Source of the DNA: Acaryochloris sp. CCMEE 5410
GTDB taxonomy: Bacteria > Cyanobacteriota > Cyanobacteriia > Thermosynechococcales > Thermosynechococcaceae
Length of the DNA: 64,000 nt
Direction of reading: 5' to 3'
Assembly: GCF_000238775.2 (NCBI RefSeq)
Contig: NZ_AFEJ02000001.1
Coordinates: 2,604,001-2,668,000, forward strand
Shown: one piece after another, positions 1 to 64,000 of the stretch
Layout of the letters: the number at the start of each line of letters is the position of its first letter
Position numbering within the stretch: the first letter of the stretch is position 1
Notes under the pieces: generated by a model
Told to the model about the DNA's origin: nothing
The model's input: the letters and a program-made list of their open reading frames with translations, nothing else
Database searches by the model: none
Program-made: the position numbers and the translations under genes

Positions 1-1
1 G

Positions 2-556
2 ACCACCAAACCCAAAGAGACCAAAGTGATCAAGCTCTTTAAATCGGTCCTCAAAGACCGGGCGGGCTGGAATGAAGTGGTGCGCTCTGGTGCCATTGGT
101 GCCCTCAGCCAAATGAAAACCTCTACTGCCGCCCTCGATTTGATTTTGGCCTATACCGAAGCGGGAACACCGCAACCGTTGCGCCTGGCTGCCATTCGTG
201 CCCTAGGCAGTATCTCTACTGGCCAATCTCCTGAACAACTGCAGCGCATTTTGGATCGGCTCTCGGTGCTGGTGGGTGAAAGCTTCTTTTTAACCCAAGT
301 GTCGGTATCTGCTTCCCTGGGACAAATGGAAACACCAAAAGCAATAGCACTCCTAAAAACCTTAGCCAACCAAACCCCCGATGGTCGGGTGCGACGGATG
401 GCCGAAGAATCGATCAAAAAAGTGCAAGCTAGAGTGAAATCCAATCAAGCTCTAAGCACCTTACAGGAAGAAGTTCAGCAACTCCAACAAGCCAATCAAG
501 AGCTAAAAAGTCGGCTGGCCGATCTCGAAGCTAAATCCAAGCCTTCAGAGACCTAG
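2..556 (+). CDS. HEAT-repeat protein with C-terminal coiled coil (5' end outside window)
   Basis: The frame is open to the left edge, so the true start is upstream; the first possible internal start is a GTG at 26. The visible 184 residues contain helical repeats of HEAT/PBS-lyase type, with recurring A-I-x-A-L-G and S-L-G-x-M motifs. The last 40 residues form a Gln/Glu/Leu-rich coiled coil. HEAT repeats normally serve as protein-binding scaffolds, and in cyanobacteria some act on phycobilins; nothing here shows a catalytic role. A weak stem (AGCCC/GGGCT) lies at 641-657 downstream without a convincing U-tract. Confidence 0.75.
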   Translation, partial: TTKPKETKVIKLFKSVLKDRAGWNEVVRSGAIGALSQMKTSTAALDLILAYTEAGTPQPLRLAAIRALGSISTGQSPEQLQRILDRLSVLVGESFFLTQVSVSASLGQMETPKAIALLKTLANQTPDGRVRRMAEESIKKVQARVKSNQALSTLQEEVQQLQQANQELKSRLADLEAKSKPSET

Positions 557-746
557 GCGTTTATTGAAACCCATGCAATTGGCAGAGACCGATCTTTAAG
601 GGGCAAGACCTGCCAAAAAATACAAACCTTTACAATCAAGAGCCCGAAAGCAGGGCTTTACAGGTGATTAGCTTTACAAAGGCCCCTGAAAATTCGACAA
701 TAAATCTTGGCAAACCCATTTCTGATGCGCAGAGGACTGTGAATCA

Positions 747-1196
747 ATGATCTTAAATTTTAAACGATTTTGTAAATCCCTATTGGCCGTTGCCTTTGCA
801 ACTGCCCTTGTTTTGACAAGTTTTAGCACAATTGCCCCTACTGCTTTAGCTGGGTCTGATACTGGAATTGTTATTGCTCAAGCTTCTAAATATACAGAAG
901 GACTACAACCACTGTATGGGCGCCTATCTGAGCTAGAAGGATACGTTTCTGAAGGCGACTGGAACAATGTTCGCACCTTTATCCGTGGTCCCCTCGGTGA
1001 GCTTGGTCCCCTCTCTCGTCGTTTGGGTGATTCATTGCCTGCTGCAACACAAAAGAGTGGTCGTCGCACCATCAAATTGTTAGCTGACCACCTCAACAAG
1101 CTAGATGCAGCTGCTGCTAAGCGTAATTCCACCACTGCTTCTAAAGAGTATGATGCCGTTGTGTCTGCTTTTGATGCTGTTCTAGGTTTGTCTTAA
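747..1196 (+). CDS. psbQ: Photosystem II extrinsic protein PsbQ (CyanoQ)
   Basis: The protein has 149 residues. A signal peptide of about 35 residues ends in a Thr-Ala-Leu-Ala site, followed by a four-helix PsbQ domain with the family-typical 'W.NV..FIRGPLGEL' stretch and a Leu-rich end. PsbQ docks on the lumenal face of photosystem II and stabilises the oxygen-evolving complex. A GAGGA ribosome site lies about 10 bases before the ATG. Odd point: the processing site has no cysteine, whereas characterised cyanobacterial PsbQ proteins are lipoproteins. The gene stands alone and converges on the TauE gene. Confidence 0.88.
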   Translation: MILNFKRFCKSLLAVAFATALVLTSFSTIAPTALAGSDTGIVIAQASKYTEGLQPLYGRLSELEGYVSEGDWNNVRTFIRGPLGELGPLSRRLGDSLPAATQKSGRRTIKLLADHLNKLDAAAAKRNSTTASKEYDAVVSAFDAVLGLS

Positions 1197-1317
1197 ATCT
1201 AGTCGTTCAAGCCAATTGTTGTTAAAGGGTGTCACGCAGCGCTCGCGAAGATCCACAAGCGTATCAATTGCAGGTTACATGCTGAATGATGCGATCGCTG
1301 CGATTCACTCTTTTTTT

Positions 1318-1349
1318 GTACCTATTAATTTCCAGGATTTAATAGGTGC
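1318..1349. repeat. Inverted repeat between convergent psbQ and TauE genes
   Basis: Nine-base arms (ACCTATTAA at 1320-1328 and TTAATAGGT at 1339-1347) enclose a 10-base loop and can be extended by a G-T and a G-C pair. It sits between the convergent ends of psbQ and the permease gene. There is no U-tract on either 3' side, only a T-run 5' of it on the plus strand, so it may be a 3'-end stabiliser rather than an intrinsic terminator. Confidence 0.45.
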
Positions 1350-1370
1350 GAAGTCTATCTAGTCTCAAAG

Positions 1371-2207
1371 CTAAACCAGCGGGAAATCCCAGGCAATTAA
1401 GCCCGTCCCCGACAACATCCGCATACTAATCACGAGTAATAATCCGGCAAAGATCGTTCGCAGCTTTTCAGGAGCAACGATACCGGCAAATTTAGCCCCT
1501 ATCGGTGCCCCCAGCATTGTAAACGGGGCCACTAACAATACTGCAGGCCAATAGACATATCCCGTTGACCAGGGAATGGCCGTTTGATTCCCGCTCAATA
1601 GTAAAAATGAAAGGGTTCCCACAATGGCGATGGGTAACGTGAAAGACGCAGAAGTCCCACTCGCTTTTTTCATGGGCAGGCCGCAATAGAGGAGAAACGG
1701 GACGCTCAGGGCACCGCCGCCAATCCCCAATACACCTGACTTAAACCCAATCACCATACCTACTGCACTGGTAGGCATAATGCCAGGAGCACCCACGGTC
1801 TGCTCCTCTGCTTCCTCAGATTTTTTCTCAAAAAATATTTTGGTAGAAACCACCAACAGAAAGATGCCAAAAATCAACTCTAGAATTTGGGTTGGCATCC
1901 GATTGGCCAATAAATTGCCACTCACTACCCCTACAGCAATACCCGCAATAATGGTGCGAAAAATAGACCATTGAATATGCTCTTGGCGATGGTGTGCCCA
2001 GGTCGAAGACGCAGCGGTGCAGATCATAATGCACATAGAGCTACCCGCCGCCATATGCATCAGTGATTCTTGGGGCAGTTGAATCAAATCAAACAGGTAA
2101 AACAACCCAGGCACAATCAACATGCCACCCCCAATGCCCAACAGTCCGGCTAAGGTTCCCGCTGCAATACCCAAGACTGCAAATAGTCCTAAACTGAGTG
2201 GATCCAT
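1371..2207 (-). CDS. TauE/SafE family sulfite/anion permease
   Basis: The protein is about 278 residues and very hydrophobic, with about eight membrane segments in two repeats. Each half carries a Gly-rich motif: 'GIAAGTLAGLLGIGGGMLIVP' near the N-terminus and 'GVLGIGGGALSVPFLLY' in the second half, which is the signature of the TauE/SafE (DUF81) family. Members move sulfite, sulfonates or other small anions across the inner membrane; the substrate cannot be told here. I chose the ATG at 2207, which begins directly with the first hydrophobic segment. An upstream in-frame start at 2282 would add 25 polar residues. Confidence 0.85.
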   Translation of the reverse strand: MDPLSLGLFAVLGIAAGTLAGLLGIGGGMLIVPGLFYLFDLIQLPQESLMHMAAGSSMCIMICTAASSTWAHHRQEHIQWSIFRTIIAGIAVGVVSGNLLANRMPTQILELIFGIFLLVVSTKIFFEKKSEEAEEQTVGAPGIMPTSAVGMVIGFKSGVLGIGGGALSVPFLLYCGLPMKKASGTSASFTLPIAIVGTLSFLLLSGNQTAIPWSTGYVYWPAVLLVAPFTMLGAPIGAKFAGIVAPEKLRTIFAGLLLVISMRMLSGTGLIAWDFPLV

Positions 2208-2501
2208 TTTTTTGAGTTGTCCATTGACTGTCCTGTAAACCAGAGCACTATGGACAGACAGGAGGCTACACCTCTCATACACCCTGACGGACTCTCACGC
2301 TTACCTATTCACTATAAGACCCCAACTAGCCTTCCCCCAAATGCAGATCCATTCAGGACTTCGGATCAGAAGACCGGAAAGGGAACCCTAGATCTGCAGC
2401 CTATTGCAAGGGCTGTAATCGCAGGTTTGACGAACTAGGGTCTAACAATAACGCGATTTATACATACTTTTTATTCACTGAAAAACCATCGTGGGGGATT
2501 A

Positions 2502-2903
2502 ATGATTCATTCTAAACTTGCTCAAGTATTGATGGTCACGGCTTTTAGCATGCCAACGGTTAGTCTCATGGCCGTCCAGCCAGCATCAGCCAATGGCAAC
2601 AACTATGGTGCGATTGCATACTCTTCAGCGACAGGTAGCCATGGATATTCCTATGATTATTCAACTGCTCAAGCGGCCCAAAATGCAGCACTCCGTTACT
2701 GTGAAAACTATTCAGGCACAGGAGATTGTAAGTCTCTAGTCGTGTTCCAAAATGCTTGTGGCGCCTTAGCACAGACCCCAGATAATTCTGCAGGGTCAGG
2801 TTGGGGGGTCGATCGACCCACTGCTGAATCCTTTGCATTGCAGTCCTGTAGACAATTTGGTCCTAACTGTAAAATTACTCGTTGGGTCTGCACTAGTCGC
2901 TAA
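2502..2903 (+). CDS. Secreted DUF4189 domain protein
   Basis: The protein has 133 residues with a signal peptide of about 30 (cleavage near Ala-Ser-Ala-Asn). The mature part follows the DUF4189 pattern: 'YGAIAYS', then alternating 'A...A...C' helices with six cysteines that probably form disulfides (RYC, DCK, NAC, SC, NC, VC). The same aromatic-Gly plus A-x-x-A-L-x-x-C unit occurs twice, so the domain looks internally duplicated. A GGGGG ribosome site lies shortly before the ATG. Function is unknown; an envelope or periplasmic location is inferred from the signal peptide. Confidence 0.75.
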   Translation: MIHSKLAQVLMVTAFSMPTVSLMAVQPASANGNNYGAIAYSSATGSHGYSYDYSTAQAAQNAALRYCENYSGTGDCKSLVVFQNACGALAQTPDNSAGSGWGVDRPTAESFALQSCRQFGPNCKITRWVCTSR

Positions 2904-3009
2904 CGCTAAATCACAAAAACTAGGCCACCCAAAATCAGGAACGCAACGCTCTCTAAGGCAATTTGCTGCACAATAAGTAGAGAAGCTCATCAGCCTGATT
3001 GAACGTCCT

Positions 3010-4320
3010 ATGCAAGCAGAATATCGCCAACGCCGCCAAAACCTGATGGAAGCCATGGGGTCGGGGACCGGAATTTTTCGTAGTGCCCCGATGGCGGTGA
3101 TGCATAGTGATGTGGAATATAACTTCCGACAAGAAAGTGACTTTTTCTACTTGACGGGGTTTAACGAGCCCAATGCAGTGGCCGTGCTAGCTCCCCACCA
3201 TGAAGAGCACCAGTTTGTGCTGTTTGTGCAACCTAAAGATCCGTTGATGGAGACGTGGACAGGGTATCGAGTAGGGGTCGATCTCGCAAAAGAAGAATAT
3301 GGGGCCGATGCCGTGTATCCCATTGAGGAATTGGACGAACATCTACCCCAATATCTAGCGGGTGCCGATCGGATTTACTTTCATCTGGGATTAGATCAGC
3401 CCTTTAATCAAACGATTTTGAAGCACTGGCAGCGATCGCTGATCAAAGTCCGGAAGGATGGGTTTGGTCCTGTTGCCCTAGAAGATCCCATGACAGTGCT
3501 CCATCCTCAGCGGCTGATTAAAAGTGAGACTGAACTAGATTTGATGCGTAAGGCTATTGATATTTCTGTCGAAGCGCATAATTTAGCCCGAGAAGTCGCC
3601 CAACCTGGCCGCTATGAATATGAAATCCAAGCAGAGATGGAACGGCTATTTCGTTTACGAGGTGGCTTAGGACCCGCCTATCCCTCCATTGTGGCAGCGG
3701 GGGTCAATGGCTGCATTTTGCACTATACCGAGAACACCTGCCAGATTCAGGAGCAAGATTTGCTGTTGATTGATGCGGGCTGTAGTTACCAGTATTACAA
3801 CGCCGATATTACCCGTACGTTTCCGGTGAGTGGAACGTTTACAGCAGAGCAAAAGACCCTGTATGAGTTAGTTTTGACAGCGCAAGAAGCTGCGATCGCA
3901 CAAGTGCAACCGGGCAACCCCTACAACGCCTTCCACGACGCAGCAGTCAAAGTTCTGACCCAAGGCTTAGTCGATCTGGGCTTACTCAAAGGCAAGATCG
4001 ATAAGCTGATTGAAGAAGAAACATATAAACCCTTTTACATGCACCGCACAGGCCATTGGTTGGGGCTAGACGTCCATGATGTAGGTGTCTACAAAAAAGA
4101 CAAGGATACATGGCAGCCATTGCAAGCCGGACATGTGGTGACGGTAGAACCTGGCATTTACATCGGTCCCGATATTCAACTAGACGAAGATCAGCCAGAA
4201 GTACCCGAACGATGGCGAGGAATCGGGATTCGCATTGAGGATGATGTGCTACTCACAGAAACAGGCCATGAGGTTCTCACGGCCGCTGTTCCTAAATCCA
4301 TTGCCTCCCTTACCCGCTGA
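3010..4320 (+). CDS. pepP: Aminopeptidase P family Xaa-Pro peptidase
   Basis: The protein has 436 residues, the usual length for aminopeptidase P. The N-terminal creatinase-like domain (about 1-170) carries the conserved 'MHSDVEYNFRQESDFFYLTGF'-type region. The C-terminal pita-bread domain has all dinuclear metal ligands: Asp in 'LLIDAG', Asp in 'YNADITRTFP', His in 'HRTGHWLGLDVHD', Glu in 'TVEPGIY' and Glu in 'GIRIEDDVLLT'. It releases N-terminal residues preceding proline. Its last 11 bases overlap the end of the convergent DUF4349 gene. Confidence 0.93.
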   Translation: MQAEYRQRRQNLMEAMGSGTGIFRSAPMAVMHSDVEYNFRQESDFFYLTGFNEPNAVAVLAPHHEEHQFVLFVQPKDPLMETWTGYRVGVDLAKEEYGADAVYPIEELDEHLPQYLAGADRIYFHLGLDQPFNQTILKHWQRSLIKVRKDGFGPVALEDPMTVLHPQRLIKSETELDLMRKAIDISVEAHNLAREVAQPGRYEYEIQAEMERLFRLRGGLGPAYPSIVAAGVNGCILHYTENTCQIQEQDLLLIDAGCSYQYYNADITRTFPVSGTFTAEQKTLYELVLTAQEAAIAQVQPGNPYNAFHDAAVKVLTQGLVDLGLLKGKIDKLIEEETYKPFYMHRTGHWLGLDVHDVGVYKKDKDTWQPLQAGHVVTVEPGIYIGPDIQLDEDQPEVPERWRGIGIRIEDDVLLTETGHEVLTAAVPKSIASLTR

Positions 4321-5221
4321 TGGACTCGTTATTAGCGGCTGTCACGGTTCCGTTACTCCGGCGCTGTATCAACCGTTTGACCACAAATTGCACCAAGACC
4401 AGACCCAGAATGTAAGGCAAAAAGACCACAACCCACACTAGAAGCCCCAGGATGCCAAATGTAAGATTGACCACCGCATGGGTAGACTGGGACCAAGCTT
4501 CTTGTAAGCGTTCGCCGAGGGAGGCTTGGGGTGGCGTGGTTGCGATCGCAGATTCCAAACTGAGATTCACGGTTGAATAGGCGACTTGTGCCTGTAACCG
4601 TTTCACCTGAGCATCGATTTGCTCAATCTGCTGACGAATTGTTTTCAGCTCTTGCGAAACTTTGAGGACATCCGCCACAGATCCAGATCGATCCATAATC
4701 TTCAACACCACTTCTTCTGACTTGCGAAGATTTTTGAGCCGGGCTTGAAAATCTACCAGCTGAGTAGACACATCTTCCGCTTCAATCGAACGGTTCTGTA
4801 CCGTGCCAATCTGGGCTAATTGCTCCAGGGTGGTCTCTAATTTAGCCTGGGGGATGCGCAGTTCCATAGAAGCCTGATGACGCACTGACTCATCAGGAGG
4901 CACTTGATCCTGCAGGCCTACCACATCACCTTGTTGTGTTTTGACAATTTTGGCGACTGCTTTTAGGGCCGGGGCTACTTTTTCAACTCTTAGGGTCATA
5001 TTGGCCCGCTTAATCAGTTGCGGTTTAGCTTTCGGTGGAGCAGCATCCGCAGGTGCCGACACATTATTACTGAGGTCAGCTAACTCTGCCTGGGCCGCTT
5101 GGGGTGCTTCACCTGACTCCGAAACGGTTTCCGTCATTGGCGTTGAGCAGCTAGCCAAGAGCACAGCCCCGACGACCGTTCCCCACAAAGGTGCAGTAAA
5201 GCGATTGTGTTCTACTGTCAT
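4310..5221 (-). CDS. DUF4349 membrane-anchored lipoprotein
   Basis: The ATG at 5221 gives 303 residues and places a lipoprotein signal (LLASC) at residue ~25; longer upstream readings would bury it. After a linker rich in Ala and Pro comes the DUF4349 domain, with 'RANMTLRVEKVAPAL' and 'VQNRSIEAEDVSTQLVDFQARLKNLR', then a coiled coil and a C-terminal membrane segment plus a basic tail. DUF4349 proteins are envelope proteins of unknown role. The gene converges on pepP with an 11-base overlap, so the two transcripts must share 3' sequence. Confidence 0.8.
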   Translation of the reverse strand: MTVEHNRFTAPLWGTVVGAVLLASCSTPMTETVSESGEAPQAAQAELADLSNNVSAPADAAPPKAKPQLIKRANMTLRVEKVAPALKAVAKIVKTQQGDVVGLQDQVPPDESVRHQASMELRIPQAKLETTLEQLAQIGTVQNRSIEAEDVSTQLVDFQARLKNLRKSEEVVLKIMDRSGSVADVLKVSQELKTIRQQIEQIDAQVKRLQAQVAYSTVNLSLESAIATTPPQASLGERLQEAWSQSTHAVVNLTFGILGLLVWVVVFLPYILGLVLVQFVVKRLIQRRSNGTVTAANNESISG

Positions 5222-5344
5222 AACCCTGACAAATGTTACATTGCCCTGATTATGGTGGGTTTCAACCTCGCTATTGGGCGAGTTACCATTTATGCAACAC
5301 CCCCTAACATCCCTAGAAGGAATGTTAAAACTCAAGCGACTTTC

Positions 5345-6769
5345 TTAAAACGTCATCAACATGGGTGTGATTTGCATGACGATCAAAGTTACATCATCAC
5401 CACTTTGGTTGCGCTCACCCATAAAAGCTTGCAAGCGCTCAAATAGGTAATCCAGAATCTCTTGCGGGCCATGGCAGGTGTGGCAAGCTTCTTGAAACAC
5501 CGCAATTAAGTTCTCTTCATCGAAGCGATCACCATTGGGACCGGCAGCATCCGTAAAGCCATCGGTATAGTAGATAATCGTATCCCCTGGAGAGAGGGTA
5601 ACCTTATCCTCCTGATACTCGGTATTGGCATCTAGGCCAATCAACATACCATCTGTATCTAAACGCTCAATCACATTTTCCCGAGCACGCCACAGCAACG
5701 GCGGATTATGAGCCGCATTACTAAAGCTTAGTTGACGAGTCTTCGGGTCATACTCTGAATAAAACAGCGTCACAAACCGATTAGAATTTTCTAAATCAGC
5801 ATACATGACCTGATTGAGATTTTTCAAAATCTCAGATGGAGAGTGATGATGCAACGCATCCGCCCGCAAAATACCGCGGGTCATGGTCATAATCAGCCCA
5901 GCAGGGACGCCTTTACCCATGACATCACCAATGACCAGCCCCCAACGATCGGCCTGGTTGAGGCGATATTGGCGGGAGGTCGGTAACTGTCGATAAATCG
6001 GAATAAAGTCGTAATAATCTCCCCCCACCTGATTGGCGGTTTGACAGGTGGCCGCTAGGGCGACACCTTCAATTTTGGGAGAATAGTTGGGTAATAAGCG
6101 AGCTTGAATCTCTGCCCCAATCTCTAGCTCACGGGTAATCCGCTCTTGCTTACGGAGTTGGGTGGTCAGGGTGTCATTTTCAATAGCAACCGCCGTTTGA
6201 TCCGCAACTAATTGAGCCAGCTTTTGCCGCGTTTCAGTCCATTCATAGTCAGGATTGCTGCTAAACAGGTACAGCCGACCGCGCTCATGGAGTTCAAAAT
6301 TTCGGACTAAAATAGCGGTACTAAACCACTGATAGTTTGTGCCCAAAAGATGGGCCAGCTGTTGTTCTAGAACTAGGTTCGGTTGCTTAGCAGGGGAACC
6401 ATTCACTGTAAACTGACGGGTCACATTTTCTAGGGCCAAGCGAATATTGCGGCATTGCTGTCCTTCGTGGCAGTACAGCTGCTCTAAAGAGACTTGTCCA
6501 TTAGGACGAAACAAAATTAAAGCGGCAGCATCCGCATCGGTCACACGGCTAACAATTAGAGGAATTAAGGCGAGAAACTGATTGAGATTATTAAAGCTCC
6601 TTAACGAAAAGCTTAGGGAACTCAATAAATCTTGCGCTTTTGCCTGTTCTCGACGGAGATGGGAAACAAGCTCTTGCAGCGCTGTCACAGTTGCCACGTT
6701 TGTCGCCACCCCTGGATAGTCTAAATCCAAAGATTGGGAAGGTTGGTTTGGAAGTGGAACTCGAGACAT
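5345..6769 (-). CDS. GAF plus PP2C (SpoIIE/RsbU-type) serine phosphatase
   Basis: The protein has 474 residues. A short coiled coil is followed by a GAF-like sensor (about 60-200), a linker helix and a PPM/SpoIIE phosphatase domain. Metal-binding motifs are all present: 'GGDYYDF', 'GDVMGKGVPAG', 'FSNAAHNPPLL', 'YTDGFTDA' and the terminal 'GDDVTLIVM'. Family knowledge places such proteins in partner-switching pathways, where they dephosphorylate anti-anti-sigma factors. No STAS or anti-sigma gene is adjacent here. It lies downstream of nusB-ftsY on the same strand, but a 428-base gap argues for separate transcription. Confidence 0.9.
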   Translation of the reverse strand: MSRVPLPNQPSQSLDLDYPGVATNVATVTALQELVSHLRREQAKAQDLLSSLSFSLRSFNNLNQFLALIPLIVSRVTDADAAALILFRPNGQVSLEQLYCHEGQQCRNIRLALENVTRQFTVNGSPAKQPNLVLEQQLAHLLGTNYQWFSTAILVRNFELHERGRLYLFSSNPDYEWTETRQKLAQLVADQTAVAIENDTLTTQLRKQERITRELEIGAEIQARLLPNYSPKIEGVALAATCQTANQVGGDYYDFIPIYRQLPTSRQYRLNQADRWGLVIGDVMGKGVPAGLIMTMTRGILRADALHHHSPSEILKNLNQVMYADLENSNRFVTLFYSEYDPKTRQLSFSNAAHNPPLLWRARENVIERLDTDGMLIGLDANTEYQEDKVTLSPGDTIIYYTDGFTDAAGPNGDRFDEENLIAVFQEACHTCHGPQEILDYLFERLQAFMGERNQSGDDVTLIVMQITPMLMTF

Positions 6770-7051
6770 AAAGGCAAATACAAGCCAGTATCGTAGGGAA
6801 AACGAGTGTTGCGTTACTTATTGATAGTTATGCCCAGTAAGCTTAGCACTCTTGTCAACCCTTTGGGCAGTTGCACTCTAACTAAAGAAAAATAGGCAAG
6901 TACTAGGGATGTAACAGTATACTCTGATACGTTTTCTCTTTAGAAGAATAATCTATCTACATTGCTAAACACTTCTGAAATTGCTGTGAACTGTAGCAAT
7001 TATCAGAAACTTACCAAGAATAGCTGCGAGAATTGTGATACCACTCCTAAA

Positions 7052-7086
7052 AAGAAAACAACATAACCAATATCAGTTGTTTTCTT
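7052..7086. repeat. Inverted repeat in the 428-base gap between ftsY and the phosphatase gene
   Basis: Eleven-base perfect arms (AAGAAAACAAC at 7052-7062, GTTGTTTTCTT at 7076-7086) surround a 13-base loop. It lies about 110 bases past the ftsY stop, in a gap (6770-7197) where I see no convincing gene. The arms are A/T-rich, so thermodynamic stability is modest. It could be an operator, an attenuated terminator or a small mobile-repeat relic. Confidence 0.4.
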
Positions 7087-7197
7087 CAATCTGGTATAGC
7101 GCACTTCTGGTGAGATTGCCAACCATTTTTGAAGGAGCTCTGGCATCAAGATGGGGCAATGAATCTATGAATCATTTTATTTATAGATCAAAAAAGA

Positions 7198-8694
7198 CTA
7201 GGTGCTCAGGAGTGCCTCGACAAATTCATAGCTAGAAAAGGGGCGCAAGTCCGTAATGCCTTCGCCTGCTCCTATAAATCGAATGGGCAGACCTAACTCC
7301 TGAACTACCGCTAGAGCAACCCCACCTTTAGCAGAACCATCCAGTTTGGTCAGTACGACTCCCGTTAATTCAGCCGCCTCGGAAAAGACCTGGGCTTGTC
7401 GCAACCCGTTTTGGCCCAAAGTGGCATCCAGCACCAACAGGGACTCAATGTGAGCATCTGGGGCTTTCTTGCTGACAATCCGTCGAACTTTGTTGAGTTC
7501 ATCCATCAGGTTCTTCTTATTCTGGAGACGCCCGGCTGTGTCCACTAGTAACAGATCAATATTGCGCTTTTGGGCGGCAGTAATGGCATCGAAGACAACA
7601 GCCGCAGGGTCTGTATTTTGACCAGGATTCGCAATCACATCGACATTGCTACGCTGTCCCCATACCTTTACTTGTTCAACCGCTGCAGCTCTAAAGGTGT
7701 CGGCAGCTGCAATCAAGCAGGCATACCCCGACTCCTTAGAGATATGGGCTAGTTTACCGATAGTCGTAGTTTTACCGGCGCCGTTGACCCCGGTCATCAA
7801 CCAGATATTCATCCCCTCTCGTTTGGGGGCAAAGTTAGGGCTATAGTTCTTTTGGGTCGGAGCATCGAGAATATTCTGCATAATCTCTTTGAGATAGGCG
7901 ATCGCAGCATCCGGGGGCAGGGTTTCTTCCCGAACTTTGGTCTGCAAGGCTTCAATTAATTTGTCTGTCGCCGAAATCCCCACGTCTGCCTGCAGCAATA
8001 ATGACTCAATTTCCATCACCGCATCGGCATTCAACGGGCCTTGGCCTACCACCGATTTGAGTTGGTTGGCTAAACCCCGTCGGGTTTTGCCTAGTCCTTG
8101 GCGCAGCTTTTGCAGCCAGGAAATTTCTTCAACGGAGACTTCTTCAGGACGACGGCCCTGGGCTGCTAAGACTTCCGCAGACCACAAAAACCCTTCATCA
8201 AACTGCAGATCCGAGGGAGAAGGTTGGGCGGGAGGAGAGGTTGGGCTAGGCGATTCAGTTTTTGCAACCGGTGCTGGAGTAGCTGCAATCGGCTCAGGAG
8301 AAGAGGCAACCTCGGGTGTGACTGCATCAATTTCCTCGATTTCAGCCGTGGTGGGGGTGGCTTCTGGAGCAGGCTCAGAGCCAACTTCTGGGGTGACCTC
8401 AGCTACTACGGAGCTCTCTGCCTCGACGTCTGGGGAAGCGATTACTTCATCGGCTGAAGAACTTTTAGCTTCGACTTCTGGCGCAACGGTCTCTGCAGTG
8501 GTTTCTTGCTGTCGCTCTTGGATTTTTTGGAAGGCTGTCTCGGCCCAACTGCGATAATCTTCAGCTTCACTGGTCTCTCCGGCATCGTCGCTAACTTCGC
8601 CGGGGGCATCTTGCTCCGCTTCGGCTTCAGGCGGTGTGTCTTGCTCCTCAGCTTCTTCTTTATTAAATTGGCGACGAAACCAATTAAAAACCAT
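7198..8694 (-). CDS. ftsY: Signal recognition particle receptor FtsY
   Basis: The protein has 498 residues. The first ~190 form an acidic Glu/Ala/Pro-rich A domain, as in other bacterial FtsY proteins. The helical N domain follows, then the SRP GTPase G domain with P-loop '[15 protein letters not shown]', 'DTFRAAA', 'DTAGR' and '[10 protein letters not shown]'. FtsY receives the SRP-ribosome complex at the membrane (thylakoid and plasma membrane in cyanobacteria). It is 54 bases downstream of nusB on the same strand, which suggests co-transcription. Confidence 0.96.
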
Positions 8695-8748
8695 GACCTT
8701 TTCCTAAACGAAACGATGGGGGCGGATCTGATTTCAACCTACCGCATA

Positions 8749-9366
8749 TTAAGGTACCGCGATCTGACGGGTTACCCGCCGCAAAACACCATTAATAAAG
8801 CGATGACCCTCTTCGGCGCTATATTTTTTGGCCAGCTCGACAGATTCGTTAATCGCTACTTGATTGGGAATATCCAAATACTTCATTTCAGCAACGGCCA
8901 ACCGCAACAAATTAGCATCGATATGGGCCAACCGATGAAGTTGCCAATCTACCAAAGATGTTTCTAGGATTTGGTCAATTTCGTCACGATGATGGTGAAC
9001 CGCGGCAATTAAATCGAGGGTGTAGTCGCGGACTGACTGTTGATTGGCCAGCTGAATAAACTCAGGAAAATCAATCGCTAGCCCCAAGCGGTTGACTGCC
9101 GTTTTGGTTAAATCAATCGCCTCACTAACCATGGCCCGCGAACTCTGGACATCAATAGCTTTAATTTCGCTATCGAGGATGCGATCGCTACCCCGTTTCA
9201 GTTCAGCACTGGCGGTCTCTAATGCTTCTTGCACTTCCGCCACCAGGGTTCGTACCGCCGTAATCATCACAGCTTGCAAATCTTGGTTGGCGAGGCGATC
9301 GGAATTGCTAGGCAATTGACCAATACTTAAAAGTGCCAATTCACGGGCAATTCGGCGAGGTTGCAT
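8749..9366 (-). CDS. nusB: Transcription antitermination factor NusB
   Basis: The protein has 205 residues, longer than the ~140 of enterobacteria. The N-terminus 'MQPRRIARELALLSIGQL' corresponds to the NusB box A-binding helix, and the C-terminal half carries the conserved 'ILETSLVDWQLHRLAHIDANLLRLAVAEM' and 'NESVELAKKYSAEEGHRFINGVL' regions. The insert between helices 1 and 2 is common in cyanobacterial NusB. It works with NusE (S10) on rRNA antitermination and is followed by ftsY on the same strand. Confidence 0.95.
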   Translation of the reverse strand: MQPRRIARELALLSIGQLPSNSDRLANQDLQAVMITAVRTLVAEVQEALETASAELKRGSDRILDSEIKAIDVQSSRAMVSEAIDLTKTAVNRLGLAIDFPEFIQLANQQSVRDYTLDLIAAVHHHRDEIDQILETSLVDWQLHRLAHIDANLLRLAVAEMKYLDIPNQVAINESVELAKKYSAEEGHRFINGVLRRVTRQIAVP

Positions 9367-9466
9367 GGGGAAATACGGACGGCGTACAGAACTCTCTAAT
9401 CTTAATATCCAGCGTTCAATTTCAGCATTGGCGGCTTACACTATCTCTAGTCGATAGGCTTGAGGT

Positions 9467-10456
9467 ATGCGCAAGTTATATTTTCTGGTTCCAGGGTTAG
9501 GCGGTAAGTACGCCTGCGGTGGCCTCTGGGCCGAACTGAAAACTTTGAAATTGGCCCAGCAGATCTGTTCGGCAGAGGTAGTCACCTACAAACAGCGGGA
9601 GCCTGACACTCTATTCCTAGCTGATTTACTCAATCAACCCCTCGATCAAGCCATTTTGGTGATTAGCTGGGGCTTCGATGTGGGGCAACTGGCGCAACAG
9701 TTAAAAGACTATAACGTGATTTACCATGCCCATAGCTCAGGCTATGGATTTAACTTGCCAGCCAGGGTTCCCATTGTTACCGTTAGTCGCAATACCTTGG
9801 GCTATTGGGGACAGCGATCGCCCCATTCCCTGCTGTACTACTTACCCAACCAAATTTCAGACAATTTTCAGAACTTAAATCTGGACCGGGATATTGATGT
9901 ATTGGTGCAAGCCCGGAAATCTTCAACTTATCTATTACAGGAGCTGATTCCAGCATTGCAGCAGGTTTGCAACGTGATGGTGGTCGATAGCTATGTCGAA
10001 GATTTATCCAAGCTTTTTAATCGAGCCAAGGTGTATCTCTATGATTCCGCCGAATATTGGGCGCAACAAAAGGTGAGTGAAGGCTTTGGATTACAGCCGA
10101 TGGAAGCAATGGCCTGTGGCTGTCAGGTGTTTTCAAGTATTAATGGTGGGTTGTCAGATTACTTAGATCCAGGTTTCAACTGTTACAAAATTGCAGGGCA
10201 CTCCCTCACCTTTGATCTACAGCGGATTCAGCAGGTGTTGCAGTCGGATCAAAGGGTAGGGCTGTCAGAATCTGTCTTAGCTGAATATCGAACAGAAAAT
10301 ATTCTGCACAGGCTGCGGGTGATTTTGACTGAGATTAACGCTTTTTTTGACGCTCAACCCCATCAACAAGCTGGTATTGTACCTCTCACGCCCATGCGGA
10401 TCACCCAACTTCGCCTACAGGCGATCTGGCGTAAGCTTCTCAAAAAGGTATCTTGA
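9467..10456 (+). CDS. Family 1-like glycosyltransferase
   Basis: The protein has 329 residues. The N-terminus 'LVPGLGGKYACGGLWAELKTL' has the Gly-rich loop of a GT-B acceptor domain. The C-terminal domain has the nucleotide-sugar motif 'SEGFGLQPMEAMACGCQVFSSINGGLSDYL', which matches the EX7E signature of GT1/GT4-like enzymes. There is no signal peptide or membrane segment. The donor and acceptor cannot be inferred. It is divergent from nusB with a 100-base gap and is not part of an obvious polysaccharide cluster. Confidence 0.8.
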   Translation: MRKLYFLVPGLGGKYACGGLWAELKTLKLAQQICSAEVVTYKQREPDTLFLADLLNQPLDQAILVISWGFDVGQLAQQLKDYNVIYHAHSSGYGFNLPARVPIVTVSRNTLGYWGQRSPHSLLYYLPNQISDNFQNLNLDRDIDVLVQARKSSTYLLQELIPALQQVCNVMVVDSYVEDLSKLFNRAKVYLYDSAEYWAQQKVSEGFGLQPMEAMACGCQVFSSINGGLSDYLDPGFNCYKIAGHSLTFDLQRIQQVLQSDQRVGLSESVLAEYRTENILHRLRVILTEINAFFDAQPHQQAGIVPLTPMRITQLRLQAIWRKLLKKVS

Positions 10457-10657
10457 TCAATCGGGCCTTTTTAGTGGCTGGCAGCGTGATAAATGTCACT
10501 CGCTGTTCAGGCACATATCACTGAAATTCTGCATAAAACTGCCGATACTATCAACATAGTTTGGAGCAAGTGACATTCCCCCAGGAAACTTTGCCCACTC
10601 TAGGTCTGATAGTGAATGGGAGCGCTGTCAGACCGATTCCCTATTGTGGTTACTTCA

Positions 10658-11683
10658 ATGAAAACAGTTTCCTCTCTGGCCCTGGTTTGGCTGAATGCCT
10701 TGGTCGTTGGCTCACCAGCAGTGCCTTCGACCCCCTTAGATCGGCCTCATCTACAGGTGCAGGAGACTCACACTCAGCCCTCTACGACAGCTGAGCAGCT
10801 TTTTAAGCAAGGCAATCGTTTAGCTCAAGATGGTAAATTAGCTGCGGCAATAATTGCTTATCGTCAATCTATAGCGGTGGATGCCACCAACTCCCAGGTA
10901 TATTGCCAGATGGCAGAGGTGTTAGTCCAGCTCCAGCGCCTGGAAGAGGCCTTGCCAGCCATTCGCCAGGCTTTGGTGCTTGAGACTCGGGTTACCGCTA
11001 GAAGCCCGGTATGGTATGACGCTCACGCTCGTACTCAACTCGCCCAGATTCTGACCCAACATCAGCAAGTGGATGCGGCCTTGCCGTATCGGAAGCAGGC
11101 AATTGCCCTCTATCCAGAAGATGAAACGCTTTATTTCGGTTTAGGCCAAACGTTAGTCGCCAAAGGTGATGCTGAGGCAGCGATGATGGCCTATGTTCAG
11201 GGCTATCAACAGCAAATTGCGGCCAACGAGATATCGAACGGTTTCAAGGATTTGGAAGCGGCGTATACAGATAGAAACGCTCTCGCTTGGCGAGATGTGG
11301 GCAATGATTTTGTTGCCCTTGAGCAATACCAGCCCGCTATCCGCGCCTACCAAAAAGCCATTGCCATCGCTCCGACGGGTCACTTCTACTATGCTTTGGC
11401 ATCTGCCCAGGAACAGGCAGGTCAGCAAGCGGCGGCAGCTCAGTCTTACGCCCAAGCTGGAGCCTCAATGCCCTATCAACATCTTCATATAGGTATCGAC
11501 GCCTATCGGGAAGCCCTTCGCTTACAGCCTGATGACGCTAATATTCATAGCGGTTTGGGTAAAGCACTGTTGGAACACGGAGAGATTCAAGCTGCGATCG
11601 CATCCTTCGAACAAGCCCTCTCCCTCAACCCTAATTTGACGGAAGCAAAAGACAATATAGCCAAAGCCAAATCGCGGTTGTAG
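10658..11683 (+). CDS. TPR-repeat protein (exported)
   Basis: The ATG at 10658 gives 341 residues beginning with a hydrophobic leader (MKTVSSLALVWLNALVVG); an in-frame ATG at 10616 would add 14 residues before it. At least six tetratricopeptide repeats follow, recognisable from 'A...Y..AI...P....Y..LG..L' spacing. The C-terminal repeat ends in 'AIASFEQALSLNPNLTEAKDNIAKA'. TPRs mediate protein binding and no enzymatic domain is visible. It is followed 55 bases later by a second TPR gene of similar style, so the two look like an operon and possibly an old duplication. Confidence 0.75.
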   Translation: MKTVSSLALVWLNALVVGSPAVPSTPLDRPHLQVQETHTQPSTTAEQLFKQGNRLAQDGKLAAAIIAYRQSIAVDATNSQVYCQMAEVLVQLQRLEEALPAIRQALVLETRVTARSPVWYDAHARTQLAQILTQHQQVDAALPYRKQAIALYPEDETLYFGLGQTLVAKGDAEAAMMAYVQGYQQQIAANEISNGFKDLEAAYTDRNALAWRDVGNDFVALEQYQPAIRAYQKAIAIAPTGHFYYALASAQEQAGQQAAAAQSYAQAGASMPYQHLHIGIDAYREALRLQPDDANIHSGLGKALLEHGEIQAAIASFEQALSLNPNLTEAKDNIAKAKSRL

Positions 11684-11738
11684 CCCGTTCTCTAGCATCC
11701 ACTTCGCCTTAATCGATTTCATCTCTCCCTGAATTGCC

Positions 11739-13712
11739 ATGAAAAAGAAGATAGCCCTATCCCTTGCTTGTTTAGGTGTATTGTCTATGGGGCTGTTGTA
11801 TCGTCACCATCTGATTCCGACTCATCCATCGCCAGCTCAGCCGGTTGCGGAGACAGCGAAGAACTCCGATGAGCAAGACAGTCCAGTTGAGCGGTTGTTA
11901 GCAAAAACCCAACAAACTCAGGTGTGGGAACAGGCACTCAAGCTCAACCCTAAAGATGCGGAAGCCCATCATCAGTTGGGCTTAGTTTTAGTGGCTGACA
12001 ATCAGGTCGATCAAGCGATTAGTCACTATCAACAAGCCATTGCCTTAAATCCCCCCAATGTTTCGCGGATCTATCAAAGCTGGGGCAAAGCCCTCGTGAA
12101 ACAGAGCAAGACAGAGGATGCCATTTTAACCTTTCGCCAGGGCATCACTAAAGGCTATCCTGAGGCCCCCAAAGCGATGCAGGAGGCAGAGGTTCATTTT
12201 CGTCTAGGACTAGCGTTGGAGGCTGAAGGACGGCTACCTGAGGCGATTAAAGCCTACCGCCAAGCGATTGCGGTCAAGCCGGATAAGACAATTTATGAAC
12301 ATTTAGGAAATGCCCTAGTTAAAAATGATCAATTAAATGAAGCGCGAGTCGCTTTTCGCAAGTGGTGGTCCTCTTCTTTATATCGGCAGGGCCTTGACTA
12401 TCAACTGCTGGGTGATGCCTTAGTTCGCGAAAATCGACTGGATGATGCGTTAGCTGCCTATCGAAAGTGGATTGAAACGGATGGTTGGAATTCTAATAAA
12501 GATGTTGCCGCCCATCGAGCATTAGCGGGTAGGCTGAGTTCGTTGAAGCGTTTTGATCAAGCAAAGTTGGCTACTCGTAACGCCCTCGACCTTGCAGATA
12601 TCAGCGACCAGTCATTTATTGCCGAAGAATTTATCCAACTCTTGGTCCATCACGATCAATTGACAGAAGCCAAGACAGTTTCTCTGCAATATTTTCAGTC
12701 AGATCAACCATTCCAGAAAATTTATGCCAAACATCTGATCGAGCAGTCCAAGGATTTAATAAAAGCCAATCAATTGGACCAAGCTATTAAAGACTGCCAT
12801 GAAGCGGCTCAAATCTTGAATATTGCTAAGTCTCCAACTGATAAAGATAAAGGAACAATTGCAGACATATGGTCTTGCCTAGGTCAGGCCCATGCTAAAC
12901 AAGGTCACCTTGAGAAAGCCTTAACCAGTTTTCAGAAAGAATATCAGCTCAATAAATATGCTTATTATGATGTCGCTGAGACTTTAATAAAGCTGCAACG
13001 CTCTGAAGAAGCTCTAGCCATTTTGCGCAAGCACTCTGGGCAAGAAGTTTATGCTTATACCGTTTTAGGACGTTTCTTAAATGCCGATCAACAACCCCAA
13101 GCGGCTGTTCAGTACTGTCAAAAAGCTTTAGCTATTGATGCTCAGAATCTTGCTGCTCATCATTGCTTAGCGAAGGCATCTGGCAATTCTCAAACAGTCG
13201 AGGTAGATCCCCAACTGTTTCGAAAAAGAGTCGAAGCAATTTCTCCCAAGGTTATCCAACATGCTTATCGGGCTAACCGTTTGGGCAATAACACCATCGG
13301 TTATACCCTTCATCAGGATGCGATCGGTATCAGCCCTAATGCGGTTGCAAATGCACAGTATTCTAGGCCCTATCTCGCTGACTTAAATGTCTATCAAACA
13401 TGGGGAGGTATCTTGTTTCAGCAAGGGAAAAAAGAGGAGGCGATCGCAACGTATCACCAAACGCTCCGGCTCCTACCAGAAACTGCAGAAACCCATACCA
13501 GCCTGGGAAAAGTGCTAATGCAACAGCAGCAATACGGGGGTGCGATCGCAGCCTATCGTCGCGCCATCCAGCTCTATCCCCATGAAGCTCAGTCTTACGT
13601 GAACCTCAGCAAAGCCTTGCTAAAAGTGAACCAAACAGAAACGGCAGATCTAGCCTTACAGCAAGCCGTGCAATTAGGATGGCAAGAAACGGCTTCGAGC
13701 CAAGATCAATAA
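11739..13712 (+). CDS. Large TPR-repeat protein (exported or anchored)
   Basis: The protein has 657 residues. It starts MKKKIALSLACLGVLSMGLL, a signal sequence or N-terminal anchor. The rest is almost entirely TPR units (about twelve), with clusters near 60-200, 210-290, 370-470 and 560-650. The spacer near 290-360 is more degenerate. It lies 55 bases after the preceding TPR gene on the same strand and ends 13 bases before the convergent methyltransferase gene. Role unknown; a periplasmic or lumenal scaffold is inferred. Confidence 0.75.
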   Translation: MKKKIALSLACLGVLSMGLLYRHHLIPTHPSPAQPVAETAKNSDEQDSPVERLLAKTQQTQVWEQALKLNPKDAEAHHQLGLVLVADNQVDQAISHYQQAIALNPPNVSRIYQSWGKALVKQSKTEDAILTFRQGITKGYPEAPKAMQEAEVHFRLGLALEAEGRLPEAIKAYRQAIAVKPDKTIYEHLGNALVKNDQLNEARVAFRKWWSSSLYRQGLDYQLLGDALVRENRLDDALAAYRKWIETDGWNSNKDVAAHRALAGRLSSLKRFDQAKLATRNALDLADISDQSFIAEEFIQLLVHHDQLTEAKTVSLQYFQSDQPFQKIYAKHLIEQSKDLIKANQLDQAIKDCHEAAQILNIAKSPTDKDKGTIADIWSCLGQAHAKQGHLEKALTSFQKEYQLNKYAYYDVAETLIKLQRSEEALAILRKHSGQEVYAYTVLGRFLNADQQPQAAVQYCQKALAIDAQNLAAHHCLAKASGNSQTVEVDPQLFRKRVEAISPKVIQHAYRANRLGNNTIGYTLHQDAIGISPNAVANAQYSRPYLADLNVYQTWGGILFQQGKKEEAIATYHQTLRLLPETAETHTSLGKVLMQQQQYGGAIAAYRRAIQLYPHEAQSYVNLSKALLKVNQTETADLALQQAVQLGWQETASSQDQ

Positions 13713-13725
13713 TCCTCCGGGTCCA

Positions 13726-14943
13726 TCAAGGCATCTGTAAGCCCTTCAATACCTGACCTTGTTCCTTCTCATTTAATCCTTTACCTTGAATCAGGACTTG
13801 AAAACCACCCAACCCCAAAGGGTTAATTAAAGCCTGCAAAGTTTCCCGCCGCCGAATCACCTCATTCAGTTGAGCGATATCGCTAGTGTTGTTATTGGCG
13901 ACTAAGCGATCGCCCAGGCCCAACGCCATTAAAAACAATCCTTGTTGGGTATAGCCCATTGACGTTAACCCTAGGGCTATACCCTGCTTTTCTAGAGCCG
14001 TAAAGTTCACATGAGCCGTAATATCTTGATGCCCAAGATAAGCATAGGGATCTTGATGGGCACCATGCCGTCGAAAGCATTGCAGTGTGCCCTGTAGCCG
14101 CTGTGGGCTGTAGTATTGCGGCGCTAAGTAGCCATAATCAATCGTCAGTACATATCCCCAGTCTAGCTTTTGAGAGACCGTCTTTAACCAATCCAGCGCC
14201 GCTAAGTTAATCTCACTGCGATATCCATCTTCATACCCTGTACCAATATTGATGTCTTGCTCAACTAAATATTCTGCCAAGCGGTCCGTCGATGGGCTTG
14301 TCATCACCTCAGTAAATGTTCGTGACGCCGCATCAACCGCCACAAACACTTCCTGCAAAGCACCATCCTGTACAACAAACTGGTGTACTGGCAGCGCATC
14401 GACCAGTTCATTAGAAAAGAAGCAGCCTACTATCCCCGTCTCAGGCAGCTGCCCAAACCCCATCCATTGCACCTTGTCAGACGAAAACTGAAAAGGCTGC
14501 AACAAGCGCTGTTGTGCTTCGATTAAACCTTCTGCTTTTTCCACAATGATGTAACGTAAAGCGGTCCAAAAAGCAGCATAGTCATCAGATGCCTCTGCAG
14601 ACTGTTTTCGGGTTGCCAGGTATTTCAGCACATCAGCCGCCACCAACCCTTGACCGGCCCCCATTTCAACCAACGTAAACGGCTCCGGTTGCCCCATCAC
14701 TCGCCACATATCTAAAAATTGTTCAGCCAGCAATTCCCCAAAATCAGGACACAAATGGGGGGAAGTAAAGAAATCCCCTGCAACTCCGATTTGGACTTGG
14801 TTCGTCGCATAGTAGCCTTGCTCAGGATCGTACAAAGCCAGCTCCATAAACTCAGCAAAGGTGATCCGTTGCTGAGGAGTCTCGCTAATGCGGTTGGAAA
14901 TTCGCTGCAAGAGAATAGGGTTAAATGAATCCGGATGGGTCAA
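13726..14943 (-). CDS. MidA/NDUFAF7-family SAM-dependent methyltransferase
   Basis: The protein has 405 residues. The family opening 'RITFAEFMELALYDPEQGYYA' is present near residue 25, and 'DFFTSPHLCPDFGELLAEQFLDMW' and the SAM-binding loop 'VEMGAGQGLVAADVL' follow. Further down are 'FFSNELVDALPVHQ' and 'LTIDYGYLAPQYY'. In mitochondria NDUFAF7/MidA methylates an arginine of a complex I subunit during assembly. In a cyanobacterium the NDH-1 complex would be a plausible target, but that is inference. Confidence 0.9.
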   Translation of the reverse strand: MTHPDSFNPILLQRISNRISETPQQRITFAEFMELALYDPEQGYYATNQVQIGVAGDFFTSPHLCPDFGELLAEQFLDMWRVMGQPEPFTLVEMGAGQGLVAADVLKYLATRKQSAEASDDYAAFWTALRYIIVEKAEGLIEAQQRLLQPFQFSSDKVQWMGFGQLPETGIVGCFFSNELVDALPVHQFVVQDGALQEVFVAVDAASRTFTEVMTSPSTDRLAEYLVEQDINIGTGYEDGYRSEINLAALDWLKTVSQKLDWGYVLTIDYGYLAPQYYSPQRLQGTLQCFRRHGAHQDPYAYLGHQDITAHVNFTALEKQGIALGLTSMGYTQQGLFLMALGLGDRLVANNNTSDIAQLNEVIRRRETLQALINPLGLGGFQVLIQGKGLNEKEQGQVLKGLQMP

Positions 14944-15139
14944 AGTGTTTGTCCTGGTAGCTTAGATATCACTGATAGAGGTGAGAGTGATCACCCTCAA
15001 AAAAGTATTTTAGGTATAAAACAGTGGGAGGCATTTGATCGTTGATGGGCAGCATAAAGTTTAGTCAGCCTTTTCTTGCAGCTAGAATCACAACATCAAA
15101 ATTGTGTCCTATTCTTATTCCGTTGAAGCTTATCTCCCC

Positions 15140-16096
15140 ATGAAGATTGTTACCAAGAAACCTGTCTTTCGTTCCTTGTTGAGTCTATCTCTTCTCAGTA
15201 GTTGGCTATTGATTGGTGGATGTAATCAGGCCAATCAGGACTCTACCCAAACAAACGATGAAGTAGCTGAGTTAAAGTCCAAATTACAAGACCTAGAGGC
15301 TGAGAATAAAACCCTCAAAGAGCAACAAGACGAAATTGGCCTAGGCTCAGATCCCCTCAAAGAAGCTAAGCCCGTCTCAGAGGTCGTCTCCAAGGCACCT
15401 GAAGATACCTCGGATAATGCCCCTGTTTCAGAGGCAGAAACCACCAAGCCCGCTGCTGTCGCCTTCAAAGATATTGCCGATTTGCCAACGCAACCTCTGA
15501 TTGCCGATCTGATCAAGCTAGAGATATTAGAAGCAGCGGATGATCAAAACTTTCAGCCCTACGAGCCAATCTCTCGGGGTGAATATATGCTCTGGCTATT
15601 CAAGGCCCATAACGCCATCAGTCGTCCCGCCCAAAAGATTCGTTTGGCCCCTACTTTCGACCCAGAGTTCACAGATATTGATGCCAAACATCCCGCGTTT
15701 AAGGTTGTTCAAGCCCTAGCTAATGCGGGCTATTCCGTGGGTTACGACGACAAAACCTTCAAGCCCGATCAGCCCATTACACGTGAAGAGATGATCAGTA
15801 TCAAAGTCGGCATAGACAAGGGCAAGAGCATCAAACCTGTCAGTACCTCCTCGCTCCGAGCTGCCTGGAAATTTAGCGATATTGCCGAGATTGACAAACG
15901 ACACTCAGGCTATATTTACAATGATTTGTTCACCAAAGGGCCCCAAGGTAGTAATATCGAGCGGGCTTTTGGCAAAATTGGCACCTTTAAACCCAAACAA
16001 GCAGCCAAGCGCCATGAAGCAGCGGCAACCCTCTGGCAAATTGGCAGAGAAACTGCTCCTAAAGCCTTGGAACGGAAAGAGAAAGAACTCAGTTAG
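15140..16096 (+). CDS. S-layer-homology (SLH) domain lipoprotein
   Basis: The ATG at 15140 gives 318 residues with a lipobox (LIGGC) at about residue 29; the frame is open 36 bases further upstream, but that reading displaces the signal. A coiled coil (ELKSKLQDLEAENKTLKEQQ) is followed by an acidic linker and two SLH-like units, 'FKDIADLPTQPLIADLIKLEIL' and 'FTDIDAKHPAFKVVQALANAGY'. SLH domains bind cell-wall polymers. This layout is that of a lipoprotein bridging the outer layers and peptidoglycan. It ends 17 bases before the convergent ABC exporter gene. Confidence 0.82.
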   Translation: MKIVTKKPVFRSLLSLSLLSSWLLIGGCNQANQDSTQTNDEVAELKSKLQDLEAENKTLKEQQDEIGLGSDPLKEAKPVSEVVSKAPEDTSDNAPVSEAETTKPAAVAFKDIADLPTQPLIADLIKLEILEAADDQNFQPYEPISRGEYMLWLFKAHNAISRPAQKIRLAPTFDPEFTDIDAKHPAFKVVQALANAGYSVGYDDKTFKPDQPITREEMISIKVGIDKGKSIKPVSTSSLRAAWKFSDIAEIDKRHSGYIYNDLFTKGPQGSNIERAFGKIGTFKPKQAAKRHEAAATLWQIGRETAPKALERKEKELS

Positions 16097-16113
16097 GAGA
16101 TAAAAGCAGCCCA

Positions 16114-17919
16114 TTATTCTTCATTGGCTGCCAAAACCACTTCTTCATAGGTTCCAGATTGAATAATCTGACCATTCTTCATCAGATGAATGCAATTACA
16201 ATGCTCCACCGTGGTTAAACGGTGGGCAATGATAATCATCGTCTTCGAATCACTCAGAGAGCGAATCGCCTCTGACACCAGCGCCTCTGTTTCATTATCA
16301 AGGGCAGAGGTTGCTTCATCCAACACCAAAATTTCCCGCTCATGATACAAAGCTCTGGCAATCCCAACCCGTTGTCGTTGACCACCAGACAAATTGGCTC
16401 CACGCTCTCCTAGATTCGTATTCACACCATCGGGTAGCTCCTTCACGAGCTCAGATAGCTGTGCTAATTCAATGGCACGGTTCAGTCGAGTCTCATCAAT
16501 CAGGTGATCGGGAACTCCAAGGGCAATATTGCGCTCTAAGGTGTCATCAATCAGAAAGATAGATTGGGGAATATAACCCAATAAATTCTGCCAAGCCCTT
16601 AAATCTTGGTAAACCGATTGATCATCAACTTTTATATCTCCCCCTGTCGGCGTCAGCAGGCCTAAGAGCACATCTACTAGGGTCGTTTTTCCTGCACCTG
16701 ATTTACCAATCAGAGCAATGGATTCTCCTTTCTTAATGCGAAGTTGAATCTGATTAAGAGACGGGTTTTTAGCACCTTCATACTGGAAAGAGATTTTATC
16801 TAATAAAATCTCCTGTTCAAAGTCTAAATGAGAAGGTTCCAAACTACCATTCGCTGGTTTGAACTGAGCCACAACACCTGCAGAAGGCGCTATGAGTGCC
16901 TGATGATTTTCTAGCTCTTTTAGGTCGTGATACAGTTTTTCCAAGACAAATGTTGAGCTTCTTAAAACGCTCAAACCTTTGCTGAGTTGTGTTGCCAAAG
17001 GCATCAATCGTATCGATACAACCGCAAAGATACCCAATGTCGAAATCAGCCCTTGGAAGTCCTGATTCGTTAAGATCGAAACAGAAATAAAACCTAGAAT
17101 AAAGGTCATAATCATGGCTTCAATCGTAATGCGCGGGATTTGATTGAAGGACATGAAATCGCTGAGAGAAGTGGAATATAACTGAGCTTGAGTATCTAGT
17201 TGATCTAAGAAGAAGGACTCACACCCAATGACTTTGGTCTCTTTTACAGACCCTAGACTATGGTTAACGACTCGAATCATCTCAGCTTGAGACTGGGCAA
17301 TCGTTTTACCCCAACGAGAAAGCGTATTTTTTAATCGCAGAATAATCGCAAAAACAACAAATAGAATCAGTCCAATCACAATGGTTGCGATAGGGCTCGT
17401 ATAAATCAGCAATATACTCAGAAAGGTAATAATCGTTAGGCTAACAAATGAGTTCAGCAGCTCTAATAAGATGCCATTACAAAAGCTAACCGTATGATTC
17501 ATAATGCTCTGAATCATAAATGCAGAATTATTTTTCAAGTGAAACGTATATGGCATTTGCATATACGCACTTAACAACCGAATCCGCAGCTTACCTTGGT
17601 ACTGATATACAAAGTTAAAAATATAGCGACGAATAACAAAATTCAGAAAAGACTTTACATAAAAAATAATGATGATAAATAAAGCCAAAAATGCAATAAA
17701 TCTTTCCCTAGATTCAAAGTTCAACCAGTCATAGACTTGGCCAATTACAATTGTTTTTTCTACTAGTTCTGGATCGCTTGCAAAGGCAATAAAAGGTCCA
17801 ATTAGGCCAATACCTAAGGTTTCTATAACAGCATTTCCCAAAACAGCAGCCAGCAAAACCAATAGCATAATTTTCTGGTCTGCTAGTATATAGAGAAATT
17901 GCTTTAAGAACTTTTTCAT
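16114..17919 (-). CDS. ABC exporter, fused permease-ATPase (MsbA-like)
   Basis: The protein has 601 residues. Residues ~1-320 hold six membrane helices of the type-I exporter fold. The ATPase half has Walker A 'GKSGAGKTT', the signature 'LSGGQRQRVGIARAL', Walker B 'ILVLDEATSAL' and the switch His in 'IIIAHRLTT'. It works as a homodimer exporting lipids, glycans or peptides; the substrate is not evident. No signal or C39 peptidase domain is fused. The region upstream is gene-poor apart from the immunity-like relic. Confidence 0.9.
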   Translation of the reverse strand: MKKFLKQFLYILADQKIMLLVLLAAVLGNAVIETLGIGLIGPFIAFASDPELVEKTIVIGQVYDWLNFESRERFIAFLALFIIIIFYVKSFLNFVIRRYIFNFVYQYQGKLRIRLLSAYMQMPYTFHLKNNSAFMIQSIMNHTVSFCNGILLELLNSFVSLTIITFLSILLIYTSPIATIVIGLILFVVFAIILRLKNTLSRWGKTIAQSQAEMIRVVNHSLGSVKETKVIGCESFFLDQLDTQAQLYSTSLSDFMSFNQIPRITIEAMIMTFILGFISVSILTNQDFQGLISTLGIFAVVSIRLMPLATQLSKGLSVLRSSTFVLEKLYHDLKELENHQALIAPSAGVVAQFKPANGSLEPSHLDFEQEILLDKISFQYEGAKNPSLNQIQLRIKKGESIALIGKSGAGKTTLVDVLLGLLTPTGGDIKVDDQSVYQDLRAWQNLLGYIPQSIFLIDDTLERNIALGVPDHLIDETRLNRAIELAQLSELVKELPDGVNTNLGERGANLSGGQRQRVGIARALYHEREILVLDEATSALDNETEALVSEAIRSLSDSKTMIIIAHRLTTVEHCNCIHLMKNGQIIQSGTYEEVVLAANEE

Positions 17920-18215
17920 TTCAGGGTTATCTATTGAGATTTAACCGTGCACATCACAACGTGCACCTTATGATTTCTGAGCCATCGATATCTTCTGGCG
18001 CTGAGCGATCATGGCATTATTCAGCTTATGGATCAACAGAGATTCTCAGGTATTCTCCCCCAATCGATCCCTTACGCTTCCTAATAAATCTCTGGGCTTA
18101 AAGACTAGGGCCATTACAGTATAGATTTCTCCATTGCTATTGAAGCTATCGGCATTCTCAAACAAAAATATGTTGAAGCCACACTTGTTTTACTTCATTT
18201 CATACTGTCACAGAA

Positions 18216-18468
18216 TTACAGTGCTTCTGTAGAGCAGGAAGGAGTGATGATAGGTCTATATTGGAATATCTTGTCAACGATATTCTCGGCTGTAAGACTG
18301 TCACTATCCTCGGGGTAGAAGAATCAGATCAGACACATTCGGGTGAGGACTATAGGTTTCAACCCAATCTAGCATCTGATCCAATTCTGTCTCTGTCCCC
18401 TTGGAGTCGATAATCAGTTGAACAAATCTGATTAACTCATCGCGGCTAGGGTCTTCAGGAAATATCAT
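18216..18468 (-). pseudogene. Colicin/pyocin immunity-like protein (Im7/Im9 family), frameshifted
   Basis: From the ATG at 18468 the frame gives 'DPSRDELIRFVQLIIDSKGT' and then 'HPNVSDLILLPRG', which matches the Im7/Im9 immunity fold including the 'HP..SDLI..P' motif. A stop falls at 18304-18306. One frame over, without a gap, the sequence continues as 'DSDSLTAENIVDKIFQYRP' to a stop at 18216. This aligns with the C-terminal helix of the family (D-S-x-x-x-I-V). So the gene is complete except for one indel near 18307-18312. It is either recently inactivated or a sequencing error. No colicin-like nuclease gene is adjacent. Confidence 0.7.
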
Positions 18469-18561
18469 CAGCCTCAAAGCTGGCCTCAATCAGCAAAATC
18501 TACAACTCAATCACTGTTTAGTAATGGCACCACAATTGGGGAGTTGGATAAATTGCCCACA

Positions 18562-19551
18562 TTATCCCAGCGGATCAGGAGGTTGAGGCAAATTCGGAGT
18601 CGCGTCTTGTCCATCTGGAGAGAGGTCAGAAATGACTTGATCCAATTCAGCCGTTAAGTCAGCTTTATCGGTATTGGGCTCTACAGCTTTTGGAGATTCT
18701 GCCACAACCTCTGTCTGCACCGCAGGTTCAGTCTCTCCGGCTGCTTGGACTGAACTGTCCGTAGAGACATCAGAACTAGGAGTAGCTGGCATTTGCACTG
18801 TAGTGGGTGCTTCAATCACAGGTGTTGCGTCAACGACTGGTTCTTCACTCGCGGACACCTGAGCAGTAGGTTCTTCAATCGGGGGAGCTGTTTCAGTGAT
18901 GGGCGCTGGTTGTACTGTGGTGTCTGATATTGGCTCAGTGGTTTGTTTAGCAGGAGGTTCTGTGGTAGGTGCATCTACAGGCGTACTGACAGCAGTAGGC
19001 TGAACAGTCTCCGTGGGGGCCTCAACCTCAGGAGTCTGCTTGCCACCCATCATGCCTTTCAGTTTTTCACCTAAGCCCGATAGGTCTAGACGCTGTTTGA
19101 TGGCCGGAGGCAAAATTGACTTGTCAGACGTTCCATCATCCGCTTGCTGTCCCATCTTTTCCCATAATCCTTGCCAATTCACGCTAGTAATTTTGGCAAT
19201 GGCCTGATCGGATATCTTTCGGGCGTCAGCCCCCCAAGTTCCTGGTTCTGGCTGTGCTGGATTCGCCTCTACCATAGCCCATCGACGCTGCAAGGCTTGG
19301 TAGCTCAGCCAAACCAGCAGGACAACACTCGCCGTATGGCCCAACAACAAGCCGACAGGACGGCGATAGATCAACAGGATTAAGGCATAAAAAAGTCCCG
19401 TACCGCTCCACCAAACATCGGTTTTGCGGTGAATTTCTGGATAGACGTAGGCTGTTAAATACAGCCCAACACTGCCTAAACCTACGATCAACACTAAGGC
19501 TAAGGAAAGCATGGCCCAGATTCTCCGTTCAGCATAAACAGGATTCCCCAT
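18562..19551 (-). CDS. Ycf66-family membrane protein with long low-complexity tail
   Basis: The protein has 329 residues. Two or three membrane segments lie in the first ~90 residues, with a 'GLYLTAYVYPEIHRKTDVWW' and 'FYALILLIYRR' arrangement similar to Ycf66. Beyond ~150 the protein is a Pro/Thr/Ala/Val/Glu-rich tail with many repeated 'TEP', 'APTT' and 'PVVDA' units, which looks disordered. Ycf66 is a plastid/cyanobacterial protein of unknown role. The assignment rests on the N-terminal pattern only. Confidence 0.6.
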   Translation of the reverse strand: MGNPVYAERRIWAMLSLALVLIVGLGSVGLYLTAYVYPEIHRKTDVWWSGTGLFYALILLIYRRPVGLLLGHTASVVLLVWLSYQALQRRWAMVEANPAQPEPGTWGADARKISDQAIAKITSVNWQGLWEKMGQQADDGTSDKSILPPAIKQRLDLSGLGEKLKGMMGGKQTPEVEAPTETVQPTAVSTPVDAPTTEPPAKQTTEPISDTTVQPAPITETAPPIEEPTAQVSASEEPVVDATPVIEAPTTVQMPATPSSDVSTDSSVQAAGETEPAVQTEVVAESPKAVEPNTDKADLTAELDQVISDLSPDGQDATPNLPQPPDPLG

Positions 19552-19599
19552 TCATACCACCCTCTAGTCATTTTCCTATGGGTCTAGTTAGAAAAATCA

Positions 19600-19630
19600 A
19601 AGAGGCATGCCTTTTGCAGGCACACCTCTT
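19600..19630 (-). terminator. Rho-independent terminator downstream of lipA
   Basis: Twelve-base arms at 19600-19611 and 19619-19630 pair fully if two G-U pairs are allowed on the minus-strand RNA. On the minus strand the stem is followed by a T-rich stretch (TGATTTTTC). It lies about 120 bases past the lipA stop, after a second hairpin at that stop. Confidence 0.6.
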
Positions 19631-19728
19631 CAAATTACACGGGCTTTGAGCTTCGCTAGCGGAGACAAAGTGTATGAAATTCTGTCACCCAGCATAAAAA
19701 ACGGATAGGTCCTGGCCTTTACCAGAAG

Positions 19729-19750
19729 GTGACACTTTCTAGAGTGTCAC
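19729..19750 (-). repeat. Perfect hairpin at the lipA stop codon
   Basis: GTGACACT (19729-19736) and AGTGTCAC (19743-19750) are perfect 8-base arms with a 6-base loop. The right arm touches the lipA stop codon. No U-tract follows, so it may protect the 3' end of the message or act with the terminator at 19600-19630. Confidence 0.5.
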
Positions 19751-20634
19751 TATAGTTCAGGTTTAGCACGAGGATATTTTGCCATTAAGGCTTGGACTTG
19801 CTCGGCATGATAGGAACTGCGAGTGAGGGGGGAGGACACAATCTGCAAAAAGCCCATCTCTTCCCCGAGGGCTTGCCAGGTGGCAAATTGATCGGGATGG
19901 ACGAAATCTTGCACACCTAGGTGTTTCGTTGTGGGCTGCAAATATTGACCAATGGTGAGAATATCGCAATCCACTTGGCGTAAATCAGCCATGACCTCTC
20001 GCACTTCAGCATCTGTTTCGCCTAGGCCCACCATAATGCCGGATTTTGTGTAAATCCAGGGGGCGAGCTGGCGCGATCGCATCAACAAATCCAACGTCCG
20101 CTGATACTCTCCTTGAGGGCGAACCCGCTTATACAGACGCGGTATGGTTTCCGTATTGTGATTGATCACTTCAGGCGCTGCTTGCAAGATGGTCTCTAGG
20201 GCTTCCCAGTTGCCACATAAATCAGGAATCAACACTTCAATGGTGGTCTGGGGGGACAGGATTCGGATCTGCTCTATACAGCGAACAAACTGTGAGGCTC
20301 CGCCATCAGGCAAATCATCGCGATTCACCGAGGTAATCACCACATGATTGAGCCCCATCCGACGCACGGCTTCTGCTAAGCGATGAGGCTCTGTGGGGTC
20401 AAGGGCTACGGGCTTTTTCTCAAAATCGATATCACAGTAAGGACAAGCTCGAGTACAGGCCGGTCCCATAATTAAGAAAGTAGCCGTGCCGTGGTGAAAA
20501 CACTCTCCAATATTGGGACAGGACGCTTCTTCACAAACCGTATTCAGATGTAGATCTCGTAAAATATCTTTAACACTGCCCACACGCTCCCATTGCGGGG
20601 CTTTCACTCGTAACCAATTGGGCTTAACAACCAC
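19750..20634 (-). CDS. lipA: Lipoyl synthase
   Basis: The protein has 294 residues. It is a radical-SAM enzyme that inserts two sulfur atoms into protein-bound octanoyl groups. Both iron-sulfur sites are present: the auxiliary cluster '[12 protein letters not shown]' and the radical-SAM 'CTRACPYC', as is the C-terminal 'RSSY' serine ligand. '[13 protein letters not shown]' and 'LMVGLGE'-type motifs fit. It is monocistronic, with hairpins downstream. Several cyanobacteria carry two lipA copies; only this one is in the window. Confidence 0.96.
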
Positions 20635-20911
20635 TACTCTGACCTGAAATGTTCTGTCTCCACTGTAAGGGATGTTGCCTCCTCCGGTATAAGTCGGCTA
20701 GGTGGGCATAGGCGCTTCCAGAATAGGCCATTCAGCCTCTATCTCATATTTCTTTATAAAACGAAATATTGTAAGCCTGCCATTTGGGTGGGTCTTGGCT
20801 AGAATTGATGAACCTTTATTGTTTCCTTCACTCCTCAAAAGCGTTCTCCATTGCGATGTTTGAGCCTTTCTAGGCCATCGCGACTTCCTTGAGTAGGAGT
20901 GATTGTCTACT

Positions 20912-21112
20912 ATGCTTTGTCAAACTTGCCAACGCCAATCCCATTGCCTCACCCATCAGCTAGCGGCACAAGATCAGAATCTGCACCGGATGCTAGAGAA
21001 CTTGCAAGGGTGTCAGCGACGACAGCCCTACAGGGTTAAGCCTTCTCCCAGCCATACTTGGCAAAAAACAGTCCGGTGGATGGAGAAACTCGCTCATCGC
21101 CTATCTCCCTAA
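20912..21112 (+). CDS. Small Cys/His-rich hypothetical protein
   Basis: From the ATG at 20912 the product has 66 residues. A TAGGAG ribosome site lies at 20894-20899. The N-terminus has a C-x2-C-x5-C pattern with nearby histidines (CQTCQRQSHCLTH) that could bind a metal. The rest is basic and helical. I do not recognise a family. The good ribosome site and gene-free surroundings favour a real gene, but there is no conservation evidence. Confidence 0.45.
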   Translation: MLCQTCQRQSHCLTHQLAAQDQNLHRMLENLQGCQRRQPYRVKPSPSHTWQKTVRWMEKLAHRLSP

Positions 21113-21227
21113 GATCAGCCACCGTTCTATTGACGGAAGAATTGGATCGCTTTTTTCCTTGCACGGGAGCGCCAGCAATGTGCTAGAACTAATCCATTCA
21201 GCTAGCCGTTGTGTTTTCTCTTGACCG

Positions 21228-21641
21228 ATGACTCTTGACTCGACTCAAGCGGGTCTTGCCTTACCGAGACCCAAGAATCGTATCGTTGCCATTGTCCTAG
21301 CCCTTGCAGGTCTACTCCTACCCGGTCTGCATAAGCTTTATCTGGGCCAGACTCGTTGGGGTCTCGTGTATTTGCTGCCAGGTATTTTTTGGGCAACGTT
21401 ACCCATCGCCACTCTCACCCGAGTAGCGAGCTTATGCGATGCTGTGATTTATTTAACTCAGGGGGATGATCGGTTCCACCAAGCGTTTAATCCGGCTTGG
21501 CCTCAACCCACTCAACCCACCCTCGAACCCGCACAAATGAATGCGATCGCAGAGTCACTACGCCAGCTCGAAAGCCTCCGCCAAGAAGGATTAGTAACCG
21601 ACTACGAATTTGAGCAACAGCGACGACAGCTCTTAGGTTAG
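21228..21641 (+). CDS. TM2-domain membrane protein with SHOCT-like tail
   Basis: The protein has 137 residues. A TM2-type pair of helices spans about 18-75, with the typical 'LLLPGLHKLYLGQTRWGLVYLL' (the 'G.h.fYlG....G' motif). The end 'LRQLESLRQEGLVTDYEFEQQRRQLLG' is a SHOCT-like short helical module. The function of this arrangement is unknown. It is 18 bases upstream of the HhH gene on the same strand. A second TM2 gene with a different tail is at 32748. Confidence 0.75.
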   Translation: MTLDSTQAGLALPRPKNRIVAIVLALAGLLLPGLHKLYLGQTRWGLVYLLPGIFWATLPIATLTRVASLCDAVIYLTQGDDRFHQAFNPAWPQPTQPTLEPAQMNAIAESLRQLESLRQEGLVTDYEFEQQRRQLLG

Positions 21642-21659
21642 TGCACCTATTCAATCGCC

Positions 21660-22193
21660 ATGCTCAACCGCCTCGTACAGTGGACTCAACAACAAGGACC
21701 GCTACGGGATCAGATTCTGGCTGACCCCTATTATCGGTTCCAGTCCCTAGCAGAAGTTGCCTTAGCCGCTGAGTTGGGTGTGAGAATTGATGTGAATCAA
21801 GCCAGTGTCGATGATTGGCTGCGCCTGCCGGGCCTATCCATTCATCAGGCCCGACAGCTCGTGCAATTAACCCAGAACGGCGTCCAATTTTACGCCATTG
21901 AAGATGTGGCTGCTGCCTTATCCCAGCCCGTCCAGCGGATGCAGCCGTTAGCAGCAGTGATGCAGTTTTGCTACTACGACCAGGAGAGCATCGCCCTAGC
22001 CCCCGCTTTCAACCTCAATGCGGCGTCCGTAGAACAGCTGATGACGATACCCGAGATGATACCGAGTTTGGCACGAAACATTATCCGCGATCGCATTGCC
22101 CACGGTCCCTATCAACACATAGCGGATTTGCAACGACGTTTAAAATTATCGGGAGAAACAACGCAACAATTATTGCCTTATTTGAGATGCTAG
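21660..22193 (+). CDS. Helix-hairpin-helix (ComEA-like) protein
   Basis: The protein has 177 residues with two HhH modules: 'VNQASVDDWLRLPGLSIHQAR' and 'LNAASVEQLMTIPEMIPSLARNI'. Each follows the 'N.As...L..iPgi....A..I' pattern of ComEA-type DNA-binding motifs. There is no signal peptide or membrane segment, so unlike true ComEA it would be cytoplasmic. It probably forms an operon with the TM2 gene. A DNA-uptake role is not shown. Confidence 0.7.
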   Translation: MLNRLVQWTQQQGPLRDQILADPYYRFQSLAEVALAAELGVRIDVNQASVDDWLRLPGLSIHQARQLVQLTQNGVQFYAIEDVAAALSQPVQRMQPLAAVMQFCYYDQESIALAPAFNLNAASVEQLMTIPEMIPSLARNIIRDRIAHGPYQHIADLQRRLKLSGETTQQLLPYLRC

Positions 22194-22290
22194 GAACGCT
22201 CTAAAGCGGAATATCCGTTAAGCATATCGACCGATAACCAATAGCTTTGGCTGCTCAGTTTTGGTGCTCCGAACCGTTTAAAGCGCAAAT

Positions 22291-22316
22291 CAGAGGCCAA
22301 CTGACGCTAGCCTCTG
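22291..22316 (-). terminator. Stem-loop downstream of psbY
   Basis: On the minus strand the 26 bases fold into an 11-pair stem (two G-U pairs) capped by GUCA. It lies 45 bases past the psbY stop. The following sequence is only weakly T-rich, so it may be a 3'-end stabiliser or a factor-assisted terminator. Confidence 0.5.
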
Positions 22317-22360
22317 ACTCGTTTACTAAGTTAGGAGTACCTTGAACAATTACGTCCCGG

Positions 22361-22471
22361 TTACTTGTTCATGCCTTGCCATTGCTCGATAGCGGCGGGG
22401 AAGATTCTGAACAAAGCCCAACCACCAGCAATAGCAACAGGAGCTAAAACAATTAATAAACGTACATCCAT
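22361..22471 (-). CDS. psbY: Photosystem II protein PsbY
   Basis: This 36-residue gene begins [20 protein letters not shown] and ends in 'EQWQGMNK'. One membrane helix covers residues 4-24. The opening 'MD.R.L.VL.P...A..WA' and the later 'I..A...Q' pattern are those of cyanobacterial PsbY, a small peripheral photosystem II subunit. A GAGG ribosome site precedes the ATG. It is monocistronic, with a stem-loop downstream. PsaM or PsbM were considered, but those have different N-termini. Confidence 0.8.
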
Positions 22472-22560
22472 GCTCAATCTCCTCTCAGAATTATTTTAAA
22501 AGCACTTTTTACTTATTGTCCTACAATTAGTCAGATTTTTCTAATCGGAATCCCTTAGAC

Positions 22561-23160
22561 TTAGCGCTCAATAGTTTTGAAACCCAAATCAGTCCCGCGA
22601 TTGGCGTGAACTAAAGCCAATTTTTGATAGTGGCGGGCATGGTCTATCAAATCATCGGATTCTGCTTCACTCAGCTCTCGTAAAGGCTTGGCAGGTACCC
22701 CTACCCACAGGGACCGAGGGGGAACAGACTTCGAAACCACTGCCCCAGCCCCAATAATGCTGCCAGCCCCAATATGCACACCATTGAGAACAATGGCGCC
22801 AATGCCAATCAATGTGCCTCGCTCAATATGAGCTGAATGAATCACTGCTCGATGACCAACAGTCACATAATCTTCTAGAACCGTTGGCTGTCCTGGATCA
22901 CCATGGAGAATGGCCCCATCCTGAATATTGGTATATTCACCAATTTCAATGCGTTCTACATCACCCCGCAGCACCGCACCATACCAAATGCTTGCCTCTC
23001 GATTAATTTGAATATTGCCGATCACCGTGGCATTATCTGCCACAAATGCTGCTAAGGAACAATCTGGTGGTGGCCAATATTGGGGACTAGAAAATTCCAA
23101 GGTTATCGGGTTAAAACACCGCCTCGATCCTACCCTGAAAAGAGACAGCCTCCAGACCAT
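22561..23160 (-). CDS. Gamma-carbonic-anhydrase-like hexapeptide-repeat protein
   Basis: The protein has 199 residues with a left-handed beta-helix built of hexapeptide repeats (for example 'IQINREASIWYGAVLRGDVERIEIG'). The three metal-binding histidine positions of gamma carbonic anhydrases appear to be kept: 'AILHG', 'VGHRAVIHSAHIE'. It resembles YrdA/CaiE and the N-terminal part of CcmM. Activity cannot be assumed, because many such homologues are inactive. The N-terminal ~20 residues look non-homologous, so the start could lie further downstream. Confidence 0.8.
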   Translation of the reverse strand: MVWRLSLFRVGSRRCFNPITLEFSSPQYWPPPDCSLAAFVADNATVIGNIQINREASIWYGAVLRGDVERIEIGEYTNIQDGAILHGDPGQPTVLEDYVTVGHRAVIHSAHIERGTLIGIGAIVLNGVHIGAGSIIGAGAVVSKSVPPRSLWVGVPAKPLRELSEAESDDLIDHARHYQKLALVHANRGTDLGFKTIER

Positions 23161-23243
23161 TCAGAACAGCCACGCTCAACAATTCACAGTTATAATGAAG
23201 CCACCTGAGCGGCAACCAGAGTTCTTCGGCTCTTTCTGACTCC

Positions 23244-23750
23244 ATGACACATGTCAGCATGCACTATCCAATTTTTGGGCCTGAAACACTCTGTCCCCAT
23301 TGCCGGCAAATGATGACCGCTTTGACCTTAACCGATACCTATCTTTGCCAACGTCACGGTGCCTTTGAAGCCGACCCCAAGACCGAAGATTTAGTCCACC
23401 TTCAATCAGGGCGTCATTGGCGGTTATGGGATGGGCAATGGTACCGCCAACATACCCATCCTGATGGGATTCGCTTTGAAATCCATGAAGCCCTAGATCG
23501 CCTCTATACCGAAGGGTATCGTGCAACCAAGGTAATTATTGCCCAACGCTATCGAATCTTAATCAACACCTATCTAGAACATTCCCCTTGGTCCGAAAAA
23601 AACCCGTCAGGGCGTCCCCGCTTATATGGGCTACCCGTAGAATTTAGCCCAGACTCTGAGGATGATCCCCGCTGGCAAGTCATTAACTTTGATCTCGATA
23701 AGGAACCTGGCATTCCCAGTAATTCTCCTCATTTTCGCCTATTTGATTAA
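23244..23750 (+). CDS. Conserved cyanobacterial protein (TIGR02652-like) with Cys pair
   Basis: The protein has 168 residues. The N-terminal 'FGPETLCPHCRQ' plus 'YLCQRHGAFEADP' forms a zinc-ribbon-like pair of Cys motifs, followed by a Trp/His-rich middle ('RHWRLWDGQWYRQHTHPDG') and an acidic C-terminus. I recall this as a cyanobacteria-specific family of unknown role. An in-frame ATG five residues in (MHYPIFGPE) is an equally good start. Confidence 0.7.
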   Translation: MTHVSMHYPIFGPETLCPHCRQMMTALTLTDTYLCQRHGAFEADPKTEDLVHLQSGRHWRLWDGQWYRQHTHPDGIRFEIHEALDRLYTEGYRATKVIIAQRYRILINTYLEHSPWSEKNPSGRPRLYGLPVEFSPDSEDDPRWQVINFDLDKEPGIPSNSPHFRLFD

Positions 23751-23822
23751 GCCTTCTGAATCTATAGCTCAGCGATGATAAGGCTATGGTATATCTGATG
23801 GTCAGCGTATCGGGGTATCGCC

Positions 23823-24278
23823 ATGAAGGGGCATCATATGTCGATTCGGACCGGAGATATCCACCGGGCGATCACGTTCTATCAAACTCTGGACTTCGAC
23901 GTTATCGAACGATTTACAACTGGGTATACTCTGGGATGTTGGCTGGAGGGTCCGATTGGCAGACTCGAACTGATTCAAATCCCAGATCCTCAACCACCAG
24001 CCGATGCCTTTGGCGACGAACATTACGTAGGCTATTATCATTTATCGATAGATGTCACAGATGACCTATCGGCAGACCAAACCTTATCGACCTGGCTTGA
24101 ACAATGGCGAGAACGACTCAAAGCAGTTTCAATTACCTTAAAAGTCCTGCTTTATCCCATGCCACAAACCATTGGTAACCAAACGTATCATGTGGCCTTT
24201 GCCGCTGATGCCGACGGCTTACCGTTAGAAATCCTCCATAATCTAGGTCCTACATCTGCACTAGAGAGCTTGACTTAA
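23823..24278 (+). CDS. VOC (glyoxalase/bleomycin-resistance) family protein
   Basis: The protein has 151 residues with two beta-alpha-beta-beta-beta modules: 'HMSIRTGDIHRAITFYQTLDFDVIERFTTG' and a second half ending 'HVAFAADADGLPLEILHN'. The metal ligands of the fold (first His, mid Glu, late His and Glu) appear present: H5/M, E in 'LELIQIP', H in 'YYHLSIDV', E in 'LEILHN'. Typical roles are metal-dependent dioxygenase, lyase or drug-binding; substrate unknown. Confidence 0.75.
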   Translation: MKGHHMSIRTGDIHRAITFYQTLDFDVIERFTTGYTLGCWLEGPIGRLELIQIPDPQPPADAFGDEHYVGYYHLSIDVTDDLSADQTLSTWLEQWRERLKAVSITLKVLLYPMPQTIGNQTYHVAFAADADGLPLEILHNLGPTSALESLT

Positions 24279-24323
24279 CTTGTTATCTTCGTTCATGCAT
24301 CCCTGTCTTAGGAGACTTTGACT

Positions 24324-24881
24324 ATGCTGGAAACCTGCCCCCGTTGTTCCAATCGCTTAGGCCCTCCTCTCAAATCCGGTCGTCAAGTTTGTGCTCATTG
24401 CGGCTGGTCTAGTGCGGCTATCGCTTCCCATAACAACCCATCTAGTCAAGAAGGGGCTGGGGTTGGCAGTATTCTGCAAGTCTGTGGGCGAATCCTCAAG
24501 CGCATCTTCCAGTATGTCGGCTCTCTGTTTCAAGTATGGATGGAGAAACTGCAGAAATCAAAGCAAAATTCGAATATCAAGCCTGGCAATATGGTCAAGG
24601 GCCTAACCGATAAACTCAGCAGTTTAGAACAAGCCATTCCCACAGAAGTTAGCGATTCCAAACGCCCCTGGATGACGGTGGAAGAAGCCTTTGTTCATTT
24701 AGGCGGGGATGTCCGTCTTCCGACTTCTATTGTTCACTCTCTAGATGGTCGATCCCGTGTCCCTTTAGCTCGGTTTCGCGAATATTACAGTGAACAAGAA
24801 TTTAAAGCCTATGGCTTAGAAATGAGTTTAGAACGCCGCCGAGCCCATAAGCCCTGGCTTAGGGTTTTACCTCAGGACTAG
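24324..24881 (+). CDS. Zinc-ribbon protein of unknown function
   Basis: The ATG at 24324 is 9 bases after an AGGAG site, and a nearer TTG at 24318 is too close to it. The 185-residue product starts with a zinc ribbon, C-P-R-C ... C-A-H-C (residues 4-27). A short amphipathic or hydrophobic stretch and a Lys/Gln-rich linker follow. The C-terminal 70 residues ('WMTVEEAFVHLGGDVRLPTS') look like a helical binding module. Its last 23 bases overlap the convergent Thg1-family gene. Confidence 0.65.
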   Translation: MLETCPRCSNRLGPPLKSGRQVCAHCGWSSAAIASHNNPSSQEGAGVGSILQVCGRILKRIFQYVGSLFQVWMEKLQKSKQNSNIKPGNMVKGLTDKLSSLEQAIPTEVSDSKRPWMTVEEAFVHLGGDVRLPTSIVHSLDGRSRVPLARFREYYSEQEFKAYGLEMSLERRRAHKPWLRVLPQD

Positions 24882-25638
24882 AGGTCATTCGCTTAAGGAC
24901 AAATTCCCTGTAGTGCTCTTTCATAGGGAGGTTCAGCTCAACACTGATTTTTGTTCGGGTTCCTTGAGACACTTCTCCTGAAATGGGGTTGACTCCTGTC
25001 GTTGGATACGACTGCCAAACGCAGCCCACTCCTCGCTTTTGCCAGGGGGGTAAGTCATTAAAGTTAAGCTGCCCCAGTTGAAACAACAATTCATTTTTAT
25101 CGCCAACGGATAACCCTTCTAACTTCTGGGTTGCAGTGCCTGCTGAATCTCCCCCTTTACGCAACATCCAGTAGCAATGGGCATTGAGGGCATTGCGGTG
25201 GGCATCTTCTTGTCGCCATCGGAAGTAGTCGACCACTAAATCCACTGTTGGCAGTTGGGAGATTCGACAGTCAAAGACGGCCATACTGCCTAAGATCAAC
25301 GATAGTTTCGCACTGGCTTCCGCTGCAAGCACGGAGTTGAGTTTGCGTAGCTTACGAGCAAAGGTCTGCTCGTCTGGGTGCAGCAGTAAAGAGATTTCAT
25401 CGCTTTGGGTATAGCCATAAAGAACTCGAAACCCACAGGTCATCAAATGCTGAACTGTGGCCACCATGGCATCCCGAAAGGTGGCATCAAAGGGAGCGTC
25501 TAAATCGAGGGTTTCTTTTGTTAACCGAGTAAAATTCCGTCCATCCAACCGAGCGACCATCTGTAGCCCCGGCAGAACGCATAGATCATAAGCGGTTTCA
25601 TAGACCCTTAAGGTTTTATCGAGTTCAGTAAATTTCAT
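24859..25638 (-). CDS. Thg1-family 3'-5' polymerase (tRNA-His guanylyltransferase-like, TLP)
   Basis: The ATG at 25638 gives 259 residues. Catalytic motifs are clear: 'ARLDGRNFTRLTK' (first metal Asp) and 'YGYTQSDEISLLL' (second acidic pair), then 'FDCRISQLP' and 'DYFRWRQEDAHRNALN'. Eukaryotic Thg1 adds G-1 to tRNA-His; bacterial and archaeal Thg1-like proteins instead add nucleotides at 5' ends to repair truncated tRNAs, using Watson-Crick templating. In bacteria G-1 of tRNA-His is usually encoded, so repair is the likelier role. Its ATG overlaps the last codon of the kinase frame (ATGA). It is the last gene of the minus-strand repair-like locus. Confidence 0.92.
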   Translation of the reverse strand: MKFTELDKTLRVYETAYDLCVLPGLQMVARLDGRNFTRLTKETLDLDAPFDATFRDAMVATVQHLMTCGFRVLYGYTQSDEISLLLHPDEQTFARKLRKLNSVLAAEASAKLSLILGSMAVFDCRISQLPTVDLVVDYFRWRQEDAHRNALNAHCYWMLRKGGDSAGTATQKLEGLSVGDKNELLFQLGQLNFNDLPPWQKRGVGCVWQSYPTTGVNPISGEVSQGTRTKISVELNLPMKEHYREFVLKRMTSSPEVKP

Positions 25639-26079
25639 AATTGCCAATCCTCAACTGAAAATTGTTGATGAGGAAGAATACGAACGTAAAAAAGTTGGTC
25701 AAACCCCTCGTCATAGGTTAGGCAAGATCAGGCGAGAGGCTGTCCCGCGGATCCCTTTGTCTGGAATGCGTTGGTCGGGGGCGCGATCACAATTCCGAAT
25801 CAACGCATCTGCCAGCTTCGATTCAAAGTAATACCCCGTAATCGAAAAGCCCTGTTGCTGAGCGGGTTGGATATACCGCTGTCGCTCACCAGGGGTAGGA
25901 TTCGTGTTATCCACCACAAACCGTTGGTGGGTGGATAGGCAGGTATCCAAAAACTGTTGCTCACGATGTCGTGTTTTCAACATATCCAGGTTGATCCGCA
26001 CATGGGTGCGCCCAAACTGGTGGTGATAAAACGTCGATTTACCCGTGGCCTGAATGCCCACCAAGATTACAGCTTCCAT
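25635..26079 (-). CDS. Polynucleotide-kinase-like P-loop protein with C-terminal frameshift
   Basis: The first 122 residues carry Walker A 'GIQATGKSTF', 'RINLDMLKTR', 'FVVDNTNPTPGERQRYI' and a lid-like arginine region. This is the layout of the 5'-OH polynucleotide kinase domain (PNKP/T4 Pnk type). That frame stops at 25711-25713. One frame over it continues as 'YDEGFDQLFYVRILPHQQ' to a TGA at 25635-25637. 'EGFD.L.YV' is the usual end of this family, so the domain is complete except for one extra base near 25714-25720. The restored stop overlaps the Thg1 ATG. The break reads CTA-TGA-C, so recoding cannot be excluded. Expected role: phosphorylating 5'-OH RNA ends. Confidence 0.75.
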
Positions 26080-26118
26080 CGTTTGCCTTTGCAGTCTGGA
26101 GCCGATCGGGCATCGGCT

Positions 26119-27651
26119 CTACTCTCTCGTTCCGTTGATGCGGATCATCTCAGTCAAGATACTATCGAGACCGCCATTGACATGAATATGCTCGATTTTG
26201 TCAGCAATCCGTTCCAGCACCTCCAGCTCTTTCAAGCGCAGGGCCACGGGATTACTCTCCATCACTTTGGCGGTGTTGAGCATACTGCGGGTGGCAGCGG
26301 TCTCTTCCCGACGGCGAATCACGTTGGCTTGAGCAGATTTCTCCGCTTCCACCACCTGGCAGAGGATCGACTTCATCTCACCGGGCAGGATGATGTCTTT
26401 GACACCGACAGATGCAATGGAAACCCCATACTGCTCCGTTTTCTCGCGGATATAATCAGAGACGCTCGCATCAACCGCCCCCTTATCTTCTAGGAGTTGA
26501 TCTAGAGACTTGGTCCCCACTGCCGAGCGTAAAGCAAACTGCAGCTCTTTATACAGGTAGTCTTCAATATTGCTTAAGCCCGTCTTGGCCTGCACCGGAT
26601 CCGTAATCCGATAGCCCGCCGTTAGGTTCAGGCGCAGAGACACCTTATCCTTGGACAAAATCTCTTGCCCAGAGACGTCTAGGGTCTGCAAACGCAGATC
26701 CACAATTTCCGTTTTCCAAGCCCGGCCAAACGTCCACCAGACATGCCAACCTGGCGTCAGCGTATCCATAAAGGCACTGGCTTCATACAGCAATCCCAAA
26801 TGCTGGGCCGGGACTTCCAAAATATGTAAGGCGTCCAAGGCCAGATCTAACACGTCCGGCAAGCCAGCGACCAGCTCAGCCACCAACGCGGGGGAGAGCT
26901 TGGCATCGTCGCTGATGTCAATCACCTCAACAGCCACCCCTTGCCAGAACAGCTTGCGACTGCAGGGAGGCAAAATCTCGATTACTTTGCCCTGATGGCG
27001 GACAATGGCAACCTCCGGATTGCCTAACTGCACGAATTCACAGTGACTGGCGACGAAAGCGGGATGCTGTTCGACCAGTACGTCGACAAACGTAAAATCT
27101 GGATCGGGACGGGTGCGATCATAGCGGGTGATACTGACTTTGCGATCGCAGGTCCAAAACCCATACTCTCCAGACGCGAGAGGCCGCACAAAATTATCCT
27201 GCTCATAGAGCATCCCTAGCTGGGATTCAGGGATTGACACCAGATTCAAATCCGGTAGCGATACATCTCGCAATCGCTGGACAAACTGGGACGGCAATTC
27301 AATCCCTTCATCCAGATTAAACAGGTGTACTTCAACCTCAATAAAGCCACGCCAAAACGCTTGCAGCTGGTTGGGGCCAATCGTGCACCATTGTTGCCCT
27401 AACCGCACTAAGGCAGCTTGATGATGAGCCGTGCGCACCACCGTAAAATACTCATTCATGCTGTGGGCATGGGTTTGTAACAACAGCTCCAAATGGTCAA
27501 TCTGGGCTTGGGGCTGATTTAAATCAAAGGTCTTCACCTGCCAATGCCACCCCATACGGCGATGGGTACCCGGCAGCAAAAACATCTCAAACTTGCTGCG
27601 ATAGAACAACATGCCCCGCTCATGGGGCTTAATGTAAAAAGACTTAAACAT
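26119..27651 (-). CDS. Slipin (SPFH/band 7) protein of the RNA-repair-associated type
   Basis: The ATG at 27651 follows an AAGGA site; the frame is open 17 codons upstream. The protein has 510 residues. The N-terminal half holds three degenerate copies of a ~95-residue unit beginning 'IKPHERGMLFYRSKFEMFLLPGTHR', then 'IPESQLGMLYEQDNFVRPLASGEY' and 'VPAQHLGLLYEASAFMDTLTPGWH'. The C-terminal third is an SPFH domain ('VDLRLQTLDVSGQEILSKDKVSL') with a coiled tail. It has no strong membrane helix. From memory, this architecture is annotated beside RtcB, Ro60 or Thg1 genes in RNA-repair operons. The kinase gene follows 39 bases later. Confidence 0.88.
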   Translation of the reverse strand: MFKSFYIKPHERGMLFYRSKFEMFLLPGTHRRMGWHWQVKTFDLNQPQAQIDHLELLLQTHAHSMNEYFTVVRTAHHQAALVRLGQQWCTIGPNQLQAFWRGFIEVEVHLFNLDEGIELPSQFVQRLRDVSLPDLNLVSIPESQLGMLYEQDNFVRPLASGEYGFWTCDRKVSITRYDRTRPDPDFTFVDVLVEQHPAFVASHCEFVQLGNPEVAIVRHQGKVIEILPPCSRKLFWQGVAVEVIDISDDAKLSPALVAELVAGLPDVLDLALDALHILEVPAQHLGLLYEASAFMDTLTPGWHVWWTFGRAWKTEIVDLRLQTLDVSGQEILSKDKVSLRLNLTAGYRITDPVQAKTGLSNIEDYLYKELQFALRSAVGTKSLDQLLEDKGAVDASVSDYIREKTEQYGVSIASVGVKDIILPGEMKSILCQVVEAEKSAQANVIRRREETAATRSMLNTAKVMESNPVALRLKELEVLERIADKIEHIHVNGGLDSILTEMIRINGTRE

Positions 27652-27834
27652 TGATATTTCCTTCTTCTTCTCGTGCAGATCCATCTGCACTTTTAAAGGC
27701 ACCCTTAGCTGCTGGCATCAACAGTTACAGTGCGGGCCATCGCCCGTGACCGACTGGATTAAGGTGGAGCGAAACCGCAACTCAACCCGAAGGTTAAATA
27801 TAGGTCCAACTACCAACAGATAGGGCGTTTGCTA

Positions 27835-27868
27835 GGGCAAATTCTGGCGTTCCTCCCAGACTTTGCCC
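27835..27868 (-). promoter_or_regulatory. Stem-loop in the leader of the slipin operon
   Basis: On the minus strand GGGCAAA (from 27868) pairs with TTTGCCC (to 27835). After one mismatch, TCTGG pairs with CCAGA around an 8-base loop, GAGGAACG, preceded by GG. The exposed GGAGG resembles a Shine-Dalgarno sequence. It lies between the tRNA-like array and the slipin start, about 185 bases before the ATG. It could be a processing signal, a protein-binding hairpin or part of a non-coding RNA. Confidence 0.5.
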
Positions 27869-27926
27869 CGCGAAGGACCCTACTCAAGCCGATCATCAAC
27901 TGCGATCGCGCTGGCCTTTGGCTATT

Positions 27927-27957
27927 GTTGAGTGGATCACCAGGTGACCCACTCAAC
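27927..27957. repeat. 31-base near-perfect palindrome downstream of the tRNA-like array
   Basis: Fifteen-base arms with one mismatch flank a single central base. The left arm begins GTTGAGTGG and the right arm ends CCACTCAAC. In RNA it makes a long hairpin just after the third tRNA-like element, as would be expected of a processing barrier. As DNA it could be an operator for a dimeric regulator. Confidence 0.6.
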
Positions 27958-27972
27958 GCGACACCAACAACC

Positions 27973-28062
27973 GGGTGCTGTCTTAGCGGATTCGAACCAC
28001 CTTGGGATTGCTCCCGTACCAGATGAAATAACTCGTCCCAAACGAGGTGCCCGTAACCGGGC
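27973..28062 (-). ncRNA. Degenerate tRNA-like element (Cys-like) with two flanking hairpins
   Basis: Reading the minus strand, a GCCCG-GTTA-CGGGC tetraloop hairpin (28062-28049) is followed by CTCGT/ACGAG, then 'GGGA-GCAA-TCCC' and a T-arm-like 'GGTGGTTCGAATCCGCT' (28001-27985). The T loop TTCGAAT is canonical and the GCA recalls tRNA-Cys, but the acceptor 5' strand is missing and the anticodon stem has only a 4-base loop. It is either a decayed tRNA or a structured RNA that mimics one. It directly follows two better tRNA genes on the same strand. Confidence 0.5.
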
Positions 28063-28064
28063 GG

Positions 28065-28137
28065 TGGAAAGTACAGGATTTGAACCTGTGACCGTCAGAT
28101 TATGAGTCTGATGCTCTACCAACTGAGCTAGCTTTCA
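28065..28137 (-). tRNA. tRNA-like gene with CAU anticodon (Met or Ile2), mismatched acceptor
   Basis: The 73-base unit has D arm GCTC/GAGC, anticodon stem TCAGA/TCTGA with loop CTCATAA (anticodon CAT), 5-base variable region, and T arm ACAGG/CCTGT with loop TTCAAAT. The acceptor is TGAAAGC against ACTTTCC. Positions 2-6 pair, but 1:72 (T-C) and 7:66 (C-A) do not. A73 is followed by CC but not a full CCA. It begins three bases after the upstream tRNA-like unit. CAU may mean elongator Met or lysidine-modified Ile; I cannot decide. Confidence 0.7.
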
Positions 28138-28140
28138 GTT

Positions 28141-28212
28141 TTCTCGATGTAGGATTCGAACCTACGACCCCCGAGATGGCCCCTCGGTGCTCTCCCGCTG
28201 AGCTAATCGAGA
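28141..28212 (-). tRNA. tRNA-like gene, full cloverleaf, apparent GCC anticodon (Gly) with G33
   Basis: The 72-base unit has a 7-pair acceptor (TCTCGAT/ATCGAGA), D arm GCTC/GAGC, anticodon stem CCGAG/CTCGG, variable GGGTC, T arm GTAGG/CCTAC with loop TTCGAAT, and A73. The anticodon loop is GGGCCAT, so positions 34-36 read GCC, but position 33 is G instead of the near-universal U. CCA is not encoded. It is the first element of the minus-strand array. The odd loop suggests either a non-decoding tRNA or a decayed gene. Confidence 0.7.
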
Positions 28213-28416
28213 AATCGCGAATCAACCTTGTGGGTTTGGCGGTACACTGATCTGCAATTTTCAGCGTCAAAGTGCCAGTCAGATATTCAGAATCTGAACC
28301 ATTGCCTCACAGCACGCCATTGATCCAGTCATTGACCCTAACATACTCAATTTAAAACCGCCATAGTTCTCAAGCGATCCAGCCCATGGTTACCGGATTA
28401 AACTACTCCATCACGG

Positions 28417-29379
28417 TTACTGAGCAGCAGTCGGAACCTGCCCTGGTGGTTGGGGAGTGGGGGCTAGGGGTGCAGGAAGACTGGGAAAGGGTTGTCCGCT
28501 AGCAGGAGCAGGACTCGGCACCGATAGCAGAGGATTATTGGTGCCATTCGGCAAGGATGGAATCGGATCCGACAGGGAATGAACGGCTAGGGCGAGTTCG
28601 ACCGTTGTTCCGTTCTTTCCCTTTTTTTGCCAGTCGACCTTTTGCACAATCGCATCATGGGGAGACAGAATATCCTGAAACGACTGGAGTTGGGCCTCAA
28701 TGGTTTTCAGCTCATTAAGGAGTTGAGTCTTTTTACTGGACGCAACCGCCTGCCCCTGTTGTCGCTCTTGTTGAGACGCTTGCAATGAATTACGCTGGGC
28801 AATGGCCTGCTTTAACTGGGCTTGGGCTGATGTTTTGGCGAACTGCAACTGTGCTAACTGTTTCTCCTCTGTCGGTAGAGGCAGGGTTTGGCGAGCTAAA
28901 TCAGTGTAAGGAGATTTAGACAGATAATCTTGAATCGCAGCATCCGCTAAACGAACCCGTTCTCGGGCTTGCTGTACCTGAACCTCTGCGGCATTGGTAT
29001 TGGTTGGAGCCGTCGGAATCTGTTCAGTCGCCGTTAAAAGCGCCACTTCTTGTTGCACCTTCTGACGACGAGCCATAATATTTTGGCGGGCTGCAGTCCG
29101 ATCGACCAAAATTTGCCCCTTAACAATCAAATCCCCCTGTTTAACACGCAAAGACTCAGGAGAAGCGACCGTTAACTTTAATTTTGTCGGCGTTGAGTTG
29201 AGCGGCGCTGGAGAACTTGCTGCTGCCGGATCCTCTGTTTGGGCCTTCGATTTGGATTTAGAGCTATCCGAACTGCATCCACTGATAAGGATAAGAAGAA
29301 CACTGCTCACACTCAAGAATTTTAAGCAGTTGCGCTTCAACGAATGATGTTTCTTACAGAGGGTTTGATGAGTAATCAT
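28417..29379 (-). CDS. HlyD-like lipoprotein with coiled coil
   Basis: The protein has 320 residues. A signal with lipobox (LISGCSS at ~33-39) is followed by a lipoyl-like strand pair ('LRVKQGDLIVKGQILVDRT'), a long alpha-hairpin coiled coil (about 100-235) and a closing half-motif ('LSPHDAIVQKVDWQKKGKNG'). This matches the periplasmic adaptor (membrane-fusion) fold without the outer beta-barrel. The C-terminal 60 residues are Pro-rich. No ABC or RND partner is adjacent. Confidence 0.7.
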   Translation of the reverse strand: MITHQTLCKKHHSLKRNCLKFLSVSSVLLILISGCSSDSSKSKSKAQTEDPAAASSPAPLNSTPTKLKLTVASPESLRVKQGDLIVKGQILVDRTAARQNIMARRQKVQQEVALLTATEQIPTAPTNTNAAEVQVQQARERVRLADAAIQDYLSKSPYTDLARQTLPLPTEEKQLAQLQFAKTSAQAQLKQAIAQRNSLQASQQERQQGQAVASSKKTQLLNELKTIEAQLQSFQDILSPHDAIVQKVDWQKKGKNGTTVELALAVHSLSDPIPSLPNGTNNPLLSVPSPAPASGQPFPSLPAPLAPTPQPPGQVPTAAQ

Positions 29380-29667
29380 GGCAGGAGATATGTTCTGAAA
29401 TAACGTCAGAGGATTGGGTCGAAAACCGTTAGCTCAGCAAAGCTTAATGTAATCAGTGAATCCAATACTGCAGAGTCGGAGCCAATAAGATATGGCTCAC
29501 TAGAGCTTAGTCGTCTCAATCCCCAAATAGATTGACCTCGATCACCCCCCTAAGAGTTAACTCAGATAGATATCAGGAAAATCTGTCCTGAAGTCAATAC
29601 TATTTCACTTTGTAAACTTTTACCGGAGTCATTGCTTGACTTTGATTACGACTTGTTAAGAGATAGA

Positions 29668-30771
29668 ATGAGACTCGGTCACTACAGCGTAAGGAAGCAG
29701 TATTTTTTCGTGCAAAACTCTACCGGTATTGAAACCAGAGGCCCTGACGTCTCTAGGTCTAGAGAATTACCTTTTACCCTTCAAGATATAAGGGCAGCCA
29801 TTCCCCCTCATTGCTTTGAGCCCTCAGCCTGGCGATCTCTCTCATATTTCTTTTTAGATATCGGTATTATCGCTAGTTTATACGCCATTGCCTATCAAAT
29901 TGATGCTCTATGGTTTTGGCCCATCTTTTGGTTAGCTCAAGGCACCATGTTTTGGGCCTTATTCGTCGTCGGCCATGACTGTGGTCATCGCTCCTTTTCC
30001 AAATACAAGTGGTTAAACGATCTGATCGGGCATCTCAGCCATACGCCAATTTTGGTTCCTTTTCATGGTTGGCGCATTAGTCACCGGACCCACCATGCCA
30101 ATACAGGCAATATCGACACGGACGAAAGTTGGTACCCTCCCACGGAAACGCAATACCGAGAGATGCCGAAGGATGTCAAATTCGTCCGTTACTATTTGAC
30201 CCTATTGGCCTATCCCATCTACCTCTTCAAACGGTCTCCTGGACGCAAGGGCTCTCATTTCCTACCTAGTAGCCCTTTATTCAAGCCTTCCGAGAAATGG
30301 GACGTCATCACCAGTACAGTCCTATGGGGAGCCATGATCGCTTTTCTAGCAGCGCTCACCTACACCAATGGCTGGTTATTCTTAGTCAAATATTATCTCG
30401 GTCCCTATATTGTCTTTATCGTTTGGCTAGACGTCGTCACCTTGTTGCACCATACCGTACCCAGTGTGCCTTGGTACCCCAATGACAATTGGTATTTTCT
30501 CAAAGGTGCGCTCTCCACCATCGACCATGACTATGGGTTTATCAATCCCATTCATCACAATATTGGCACTCATGTCGCCCACCATATTTTCTTGGGTATG
30601 CCTCACTATCATTTACTAACGGCAACAGAAGCAATCAAGCCGGTCTTAGGTGAGTACTATCGAAAGTCTTCAGATCCCATTTGGAAGAGTTTATGGACTG
30701 CCTTGAGAGATTGCCGATACGTTCCTGATCATGGGGAAAAAGTTTACTATCAAGCTGACGCCAAGCGCTAA
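29668..30771 (+). CDS. desB: Omega-3 (delta-15) acyl-lipid desaturase
   Basis: The ATG at 29668 gives 367 residues; an in-frame TTG at 29632 would add 12. The three histidine boxes are 'HDCGH', 'HRTHH' and 'HVAHH', in a protein with four membrane spans. The sequence around them ('FVVGHDCGHRSFSKYKWLND', 'HLSHTPILVPFHGWRISHRT') follows cyanobacterial DesB. It adds the omega-3 double bond to membrane-lipid acyl chains, and its homologues are cold-induced. A strong terminator lies downstream. Confidence 0.9.
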   Translation: MRLGHYSVRKQYFFVQNSTGIETRGPDVSRSRELPFTLQDIRAAIPPHCFEPSAWRSLSYFFLDIGIIASLYAIAYQIDALWFWPIFWLAQGTMFWALFVVGHDCGHRSFSKYKWLNDLIGHLSHTPILVPFHGWRISHRTHHANTGNIDTDESWYPPTETQYREMPKDVKFVRYYLTLLAYPIYLFKRSPGRKGSHFLPSSPLFKPSEKWDVITSTVLWGAMIAFLAALTYTNGWLFLVKYYLGPYIVFIVWLDVVTLLHHTVPSVPWYPNDNWYFLKGALSTIDHDYGFINPIHHNIGTHVAHHIFLGMPHYHLLTATEAIKPVLGEYYRKSSDPIWKSLWTALRDCRYVPDHGEKVYYQADAKR

Positions 30772-30908
30772 ATTTCTCTTTTATGCTTTTTCTCTAGGCT
30801 AAATTCGTTCAGGGAAGAGAGTGAAGCGATAAGCCTCAAATCAATTTCATCGGCCAATATTGAGCTTCGACATTAATATACGCTTCTCAGTTGCTTGTAA
30901 GTGACACA

Positions 30909-30943
30909 AAAGAGAGAGGATTGGTTCTCAATCCTCTCTCTTT
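30909..30943. terminator. Strong bidirectional terminator after desB
   Basis: Perfect 15-base arms (30909-30923 and 30929-30943) enclose a 5-base loop. The right arm ends in TTT followed by GCTTTT, and the left side offers AAA for the opposite strand. It sits between convergent desB and the 30997 gene, so it can serve both. Confidence 0.85.
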
Positions 30944-30996
30944 GCTTTTATATTCAGGATGTATCGTCTGGTCGTTGATACCAACAGGAAAGATTT

Positions 30997-31413
30997 CTAT
31001 TCGTTACACTGAAGCTGCTGAATTCTCACCCTCGCCGCCCGCTCTTTTTGCAATTCCTCGTAGGGAAGATTCAAAAGATATTTAGTGACCTCCTTTCCTT
31101 GATCAACAACACGAGTTGCTGCAACTAACTTACTGGTGATCAAGCGCTGTAGAGACGCAAATACTCGATTAATTTTTCCATATTTGGTATCGGCTATTAA
31201 CCATGTCATACGTTCTGCAATCTCATCTCGACTGAGAGGGTATAGACTTTCAAACAACACTCCTTTGACGGCTAAATCCAGTTGGGCTTTATAAGAAGAT
31301 TCCAGCAGACTACTCCTCGTCGTGGCAATAGGCTGATATTTTGAGTGTCTTTGTTCTGCTCTCCGTCTAGCTTGACAGCCCTTGGTCGATCGCTTGTATT
31401 GAATTGTGTCCAT
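30997..31413 (-). CDS. Hypothetical protein, basic, helical
   Basis: From the ATG at 31413 the product has 138 residues; a start six codons upstream is possible. The N-terminal 30 residues are strongly basic. The middle ('LYPLSRDEIAERMTWLIADTKYGKINRVFASLQRLITSKLV') resembles a winged-helix recognition segment, which would fit a small DNA-binding protein. I do not recognise the family. It converges on desB. Confidence 0.5.
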   Translation of the reverse strand: MDTIQYKRSTKGCQARRRAEQRHSKYQPIATTRSSLLESSYKAQLDLAVKGVLFESLYPLSRDEIAERMTWLIADTKYGKINRVFASLQRLITSKLVAATRVVDQGKEVTKYLLNLPYEELQKERAARVRIQQLQCNE

Positions 31414-31513
31414 TGCTATGTCTAACAACAACTAGATAATGTTTTCTTTAATGTATGACTTTTTCTAGCCCTGAGATAGCATAAACATTCGCAAAAACTC
31501 AACGAACGATTTG

Positions 31514-31699
31514 CTAAATCCTAAAAATTAGAGTGTTCTCCCCAACAGGGACTAAAGGCTTCTCAATGTCATAGATGATTGCGTCCTGTGCAACCACTAC
31601 TGATGCCACTTGATAACTGTTCTCTCTATTGTATCCGTGAATATACGGAGTGGCACCCCTCAGAGCGGACAATATAGACCCATCACCTTGCCACATCAC
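31514..31699 (-). CDS. Possible small hypothetical protein
   Basis: A 61-residue frame ending in 'KPLVPVGENTLIFRI'. There is no recognisable domain and no clear ribosome site. It lies in a stretch (31414-31945) with no other supported gene, and could be a chance frame. Confidence 0.22.
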   Translation of the reverse strand: MMWQGDGSILSALRGATPYIHGYNRENSYQVASVVVAQDAIIYDIEKPLVPVGENTLIFRI

Positions 31700-31945
31700 T
31701 CAAGATTTCAGTATTTTCACGGAGATAATTTTCTGGATTAAAACACCAGTAATTTCAAAAGGATCCGTATTCCTACATAGAACTCGTTTGAGGATTACGA
31801 CTAAAATGTCCTTATTGGAAAATATTTAGACAAAACTTTGTCATCTGATTACCTTTTTTTTCGGTTGCATTTAGGATTAGATGACTACAATTTGAGTCCT
31901 TTTGAATATCTTCAATAATCATCAAAACTAATCTGCCACTCTGCT

Positions 31946-32296
31946 ATGCCTCGCAAGCAACTCGGGAAAAAAGATCAGCTAATTATTAATATTGCAGCCC
32001 AAAAAATTGGCAGACGAATGAAGCAGCTACGGGCTCATTTGGGGTTGTCCCAAGTTCAAATCGCCAAGAATCTTTCTATCTCTGTCAGACAGTGGTCTGG
32101 CTGTGAGTGCGGTGATTATTTGCTAAATATAGATTTTTTAATTTTGCTCAACACCTATTATCAGGTGTCCATCGATTGGCTATTGACGGGTAAAGGCAAT
32201 ATGTTTATGGATGATACTAGTGAGACTGAGCAAAAAATTACCAGTCAAGAATTAGCTGAAGAGCTAAAAGTTCTAATCACGCGTTTAGAAGACTAA
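31946..32296 (+). CDS. XRE-family helix-turn-helix regulator
   Basis: The protein has 116 residues. The HTH spans about 22-78: 'IGRRMKQLRAHLGLSQVQIAKNLSISVRQWSGCECGDYLLN' followed by 'LNTYYQVSIDWLLTGKG', the classic Cro/cI layout with the 'WLLTGKG' end common in phage-type regulators. The C-terminus is a short acidic helix. No phage genes or obvious target are adjacent; it may regulate itself or the neighbouring hypotheticals. Confidence 0.85.
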   Translation: MPRKQLGKKDQLIINIAAQKIGRRMKQLRAHLGLSQVQIAKNLSISVRQWSGCECGDYLLNIDFLILLNTYYQVSIDWLLTGKGNMFMDDTSETEQKITSQELAEELKVLITRLED

Positions 32297-32747
32297 ACAG
32301 CTTCTGCCTGAACTCCTAGACTTACTGCCCAGTCCGATGATCGAAGTATCTTGATTTGAGTATTCTGCTTACTCTAGTAGCAGAGACTGAAGTGTTTCTA
32401 GCTCTATAGATGCCCAAAGCAAGAACATCAAATTTCAAGCAACAGGTGCATGGACAACCGTTTTAGTGAAACGCGGTTATGTTAAGTGACTATGACAATA
32501 GCCATGGGTCAGCTGGGGCAACCTTCTCCTTTTTGACATTAGAAATCATAATCCATGCCCTGGGAATGGGATGCATCTCACCCAGTTAGATCTAAAATCA
32601 AAACCATCAGATTAGATTTAGATATGGAAAGGGGGATGCCTGTCATTTGCTTTTCTATAGAAAGGTAAAGGTTGTGATTCTGCTGAAATGGTACATTGGC
32701 TAGAATTGAAGGATAGTGTTCGAGACAGCAGAGGTCGTAACACCCCA
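32297..32747. other. Gene-poor stretch
   Basis: I see no supported gene, RNA or strong hairpin in these 451 bases. The frames are short and low-scoring. Confidence 0.5.
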
Positions 32748-33203
32748 ATGGCTAATAATGGTACTGCCTATCTCCTTTGGTTTTCTCTACCTTTGGCATC
32801 TGTGGAATTCACCGATTCTACCTAGGCAAACCCGTTAGCGGCATTCTCTACTTTGTACCTTCGGGTTTCTGGGCATTGGTCAAGTGGTCGACCTTTCCTT
32901 ATTCCAGAGATGGTTGATCATAAAAATCTCAAGCAAAGATTGCTCTATAGTTCAGCAGATGTCACCACACAACCGACCATTGTCAGAGATGTCAGTACAT
33001 ACACACAAACGAGTCCTCCTTTGGATGTGCAAATTCTGAAGATTTGCCGAGATCAGCAGGGGGCCACTCTGAGTGATTGTGTGATTGCAACCGAAAAAAG
33101 TCCTGAAATGGTTAAATCCAAGGTCCAAGAACTGTGTTTAGCAGAACTATTGGTCGTTGGCAATCGTGAGTCCGATGGTGCCGTCATTTATAAGGCCGTC
33201 TAA
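32748..33203 (+). pseudogene. TM2-domain protein with winged-helix-like tail, three frame breaks
   Basis: The ATG is at 32748. Restoring one T at each of three T runs (near 32784, 32853 and 32900) gives a continuous 152-residue protein. It has a TM2 domain ('STFGICGIHRFYLGKPVSGI', then 'TFGFLGIGQVVDL', 'IPEMVDHKNLKQRL') and a C-terminal wHTH-like region ('DVQILKICRDQQGATLSDCV'). All three defects are single-base losses in T runs, so I treat this as an intact gene with sequence errors. Role unknown. Confidence 0.72.
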
Positions 33204-33242
33204 TCGCACTGTAAAATTAAGACCGCCCTGCACGAATAGTCC

Positions 33243-34020
33243 ATGCACCATCCCATTCCTCCCTTTGCGGATCTCCCTGCCCATCAACTCAATTCCATCA
33301 AGCTCATTGCCACCGATATGGATGGCACCCTCACCGTCGACGGTAAGTTCCCAGCCATTTTGGGTCAAGCCCTATGGGACTTACAAAAGAGCGGTTTTAC
33401 AGTTGTGATTGTGACGGGGCGATCGGCGGGTTGGGTCAGCGGCCTTGCCCATTATTTACCGATACAAGGTGCGATCGCAGAAAATGGCGGCCTTTTCTTT
33501 CAAGAACCCGACACTCCTGGCAAAGTACTTTCAGACATTCCGGGCCTCAAAGACCATCGTGCTCACTTAGCTAACACCTTTCGTCAACTCCAAACCCATT
33601 TCCCTCATCTACGGACCACAGCGGATAACGCCTTTAGAATCACGGATTGGACCTTTGATAATCCTGGCTTTGATCCGGCCGATTTGGAGCAGATGGCCAA
33701 CCTCTGCGCTACTGCAGGATTTGATTCACTTACAGTACGGTGCAGTGTCATATCAAACCCAAAGGCCAGAACAAGCAGGCAGGGCTCCTAACGGTCCTAG
33801 AACACCATTTACCGGAGCAATATAATTTAGACCAAATTTTGACGATCGGCGATAGTCCGAATGATCAAGACCTATTCGATTCTCAAGTTTTTCCGCACTC
33901 CGTCGGCGTTGCCAACTTATCTCACTACCTAGAGCAGATTGACCACCACCCCAAGCGATGACTCAAGCTGCTGAAGGGTTAGGATTTATCGAAATTACGC
34001 AACGATTGCTGATGTCTTAA
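33243..34020 (+). pseudogene. HAD-IIB-type phosphatase, two frame breaks
   Basis: The N-terminal 'LIATDMDGTLTVDGKFP' is the HAD DxD motif I, 'VIVTGRSAGWV' motif II, and 'IKPKGQNKQAG' plus 'ILTIGDSPNDQDLFD' motifs III/IV. Adding one T near 33730 and one G near 33955 joins the pieces into about 259 residues ending at the TAA at 34018-34020; 778 plus 2 bases is divisible by three, as required. HAD-IIB members act on sugar phosphates or nucleotides; the substrate is unknown. Confidence 0.8.
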
Positions 34021-34499
34021 TGCTAATTTCATCAGCGTCTTACAAATCTGTTTAAAACGGCTAAAGGGCTTGGCTTATTGCAACCAACCCTTAATCCTAT
34101 AGAAACCGAGAATGTATGTTTGCTCAGAATTGAAAAATAGATAGAGTTTACAGAAAACAACTAAAGTGGACATTAACAACAGCAACAGTTCTAAGAGGTA
34201 AGTCTTACATATCTTACTAGATAAGTGTTCTGGTCTTCAATTTTTCTTATAGAAAATGATTACCACAAATCGTAAGTTCTCAGGAAGAAGGTTGCTCTTC
34301 AGAACAGAGGTAGGAGGTACTGACGTGTTCCGGGTTACTTGTTAACTTTGACTTTTTGTACCTGGGTTTAATCTAGCATTAACCCCCAGGGCTGACTCAG
34401 GGATTTTACTAAAGTTCACTCTTATTCGCGGGGGTTAACAGAGTGAAATATATCAATAAATTAGATGGGTCAATGTCAGAATTTCCGTCCCTATAGTCA
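34021..34499. other. Gene-poor stretch between the HAD gene and menE
   Basis: No gene is supported here. An AGGAGG-like sequence near 34310 is not followed by a usable frame. Confidence 0.5.
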
Positions 34500-35932
34500 C
34501 TACTGATCAACCTGAAGTAGTTTCCTCATCTGAGATTGGTCGATTTTACCTTGAGGGTTACGGGGCAGCTGAGACCAGACATACCATTGCTTTGGTTGTT
34601 TAAACGGGCTGAGTTGATTCTTCAGACAAGTCTGCAATGCGATTAGGGAAAAGAGTCTGCTGCAGGAACCACAATGGCGGTAATGATTTGGCCCCAATCG
34701 GGATGGGGTTGGCCCAACACCGTCACATCTTTTACCATGCCTGTAGTTAAAATTAATTCTTCTATTTCTTCGGGAAAACATTCTCTCCACCAGAGATAAT
34801 CTTGCGACTTAAACGACCGACAATATGTAATTCTCTTGAGTCATTGAAATATCCCAAATCATCTGTGGAAAATTTGTGATAAGCGGCAAATAATGAGGGT
34901 AATACCCTTTACAAAGAGAGGTACATTTAATGACCACCTGTCCGATGTGATGGGCCAACATGCCCTGATGTTGCTGATGTTCAACGGTAATTGAGCGTGG
35001 GGCAAAACATGGCCATTGTGGGCTGCTCCGAGCAGGAATTGATCGGATCTAAGGTCGCCACTTGAGCCGCCGTTTCTGTCATGCCATAGGTTAAGGCTAA
35101 CCGCAAATGATGCTGACGCGCCGCCTGAAGTAAAGCGGGCCATGCCGGTGCACCCCCACCAAATGGTGTGAATCGGGCGAGCCACTGTAAACGAGGGCCG
35201 CCCTGTTGTAAGAGTCGCTGGAGTTGGGTGGAACGAGAGAGAGAAATAGGCATGGGTTGCTGAGATTGCGGATCCAGGAAAGCCGCAATGTTGGGCCTCA
35301 AGGAGGTCTTGGAAGAGAACAGTGGCGCGGGAGGAGGAGGAGTTTGCCGTATGTAAGGAGCGATCGCATAAACTGCATCAACCCACTAACGTGATACAGG
35401 GGTAACCAGCAGCAGGAATTGATGGCATCCAATTCACCACCGAAAATGACGTTGGCAGCCTTCCACCGAGGCAGTTAGAGTCTCCCAGTATGATCGCAAA
35501 TCGAACCTGCCCGATGAGCCCCCGGTAGGGACTAAATCCATCCCTTTTCTCTGGCTTAGCTGAGGCTGGTTTTGGGATATCTACCGGAGGCAACTGAGAG
35601 GCATCCCAAATGACATGGGGTTGAACTAATGACACACCTGTTGCCATTCAGAACGTTGCCAATGGGGATTCCCGAGAATACAGGACATTCACATAAACAC
35701 GCCGCCATCAATCCAGCTAAAAACTCTAGCGAATCAGACTGAACTAACAGGACTCTGGGATAGCCTCTCGCTCCATCACCGCTTGTAGCTCCCGTTGTCG
35801 TTGCTGAGTTCGCTCTAACCAGCGCTGATGATTTAGGCCCAGATCCAATCTTCCCTTGCCAATTGCTTGGGAGAACCCATAGTTAGCACTGGACGGCTTA
35901 ACTGGATCAAACGAGAACGAAGCGTTATTCAT
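34500..35932 (-). pseudogene. menE: o-Succinylbenzoate-CoA ligase, several frame breaks
   Basis: Pieces in three frames assemble into a ~477-residue acyl-adenylate ligase. In order: 'LGLNHQRWLERTQQRQREL', 'SGQVRFAI', 'TQLQRLLQQGGPRLQWLARF' with 'GGAPAWPALLQAARQHHLRL', 'ALTYGMTETAAQVATLDP', 'IISGGENVFPEEIEELILT' and 'LPRNPQGKIDQSQMRKLLQ'. The AMP-binding and C-terminal catalytic Lys motifs are those of MenE. It activates OSB in phylloquinone synthesis. The ATG at 35932 overlaps the menC stop by 8 bases. Loss of phylloquinone would damage photosystem I, so sequence error is the more likely cause. Confidence 0.82.
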
Positions 35933-36869
35933 CAGGGGACAACCAATGGCGAACACCAAACCCAATGGCTCGTTGGGGATTCGATAGTTCTGCTGCCAAT
36001 CTTAGACAGGCTTGCCGTCCCACCTCTGATTCAAAACAGAGGAGAAACGCATCAATCGGATGGGCTTGGCAAAACTGACGCAAGCGATGGGGATAACCAC
36101 AGATAGCGGGTTTAATCACAAAATACCGTTCCATCCTTGTTGCACACAGTACTGCAGCTGAGACAGAGTTGCCACCGACTCATCTAAGGCCATGGGGTTT
36201 GAAACTGCTGACTTAAGGACAACATGGCCGACAATTGCTTGGGGAGTAGCGGTTGCTCCAGATATTCAATCCTAAGAGTGTCCGTCACCTGATCACATAG
36301 CTTCAGCCAACGACAGACAGACTCATAGGTTAGTCACCATTAGCATCTAAGCGCAGCAAGGCTTGCGGTGGCAAAGCTTCAATCAGCTGCTGAAAATAGC
36401 CTGTTCCTGTTCGATGACATCCACCCCAATTTTCCACTTAAAGGTTCGATATCCCTGCTCCCATAGCTTTGAAGCGGCGGACAAGCAGGGCTTCCGGTGG
36501 GCAATAGGCCGCAAATCTCAGGAAAACAGGCGCTGATACGGATTTTGATGTATACTTCCACGCTGAACCCAATCCAAACTGGCAAGCCGGATAGCGATCT
36601 GGGATAGACAAGATGTGAGCGTCCGTTAGCTGTCGTGGCAGTTGCTGACAATAGGCCTGGGCTTGTTCCCAAGTCTCAGATCCAACCACGATAAAGGCGC
36701 AATTTCACCTTGGCCATATTGCCAGCATCATCCTCTAAAGTAACCACCAAACCTCGACGGATCGACCACTGCCCATACCTCGTTTGCAAGGGCTGTTGAA
36801 ACGATCGTTGATAGGTTTGATAGGAAATTCCATATTCTTGGCGCTGATCGCTTCACCTGTAGGTAGCAT
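35925..36869 (-). pseudogene. menC: o-Succinylbenzoate synthase, several frame breaks
   Basis: Reconstructed from three frames: 'SFQQPLQTRYGQWSIRRGLV' with 'YGQGEIAPL', 'GSETWEQAQAYCQQLPRQLT', 'LDANGD', 'LALDESVATLSQLQYCVQQGW', 'FVIKPAICGYPHRLRQF', 'SSVFESEVGRQACLRLAAEL' and 'RAIGFGVRHWL'. These are the enolase-superfamily barrel segments of cyanobacterial/plastid MenC. The start is uncertain (36840-36869). It precedes menE with an 8-base overlap, so the two are translationally coupled and serve the same pathway. Confidence 0.8.
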
Positions 36870-36976
36870 TGTTTTAATCACATGACAGATCGAACGGATC
36901 ACTGCACATTCTAGGGGTAGCTTCTATTGTGGGATGAAGGCTTCCTCATATTATTTCTCGACAGCCAGGTGGATGC

Positions 36977-38785
36977 ATGACGAATTCCGGTACCAATACT
37001 CCCCATGTGCAACCCTCAACCCCAACTTTACTGAATAACCGTTACCGGGTCATTAAGTCCTGGGTGATGGTGGCTTTGGCACCACCTTTTGGCAGAAGAC
37101 ACCCAAATGCCTTCCCGACGCCAATGCGTGATCAACAGTTAAAGCCCATTGACAATAATCCTCAGATCTATCATTGGTGAAGGATCGATTTCAGAGGGAA
37201 GCCGCTATCCTAGAGCGTTTGGGAGAAAGCCATGACCAATTCCCATGCTTTACGCTTTTTTAGAAGAGGCTGGTCAGTTTTACCTAGTAGAAGAGTGGGT
37301 GGCGGGTCAACCCTGACCCAAAATGCAGCACGGTCCCTCAGTGAGACGGAAGTGCGAGACATTTTGATCAGCTCTTGCCAGTTATCGACTATATTCACCA
37401 CAGCGGATTGTTCATCGAGATATTAGCCCGATAACATTATCTTGCGCCAAGAGGACGGCATACCAGCCTCATTGATTTTGGGGCCGTTTAAAGAAACCAT
37501 GAGTACCGTGGTGAATTCCCAGGGCAAACGAATCGCTCCATTGTGGTAGGCACCCCGGATATATGCCCATGGAACAACTGGCAGGACGCCCAGTCTACAG
37601 CAGCGATTTATATAGCTTAGGGCTCACGGCTATCTATCTCCTCACCCTTAAATCCCTCAGAACTCAAAACCGATCCGCAACAGGCGTTCTGCTATGGCAG
37701 CATTTAGTGCCTAATCTCAGCCCGGAGTTTGCTGCCACCCTGAGTCAAGCTATTCATCCTCAGCCCAATGAACGGTTTCTCAGTGCCGCCGCCATGATGA
37801 ATCATTTGGTGCTGCCAGCAACTCATGTTGTGGATGTTGCCCAAGATACTGCAAAGCCAGGCTCCCGAAATTCTCGCGAATCAAGACACCACTCCAGTGG
37901 GTGTAGAAGCACGGATATCGTTGCTCATACCTCCAACAGCCCTCGATTCCCTCCACCGAAGCGTCGGTTTCAGCCCCCCTGAGCCGGCTGTATCCGAGCC
38001 GACCCAAGCCGTTATTCCCAACATCCATCCGTACCGCCCACCATCACCCAACCGGTTTCCAGAATGGCAAAAGCCATCCTCACAGGCGGTGTCATTGGCA
38101 TATTCGTATTGGTGAGTGCCGTTCTCTTGCGGGGTCAGGTTTCGGAGCTACTCTCTCGCAACTCGCCTTCACCTACCGTGGAACAGAGCGTTCCACCTCT
38201 GGTAAGCCGTGAGTACCTCTCCCGAGCCTTCCACACCCGCTAGTGACAGTACGAGTCAGGTGATCGACCTGCTCCGCCGCCTCCAGTCGAGATTGCATTA
38301 CCCCTAATGCCGATCAAACCAACGCCCGCATTACAGGAGACCCTGGTTCCAAAATATCCGGTCTGGCCCAGGAACAAACTATGCTCAACCCATATTGCTT
38401 CCAGGCGATCGGATCCGATTATTACGAGCGATCGCGATCAGGGTGGCTTCCTCTGGCATAACGTTTACTTTCCTGAATCTCAGGCCCAGGATGGATTGCA
38501 GCGCAGTTAGTCAAGCAGATCAAGCCGCGCCTCCTCTCCTGAGCCTACGCCACCCCCAAACCGACGTCTTCAAATACCACGCAACCCTTGTCGGCGTCCA
38601 GAAGTAAAATATTCGAACGGGGCCAGGAACCAATTCCCGACTAAACATATGGCTTACCTGGCGATCGCGTCCGCATTGTCGGTCACGTAAGATGTCGGTG
38701 GTTACCTCTGGTATGAAGTCTTGTTCCCTCAGTCGGGGTTCGGGGCTGGATTGCCGCTCACTCATTCAACGAGATTAGACACTAA
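36977..38785 (+). pseudogene. Ser/Thr protein kinase with SH3b repeats, many frame breaks
   Basis: Reassembled order: kinase N-lobe ('LLNNRYRVIK', then 'LGDGGFGTTF'), 'HRDI/FIRDISPDNIIL', 'LIDFGAV', activation-loop 'GTPGYMPMEQLAGRPVYSSD' and 'LGLTAIYLLT', then a linker, one membrane helix ('MAKAILTGGVIGIFVLVSAV') and two SH3b units ('NIRSGPGTNY', later 'KNIRTGPGTN'-like). I resolved three missing bases in the N-lobe: G after 37057, T in 37087-37090, A in 37133-37135. This is a membrane kinase with an external SH3b module. The end at 38785 is inferred. Confidence 0.72.
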
Positions 38786-38839
38786 ACGTCTATTCTCAAT
38801 TACTGTGGTTACTGTCTATCATGGGGCAGCAATAGGCTT

Positions 38840-39629
38840 ATGAAGGGTTCCAAAAATTTTCGGCCAGTTCCAGTTTGTGGTGATCAGCCTTTTGACCACA
38901 GCGGTGATTGTCTGGCTGGCGGCTAGCCTTCAACTGGTCCCCGTGATTCACCTGTCTCGCAGAGCAGTCACCCCACCCTCTGCTCATCTCCTGGCGAACA
39001 TCCCAACCATTGCCCCTGCAACAGCCGCCCCCATCTCCCTGTATGAAGCTTGCCCTCCATCTCGAATGCTCCCTCTCCAGCTAGGCTCCAGCAACTCGGC
39101 CGCTTCTGCACCTAACAATTACTATGGTCATCTCTCCTATGCTGAGAATGAAGATAACCGACTGGTAAACGTTGGAGAGTTTGTGCGAGGGACGTATCGT
39201 CGGTCTGAGTATTTGGATCAAGAAGCAGCGGCAGCCTTTACCCAATTGGTTAATGCCGCTGCTGATGCCAATCTCACGCTTCAACCTATCTCTGGGTTTC
39301 GCTCAGTGAATGACCAAAAAGAGCTGTTCGTAAACAAGTGCAAAGCTAGGGAGTGTAGAAGCAGCCACCAAGCTTAGTGCTCCGCCTGGATTTAGTGAGC
39401 ATCACACCGGATATGCGATCGATATTGGCGATCGCAACCAGCCGGAAAAGATCTCAAGGTGGCTTTTGAAGACACACGGCCTATGAGTGGTTAACCATAA
39501 TGCCAGGAACTATGGATTTGAACTCTCATTCCCCGAATAACGCCCAGGAGTTAACTTTGAGCCTTGGCATTGGCGATATATTGGACTTCAAGGGCGGCAG
39601 TACAGTTTGCGAGTGCTCGCAATCTTTAA
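38840..39629 (+). pseudogene. VanY/M15-type D-Ala-D-Ala carboxypeptidase, frame breaks
   Basis: Segments in three frames give ~263 residues: an N-terminal anchor ('VVISLLTTAVIVWLAASLQL'), 'GEFVRGTYRRSEYLDQEAA', 'LQPISGFRSVNDQKELF', 'SEHHTGYAIDIGDRN' and 'FEPWHWRYIGS'. The two zinc-binding motifs (H..GYAID; E.WHW) are intact. It trims the terminal D-Ala of peptidoglycan stem peptides. The stop at 39627-39629 follows the family's usual short tail. Confidence 0.75.
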
Positions 39630-39989
39630 TTTTCCTTGGCAGTCAGGATCGTTGTCTATCAAATTTTCTGTGCATTAATACAACTATAAATGACTGGAAC
39701 CCAATCATTGCTGTGCGATTGGATAGCTGTAGGGTGGTGATCAAGCAGCGTTGATCTATATGGAGGTAGCTTGAGAAAGCTATGCAAGCAGCGTTGATAG
39801 CAACACAGGCATTGTAAAATGATCACAATCAGAACTAGAGAAAATAGATAATTACGATACCAACACCTAGCTGACGAGCTGTAAATTGCTGCATACAAGA
39901 TGTAACTTGTTAAGTTAGCAGTTGCCATTCTAATGCAGAAGCCAGGTGCAGACATACACCATTGCTTCTCTGATAGACTCACAGTGCTC

Positions 39990-40199
39990 TAATGGTTGGT
40001 GTGTTCGGCTTGAAATCAATTACCTGTCTCAATCGGATGGGGAAGGATGACATGTCGCGCTTTTGGATTGAGAGTTCATTGCTTCGCTATAAGCAGCGGA
40101 GATTTACCCTCTCTAGATTCAGACAGTGGCCGCTCAATCTCATGCCAATCAGGAAAAATGACAGCCAATATCCAACGATGAAAGCTGGCTGTTAATTTA
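39990..40199 (+). mobile_element. Possible degenerate transposase 3' fragment (IS4-like)
   Basis: The frame 'KDDMSRFWIESS' plus, one frame over, 'ADYKSGG'-like and 'FTLSRFR' residues resembles the C-terminal 'IE.FF.D.KS.GF.L' region of IS4-type transposases. It is short, broken and without terminal repeats, so this is tentative. The rest of the 39630-40450 gap shows nothing else I can support. Confidence 0.28.
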
Positions 40200-40450
40200 A
40201 GCACTATTTTTTTCACTAAGACATGTTAATTTATAAAAATTAAACTATCTATTTTAACTTGTTTCTTCGTCAAACTAGATGACATTAAGATCAAAGTGCT
40301 CAGCGGTTGAGCGCAAAATTTAGATCCGCATCCAGCGGTTATACAAGCAGTCTGTTTTCTTGAGGCAAACAGATACCAAAGCGATTGATTTGTCATCAAT
40401 CGTTCATTTTGTGCATCAATTAATTGACGGTTAGTCTAGCAATTTAGGAG

Positions 40451-41421
40451 GTGATCAGTAGGTTTATCACGCTACCAAATATTTATGCTCAGCGACAGCT
40501 TGATGGTCTTCTCTACAATATTTCCAGTGATCATGATGAAATATTGGATAATTATTATGAAGCTATAGAAGCCCAACGCGTATTCAAAGCAGCATTATCT
40601 AAGCAGTTGAGTATAGTATGTCCCTTGTTAGAACGCTATCAAGAAATCTATTGGGGATACTGATTTCACTCGACTCGTGAAATTGAGCTATTTCAATTGC
40701 TGTTCTGTAACCTACCTGGAATTTAGGCTACGCCTGCCGTAAGCTTGGCTATCCATCATTATTTAGCAGGTCGGCAAAAGTATTATTGGGAAGAGGATTA
40801 ACGATACGTCATCCTAAATTTATTAGTTTGGGGAATCGTGTGGCAATTGATGATGGTGTATTACTCGATGCCAGTGGTGCCGGAGAAAGGCATTACCATC
40901 GAAGACGATGTCATCATTTCACGCAACTGTGTGATCCAAGGAAAAACAGCAACTGTTTCGATTGGTAAGAACACCGATATTGGCTGTAATACCATCCTGT
41001 CATCGGGCGGGGGATCAGATTGGAAATTTTGACCTCATTGGAGGCAATTGCTACATTGGCGGGGCCGTTACTTGAATGATAGGCTCGATGTCCCTATGTT
41101 AGAGCAGGGGTGTATACACGTGGCCCAGTCATTATTGAAGATGATGTTTGGCTAGGCGCTGGCACTACTGTACTAGACGGGGTCAAGATTGGTAAAGGCT
41201 GCATTGTAGGAGCAGGTGCAGTGGTCACCAAAGATTTACCCGCATATGCGATCGCAGCTGGCGTACCCGCTAAAGTGATCAAAATGCGGGAAGGTATCAG
41301 TCTTGATGAGCCTCGAGAGGTGAGATCAAAAATCATTCCGGACCTGCTTTTAAGAGGAGTGAATTGGAACTGTCTACTCTTTCATAGCCACTATTTGTGT
41401 TGCAATGACCCACCACCCTGA
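40451..41421 (+). pseudogene. Hexapeptide-repeat acyltransferase, frame breaks
   Basis: The beta-helix part is clear: 'LLGRGLTIRHPKFISLGNRV', 'ITIEDDVIISRNCVIQGKTA', 'IGKNTDIGCNTILSSGGG', '[20 protein letters not shown]' and '[20 protein letters not shown]'. This is the pattern of cell-surface sugar O-acetyltransferases. The N-terminal region 'STREIELFQLLFCNLPG' is in the frame of the GTG at 40451 but after an in-frame TGA, so the start is uncertain (an ATG at 40618 is the alternative). A strong hairpin follows at 41511. Confidence 0.68.
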
Positions 41422-41510
41422 ATACTTCTTGTCTCCTCAAGGTTACGGACGCACTCACCCCATGACGGCTAACACGGAAGATTCAGTGTTCTGCAACCTC
41501 GCAGTACATA

Positions 41511-41552
41511 CGATGAAACCTGGCCGAATTATATCTCGACCAGGTTTCATCG
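41511..41552. terminator. Strong hairpin between convergent genes
   Basis: Perfect 13-base arms (41511-41523 and 41540-41552), extended after one mismatch by three further pairs. It separates the plus-strand acyltransferase from the minus-strand DUF3352 gene, which ends 18 bases beyond it. U-tracts are weak, but the position fits a shared terminator. Confidence 0.6.
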
Positions 41553-41569
41553 CAATTCTAAGGTGACGC

Positions 41570-43195
41570 TTATGATTTTGGCTTAAGCGCTAAGAGGACA
41601 TCTCCTGTGTAAGTAGACTTATCCATTTGGGTGCTAGCAACACCAATGCCCCGAATGGATTTGAGAACCGCTTCAACTTCAGGCGTAATTAGACCTTGAC
41701 TGGTAATGGCTGGATTGCTCAAAATCACCTTGTTTGCTTCATCCATATTGACGAAGAAATAACCAGAATTGGACTGGGTAAGGTTCGAGTGACAGACTTA
41801 AAGATCTCACTCTGATCCAACGTTTTATCCGGTTTGGCCATGACCTTAATGATGGGGTCACCAATGGCAAAGAATACGGTTTCATTCAATCCAACCATGA
41901 CCAGCTAGGGTCTCTTTGGTGGGTGGAAACTGCCATTGGGTCACATCAACATTGCCAATTTTTTTATTGACTGGGACATTGCTTTGCTTAACCAAGTCAT
42001 CCAGTTTGGCAAAGGTTGCCTCAGCTTTGGCACGATCGCTCGTCTTGAACACTAAGGTTCCGCCAAAACCGACAGGTTGCAAGACGCCTTGATTGCCTGG
42101 AATAAGAGCTAATCCCACTTCTTTATCCATCCAGCCAATAATGTCTTTATCTAAATCCAGCTGGGTGGTTTGACGAATCTGCTGTCGGACTTCATCTAAG
42201 CCTTCTTAAATTCAGGCACACTGTCTAGCTGTTGGAGGGCGTAATTCCACTGACTGCTCAGATTACCAGCATTGGCCGATAACAGGGTATTGGCCGGAAT
42301 TGGGAAATAATTTTGCCTGGAACTGGCTTGAATTCCCACTTAAAGGAATCGGGATTGACCTTGGTTACCGCTCGGAACCGAACGCCTTCATTGTCAATGC
42401 CCATGCCAACTGACACCGATTTAATTGATCCAGTTGATCTTTCAGCTGAGGAGGAAGTGGATTACTGGGATTAAACGCTGCCGCCTGGGTAATCAATTTC
42501 CCATAATTGGGGATGAAGATTTGAGCGACGGGGTTCCATCTTCAGGCTTTCTTCCAGGATCTTCCGAGTCTCACCATCGGAGGCTAAGGACGGATCACCC
42601 TTCGATGAATCAATGGCTTTTTTGACCACATCTTGATTGTCAGACATAGCCAGGTGATTCTCGAGAATCGCCACATAGCTTGGAGAACCCGAAGCATCTA
42701 TTTCTAAAATCTTGACGCCTTTATGGTCAGTCTCTTTGACCTCTAAATCTTCCTTGTCTTTCATCTTATTGCAAAGTTTAAGACTTCTACTTTGTCTTTA
42801 ATGCCAATGACCATCAACATACTGGGGGCGGGTGTGTCCTCGCTGGCAGGAACCGCCGCAAACATCACACTACCCAACCAAGGCTTGATATCTTTATCGT
42901 AATCCAGCTTATCTTTTGCTAACTCTTTTTGATATCAGCAGTCATCTCATCGAACCACCAAACACCAGATCTTGAGCTTCGGGAGTACCAAAATCTTTCA
43001 GTTTCTCCCAAGAATCCGACGTAATATCAACATAGCCTGCCATCCAGGCTTCATCGGGCACAATTTTTGCACTGGCGACTGGACTGGTTCCTTCACGGGC
43101 AGGAATAACCTTTAGGTAAAAATATGCAGCAATCCCCCCGATCGCGACTGCACCCGCGATAATTCCAGGAACAATCAGTTTCCATTTGGTGCCAT
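41570..43195 (-). pseudogene. DUF3352 membrane protein, frame breaks
   Basis: GAGGAG seven bases before the ATG at 43195 sets the start. After one missing A in the AAA run, the protein reads 'KWKLIVPGIIAGAVAIGGIA', a membrane anchor. Several frames then carry 'DEAWMAGYVDITSDSWEKLK', 'AILENHLAMSDNQDVVKKAI', 'VGFGGTLVFKTSDRAKAEAT' and an end 'DVLLALKPKS'. The ~542-residue length matches the cyanobacterial DUF3352 family. Function unknown. Confidence 0.75.
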
Positions 43196-43779
43196 TAAAT
43201 ATCTCCTCAAAAAAGAAATTAGATCGCGTGGTGAAACAGAAAAACCGATTATCTGAAGCCAAAAAAGATTTGAATCGAACCTTTTGATGATGGTTAAAAA
43301 GCTCAATTGTAAGCGCATCATGGGTTGTTTAGTCAATGATTGCCAAGGTTGGCACTGATTCCCTAAATTCCCGAAGAGGTTTCTATACCGGCGTTGAAAG
43401 CGCTAGCTGATTCACTGAAACCAAGTTCGCATCTAATATTCCCTGAATTGGGCCACAACTAGCACTTATCAGAAAAAATGGCCACGAATTTCCTAGGTTA
43501 AGACGGTTGAGACTATCTCTTCATGCACCCATTGAGACGCCCACAATGTGCTTCATCTTCGTCTTCATTAAAACTAGCGATTTTTCTGATTAATCTACTG
43601 GGTAATGTCAAATCTTCATTGGCACCATTTCGAATGTTTGCACAATCCTACCCTCATCAGCGGTCTTAGCAGGTGATCCTAAGCAGAGATCTAGAGTGAT
43701 AGTGATCATTGGCAATCCCACTGCCTGAATCACTTTTAGGGCAATGTACACTTCATTCTAAAGACGTAACGCCATAAAA

Positions 43780-43807
43780 AATACCCTCGCATCTTGTCGA
43801 GGGTATT
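43780..43807 (-). terminator. Rho-independent terminator of the 43876 gene
   Basis: Ten-base perfect arms (AATACCCTCG at 43780-43789, CGAGGGTATT at 43798-43807) with an 8-base loop, followed on the minus strand by a T-rich run (about TTTTTTAT). The rest of the gap 43196-43779 holds no gene I can support. Confidence 0.8.
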
Positions 43808-43875
43808 GCATCAGAAGAGGAACTCTAACCTAACGATGGAAAATCCGTTGGGCAGAACTAGAGTTGAGAAAAAGC

Positions 43876-44010
43876 TTAGCGTTTGGCCAACTCTCCATGA
43901 ACAGGGCGTCCATTTTCCTTTAATGTTTCGAGCCAAGCATCGGCATCATCCAGCTTGTAGCCGGAAAAGCGAATCGTCGTTTGTTGATCTGTGATGGTTC
44001 GCACTGTCAT
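43876..44010 (-). CDS. Small conserved-looking protein, 44 residues
   Basis: This short gene starts MTVRTITDQQTTIRFSGYKL and ends in 'HGELAKR'. TAGGAG lies 8-9 bases before the ATG, and a textbook terminator follows the stop by about 70 bases. This complete transcription unit makes it a real gene despite its size. The composition suggests a soluble beta-alpha mini-protein. I do not recognise a family. Confidence 0.7.
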   Translation of the reverse strand: MTVRTITDQQTTIRFSGYKLDDADAWLETLKENGRPVHGELAKR

Positions 44011-44183
44011 GAAAATAACTCCTAAAGGTGTAGGCCAAAAAATCCGAACACGATTTTCCCATGCCTATCTAAGGTTCAGCGGGTTTACTAAGGCTGGAGA
44101 CATGGAATTCTATATTTCTTCGAAGACTGCAAAATTTTGCAACAAAGCCCTCGAAAGCCAGTAGATTCTTCAAGCAGAGAGAT

Positions 44184-47100
44184 CTAACCCAATAGCTCCA
44201 TTAACTGCTGCTCTGATAATTGCGGAATACTATATTCTCAGCCTTTTCAGCTTGTTGCCTGGATCTTTGCCGACGACGACATAGCTGGTTTTAGAACTGG
44301 GGTGGGTATTGATAGTACCGCCTGCTTCCTGAATGATTTTTTCACTTGTTCATAACTGAGCTGGGCCAGTTTGCCAGTGATAACAAAACTTTGTCCCGCG
44401 AGGGGAGGCCAGTTGCGATTCAGGGACAACTGCTGGGACCGTGGCCACAGGATCATCTGAGGCAGACATCTGGAATTGTTGTTCAAGCTGTTGCTTTTCT
44501 TGGGTGAGTTTTTCAACCTGTTGCTCAAAATGCGAGACGACGTCTCTGGCCATTTTCATCGCTTTTCCAGCTCTACCTTGTCTTTTCAGGATTTTGACTT
44601 GGGTTTCTAGGGTCGTGATCTGTTGGTCGGCCTCTTTCATGGCTGCCATCATCTGTTCGGCAAGGCATCCCTAAGTCTGGTAGCTCAGCAGCCTGTTGTT
44701 CTAAGGTTTGGAGTTGCTGTTGTAGGGTCGTGATTTAGCCGTGGCAGTGTCGTAGTTGTGCTGAAGCTGATCGCGATCTGTCGTCAGATCTTGAAGCTGC
44801 TGTTCTAGTTCCACGGATGATGTCGCCGATTGCAGATCCACCACCTGTTGTTCTAAGGTTTGGAGTTGCGATCGCAACCCTAGTTTCTCTTCCTCAGCTT
44901 GCGATAGCTCTGCTTTCAGATCCTGCTGAGCCTGCGTTAACTGGTCCATTTCTGCCGTTATGGTGGTGGCCTGCTGGAGGTCGGCTTCGAGCTGAGCGTT
45001 CGCTTGGGTCAGGGATTGGACCTGCTCAGGTAGGGACTCTAGCGCTTTCAGTTGGGCGGTCAGGGTTTGGATGGTGGTTTCTGCCGTCTGTTGGCTTGGG
45101 TGATGCGATCGCATTCTGCCTTCGCTGCCGCCAACTCTGTCTCCAAAGCTGCAGTATCCGAGGCCTGTTCTAGAGAATCTTGTAGAGTCTGATTCTGCTC
45201 TGTTAGTGCTGCGAGCTGTTGCTCTAGACTGGCCTTTTCAGTCTGGGCAGCTTGTAAAGCTGTCTGCAAAGGGATGGGGGCGGCTTCAGCCGCTTGTAAG
45301 GCTGCCGTTAAACGCTTCTGCTCCGCCTTCACTGCTGCCAGCTCTGTCTCCAACGCAGAAGTATCCGAGGCTTGATTGACCGCAATTGTAATTCCTGATT
45401 CTGCTGGGTGAGTGCTGTCAGCTGTTGCTCCAGCTGAGTTTGTTCCGTTTGAGCTTCCTGTAAGGCATCCTGCAAAGGGATAGGGGCGGCTTCAGCGACT
45501 CTGAGGGCAGATGCTAATTGAGTCTTCTCCGCTTCCAGGCCTGTACCCGTTGTTCTAGGGTGATGACCTGCTGCTGCTGAACCTGTAAATCTTGCTGAGT
45601 TTGGGTCTGTTCCTGAATCAGGGTATTGAGCTGCCGTTCCAGGTCTTGCGCTTGAGTTTCGGCACCTTGTAATACGGACTCCAGAGTTTGTCGCTGTTGT
45701 TCTAAGTCCGTAATCTGCTGTTGCAAAGGAGGAAGATGGCCTTGATATTCCGCCACCTGCTGATTAAGGGTCTCCCGTTCTTGTTGCAGGGTTTGCAGTT
45801 GGGATTCCAAAGCAGCAATGGTTTTGGCCTGGTCGTTGGTAACTTCACCTTGCTCAGTCTCTAAGCGTTGCTGTTGCTCCAGAGTCTGAAGTTGCTGACG
45901 TAGGGTCGTCAATGCTGTTTGTGAGTCTGACAGTTCCGCCGATAGGATTTGATTGGTTTGAGTCAGGGCTTCAAGATCTGTGCTGGTGGGTTGTGCCTCT
46001 TGAGCGGTTTCCAAATCTGAGATTTGCTGGCGCAGGTTGGTAATCAGTTCTTGAGCATCAGTTAGCTCCGTGGTGAGCTGCTGCTGATTGGTAGTAAGTT
46101 CCGTAATCAGGCTGGAATCTGCCGTTTGGGTTTGCTCTAAACTCGTCTCTAATTCCTGCTGTTGCTGAGTCAAGGATGCAATCTGCTGCTGTAGCTCAGT
46201 GGCGTTCGATTGAGCGGTTTGCAGGGTAGTCACAAGGGACTCTTTCTCTTGGGCTAGGTCCTGCAACTGTTGTTGTTGCTGTTGATTTCTGGATTGGGCA
46301 GCTTGCAGGGCTTGTTCGAGTTCCTGTAAGGCTTGGGATTGCTCCGGTGGAGCTGAGGCGACCTGGTTCAGCAGAGCCTGATTATTTGGGTCAGGGTCTC
46401 CAGATTTTGCTGAAGAGTCTGGATTTGAGCATGGGCATCTTGGATCCGCTGCCAGCTCTGTGTTGAAGTCTGTGTCTTGGGTCTCTAAAGCAGACAAGGA
46501 GGTCTGAGCTGTTTCATAGTCCTCTGCAACTGCCGTTGTAGATCTTTGGCCGTGGCCAGTCGTCCGGTTAAATCGTCAATTTCCTGTTTTGCTCGGCAAC
46601 CAGAGACTCCAGGGTTTGTTTTTCTTGACGAAGGGTAGAGAGATCCGTCTGCGCATGATGGAGCCCTTCTAGCTCTGCTGTTTAGCTGAGCATGGCTTGC
46701 TCCAACTGCTGATGCGTTTGAGTCAGAGCAGCAAGCTGCTGAACCGTTTCAGCCTGGGTGGTGGCTAGCTGGTCATGGGTGGCCGTTAGGGTCTCTAATC
46801 GCTGGGTTAGAGTGGCTTTCTCCTGCTGGACAGCAACTCGATCATCCTCTAGGCTCTGGTTTTGGGTGGTGAGGGTCGCAATTTGATCTTGGAGTACAGC
46901 CACTTCCGTCGCTAAGTTCTGACGCTGACGATCCCGTTGAGACTGCTGTTGCAGCTGATTTTCTAAAGTTTTTTGCGTCGTGGTCAGGCTGGCCACTTGT
47001 TGTTCAAGGCGTTGAATCGTTGCCTGGGCTTGCGTCACCTGAGATTGGTCTTGCTGTTGCGTCTGAGTCAACTGGGCAAGCTGCTGTTCCAGTTGGGCCT

Positions 47101-47705
47101 TAGCTTGGGTAGCGGCAGCGGCTGTCTGCTCTGCTGCCATTACCTTGGCCTGCAAGGGCTGTTGTGCTTGGGTTAGGGTATCCACTTGGAGCTGTAAGCC
47201 CCGCATTTTAGATTGAGCCTGGCGCAGATCCACTTCCGCTTGCGTCTTCGCAGCAGCGAGAGTGTCTAATTCCGTAGTCGTAGCAGCCCGCTCATCCAAT
47301 TCAGCCTGCAGCTGTTGGCATTTCGCTTTGAGTCTCTAGTTCAGTTCTAGGGTCTTCTGCTGCTGGTCTTGGGCTTGTTTCTCGTCTGCCCAAGCGCGTT
47401 GCTGCTGTTGCAGCTGGCTGATCTGCTGCTTTAACTCGTCAACGCTCTGTTCTTGAGCCTCCACCACCTGTTTAGCCTTGGCAAGGGCCGTGGTTAACGT
47501 CTCATTATCGGTTTGAAGGGTTTGTTGCTCGGTCTGCAGACGGGTTTGGTCAGCTGTTAGCAACCGTTTTGTTCTTCAGAGGCAGATGTGAGTTGCTGCT
47601 GCCGCTGCCGTTGACGCAGGGTATCGACGGTAGCTGTCCCAATAGGAGCGCACCAACGCTTTCTAGAACCAAACGAAGATCAAGAATACTAGACAATTCA
47701 GGCAT
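44184..47705 (-). pseudogene. Giant coiled-coil protein with C-terminal BRCT domain, many frame breaks
   Basis: The ATG at 47705 ('MPELSSILDLRLVLESVGAL') opens a ~1170-residue protein. It is almost wholly Gln/Glu/Leu/Thr-rich coiled coil ('QTLQQERETLNQQVAEYQ' style). The last ~90 residues are a BRCT domain, 'LAGQSFVITGKLAQLSYEQV' then 'DPGNKLK..' and 'GIPQLSEQQLMELLG', closely like the BRCT end of bacterial NAD-dependent DNA ligase. At least eight frame changes are visible. The DNA repeats are those of the coiled coil, not CRISPR or satellite units. Confidence 0.7.
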
Positions 47706-47900
47706 GGATGTAACGATGACTTTGGGGATGATGACAATCAGGAAACCAGTTCCTTCTCTTTATCCTGACGTTCTCCGCTGAGAAATGCTAGGACATTCGC
47801 TACAAAGACCTAAGTACTGGTTTAAACAGAAGCAACATACTCGCGGTAACCAGCTCCAACTAGCGCTACCGATATGGCCATAACTGCCATCTGCAGGTAA

Positions 47901-49573
47901 TAGGGTTTGCTGAAAAAGTAAATTGAGCTATTCCTGGCATCAAATCGTACAATCAACCCAGTTGTGACGGCCAGGGCCATATTCCTTCACTGGCCCTAGA
48001 AAGCCCCAGGCAGCCCTGGCAGCTCCATAACGCTTTCCACACCAGCAATCCCACCCAAAATGAATGATAAAAGGTGGCGGAGCCACCGCTCTAGATTCAT
48101 CACCAAGAACGTGATAGCAATCGCACTAGCAGCCGTATCCGCTAACTTCGCCATCACTCGATTCAAGCCAAATCTTCGCTTGGCCTGCCCAAACTTGCCC
48201 TCAATTGGACTCTCACCTTTTCGTCCTCCCGTGCTTGTTGCTTGAGTTGGCCCTGCACCTGGGGTCTTGTGAGTCTTCCTAACGGTGGTCCACTCAATCG
48301 GATACCTCGAGCTTTACACCATCGTCGATTAGCTCGGGTTCGATAGATTGGTCGGCATGGACTGAGAGAGGATAATGGCCAAAGCGACGATGAAAAGCTT
48401 CCACTTGATATTGAAGATGCTGGATTCATTGAACGCATCCCAGCTTAAACGTTCCAGAAACACACATCCGTTGACACAACTGAGGGATAGCTTGGCCCCA
48501 ACTCAACAGGTACTCCAGCTTTGCCTCGGACCATCGGTCGGACATGAGGCTGAGTGAGGCTGACAATACGGTCATCTACTCGACGCACGTGCTGTTGATA
48601 CATCCACTCTTGCTGTCGAAAGACTTCATGAATCACCAGCAACAGACGGTACTGTCGCCGGGACAGTCGGGACAGAGACGCTCCTAAAGCTATCAATCCA
48701 TCAATGTGGGCTAGATTCCGACGCACATAGCCCAACTGCTGACGAATCCCTTACGAATCAGCTTGCGACTCGGTTGACGTTCTTGGCAATGGCCAGATAA
48801 GCTTTGCGGGCCTTTGGCGGTAGGTGCGAGGTTTGCCCTTGAGAGACAGCATGACTTGAGCATATAAAGCATCAAGGATGGCTTCACTCGCTTTGCGGGC
48901 ATCATTGAGCAGATCTAAGTCTGTCGGATAGCGAATATCGGCTGGCGCACAGGTCGCGTCTATCAACAATTGGCCCTGGTTGGGAGGGCAGGAGGCTCAT
49001 CTTCGTCATCTTCAGGAGAAGGAGATGACTCAGGGGACATCACAACAGGAGAACCTCAGATGCGAGCACTGATTCCACGACTGCGTCGTTGACTGAGTCA
49101 GTAGCTCTAGATTCAACCGTTGGCGAAAGTGAACCAGCATGGAGGCATCAAACGGAGCACTCTCTCGATATTCACTAAACCCAGAAAGTACTGCAAGTAG
49201 GGTTCTCTCGAATCTGTTCTACGGTCTCTGCATCGGATACACCCAGTTTCTCTTTGATGATTAAGGTCCCTAAGGCCACACGAAAGGGTTTGGCAGGTGC
49301 CCCCATGGTCTGACTGAATTGCTCTGCATACTCTGACTCAAAGCTCTCCCAAGGAATCAGCTCGGCGAGTTGACCCAGCGATTCTCTTCTGATAGTTTGC
49401 CTCCGAAGGGCAAGTAGAAGTCTTAAAGGACAGTTGACCGGGGATGGACGACGATACATTGGGGTGCATGTGCAAAGGTTTGAGTATTTGAACGATTTCC
49501 TGCACTTCTCAAGGGCGCTCAACACTTGGATACACTGCAAATATTCAACCTTAGACTTTCGAAGCAAGCCCTA
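47901..49573. mobile_element. Insertion sequence, IS5/IS1182-like, ~1.67 kb
   Basis: Imperfect terminal inverted repeats match at 15 of 19 positions. The left end starts TAGGGTTTGCT at 47901 and the right end, read inward, TAGGGCTTGCT from 49573. One transposase gene lies inside on the minus strand. No clear target duplication is seen. The gap to the right (49574-49878) shows nothing else. Confidence 0.75.
47996..49459 (-). pseudogene. IS5/IS1182-family transposase, frame breaks
   Basis: The ATG at 49459 begins 'MYRRPSPVNCPF'. Segments 'QLAELIPWESFESEYAEQFS', 'FRVALGTLIIKEKLGVSDAE', 'LLIDATCAPADIRYPTDLDL', 'IVSLTQPHVRPMVRGKAG', 'IYRTRANRRWCKARGIRLSG' and 'ITFLVMNLERWLRHLLSFIL' are those of a DDE transposase of this group. 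They lie in different frames. The stop at 47996 falls just inside the left terminal repeat. Confidence 0.8.
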
Positions 49574-49878
49574 TTTATCATGTATTGTGGATTTCACTAC
49601 AAAGCTTTAAAGCTAGCGATAGAATTGACGCGGCATCCCACAAAGGGGAAGTTGCATAAATAAGAGACCGAGCGATTAAAGTCTTGAGGATCCACTTTTA
49701 GGTTTCTGAGAGACTGGCACAACTCAGCCACCGCTGATTTTTGAAGAGATAAGATGTGGATTTAGCAAAAATCATCCAAATGAGTCTTGTTCTGTAGGAT
49801 ATTGGAGAGACCCACCCTGCTCTTCGAGCATTCCTCCCAGGAAGGATGGGACGTCCTATGTGACTCAGGAGTGTATCT

Positions 49879-50338
49879 ATGCCTCACTTAGTCAAAGCCT
49901 CCACGATTCAAGAGTCCCCGAACAACATTTTCAACATCCTTTAAACTCTAATGCGGTACGACACACTAATCGATTGGGGACTGGGTGGGACTTGAACGGC
50001 TGGGAGTTCATCTGGTTAGAGTAGAGCCGGGTCGGGACACCACGCAGTTTCACTACCATCATCAAGAAGAAGAATTTGTTATGTCCTTTCGGGAAAAGGG
50101 ATTGCCGAGATTGGCAATGCTTCATATGAAGTTGGTCCAGGCGACTTTATGGGATTTACAGCACCTTCCCAGCCCCATAGCTTGTCTAATCCTTTGACCA
50201 AGACTTGGTCTATTTGATGGGGGAGAACGACGCTCTGTCGATATCTGTGACTATCCCAAATTGCAGCAGCGGTTAATTCGTAGCGGTGAAGACCGTCAAC
50301 TCTACAACTGTGATGATCTGCAGCAATTTAGGATCTAA
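49879..50338 (+). pseudogene. Cupin-domain protein, frame breaks
   Basis: Segments 'MPHLVKASTIQESP', 'LGVHLVRVEPGRDTTQFHYH' with 'HHQEEEFVYVLSGKG', 'VGPGDFMGFTAPSQPHSL' and 'MGGERRSVDICDYPKL' make a ~153-residue single cupin. The metal motif G(X)5HXH(X)3,4E is present. Homologues are often annotated as transcription-factor-like or sugar-binding cupins. The stop overlaps the comEC start (TAAATG). Confidence 0.72.
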
Positions 50339-52605
50339 ATGCAGGCGTTGAATGGGGCCATTCTCTGTATCGCCTGGATAGTCGGCTTACTCTCTACGGC
50401 TCATCCTTATGGCTGGGTAGGGTTGATGGGCTTAGGGCTGGGGCTAATGGGAATACGAGTGCTTAGCTTACGAACACCCTGGCCGCTTCTTTATCCCTGG
50501 CGACGAGGCCCAAGGGTTGCCTTTTGGCTATTGGCTTTAGCCATCGCATTATTGCGAGCCTATATTTCTTCGTCCGCACCCCAACTCCAGGCTCAAGAGA
50601 TATCAGTCGAATCGTCTCTGAAGTCTCGCGATCGCCCGTGACGGTTACAGGCAAAGTCAAACCATGCCTCGCCTGACACGGAGTCAAACCGTTCAGTTTC
50701 AGCTTCAGGCGTTAAAACTACAAGCAAAGCCAATTCAAAAAACGGTTCGTGGCTTACTCTATGTATCCTTGCCTCCAAAGCAGGGGCAAGAACTGCATCC
50801 AGGACAGCGATTGGAAATTTCTGGCTATCTATACAAGCCTCGTCGCTCCACTACACCCCAAGGCTTTGATTTTGAAGATTACCTCACTCGTTCCGGTATT
50901 TCGCAGGTTTGCGAGGTAAAACTGCTACAGTCAAGCAGTCTAGAGGAACTGGGGCGGATGGGCAGTTCGGCAGCGCATTGTGCGATCGCACGCCCGATTC
51001 CTGGGACCCGAAAAGGTGCGTTAGTCAGCGCCATGGTCTTGGGCCATCGTCGGGTTGATTTACCGTTCGATCTCCGCAATCGCTTTGTCAAAGTCGGTTT
51101 GGCTCATGCCCTAGCCGCGTCAGGATTCCATGTTTCTATCATTCTTGCAGGACTGTTAAAGATCACGGGTCGTCTATCGTCTCGAACTCAACTGTTCACC
51201 GGGCTGATCGGCTTAATCCTGTTTATCTTCTTGAGTGGATTTGAGCCCTCGGTTTCCCGTGCAGTCTTAATGGGGATGGCAGGTCTGGCTGCCGTTGCGG
51301 CCAACCAGAAGTTAAATCCAGTGGGCGTATTGCTGGTCGTGGCTGTGGGGCTGCTCGTTATCCAACCCCAATGGATCTGGGATTTGGGTTCCAACTCAGC
51401 TTCCTCGCCACTTTGGGACTGATTGTGACGGTGCCACCCTTAACTCACAAACTGGATTGGTTACCGCCTGCGTTCGCATCCCTATTCGCGGTGCCTATCG
51501 CCGCTATGTTGTGGACCTTGCCCTTACAGCTCTATCAGTTTGGAATCGCCCCGATTTATTGTTTGCTGGCCAATATTTGCACAACGCCGCTGCTGATTCT
51601 GCTGACGGCAGGTGGATTTGCAGCGGTATCGTAGCGGTGGTGTGGCCTTTGGCAGGGGGGCTATTGGCTTGGCTGCTGGCAATACCGACTCAAGGACTGA
51701 TTTGGCTGGTCACTCAGATCAGCCAGTTACCGGGAGCCTCCTTAACCTTGGGCATGATCTCCATTGGGCAGTTGGTAGTGCTCTATGGGCTGCTGGTGTC
51801 GGCTTGGCTCTTACCCATTTGGCAGCAGCGCCTACCGCTATTGATAACCTTGGCCTTGGGTATCATCATTCTGCCCATTTGGCATCATCAAGTCCATCGC
51901 TTCCAAATCACGATTTTTGACCGGGCCACACCCCCGATGATGGTGATCCAGCAACCCAGATCGACGCTGGTATTGAATAGTGGCGATCGCAACACCGCAT
52001 CACAAACCCTCGTTCCTTTTTTACAACGCCAGGGCATTGATCAAGTGGATCTGGCCTTAGCCACAGACTTACGATCTCGCTGGAGAGACGGATGGCCCGC
52101 GTTACTCCAGCAGGTCTCCCTAAAGAAGTTGATTCCCATCTCTGTAACCAACAACACCGCACTACAAGAGCAACTTCTTGGATCTCAGGTCCAACCGGAA
52201 AAGCTACGTTTCCTTCAAGTCGGTGAGCAACTGGTTCAAGACCAAACTCAAATTAGCGTCTTGCGTCACCAACCGACTCTGTTGCAGTTCACTATCAATC
52301 AACAAAACTGGCTGATGGTTTCGGGTAGGTATCAAGGATTATTACCTTGGCTGCAAACGGCCCAAGTCCCCTCGCCGCAAGTGCTATGGTGGTCCACACA
52401 AGTTGATCTAGAAGCGATTCACCACTTGCAACCTAAAGTTCTTATTCTCACGTCTCGCAATATTGATGCCGAAAGCTTGAGCCAGTTAGAACGCCGAATC
52501 TCCAAAGTTTATTGGACGCCCAGAGATGGGGCAGTGCAGTGGACTCGCGATCGTGGTTTTGAATCCACCTTCCCCCTTAGTGAAAATCCGGCTTCTCCCC
52601 TGTAG
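50339..52605 (+). pseudogene. comEC: ComEC/Rec2 DNA-uptake channel, frame breaks
   Basis: About 755 residues when rejoined. N-terminal membrane helices and the DUF4131-like domain end near 50940. The competence domain follows with 'GLAHALAASGFHVSIILAGL', 'FLSGFEPSVSRAVLMGMAGL' and 'WDLGFQLSFLATLGLIV'. The C-terminal part (from ~51900) is a metallo-beta-lactamase-like domain lacking the usual HXHXDH motif. ComEC forms the inner-membrane channel for single-stranded DNA in natural transformation. The start at 50339 overlaps the cupin stop. Confidence 0.85.
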
Positions 52606-52640
52606 AATAGGCGTTAGACTAAACCAAAATCACCAACCTG

Positions 52641-52727
52641 GAGAGGTGGCAGAGTGGTTGAATGCGGCAGACTCGAAATCTGTTTTAGGGTCAAACCTAA
52701 CGGGGGTTCGAATCCCCCCCTCTCCGT
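52641..52727 (+). tRNA. tRNA-Ser (CGA)
   Basis: The 87-base unit has acceptor GGAGAGG/CCTCTCC, discriminator G73, anticodon stem GCAGA/TCTGT with loop CTCGAAA (anticodon CGA), the long variable arm expected for serine, and T arm GGGGG/CCCCC. CCA is not encoded. It reads TCG codons. Confidence 0.95.
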
Positions 52728-52761
52728 TTAATTAAGATACCGCCAGCAAGCGGCTTTAATG

Positions 52762-55703
52762 CTATTTGGCTTCCATCCAGTTGGCCCCAGTATGGACTTC
52801 AGCTACCAAGGGGATGCTGAGGGGAGCGCTGTTTCCATGGTGGTTTGATTTGCGATCGCACATCGTCCACCTCATCTACAGGGACTTCCAACACTAATTC
52901 ATCATGGACCTGCATCAGCAGTCGACTCTTATAGGGTTCAAGAGCAGCCTGGAGTTGAACCATGGCAATTTAATCAAGTCAGCACTAGAACCTTGGATGG
53001 AGCATTGGCTGCTGCCCTCAGCAGACCTCGATCATAGCTACTCATTTTGATATCACTGAGATCGACTTCTGCTAACTCTTCTAGAGCTTTACCGCGATAT
53101 TTTTTCAGACTCCGACTATCAAACTCAAAATAGCGTCGGCGTCCAAGAATCGTTTCCACATAGCCTTGGCTCACCGCTTCTCGCTCCATCCGCTGCAAAT
53201 AGGCAAAAACCTCTGGATAGCGATCGTAAAACCGCTGAATAAAGTCTTTGGCCTCGCCATATTTAACCCCAGCCTCACGGGCAAATCGATGGGTCCCATG
53301 CCATAGATAACACCAAAGTTGATAATCTTCGCTAGCCTTCGTTCCTCGGCTGCAATTTCATCTTTTCCAACAGCAATTGAGCCGTCAGAGAGTGAACATC
53401 CTGACCATTCCGATAGGCATCTAATAGCCGTGGCTCTTGGCTGAGGTGGGCAAGGATCCGCAGCTCAATTTGGGAATAATCCGCTGCCATCAGGATCCAG
53501 CTCGATTCGGGAATAAATGCAGCTCGGATTTGACGGCTAAATTCAGTCCGTATCGGAATATTCTGCAAGTTGGGATTCGAGGAAGACAGGCGTCCCGTCG
53601 CGGTCACCGCCTGATTAAAGTCCGTATGGATACGATGGGTATCTTCTCTGACCAAGGTGGGTAAGGCATCCACATAGGTAGATTTGAGTTTGGCTAAGGT
53701 TCGATACTCCAACAGCACATCGATAATCGGATGATCACCCTGCAGTTTTTCCAAAGTGGCGGCATCCGTAGAGTAGCCCAGCTTGGTCTTGCGGGACTTC
53801 TTAACATCCAGCTCTAGGCGGCCAAATAGGATTTCACTCAACTGCTTAGGGGAGCCTAAATTGAAGATTTCTCCGGCTAGCTCATACGCCCCGGCCTCCA
53901 AGCGCTGGAGATCCGCCTCTAATTGGGTAGAGAGGGTTTGCAAATAGTCTTGGTCAATGCGGACACCCGACGTTTCCATCACCGCCAACACCGCTTCCAA
54001 AGGCAGCTCTACTTCCTGGAAGAGGCCATATAGGGAGGGAATTGCAGCCAGTTCAGCTTCCAGCTTCTCCCTCAGCTGATAGGTGGTGAATACATCCAAG
54101 CCGCAATATTCTGCCACTTGAGAAATGGATAAGTCAGCAATGGTTTGCCCCTTTTTGACCAATTCCTTATAGCTTTTGCCGTTATTTGCAGATAATTTCG
54201 AGAGAGATCCGTCAGGTTATGGCTACGTTCTGGATTTAGCACATAACTAGCCAGCATCGTGTCAAAGACAACCCCTGAAGATGAATTCCCTGGAACTGGA
54301 ATACCAACCGATCAAATTTGGCATTTTGGAGCACCTTGGGATAAGCATCACTTTCTAAAATGGGGCGTAACCCTTCCAGGGCCGTCGCAAGCTCTAAGTT
54401 GTCACCCTCTTTATGGCCGACTGGAATATAGGCAATCGCCTGTTCATCCCCCTGCCAGCAACAGCCAATACCAACGAGATGGGCATCTCGGGGGAAAGGC
54501 TATCGGTCTCTGTATCCCAGGCCACAGGACGGTTGACATCGGTGCACGCTTCCAAAATCGTGATTAACTCTTTCAACTTGGCCGGCGTATCCACAATTCG
54601 AGGGACCAGTTGAGGAGGTGGCGGCGTTTGAGCAGCCTCCGTATCTTCAGCACTAAAAAACCAGGTGTCATCTCCATCGTCTGTAACCGGAGACGCGGTA
54701 GGGGCAGGTGGGGCGATGGCTTCTCCCCCAAACTGCTTTGTAACTGGTTAATTTGGCGCAGGAAAGACTGAAATTCTAGCTTCTCCAGCACAGGAGACAC
54801 CTTATCCGAGGTGAAGCCTTTGAGTTCAAAGTCTTTTGGCCCCACCTTTAAAGGCACATCCAAGACAATACGAGCCATAAATTGAGAATGATAGGCAGCC
54901 TCTTTGCCCGTGATCAGTTTTTTCTGAACAGCTCCTTTAATTTGATCAACCGAGGCATAGATATTATCGAGGGTGCCATACTCCGTCAGCAGCTTAACGG
55001 CAGTTTTATCGCCAATCCCCTTCACCCCCGGAATATTATCGGACGAGTCTCCACAAAGCGCCTTGTAATCGACAATCTGCTCAACCATGACGCCCATCTT
55101 TTCTTGGACTTCGGTGGGGCCAAATGACCCTGGTGGGGCTCCACTCCGAGAGGCAGCACTATAGATATTGCTCATATAGAGAATACGAACCCGATCGTCA
55201 GGCTGAACCAGCTGAAATAAATCGCGATCGCCACTGAGGATCTTCACCTTAAAGCCTTGCTGACTCGCCTGATAGGCCAACGTGCCTAGCACATCATCCG
55301 CTTCATACCCCGGCTCAACCACAATGGGCAAATCCATAGCGGTCAAAAGCTCTTGCAAATTTTCTAGATCTGGGATGAAGTCCTCGGGGGTTTCGGCTCG
55401 GTTGGCTTTATAGGTTTCATCGGCTTTATGGCGAAAGGTCGGTCCCCCCAAGTCAAAGGCGATGGCTAAATAATGGGGTTTTTCGGTCTTCAGTAAATCC
55501 AGTAGGTTCTTAAGAAACCCATAACAGACACTCGTGGGAATCCCTGTAGAGGTTCGTAATCCGCCTTCTCGGCCTTTAGCAAAAGCATAGTAAGCCCGAA
55601 AAGCCAGGGAATGTCCGTCAACCAAAACCAGGGTGGGTTTGGAGTCTGCGCTTGCGGAAGACTGAAGTGCAGCGGGTGCTGGGGAAGTAGAGGTGGGAGT
55701 CAT
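52762..55703 (-). pseudogene. polA: DNA polymerase I, frame breaks in the 3' two-thirds
   Basis: The 5'-3' exonuclease domain is intact (55703 to ~54740: 'LVLVDGHSLAFRAYYAF', 'GYEADDVLGTLA', 'GDSSDNIPGVKGIGDKTA'). The 3'-5' exonuclease-like domain ('PVAWDTETDSL', 'EYCGLDVFTTYQLREKLEAE') and the polymerase domain follow in shifted frames ('TGRLSSSNPNLQNIPIRTEF', 'LMAADYSQIELRILAHLS', 'TILGRRRYF', 'VHTGANWMEAK'). One break near 54175 is a missing A in a run. Total length fits a ~980-residue PolA. Pol I is rarely dispensable, so error is favoured. Confidence 0.9.
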
Positions 55704-55891
55704 GACCCTATTGTACGGATTTACAAGGCTTTATCCGTGATAGACAAGACTTTCCACACGATTCCTCATGCAACTCAGCACCTCGCCGCTCACGCAAATG
55801 GGTCAGAGGAAAAACTGTTATGGGGAACAATAGGCTCAGCCTATGGCATTTCGTCACTTTCACAGCCCTATTCCCATCACAGCGAGCAACA

Positions 55892-56182
55892 ATGACCCAA
55901 CACAACCGTCTCACATATCTTGGCAGTCTAATGTTTGCTTCCTTACTCCTGATCAGCTGCCAAAATAAAGAGCTGGTTACCCAGGAGCAATACAAACAGC
56001 TCCAGTTAAATATGTCCTATGAAGACGTCAAGAAAATTATGGGCAGTCCCGGAAAGGTAAAGAAGTTTCCAGGACAACCCTCCACAGAAACAACCTACGT
56101 CTGGCAACAAAAAGATTCTTCTTACCGCATTCTCGTAACGCTCAAAGATGGAAAAGTCGGCAGTCTAGTGGATATCAAGTGA
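55892..56182 (+). CDS. Small BamE/SmpA-like lipoprotein
   Basis: The ATG at 55892 gives 96 residues with a lipobox (LLISC at ~19-23). The mature part 'LVTQEQYKQLQLNMSYEDVK' followed by 'MGSPGKV' and 'YVWQQKDSSYRILVTLKDGKV' follows the BamE-like (SmpA/OmlA) fold, with its 'G.S..EV...LG.P' helix and central strand. Homologues sit in outer-membrane assembly or act as inhibitors; the role here is unknown. It is divergent from polA. Confidence 0.7.
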   Translation: MTQHNRLTYLGSLMFASLLLISCQNKELVTQEQYKQLQLNMSYEDVKKIMGSPGKVKKFPGQPSTETTYVWQQKDSSYRILVTLKDGKVGSLVDIK

Positions 56183-56218
56183 AGCTCCAAAGACTGACAC
56201 CCCTTACTTTTCCCAGCA

Positions 56219-56590
56219 ATGACTGATAAAAAGATGGCGCTAGTCGTCCAGATTTCGGCTTCACCTTACGATACAGACTACGGCATGGCCTATGTTTACG
56301 GTTTTGATAAGGCCAAGAATTATTGTTTTTCTCTCTCAAGATTTCCTCATTCTGAGCATATTGAGGTGATGGTCGTTGACCAGTTAGTGAGTCACGTCGA
56401 TGATTTGACAATATCTGTAACTCACAATTTGATGACAGCCACGTTAGATGAAAAGACGGCTTTATTCCTGGATGGATATCATCACTATGACCTTCACTTT
56501 GAATTGACTCCTCCAGAGATGACTTGCCTCATCAATAGCCTGCAGCAAATTTTTGCTGGGAAGTCAGGATTATCGATTGATATTCCTTGA
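56219..56590 (+). CDS. Hypothetical protein
   Basis: The protein has 123 residues and no signal peptide. It is rich in aromatic residues, with 'DYGMAYVYGFDKAKNYCFSL' in the first half and 'FELTPPEMTCLINSLQQIF' at the end. I do not recognise a domain. It starts 36 bases after the small lipoprotein gene on the same strand and may be co-transcribed. Confidence 0.5.
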   Translation: MTDKKMALVVQISASPYDTDYGMAYVYGFDKAKNYCFSLSRFPHSEHIEVMVVDQLVSHVDDLTISVTHNLMTATLDEKTALFLDGYHHYDLHFELTPPEMTCLINSLQQIFAGKSGLSIDIP

Positions 56591-56593
56591 AAA

Positions 56594-56625
56594 ATGGGAG
56601 CGTTGGGCTGACACAACACTCCCAT
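56594..56625 (-). terminator. Terminator downstream of serC
   Basis: ATGGGAG (56594-56600) and CTCCCAT (56619-56625), plus four inner pairs after one mismatch. On the minus strand a TTTT run follows. It is shared with the convergent hypothetical gene that stops just before it. Confidence 0.65.
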
Positions 56626-56672
56626 CTCCGAATTTGTATAGATGTAGAAAATGAGTAGATAGCCGCGCCAGA

Positions 56673-57833
56673 TTAACCGTGACTAGCCTTCATCTGTTCG
56701 TAAGCCCAATCTAACCAAGGCGTCAAGGCTTCCAAATCTGCCGTATCGACTGTGGCTCCGCCCCAAATTCTCAGTCCTGGGGGCGCATCCCGATAAGACC
56801 CGATATCATAAGCAACCCCCTCCTTATCTAGCAAGGTCGCTAATTGCTTAGCTCCTTTGGCCTGATCTTCGGCAGAGAGAGCCGTATACCAAGGATCCAC
56901 GATTTTAAGACAGATAGACGTATTGGAGCGGGTGGTCGGATCTACGGCAAGGAAATCCACCCAATCTGTGCGGTCAACCCAGTTAGTGATTGCGGTCAGG
57001 TTTGCTTGCGATCTCGCGATCAATGCTGAGACTCCACCCAGGCTCTCCGCCCATTTCAGCCCATCCAAAGCATCTTCCACACAGAGCATAGAAGGAGTGT
57101 TGATGGTTGAACCAGTGAAAATCGCTGCATTCAGCTTGCCTTTTTTCGTTAACTGAAAAATCTTAGGGAGTGGCCACGCGGGGCTATAGGACTCTAATCG
57201 CTCGACTGCCCGAGGGCTCAAAACCAACATGCCGTGGGCCGCTTCTCCGCCCATTACCTTTTGCCAGGACCAGGTCACCACATCCAGCTTGGTCCAGGGA
57301 ATATCCATGGCAAAGGTGGCAGAAGTAGCATCCGCAATCGTGAGGCCCTGACGATTGTCTGCAATCCAGTCACCGTTGGGGACTTTGACCCCGGAGGTCG
57401 TACCGTTCCAAGTGAATACAATGTCGCGATCGCAATCCAGTTGCGACAAATCCGGCAAATGACCATATTCGGCTTTGGTAATCCGGCAATCCGGCAGTTT
57501 CAATTGCTTTTGTACATCCGTTACCCAGCCAGAGCCGAAGCTTTCCCAAGCCACCATCTCTACACCGCGAACCCCGAGAAGCGACCACATGGCAATTTCT
57601 ACCGCACCCGTATCGGAGGCGGGGACAATGCCACAGACATAGTCTTCAGGAATGCCGAGGATAGATTTCGTCCGATCAATCACCTCTTTCAGGCGGGCCT
57701 TCCCTGGACCAGACCGATGGGAGCGGCCCACCAACGCATTATTCAGGGCTTCCAGACTCCAACCAGGGCGCTTGGAGCAAGGGCCTGAAGAAAAGTAGGG
57801 ACGTTGGGGGCGTTGGCTAGGTTGGGACGTCAT
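56673..57833 (-). CDS. serC: Phosphoserine aminotransferase (SerC, Methanosarcina/alpha-proteobacterial type)
   Basis: The ATG at 57833 gives 386 residues; an in-frame GTG at 57845 is also possible. It is a PLP-dependent fold-type I (class V) enzyme. '[20 protein letters not shown]' opens the family, '[15 protein letters not shown]' the cofactor pocket, and the Schiff-base Lys is in '[16 protein letters not shown]'. '[19 protein letters not shown]' and 'LRIWGGATV' fit the SerC_2 subfamily. It makes phosphoserine from 3-phosphohydroxypyruvate. The subtype seems unusual for a cyanobacterium. Confidence 0.85.
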
Positions 57834-58034
57834 ATCAAATTCCACGTTGGGGGTAGGACTATCGAAATGCAGCAGAACTTGAGTCGCTTGCCACAGGGGT
57901 TGCTAGAAGTAAATTAGTCTAAGCTGCTTCATCCGGGATCCAGCGTTCCGAATTATTTTTTTAAGATCCGGGAAGGCCCCACTAGGGCACTGGTAAACTT
58001 AAATCCTTCATTGGTCATATTCGGTTGATATCCT

Positions 58035-58253
58035 ATGCCACCAGAGAATAGTCTTAAGGATCAACGTCATCCGCAACAAGATCGCGATCGCAACACTCTG
58101 AATCGCCTGCTACGGGAAGAGCCTAATGCGCTAAATTGGGCTGAGCTGGCCCGACTCCGCATTCGCTATGCCGGATTTCCAGGGAGTCGAGACATCCAAA
58201 AGGATCTGGATAAATTACTCGAAAATGGGATGTCACCGAAGACCAACTTTTGA
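58035..58253 (+). CDS. Small hypothetical protein
   Basis: The protein has 72 residues, polar and charged. It begins MPPENSLKDQRHPQQDRDRN and has an 'WAELARLRIRYAGFPGSRDI' central helix. It sits 72 bases before sixA on the same strand and probably shares its transcript. I do not recognise a family. Confidence 0.55.
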   Translation: MPPENSLKDQRHPQQDRDRNTLNRLLREEPNALNWAELARLRIRYAGFPGSRDIQKDLDKLLENGMSPKTNF

Positions 58254-58324
58254 GAAGACCCGCGAAATCCACGCCACTCAGAAAATTTACACCGTACGGA
58301 CGAATAAAAAGAAGACTGGACCTA

Positions 58325-58828
58325 ATGGCACAGCCCCTGAAGCTCTATCTCATTCGTCATGGAATTGCCGAAGAGCGACAGCCCCATCTCCCCGATCCGC
58401 AGCGGGCCTTAACCGCTAAAGGTCGACAGAAAACCCAGAAAGTGGCCCAGCGTTTGCAGGAGCTGGGCCTCCAGTTTGATGACTTGCAGACCAGTTCCCT
58501 AGTACGCGCCTATCAGACTGCCGAGATTCTTCAACACCAAGGGCTAGTCACGACTATCCATATCTCTGATTTATTACGTCCCGACGGCAACTGGCAAGAG
58601 TGGCTCCAATGGTTACAGAACTGGCGAAACCAAGGTTTGACTCGTTTAGCCTTGGTCGGACATGAACCGAATTTGAGCACATGGGCGGAGATTTTAGTCT
58701 GGGGGCAACCCCGTCGGCAACTGGTTTTGAAGAAGGCTGGTATGATTGGACTACTCCTGCCTGAGCACCACAACCCTGTAGGGCAAAGCACCCTGTTTTG
58801 GTTGACTGCTCCAAAATTGCTGTTTTAG
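58325..58828 (+). CDS. sixA: Phosphohistidine phosphatase SixA
   Basis: The ATG at 58325 gives 167 residues; an in-frame start 75 bases upstream would add a basic tail with no homology. The histidine-phosphatase 'LYLIRHGIAEE' motif (catalytic His in RHG), 'TSSLVRAYQTAEIL' and 'ALVGHEPNLSTWAEILV' (second His) are complete. SixA dephosphorylates histidine phosphotransfer domains. It overlaps the upstream reading of gltA, but gltA itself starts 86 bases later. Confidence 0.88.
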   Translation: MAQPLKLYLIRHGIAEERQPHLPDPQRALTAKGRQKTQKVAQRLQELGLQFDDLQTSSLVRAYQTAEILQHQGLVTTIHISDLLRPDGNWQEWLQWLQNWRNQGLTRLALVGHEPNLSTWAEILVWGQPRRQLVLKKAGMIGLLLPEHHNPVGQSTLFWLTAPKLLF

Positions 58829-58914
58829 AACCCATACCCTCCTTCGCTCTGCCCAGCTCCCCCTCAGTGCTTCCAGGCGGTCGGCGATCTATCCACCTTC
58901 ATTTGAGAGACACT

Positions 58915-60051
58915 ATGGTCGCTTGTGAATTTCAACCCGGTTTAGAAGGGATTCCTGCTGCTCAATCCCAGGTCAGCTTTGTGAATGGCCAAATCGGTCA
59001 GTTGGAGTATCGCGGTGTTCCCATTGAAGCCCTCGCAGACAACAGCAGCTTCCTGGAAACGGCCTATCTATTGATTTGGGGGGAATTTCCCAAATCAGAT
59101 GATCTAGACGCCTTCCAAGAAGAAATCACCCACCATCGCCGCATCAAATATCGCATCCGGGACATGATGAAGTGTTTTCCCGAAAGCGGTCACCCGATGG
59201 ATGCCCTCCAGGCGTCAGCCGCAGCTTTAGGCCTGTTCTATTCTCGCCGGGCTTTAGATGATCCCACTTATATTCGTCGGGCCGTGGTGCGATTACTGGC
59301 AAAAATCCCAACGATGGTGGCAGCCTTTGAGCATATTCGCAAAGGCAATGACCCGGTACGACCTCGGGATGATTTGAGCTATGCCGCCAACTTCCTCTAC
59401 ATGATGAATGAGCAGGAGCCGGATCCCTTTTTAGCCCAAATCTTTGACACCTGCTTGATCCTGCATGCCGAGCATACAATGAATGCCTCAACCTTCTCGG
59501 CTCGGGTCACCGCCTCCACCCTCACCGATCCCTATGCCATTGTGGCTTCAGCCGTGGGCACCTTAGCCGGGCCTTTACATGGTGGAGCCAACGAGGAAGT
59601 GATCACCATGCTGGCAGAGATCGGCTCAGTGGAGAATGTCCAGCCTTTCTTAGAAGAGAAGCTCACCACCAAATCTAAAATTATGGGATTTGGGCATCGA
59701 GTTTATAAAGTGAAGGATCCCAGAGCAAAGATCTTACAGAAATTAGCCGAACAATTGTTTGACAAAACCGGCGGCGATCCCTCCTATGAAATTGCCCTAG
59801 CGTTGGAAAAAGCAGTGGCCGAAAAACTGGGGAGTAAAGGGATTTATCCCAATGTTGATTTTTACTCCGGGCTGGTTTACCAAAAACTGGGAATTCCCAC
59901 AGATTTATTTACCCCTATCTTTGCGATCGCAAGAGTGGCTGGCTGGTTAGCCCACTGGCGAGAACAGTTGGAAACGAACCGAATTTATCGCCCCAGCCAG
60001 GTTTATATCGGCGACCATAGTCTTGCTTATATCCCGCCAGAGAGCCGTTAG
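58915..60051 (+). CDS. gltA: Citrate synthase
   Basis: The ATG at 58915 gives 378 residues, the usual length; the open frame upstream has no family similarity. Catalytic residues are in 'HAEHTMNAST' (His), 'PLHGGANEEV' (His) and 'GFGHRVYKVKDPRAK' (Asp/Arg region). It condenses oxaloacetate and acetyl-CoA. It lies just upstream of the ndhA operon, an arrangement that I recall as common in cyanobacteria. Confidence 0.95.
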   Translation: MVACEFQPGLEGIPAAQSQVSFVNGQIGQLEYRGVPIEALADNSSFLETAYLLIWGEFPKSDDLDAFQEEITHHRRIKYRIRDMMKCFPESGHPMDALQASAAALGLFYSRRALDDPTYIRRAVVRLLAKIPTMVAAFEHIRKGNDPVRPRDDLSYAANFLYMMNEQEPDPFLAQIFDTCLILHAEHTMNASTFSARVTASTLTDPYAIVASAVGTLAGPLHGGANEEVITMLAEIGSVENVQPFLEEKLTTKSKIMGFGHRVYKVKDPRAKILQKLAEQLFDKTGGDPSYEIALALEKAVAEKLGSKGIYPNVDFYSGLVYQKLGIPTDLFTPIFAIARVAGWLAHWREQLETNRIYRPSQVYIGDHSLAYIPPESR

Positions 60052-60206
60052 AACAGACATAGACTAGAATCAATCCTTTCCTTCAACCCTTAGGGAAATG
60101 GATGTCGGAGCATGAAGTTATTCTCCTAGAAACTCGCCTAGGCGTATATACTGGTTTAGGCATCAAGAAACTTTACAAATCATAAATTCAGTAAGAATGG
60201 GCGGCA

Positions 60207-61325
60207 ATGAACCCAGGTATTGATCTTGAACAACGCTTTGTTGAAACTTTAATGGAATTGGGGTTAACCCCCGGTGTCGCCAAAACCATTTGGCTTCCGA
60301 TCCCCATGTTGTTGATGATTATCGGCGCAACGGTGGGAGTCCTGGTTTCGGTTTGGCTAGAACGAAAAATTTCAGCGGCGGCTCAGCAACGGATTGGCCC
60401 CGAATATATCGGACCGCTGGGCATCCTAGCGCCAGTGGCAGACGGCATCAAACTCGTCTTTAAAGAAGACATTGTGCCAGCCAATACCGACCCCTGGCTT
60501 TTTACGTTAGGTCCCATCCTGGTCGTCATCCCTGTCTTTTTCTCCTATTTGATTGTCCCGTTTGGTCAGAACATTCTGATTACAGACCTAGGGATTGGCA
60601 TCTTTTTCTGGATTGCCTTATCTAGCATTGCGCCAATCGGTCTGCTAATGGCGGGATATTCCTCCAATAACAAATACTCTTTGCTGGGTGGACTCCGAGC
60701 TGCAGCCCAATCCATCAGCTATGAAATCCCACTGGCCTTAGCAGTCTTGGCTGTGGTGATGATGTCCAACAGCCTCAGCACCATTGACATTGTTAACCAG
60801 CAATCAGGCTATGGCATCCTCGGCTGGAACGTTATTCGCCAGCCCATTGGGTTTATGTTGTTCTGGATTGCGGCCTTGGCGGAATGTGAGCGTCTCCCTT
60901 TTGACTTACCCGAAGCGGAAGAAGAATTGGTCGCCGGTTACCAAACCGAATATGCAGGCATGAAGTTTGCTCTGTTCTATTTGGGGTCCTACGTCAACCT
61001 CGTACTGTCCTCAATTTTGGTAGCGGTCCTCTACTTTGGCGGTTGGGACCTTCCTATTCCAGCAACCATGATTGCGGACTGGATTAATGTCGATCCCAAC
61101 AATGCCATTTTTGAGTTAGTGACGGCTGGCCTAGGCTTGGTAATGACCCTGCTGAAAGCCTATTTCTTCCTGTTCCTAGCTATTTTGTTGCGCTGGACCG
61201 TTCCTCGCGTCCGTATTGACCAGCTTTTAGATTTTGGTTGGAAATTTTTACTGCCTGTGGGATTGGTGAATCTCCTTCTAACCGCCGGTCTGAAATTAGC
61301 GTTTCCTTTTGCCTTTGGTGGATAG
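60207..61325 (+). CDS. ndhA: NDH-1 subunit 1 (NdhA)
   Basis: The protein has 372 residues with eight membrane segments. It carries the quinone-chamber signatures '[20 protein letters not shown]' and '[20 protein letters not shown]'. It is the proton/quinone-interface subunit (complex I NuoH homologue) of the thylakoid NDH-1 complex used in cyclic electron flow, respiration and CO2 uptake. It opens the ndhA-I-G-E cluster, 156 bases after gltA. Confidence 0.97.
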
Positions 61326-61396
61326 GCACAAGGTAAATTTTCTAAACTTAAAACTAACGCCAGCCTTCATCTGCCGACATCTGAGAGTGAACATCC

Positions 61397-61999
61397 ATGC
61401 TCAAGTTTCTGAATCAAGTCACCAGTTACGGAAAAGAATCTTTCCAAGCAGCTCGTTACATTGGCCAAGGTCTAGCCGTGACCTTCGACCATATGAAACG
61501 CCGTCCGATTACGGTGCAGTATCCCTATGAAAAGCTGATTCCTTCCGAGCGATTTCGCGGTCGCATTCACTTTGAATTTGACAAGTGCATTTCTTGCGAA
61601 GTCTGTGTTCGAGTATGCCCGATTAATCTGCCCGTAGTGGATTGGGAATTCAATAAGGAGATCAAGAAGAAGCAGCTCAAGCACTACAGTATTGACTTTG
61701 GGGTCTGTATTTTCTGTGCCAACTGTGTGGAATACTGTCCCACAAACTGTCTCTCGGTCACCGAAGAGTATGAGCTATCGACCTTCGATCGCCATGAGCT
61801 GAACTTCGATAACGTAGCGATGGGACGTTTACCCTACAAAGTGACGCAAGATCCAATGGTCACCCCCATTCGCGAGTTTGCTTACTTACCAGAATCAGAA
61901 ATGGATGGTCATAACGTGGACCATATGGCACCCAGAGCTGGGCAAACCCCCGCCGAGATTGTAGCCAGCACACCGCAACCCGAAACCAAGGAGGGCTAA
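61397..61999 (+). CDS. ndhI: NDH-1 iron-sulfur subunit (NdhI)
   Basis: The protein has 200 residues. Two [4Fe-4S] ferredoxin motifs, '[16 protein letters not shown]' and '[16 protein letters not shown]', hand electrons towards the quinone site. An N-terminal amphipathic helix and a variable C-terminal tail match cyanobacterial NdhI. It lies between ndhA and ndhG in the operon, three bases before the latter. Confidence 0.97.
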
Positions 62000-62002
62000 T
62001 CA

Positions 62003-62599
62003 GTGAATCTTGCAGAAGGGGTTCAGCTCGTCTCCCTCATTCTCTTGTCTGTCATGATGCTTGGAGCTGCTTTGGGAGTGGTTCTTTTTGAAAGCATTGT
62101 TTACTCAGCGTTTACCCTAGGTGCAGTCTTTATAAGCATTGCGGGTCTCTACATTTTGCTGAATGCAGACTTCGTATCGGCGGCCCAAATCCTGATCTAT
62201 GTGGGTGCGGTAAACGTCCTAATTCTGTTTGCGATCATGTTGGTCAATAAAACAGAAGACTTTAAACCCTTACCCAGACGCTGGATTCGCAAAGTTTCTA
62301 CCGCTTTTGTGTCCTTGGCCCTGTTTACCCTGCTGGCAACCATGGTCCTGCAAACCAACTGGCCGGTGGATATGGCCCTCACACCTCCTGCTTCCTCTGT
62401 AGAAACTATTGGCATCCATTTCTTCACAGATTATTTGTTGCCCTTTGAATTGGCTTCTATTCTTTTGCTGATGGCCTTGGTCGGTGCAGTCGTCTTAGCC
62501 CGCCGGGAAACCATTATTGGTGAAGAAACCGCCATTGTGGGAGAAGAGCCAGCGCCAGTACTAGAATTACCAGAGCGCCCCAAAGAGCCTGTTGCTTAG
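62003..62599 (+). CDS. ndhG: NDH-1 subunit 6 (NdhG)
   Basis: The protein has 198 residues and starts with GTG at 62003, preceded by GGAGG within the end of ndhI. It has five membrane helices, and the 'AQILIYVGAVNVLILFAIML' segment is the NuoJ/NdhG pi-bulge helix of the proton pathway. The C-terminal tail is acidic. Confidence 0.96.
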   Translation: MNLAEGVQLVSLILLSVMMLGAALGVVLFESIVYSAFTLGAVFISIAGLYILLNADFVSAAQILIYVGAVNVLILFAIMLVNKTEDFKPLPRRWIRKVSTAFVSLALFTLLATMVLQTNWPVDMALTPPASSVETIGIHFFTDYLLPFELASILLLMALVGAVVLARRETIIGEETAIVGEEPAPVLELPERPKEPVA

Positions 62600-62643
62600 C
62601 GCTGAATCCGTTTTTAAGTCTTGGAGAATTTTAGAGAATCCCT

Positions 62644-62949
62644 ATGAACCTTGAGTTCTTTTTACTCTTAGCGGCTGCCCTATTTTGTATTGGCATCTAT
62701 GGTCTAGTGACCAGCCGTAACGCAGTCCGGGTATTGATGTCGGTAGAGCTACTGCTGAATGCCGTTAATTTGAATTTAGTGTCCTTCTCCAACTTTTTGG
62801 ATGGCCAAAGTATTAATGGTCAGGTATTTACCGTATTTGTCATTACCATTGCGGCCGCCGAAGCGGCAGTTGGTTTGGCGATTATCCTCTCCATCTACCG
62901 CAACCGTGACACAGTCGATATGGAGCAGTTCAATTTGCTGAAGTGGTAG
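62644..62949 (+). CDS. ndhE: NDH-1 subunit 4L (NdhE)
   Basis: The protein has 101 residues and three membrane helices, with the conserved '[17 protein letters not shown]' Glu and the second buried Glu in '[13 protein letters not shown]' (NuoK homologue). It is the last gene of the operon. Confidence 0.97.
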
Positions 62950-63031
62950 CAGGCCGTCTTATCTTGGAGACAAGAGTGGCGATCTCACTGCTAGGCTGAT
63001 TATGCTTGAGATGTAGCGCATCGCAACCTGC

Positions 63032-63595
63032 ATGAGAGATCAGCTCAAAACCCAACTTCAAATTTTAGGACTCTGTGCAATCGCACTTTGGAGCATCCAA
63101 CTGATCAATTGGATGACGGGTGATTCACTGATTCAGTTTGGTATTCAACCCCGTAGCCTTGTTGGCCTACGGGGTATTCTATTTGCGCCTTTTCTACACG
63201 GCAACTTCAGACATCTAATCGCGAATACAGCTCCTTTCTTGGTCTTGGGCGGATTGGTGATGGTACGGCGGATTATGGACTTTTTCTCCGTCAGTTTGAT
63301 TGTGATGGTGGTGGGTGGTCTAGGCACCTGGCTGATTGGCGGCAGTAATACCCTTCATATTGGGGCCAGTGGCTTGGTCTTCGGTTACCTCGGCTATCTT
63401 CTATTTCGGGGATACTTTGAGCGCAGTTGGCCTGCCATTACCCTGTCGGTGTTTGTGTCGATTGTCTATGGCAGTATGCTGTTTGGCTTGTTGCCAACTA
63501 TGCCTCATATTTCCTGGGAAGGCCACCTGTTTGGTTTTATTGGGGGCGGACTGGCGGCCAAATGGCTAACCGCAAAACCCAAATCAGCAGCCTAA
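63032..63595 (+). CDS. Rhomboid intramembrane serine protease
   Basis: The protein has 187 residues and six membrane segments. The catalytic Ser is in 'HIGASGLVFGYLGY' (GASG motif) and the His in 'SWEGHLFGFIGGG'. 'FLHGNFRHLIANTAP' is the L1-loop/TM2 region with the conserved HxxxN. Both catalytic residues are kept, so it is probably active. It cleaves membrane proteins within the bilayer; its substrate is unknown. Confidence 0.9.
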   Translation: MRDQLKTQLQILGLCAIALWSIQLINWMTGDSLIQFGIQPRSLVGLRGILFAPFLHGNFRHLIANTAPFLVLGGLVMVRRIMDFFSVSLIVMVVGGLGTWLIGGSNTLHIGASGLVFGYLGYLLFRGYFERSWPAITLSVFVSIVYGSMLFGLLPTMPHISWEGHLFGFIGGGLAAKWLTAKPKSAA

Positions 63596-63656
63596 TTGCC
63601 CCAAGAAGCCTACAAATAAGCGGTAGAATTATTAAGTAATTTTTCAAAATGTTACT

Positions 63657-64000
63657 ATGCCCCGCCGCGCTAATGCTCCCAAACAAGAGAAGAAAGCAGC
63701 GGCCAGTCGTTCCTCTCCCAATGGTCGGGTCAAGAAAACGAAGATTCCCGCCGACCATCGGATTCGAATTCGGGGAGCCCGTCAGCATAACCTCAAAAAT
63801 ATTGATTTAGACCTCCCCCGCGATCAGCTGATCGTCTTTACGGGCGTGTCGGGGTCAGGAAAATCTTCCCTGGCCTTTGACACCATCTTTGCGGAAGGGC
63901 AACGACGCTATGTGGAATCCCTCAGTGCCTATGCCCGCCAGTTCTTAGGCCAGGTTGATAAACCTGATGTGGATGCCATTGAGGGTCTGAGTCCCGCCAT
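63657..64000 (+). CDS. uvrA: Excinuclease ABC subunit A (3' end outside window)
   Basis: The first 114 residues are visible. After a basic N-terminal extension ('[19 protein letters not shown]', absent from E. coli) comes '[20 protein letters not shown]' with Walker A '[16 protein letters not shown]' and '[19 protein letters not shown]'. This is the first ABC module of UvrA, the damage sensor of nucleotide excision repair. Confidence 0.96.

Follow-up and report, generated by a model that had tools for sequence, protein, structure and literature searches.

The plant plastid protein MFP1 has an N-terminal membrane anchor followed by an extended coiled coil, which is believed to lie on the stromal side (PMC10801857); it has been proposed as an anchor of nucleoids to thylakoids (PMC4154389) and was later reported to set the site of starch granule initiation (PMC10801857). 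Among the coiled-coil-rich proteins of cyanobacteria, Syc2039 has a predicted N-terminal transmembrane domain (PMC7002697). As for BRCT domains, the 5'-phosphate site of yeast Rfc1 is formed by Thr166, Gly167, Arg174 and Lys209, with Lys208 also in contact, and this BRCT binds DNA (PMC9359705). LigA-type BRCTs contribute to the binding of double-stranded DNA (PMC10504179), and XRCC1 provides a precedent for a BRCT with a DNA-binding face other than the pocket (PMC6334254).

Here, we analysed a gene within a stretch of 64,000 nucleotides from Acaryochloris sp. CCMEE 5410 (hereafter the window), which encodes a very long coiled coil capped by a BRCT domain (coil-BRCT protein). It resembles MFP1 in joining a probable N-terminal anchor to a long coil, and the hydropathy, charge pattern and heptads of its family fit an MFP1-like anatomy with putative membrane insertion. 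This is an analogy only, drawn between descriptions and not sequences, and MFP1 differs in having a Tat signal and a transit peptide, with no BRCT mentioned for it in the accessible parts of the two sources (PMC10801857, PMC4154389). The likeness to Syc2039 and other coiled-coil-rich proteins (cyanobacterial, rich in coil and, in Syc2039, with an N-terminal segment) is again one of descriptions rather than of sequences, and the word BRCT is absent from the main text of the survey of such proteins (PMC7002697). No matching Pfam, NCBIfam or PADLOC model describes the whole protein. The preliminary description of the locus knew of no described bacterial protein of this form, and likewise we found none in open-access full text among the matches listed, a body of literature outside which most subscription journals lie; the accessible part of a BRCT review (PMC10386641) contains no such protein either.

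In the window, the gene is split across three minus-strand frames (Table 1). A DNA search that included the own genome retrieved a second, 99% identical copy close to where this contig ends (C1:4497148-4500697), which is a single ORF of 1187 aa on the plus strand (L023:9149-12712) with coil and BRCT in one frame. The surrounding stretch is duplicated as well: in reversed orientation, it aligns with the terminal 21 kb of contig C1, exactly up to the final base. Over these 21 kb, BLASTN reported 18 mismatches and 309 gap openings, whereas MAFFT counted 288 indel events and 71 mismatches; of these indels, 243 involve a single base, and the window copy shows 234 as losses and 54 as gains. As many as 248 of the 288 indels lie within runs of at least two equal bases, which hold only 48% of all bases; the coil-BRCT gene itself carries 24 indels and 4 substitutions relative to the intact copy (MAFFT). 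Such a profile suggests uncorrected long reads rather than gene decay, the frameshifts being most likely sequencing errors, and the predominance of indels in equal-base runs over mismatches makes a true pseudogene at this locus unlikely. Since the duplicate starts beside an IS5-family transposase, its probable origin is a misjoined assembly or a repeat left unpolished, and the broken genes within it are better read from the contig end. The transposase may have caused a misjoin. In the intact copy there is no stop between coil and BRCT, and the outcome of two separate genes that the preliminary description had envisaged did not occur. That description had placed one very long coiled-coil protein with a BRCT cap at 44184-47705, close to the mapped gene, and both points hold for the intact copy; it missed the N-terminal hydrophobic segment and the resemblance of the frameshifts to sequencing error in a duplicated stretch.

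Table 1. Positions of the coil-BRCT gene, its parts and the duplicated stretch in the window
Feature	Position	Strand	Remark
Coil-BRCT gene, copy broken by indels	44170..47705	-	Mapped from intact copy
Probable membrane anchor, a hydrophobic N-terminal segment (aa 4-22)	47640..47696	-	Kyte-Doolittle 1.62
Coiled-coil rod, aa 36-1086	44470..47601	-	Heptad period 3.50; limits chosen by the authors
Conserved coil tail module, EKAMKMARDVVSHFEQQV	44467..44616	-	Profile match aa 1037-1076, drawn to coil end 1087
Coil-to-BRCT linker, aa 1088-1107	44409..44466	-	
BRCT domain, aa 1108-1180	44193..44408	-	Pfam profile
Duplicate of the contig end, apparently unpolished	28698..49573	.	Corresponds to C1:4495251-4516345, reverse orientation
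IS5-family transposase bordering the duplicate, outside the system	47940..49512	-	Intact copy L023:7313-8911

The anatomy of one gene, a heptad coil and a BRCT is firm. In the protein of the window genome, the coil of about 1,000 residues consists of 23% Q, 15% L, 14% A, 13% T and 10% E, so that the earlier label of a Gln/Glu-rich coil fits for Gln and less so for Glu. Its hydrophobic periodicity peaks at 3.50 residues with a power of 0.99, compared with 0.31 in one shuffle and 0.36 in the best of five. The same peak was found in 24 of 29 family coils and a peak of 3.45-3.55 in the other five, and the periodicity exceeded the best of five shuffles in all 29, barely so in G344 (0.59 vs 0.55). 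At 0.1485 nm per residue, rods of about 51-152 nm are predicted across the family. Beyond the BRCT, Pfam matches to the window genome's protein were of coil type only.

A conserved tail module with the pattern LE-x-QV ... AMKMAK-x-VV ... lies directly before the linker. Its profile also matches near the N-terminus in 13 of the 23 members of what we term the main group (E<1e-4, start residue 43-57), and such an N-terminal match is absent from the window genome's protein and its four genus relatives (G001-G004). Weaker matches occur along many coils, and coils shuffled as whole heptads gave none; six of the seven members of the second group, f31, also had none. The idea that the same module stands at both rod ends holds only partly, strong matches at both ends being confined to 6/23 main-group members and seven more having one near the N-terminus alone; in the six, the paired modules (aa ~45-90 and before the linker) are possible sites of end-specific dimerisation or docking. 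Across the family, the residues just ahead of the BRCT comprise on average 11% Pro and 17% Asp+Glu, with Pro in a fixed stretch spanning 0% (G167) to 23%; thus, the linker is not uniform, and the label Pro-rich fails for some members.

A segment of 19 residues with a mean hydropathy of at least 1.3 is present near the N-terminus in 26 of the 27 members that have one, the sole failure being G347, whose start codon was probably set a few codons too far in; a value of at least 1.6 is reached by 16, and the other 11 remain below this usual threshold. In the same 26 members the charge after the segment is more positive than before it; in the window genome's protein a basic RQRQRQ follows a few residues behind. 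Among 293 neighbouring ORFs with a length of 150 aa or more, 27 combine such a segment (at least 1.3) with this charge pattern, a contrast that is somewhat favoured by the choice of start codons, which for members were those nearest upstream of the hydrophobic stretch and for neighbours the first start. According to the positive-inside rule, the more positive flank of a membrane segment is the cytoplasmic side, which would place coil and BRCT in the cytoplasm. Insertion of the N-terminus into a membrane is therefore probable as judged from hydropathy and charge, and this membrane could be either the plasma or the thylakoid membrane. The window protein's own segment contains Asp, Arg and Glu, so that monotopic or amphipathic binding is possible.

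The preliminary description had suggested a search for the same domain pair in other cyanobacteria, where we indeed found it. In a profile search with coil tail and BRCT, 11 of the 29 genomes from the same taxonomic family proved to have this architecture, and at least 30 members from six families were present among 388 genomes of the class, including the own genome and these 11; since at most nine candidates per genome were scored, among the matches listed, absences are soft and members may have been missed. A single frame covers coil and BRCT in 29 of these members, and only in a draft genome (G019) do the two lie in different frames. Two members run off contig ends (G017 and G364) and G019 is a fragment, which sets the N-terminal counts at 27 of 30 and that of periodicity at 29 of 30; the 27 members with an N-terminus are 527-1207 aa long. 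One genome whose coil-BRCT gene was not resolved (G235) was left out, and three likely further members (G367, G311 and G259) stand outside the 30. Seven f31 loci (L264, L266, L268, L269, L270, L272 and L273) form a shorter coil-BRCT subgroup, with 527-641 aa in the seven read.

In a pattern scan of all bacteria, 80 of at least 378 confirmed loci comprised three coil-BRCT loci, all cyanobacterial, 76 LigAs and one ligase piece at a contig edge (L119). The three, found on GTDB contigs of Acaryochloris sp. IP29b_bin.176 (G004), Thermosynechococcus sp. WC_1 (G017) and Petrachloros mirabilis ULC683 (G015), belong to the 30 and are not additional members. A survey of the phylum at E<=1e-28 yielded six genomes out of 386, each belonging to the same class, with the out-of-class share of the 386 not given. 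The distribution of the family within cyanobacteria is patchy as far as these profile searches go, and divergent members may exist outside cyanobacteria. An origin from plasmids was not supported, none of 38 matching plasmid records covering 80% of the query of coil tail plus BRCT. The same holds for viruses: a viral scan gave 56 IMG/VR loci (L149-L204), which are ligases with a C-terminal BRCT, 19 of them classed and all 19 being LigA.

The BRCT domain (PF00533) of the window genome's protein scored 41.9 bits against a cut-off of 21.3, and this cut-off was passed in all 10 proteins scanned (the own and nine further members). The nearest solved relatives are the BRCT of LigA (PDB 1l7b, E 3e-14), as the resemblance to the end of LigA noted previously would suggest, and then the BRCTs of RFC1 (PDB 2ebu and 2k6g). 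Structural models were of little help. When the last 170 residues of the Acaryochloris protein were modelled with AF2, the BRCT had a pLDDT of about 46-73, and with this model Foldseek returned no match at E<=0.001 (the best row was an RRM domain), and a full-length single-sequence model of the Petrachloros protein (mean pLDDT 55) showed helix over most of 31-793 and an unresolved BRCT. As the models give no support for a BRCT fold, the assignment rests on sequence profiles.

The protein itself is not a LigA. The NCBIfam LigA models match only its C-terminal part and below cut-off (64.2 vs 369 bits and 59.2 vs 444 bits), and no adenylation, OB, zinc-finger or HhH domains precede the BRCT, whereas the true LigA of this genome is encoded separately, on contig C2 (771.9 bits vs a cut-off of 369). 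The coil-BRCT protein also lacks the AAA+ clamp-loader part of RFC1. Similarity to the rods of SMC, Rad50 and crescentin is of the generic coiled-coil kind, and the protein is without an ATPase head; SMC_prok_B (99 vs 567 bits) and Rad50 (63.6 vs 700) stayed below cut-off with their best stretches in the coil. PADLOC matches of the window genome's protein to the defence proteins JetC and LmuB were likewise coil-only, at most 49 bits, with no best stretch reaching the BRCT, and on these matches a defence system was rejected.

To place the BRCT, we reconstructed a tree from 86 columns of the 30 family BRCTs and 49 of 97 LigA BRCTs, the 97 being top matches and not a random sample (78 from bacterial genomes including the own, 19 from viral contigs). 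All 30 family BRCTs fell on one side of a branch with a support of 100/98, in a tree whose 86 columns give little resolution, whose root is not fixed and whose bootstrap is not fully settled. An enclosing branch (96/95) additionally holds 25 LigA BRCTs, 22 from cyanobacterial records and three from viral contigs, with the other 24 LigAs outside. It is likely, judging from this topology, that the BRCT was captured once from a cyanobacterial LigA. In the best tree, the main group did not form a single clade, and forcing it together was not rejected (AU p 0.243).

The complete pocket of Thr, Gly, Arg and Lys was present in all 97 LigA BRCTs and in none of the 30 family members, where Thr, Gly and Arg were placed by ungapped spacing and the equation of the Lys of G-x-K with K208/K209 is our own assignment. 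In the main group (n=23), Thr is found in 22, Gly in 23, Arg in none (Tyr in 13, Phe in three, others in seven) and Lys in 23, and in the f31 group (n=7), Thr in none and Gly, Arg and Lys in all seven. The f31 subgroup thus keeps the pocket Arg and loses Thr, and the main group does the reverse. Gly and the pocket Lys are retained in 30/30, as in the RFC1 N-terminal BRCT, and every member has lost Arg (yeast 174), Thr (yeast 166) or both (G167), which sets the family apart from both LigA and RFC1. A BRCT of the Rfc1/LigA type that binds 5' phosphate was accordingly rejected as a description of the family, none of the 30 keeping all four residues. The mean net charge of the BRCT is +2.6 in the main group, +5.9 in the f31 group and +0.8 in LigA, with overlapping ranges (0 to +5 in the main group, -3 to +6 in LigA). 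We interpret the altered pocket and the raised mean charge as a change of ligand, away from 5'-phosphate ends and perhaps towards another nucleic acid or a protein. Taken as a whole, the family adds a bacterial BRCT architecture of apparently single origin: a DNA-repair domain with a remodelled ligand pocket, carried by a rod that is probably anchored in a membrane.

We give a rough probability of 0.45 to the reading that the gene encodes a membrane tether whose BRCT most likely binds nucleic acid, holding the nucleoid or DNA-bound complexes near the membrane. Dimerisation, DNA binding, membrane insertion and the biological role are what we infer here. The N-terminal hydrophobic helix would hold the protein in the membrane with its C-terminus in the cytoplasm, and the heptad coil, probably a parallel dimer of about 50-150 nm, would act as a spacer. 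The linker would present a BRCT descended from that of a cyanobacterial LigA, which most likely binds nucleic acid independently of free 5' phosphates and might thereby keep the nucleoid, or complexes bound to DNA, near the membrane. The intact ORF, the N-terminal segment with its charge pattern, the heptads, the BRCT score, the single clade and the basic BRCT speak for this reading, and so does the DNA binding of the Rfc1 and LigA-type BRCTs mentioned above. Since the pocket is incomplete in 30/30, DNA binding cannot be assumed by mere analogy with Rfc1 or LigA, and this counts against the tether, together with the overlapping charges, the Asp, Arg and Glu in the window protein's own segment, the 11/27 segments below 1.6, the choice of start codons, the AlphaFold models unusable for the BRCT and the lack of a chromosome-related neighbour across families. 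On balance, tethering of DNA is plausible from the sequence features, with tethering of protein as a close rival; if the chromosome is tethered, the anchor would probably make a membrane the site. Possible, though less likely than not, is a stronger version in which a ligase BRCT, captured once and with its pocket changed, was put on a membrane rod of 50-150 nm dedicated to tying the nucleoid to the plasma or thylakoid membrane. If true, the protein would parallel, in bacteria, the nucleoid anchors proposed for plastids. To our knowledge, how cyanobacterial chromosomes are positioned relative to thylakoids is still open, and the coil-BRCT gene offers a concrete entry point to this question.

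It is quite possible that the altered BRCT instead binds a protein, phosphorylated or not, and that the coil spaces or gathers a complex at the membrane in the manner of MFP1, which assembles starch-initiation proteins at thylakoids. Proteins are frequent ligands of eukaryotic BRCTs (PMC9359705, PMC10386641), every family member has an altered pocket, and MFP1 itself, first proposed as a nucleoid anchor (PMC4154389), was afterwards tied to the site of starch granule initiation (PMC10801857). On the other hand, the BRCT is on average more basic than that of LigA, a better fit to nucleic acid, and no partner gene is conserved across families.

The preliminary description had also proposed a chromosome-tethering or damage-associated scaffold. 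The scaffold- or tether-like anatomy agrees with the first part, and the link to damage is weakened by the altered pocket, in view of which the protein is more likely to tether DNA or a protein to a membrane than to sense 5' ends or damage. We regard as improbable a sensor at the membrane whose BRCT recognises 5'-phosphorylated nicks or ends as Rfc1 does: LigA and RFC1 BRCTs are its closest solved relatives and Gly and Lys persist throughout the family, but the full set of four residues that all the LigA BRCTs have is found in no member, Arg being gone from the entire main group and Thr from all of f31.

There is similarly little prospect that the protein is an intermediate-filament-like cytoskeletal element, in which the coil polymerises and the BRCT serves as a cap or bundling domain. 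Coiled-coil-rich filament formers are known in cyanobacteria (PMC7002697), and weak coil-level similarity to the crescentin rod (Rod_CreS) appeared in 6 of the 10 proteins scanned, but at 17-38 bits against a cut-off of 100, a level that many unrelated coil families reach; crescentin itself was rejected for the window genome's protein (22.2 bits). Moreover, an N-terminal membrane anchor speaks against free filaments, as has been argued for Syc2039 (PMC7002697). Finally, a pseudogene or two separate genes, as the broken frames of the window copy and the separate frames of coil and BRCT in the draft relative G019 might suggest, is very improbable as an explanation and refuted for the family by the intact copy in the same genome and the uninterrupted frame of coil and BRCT in 28 further genomes (G017 and G364 being cut N-terminally by a contig end).

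With regard to the gene neighbourhood, no partner gene was conserved across families in 30 loci (G019 excluded, G235 included), nor did any neighbour conserved across families in these loci hint at chromosome biology. Common neighbours occur mainly within genera, such as chemotaxis genes in the Acaryochloris relatives and succinate-dehydrogenase-like genes, so named by sequence reading, in the genus g99. Around the intact copy, the order of chemotaxis genes, a DUF2817 gene and the coil-BRCT gene is the same as in the relative G001, and chemotaxis genes are also located near the coil-BRCT gene in G002 and G003. In the window genome, a DUF3352 gene adjoins the coil-BRCT gene (L023:13825-15309, at about 41590-43061 of the window).
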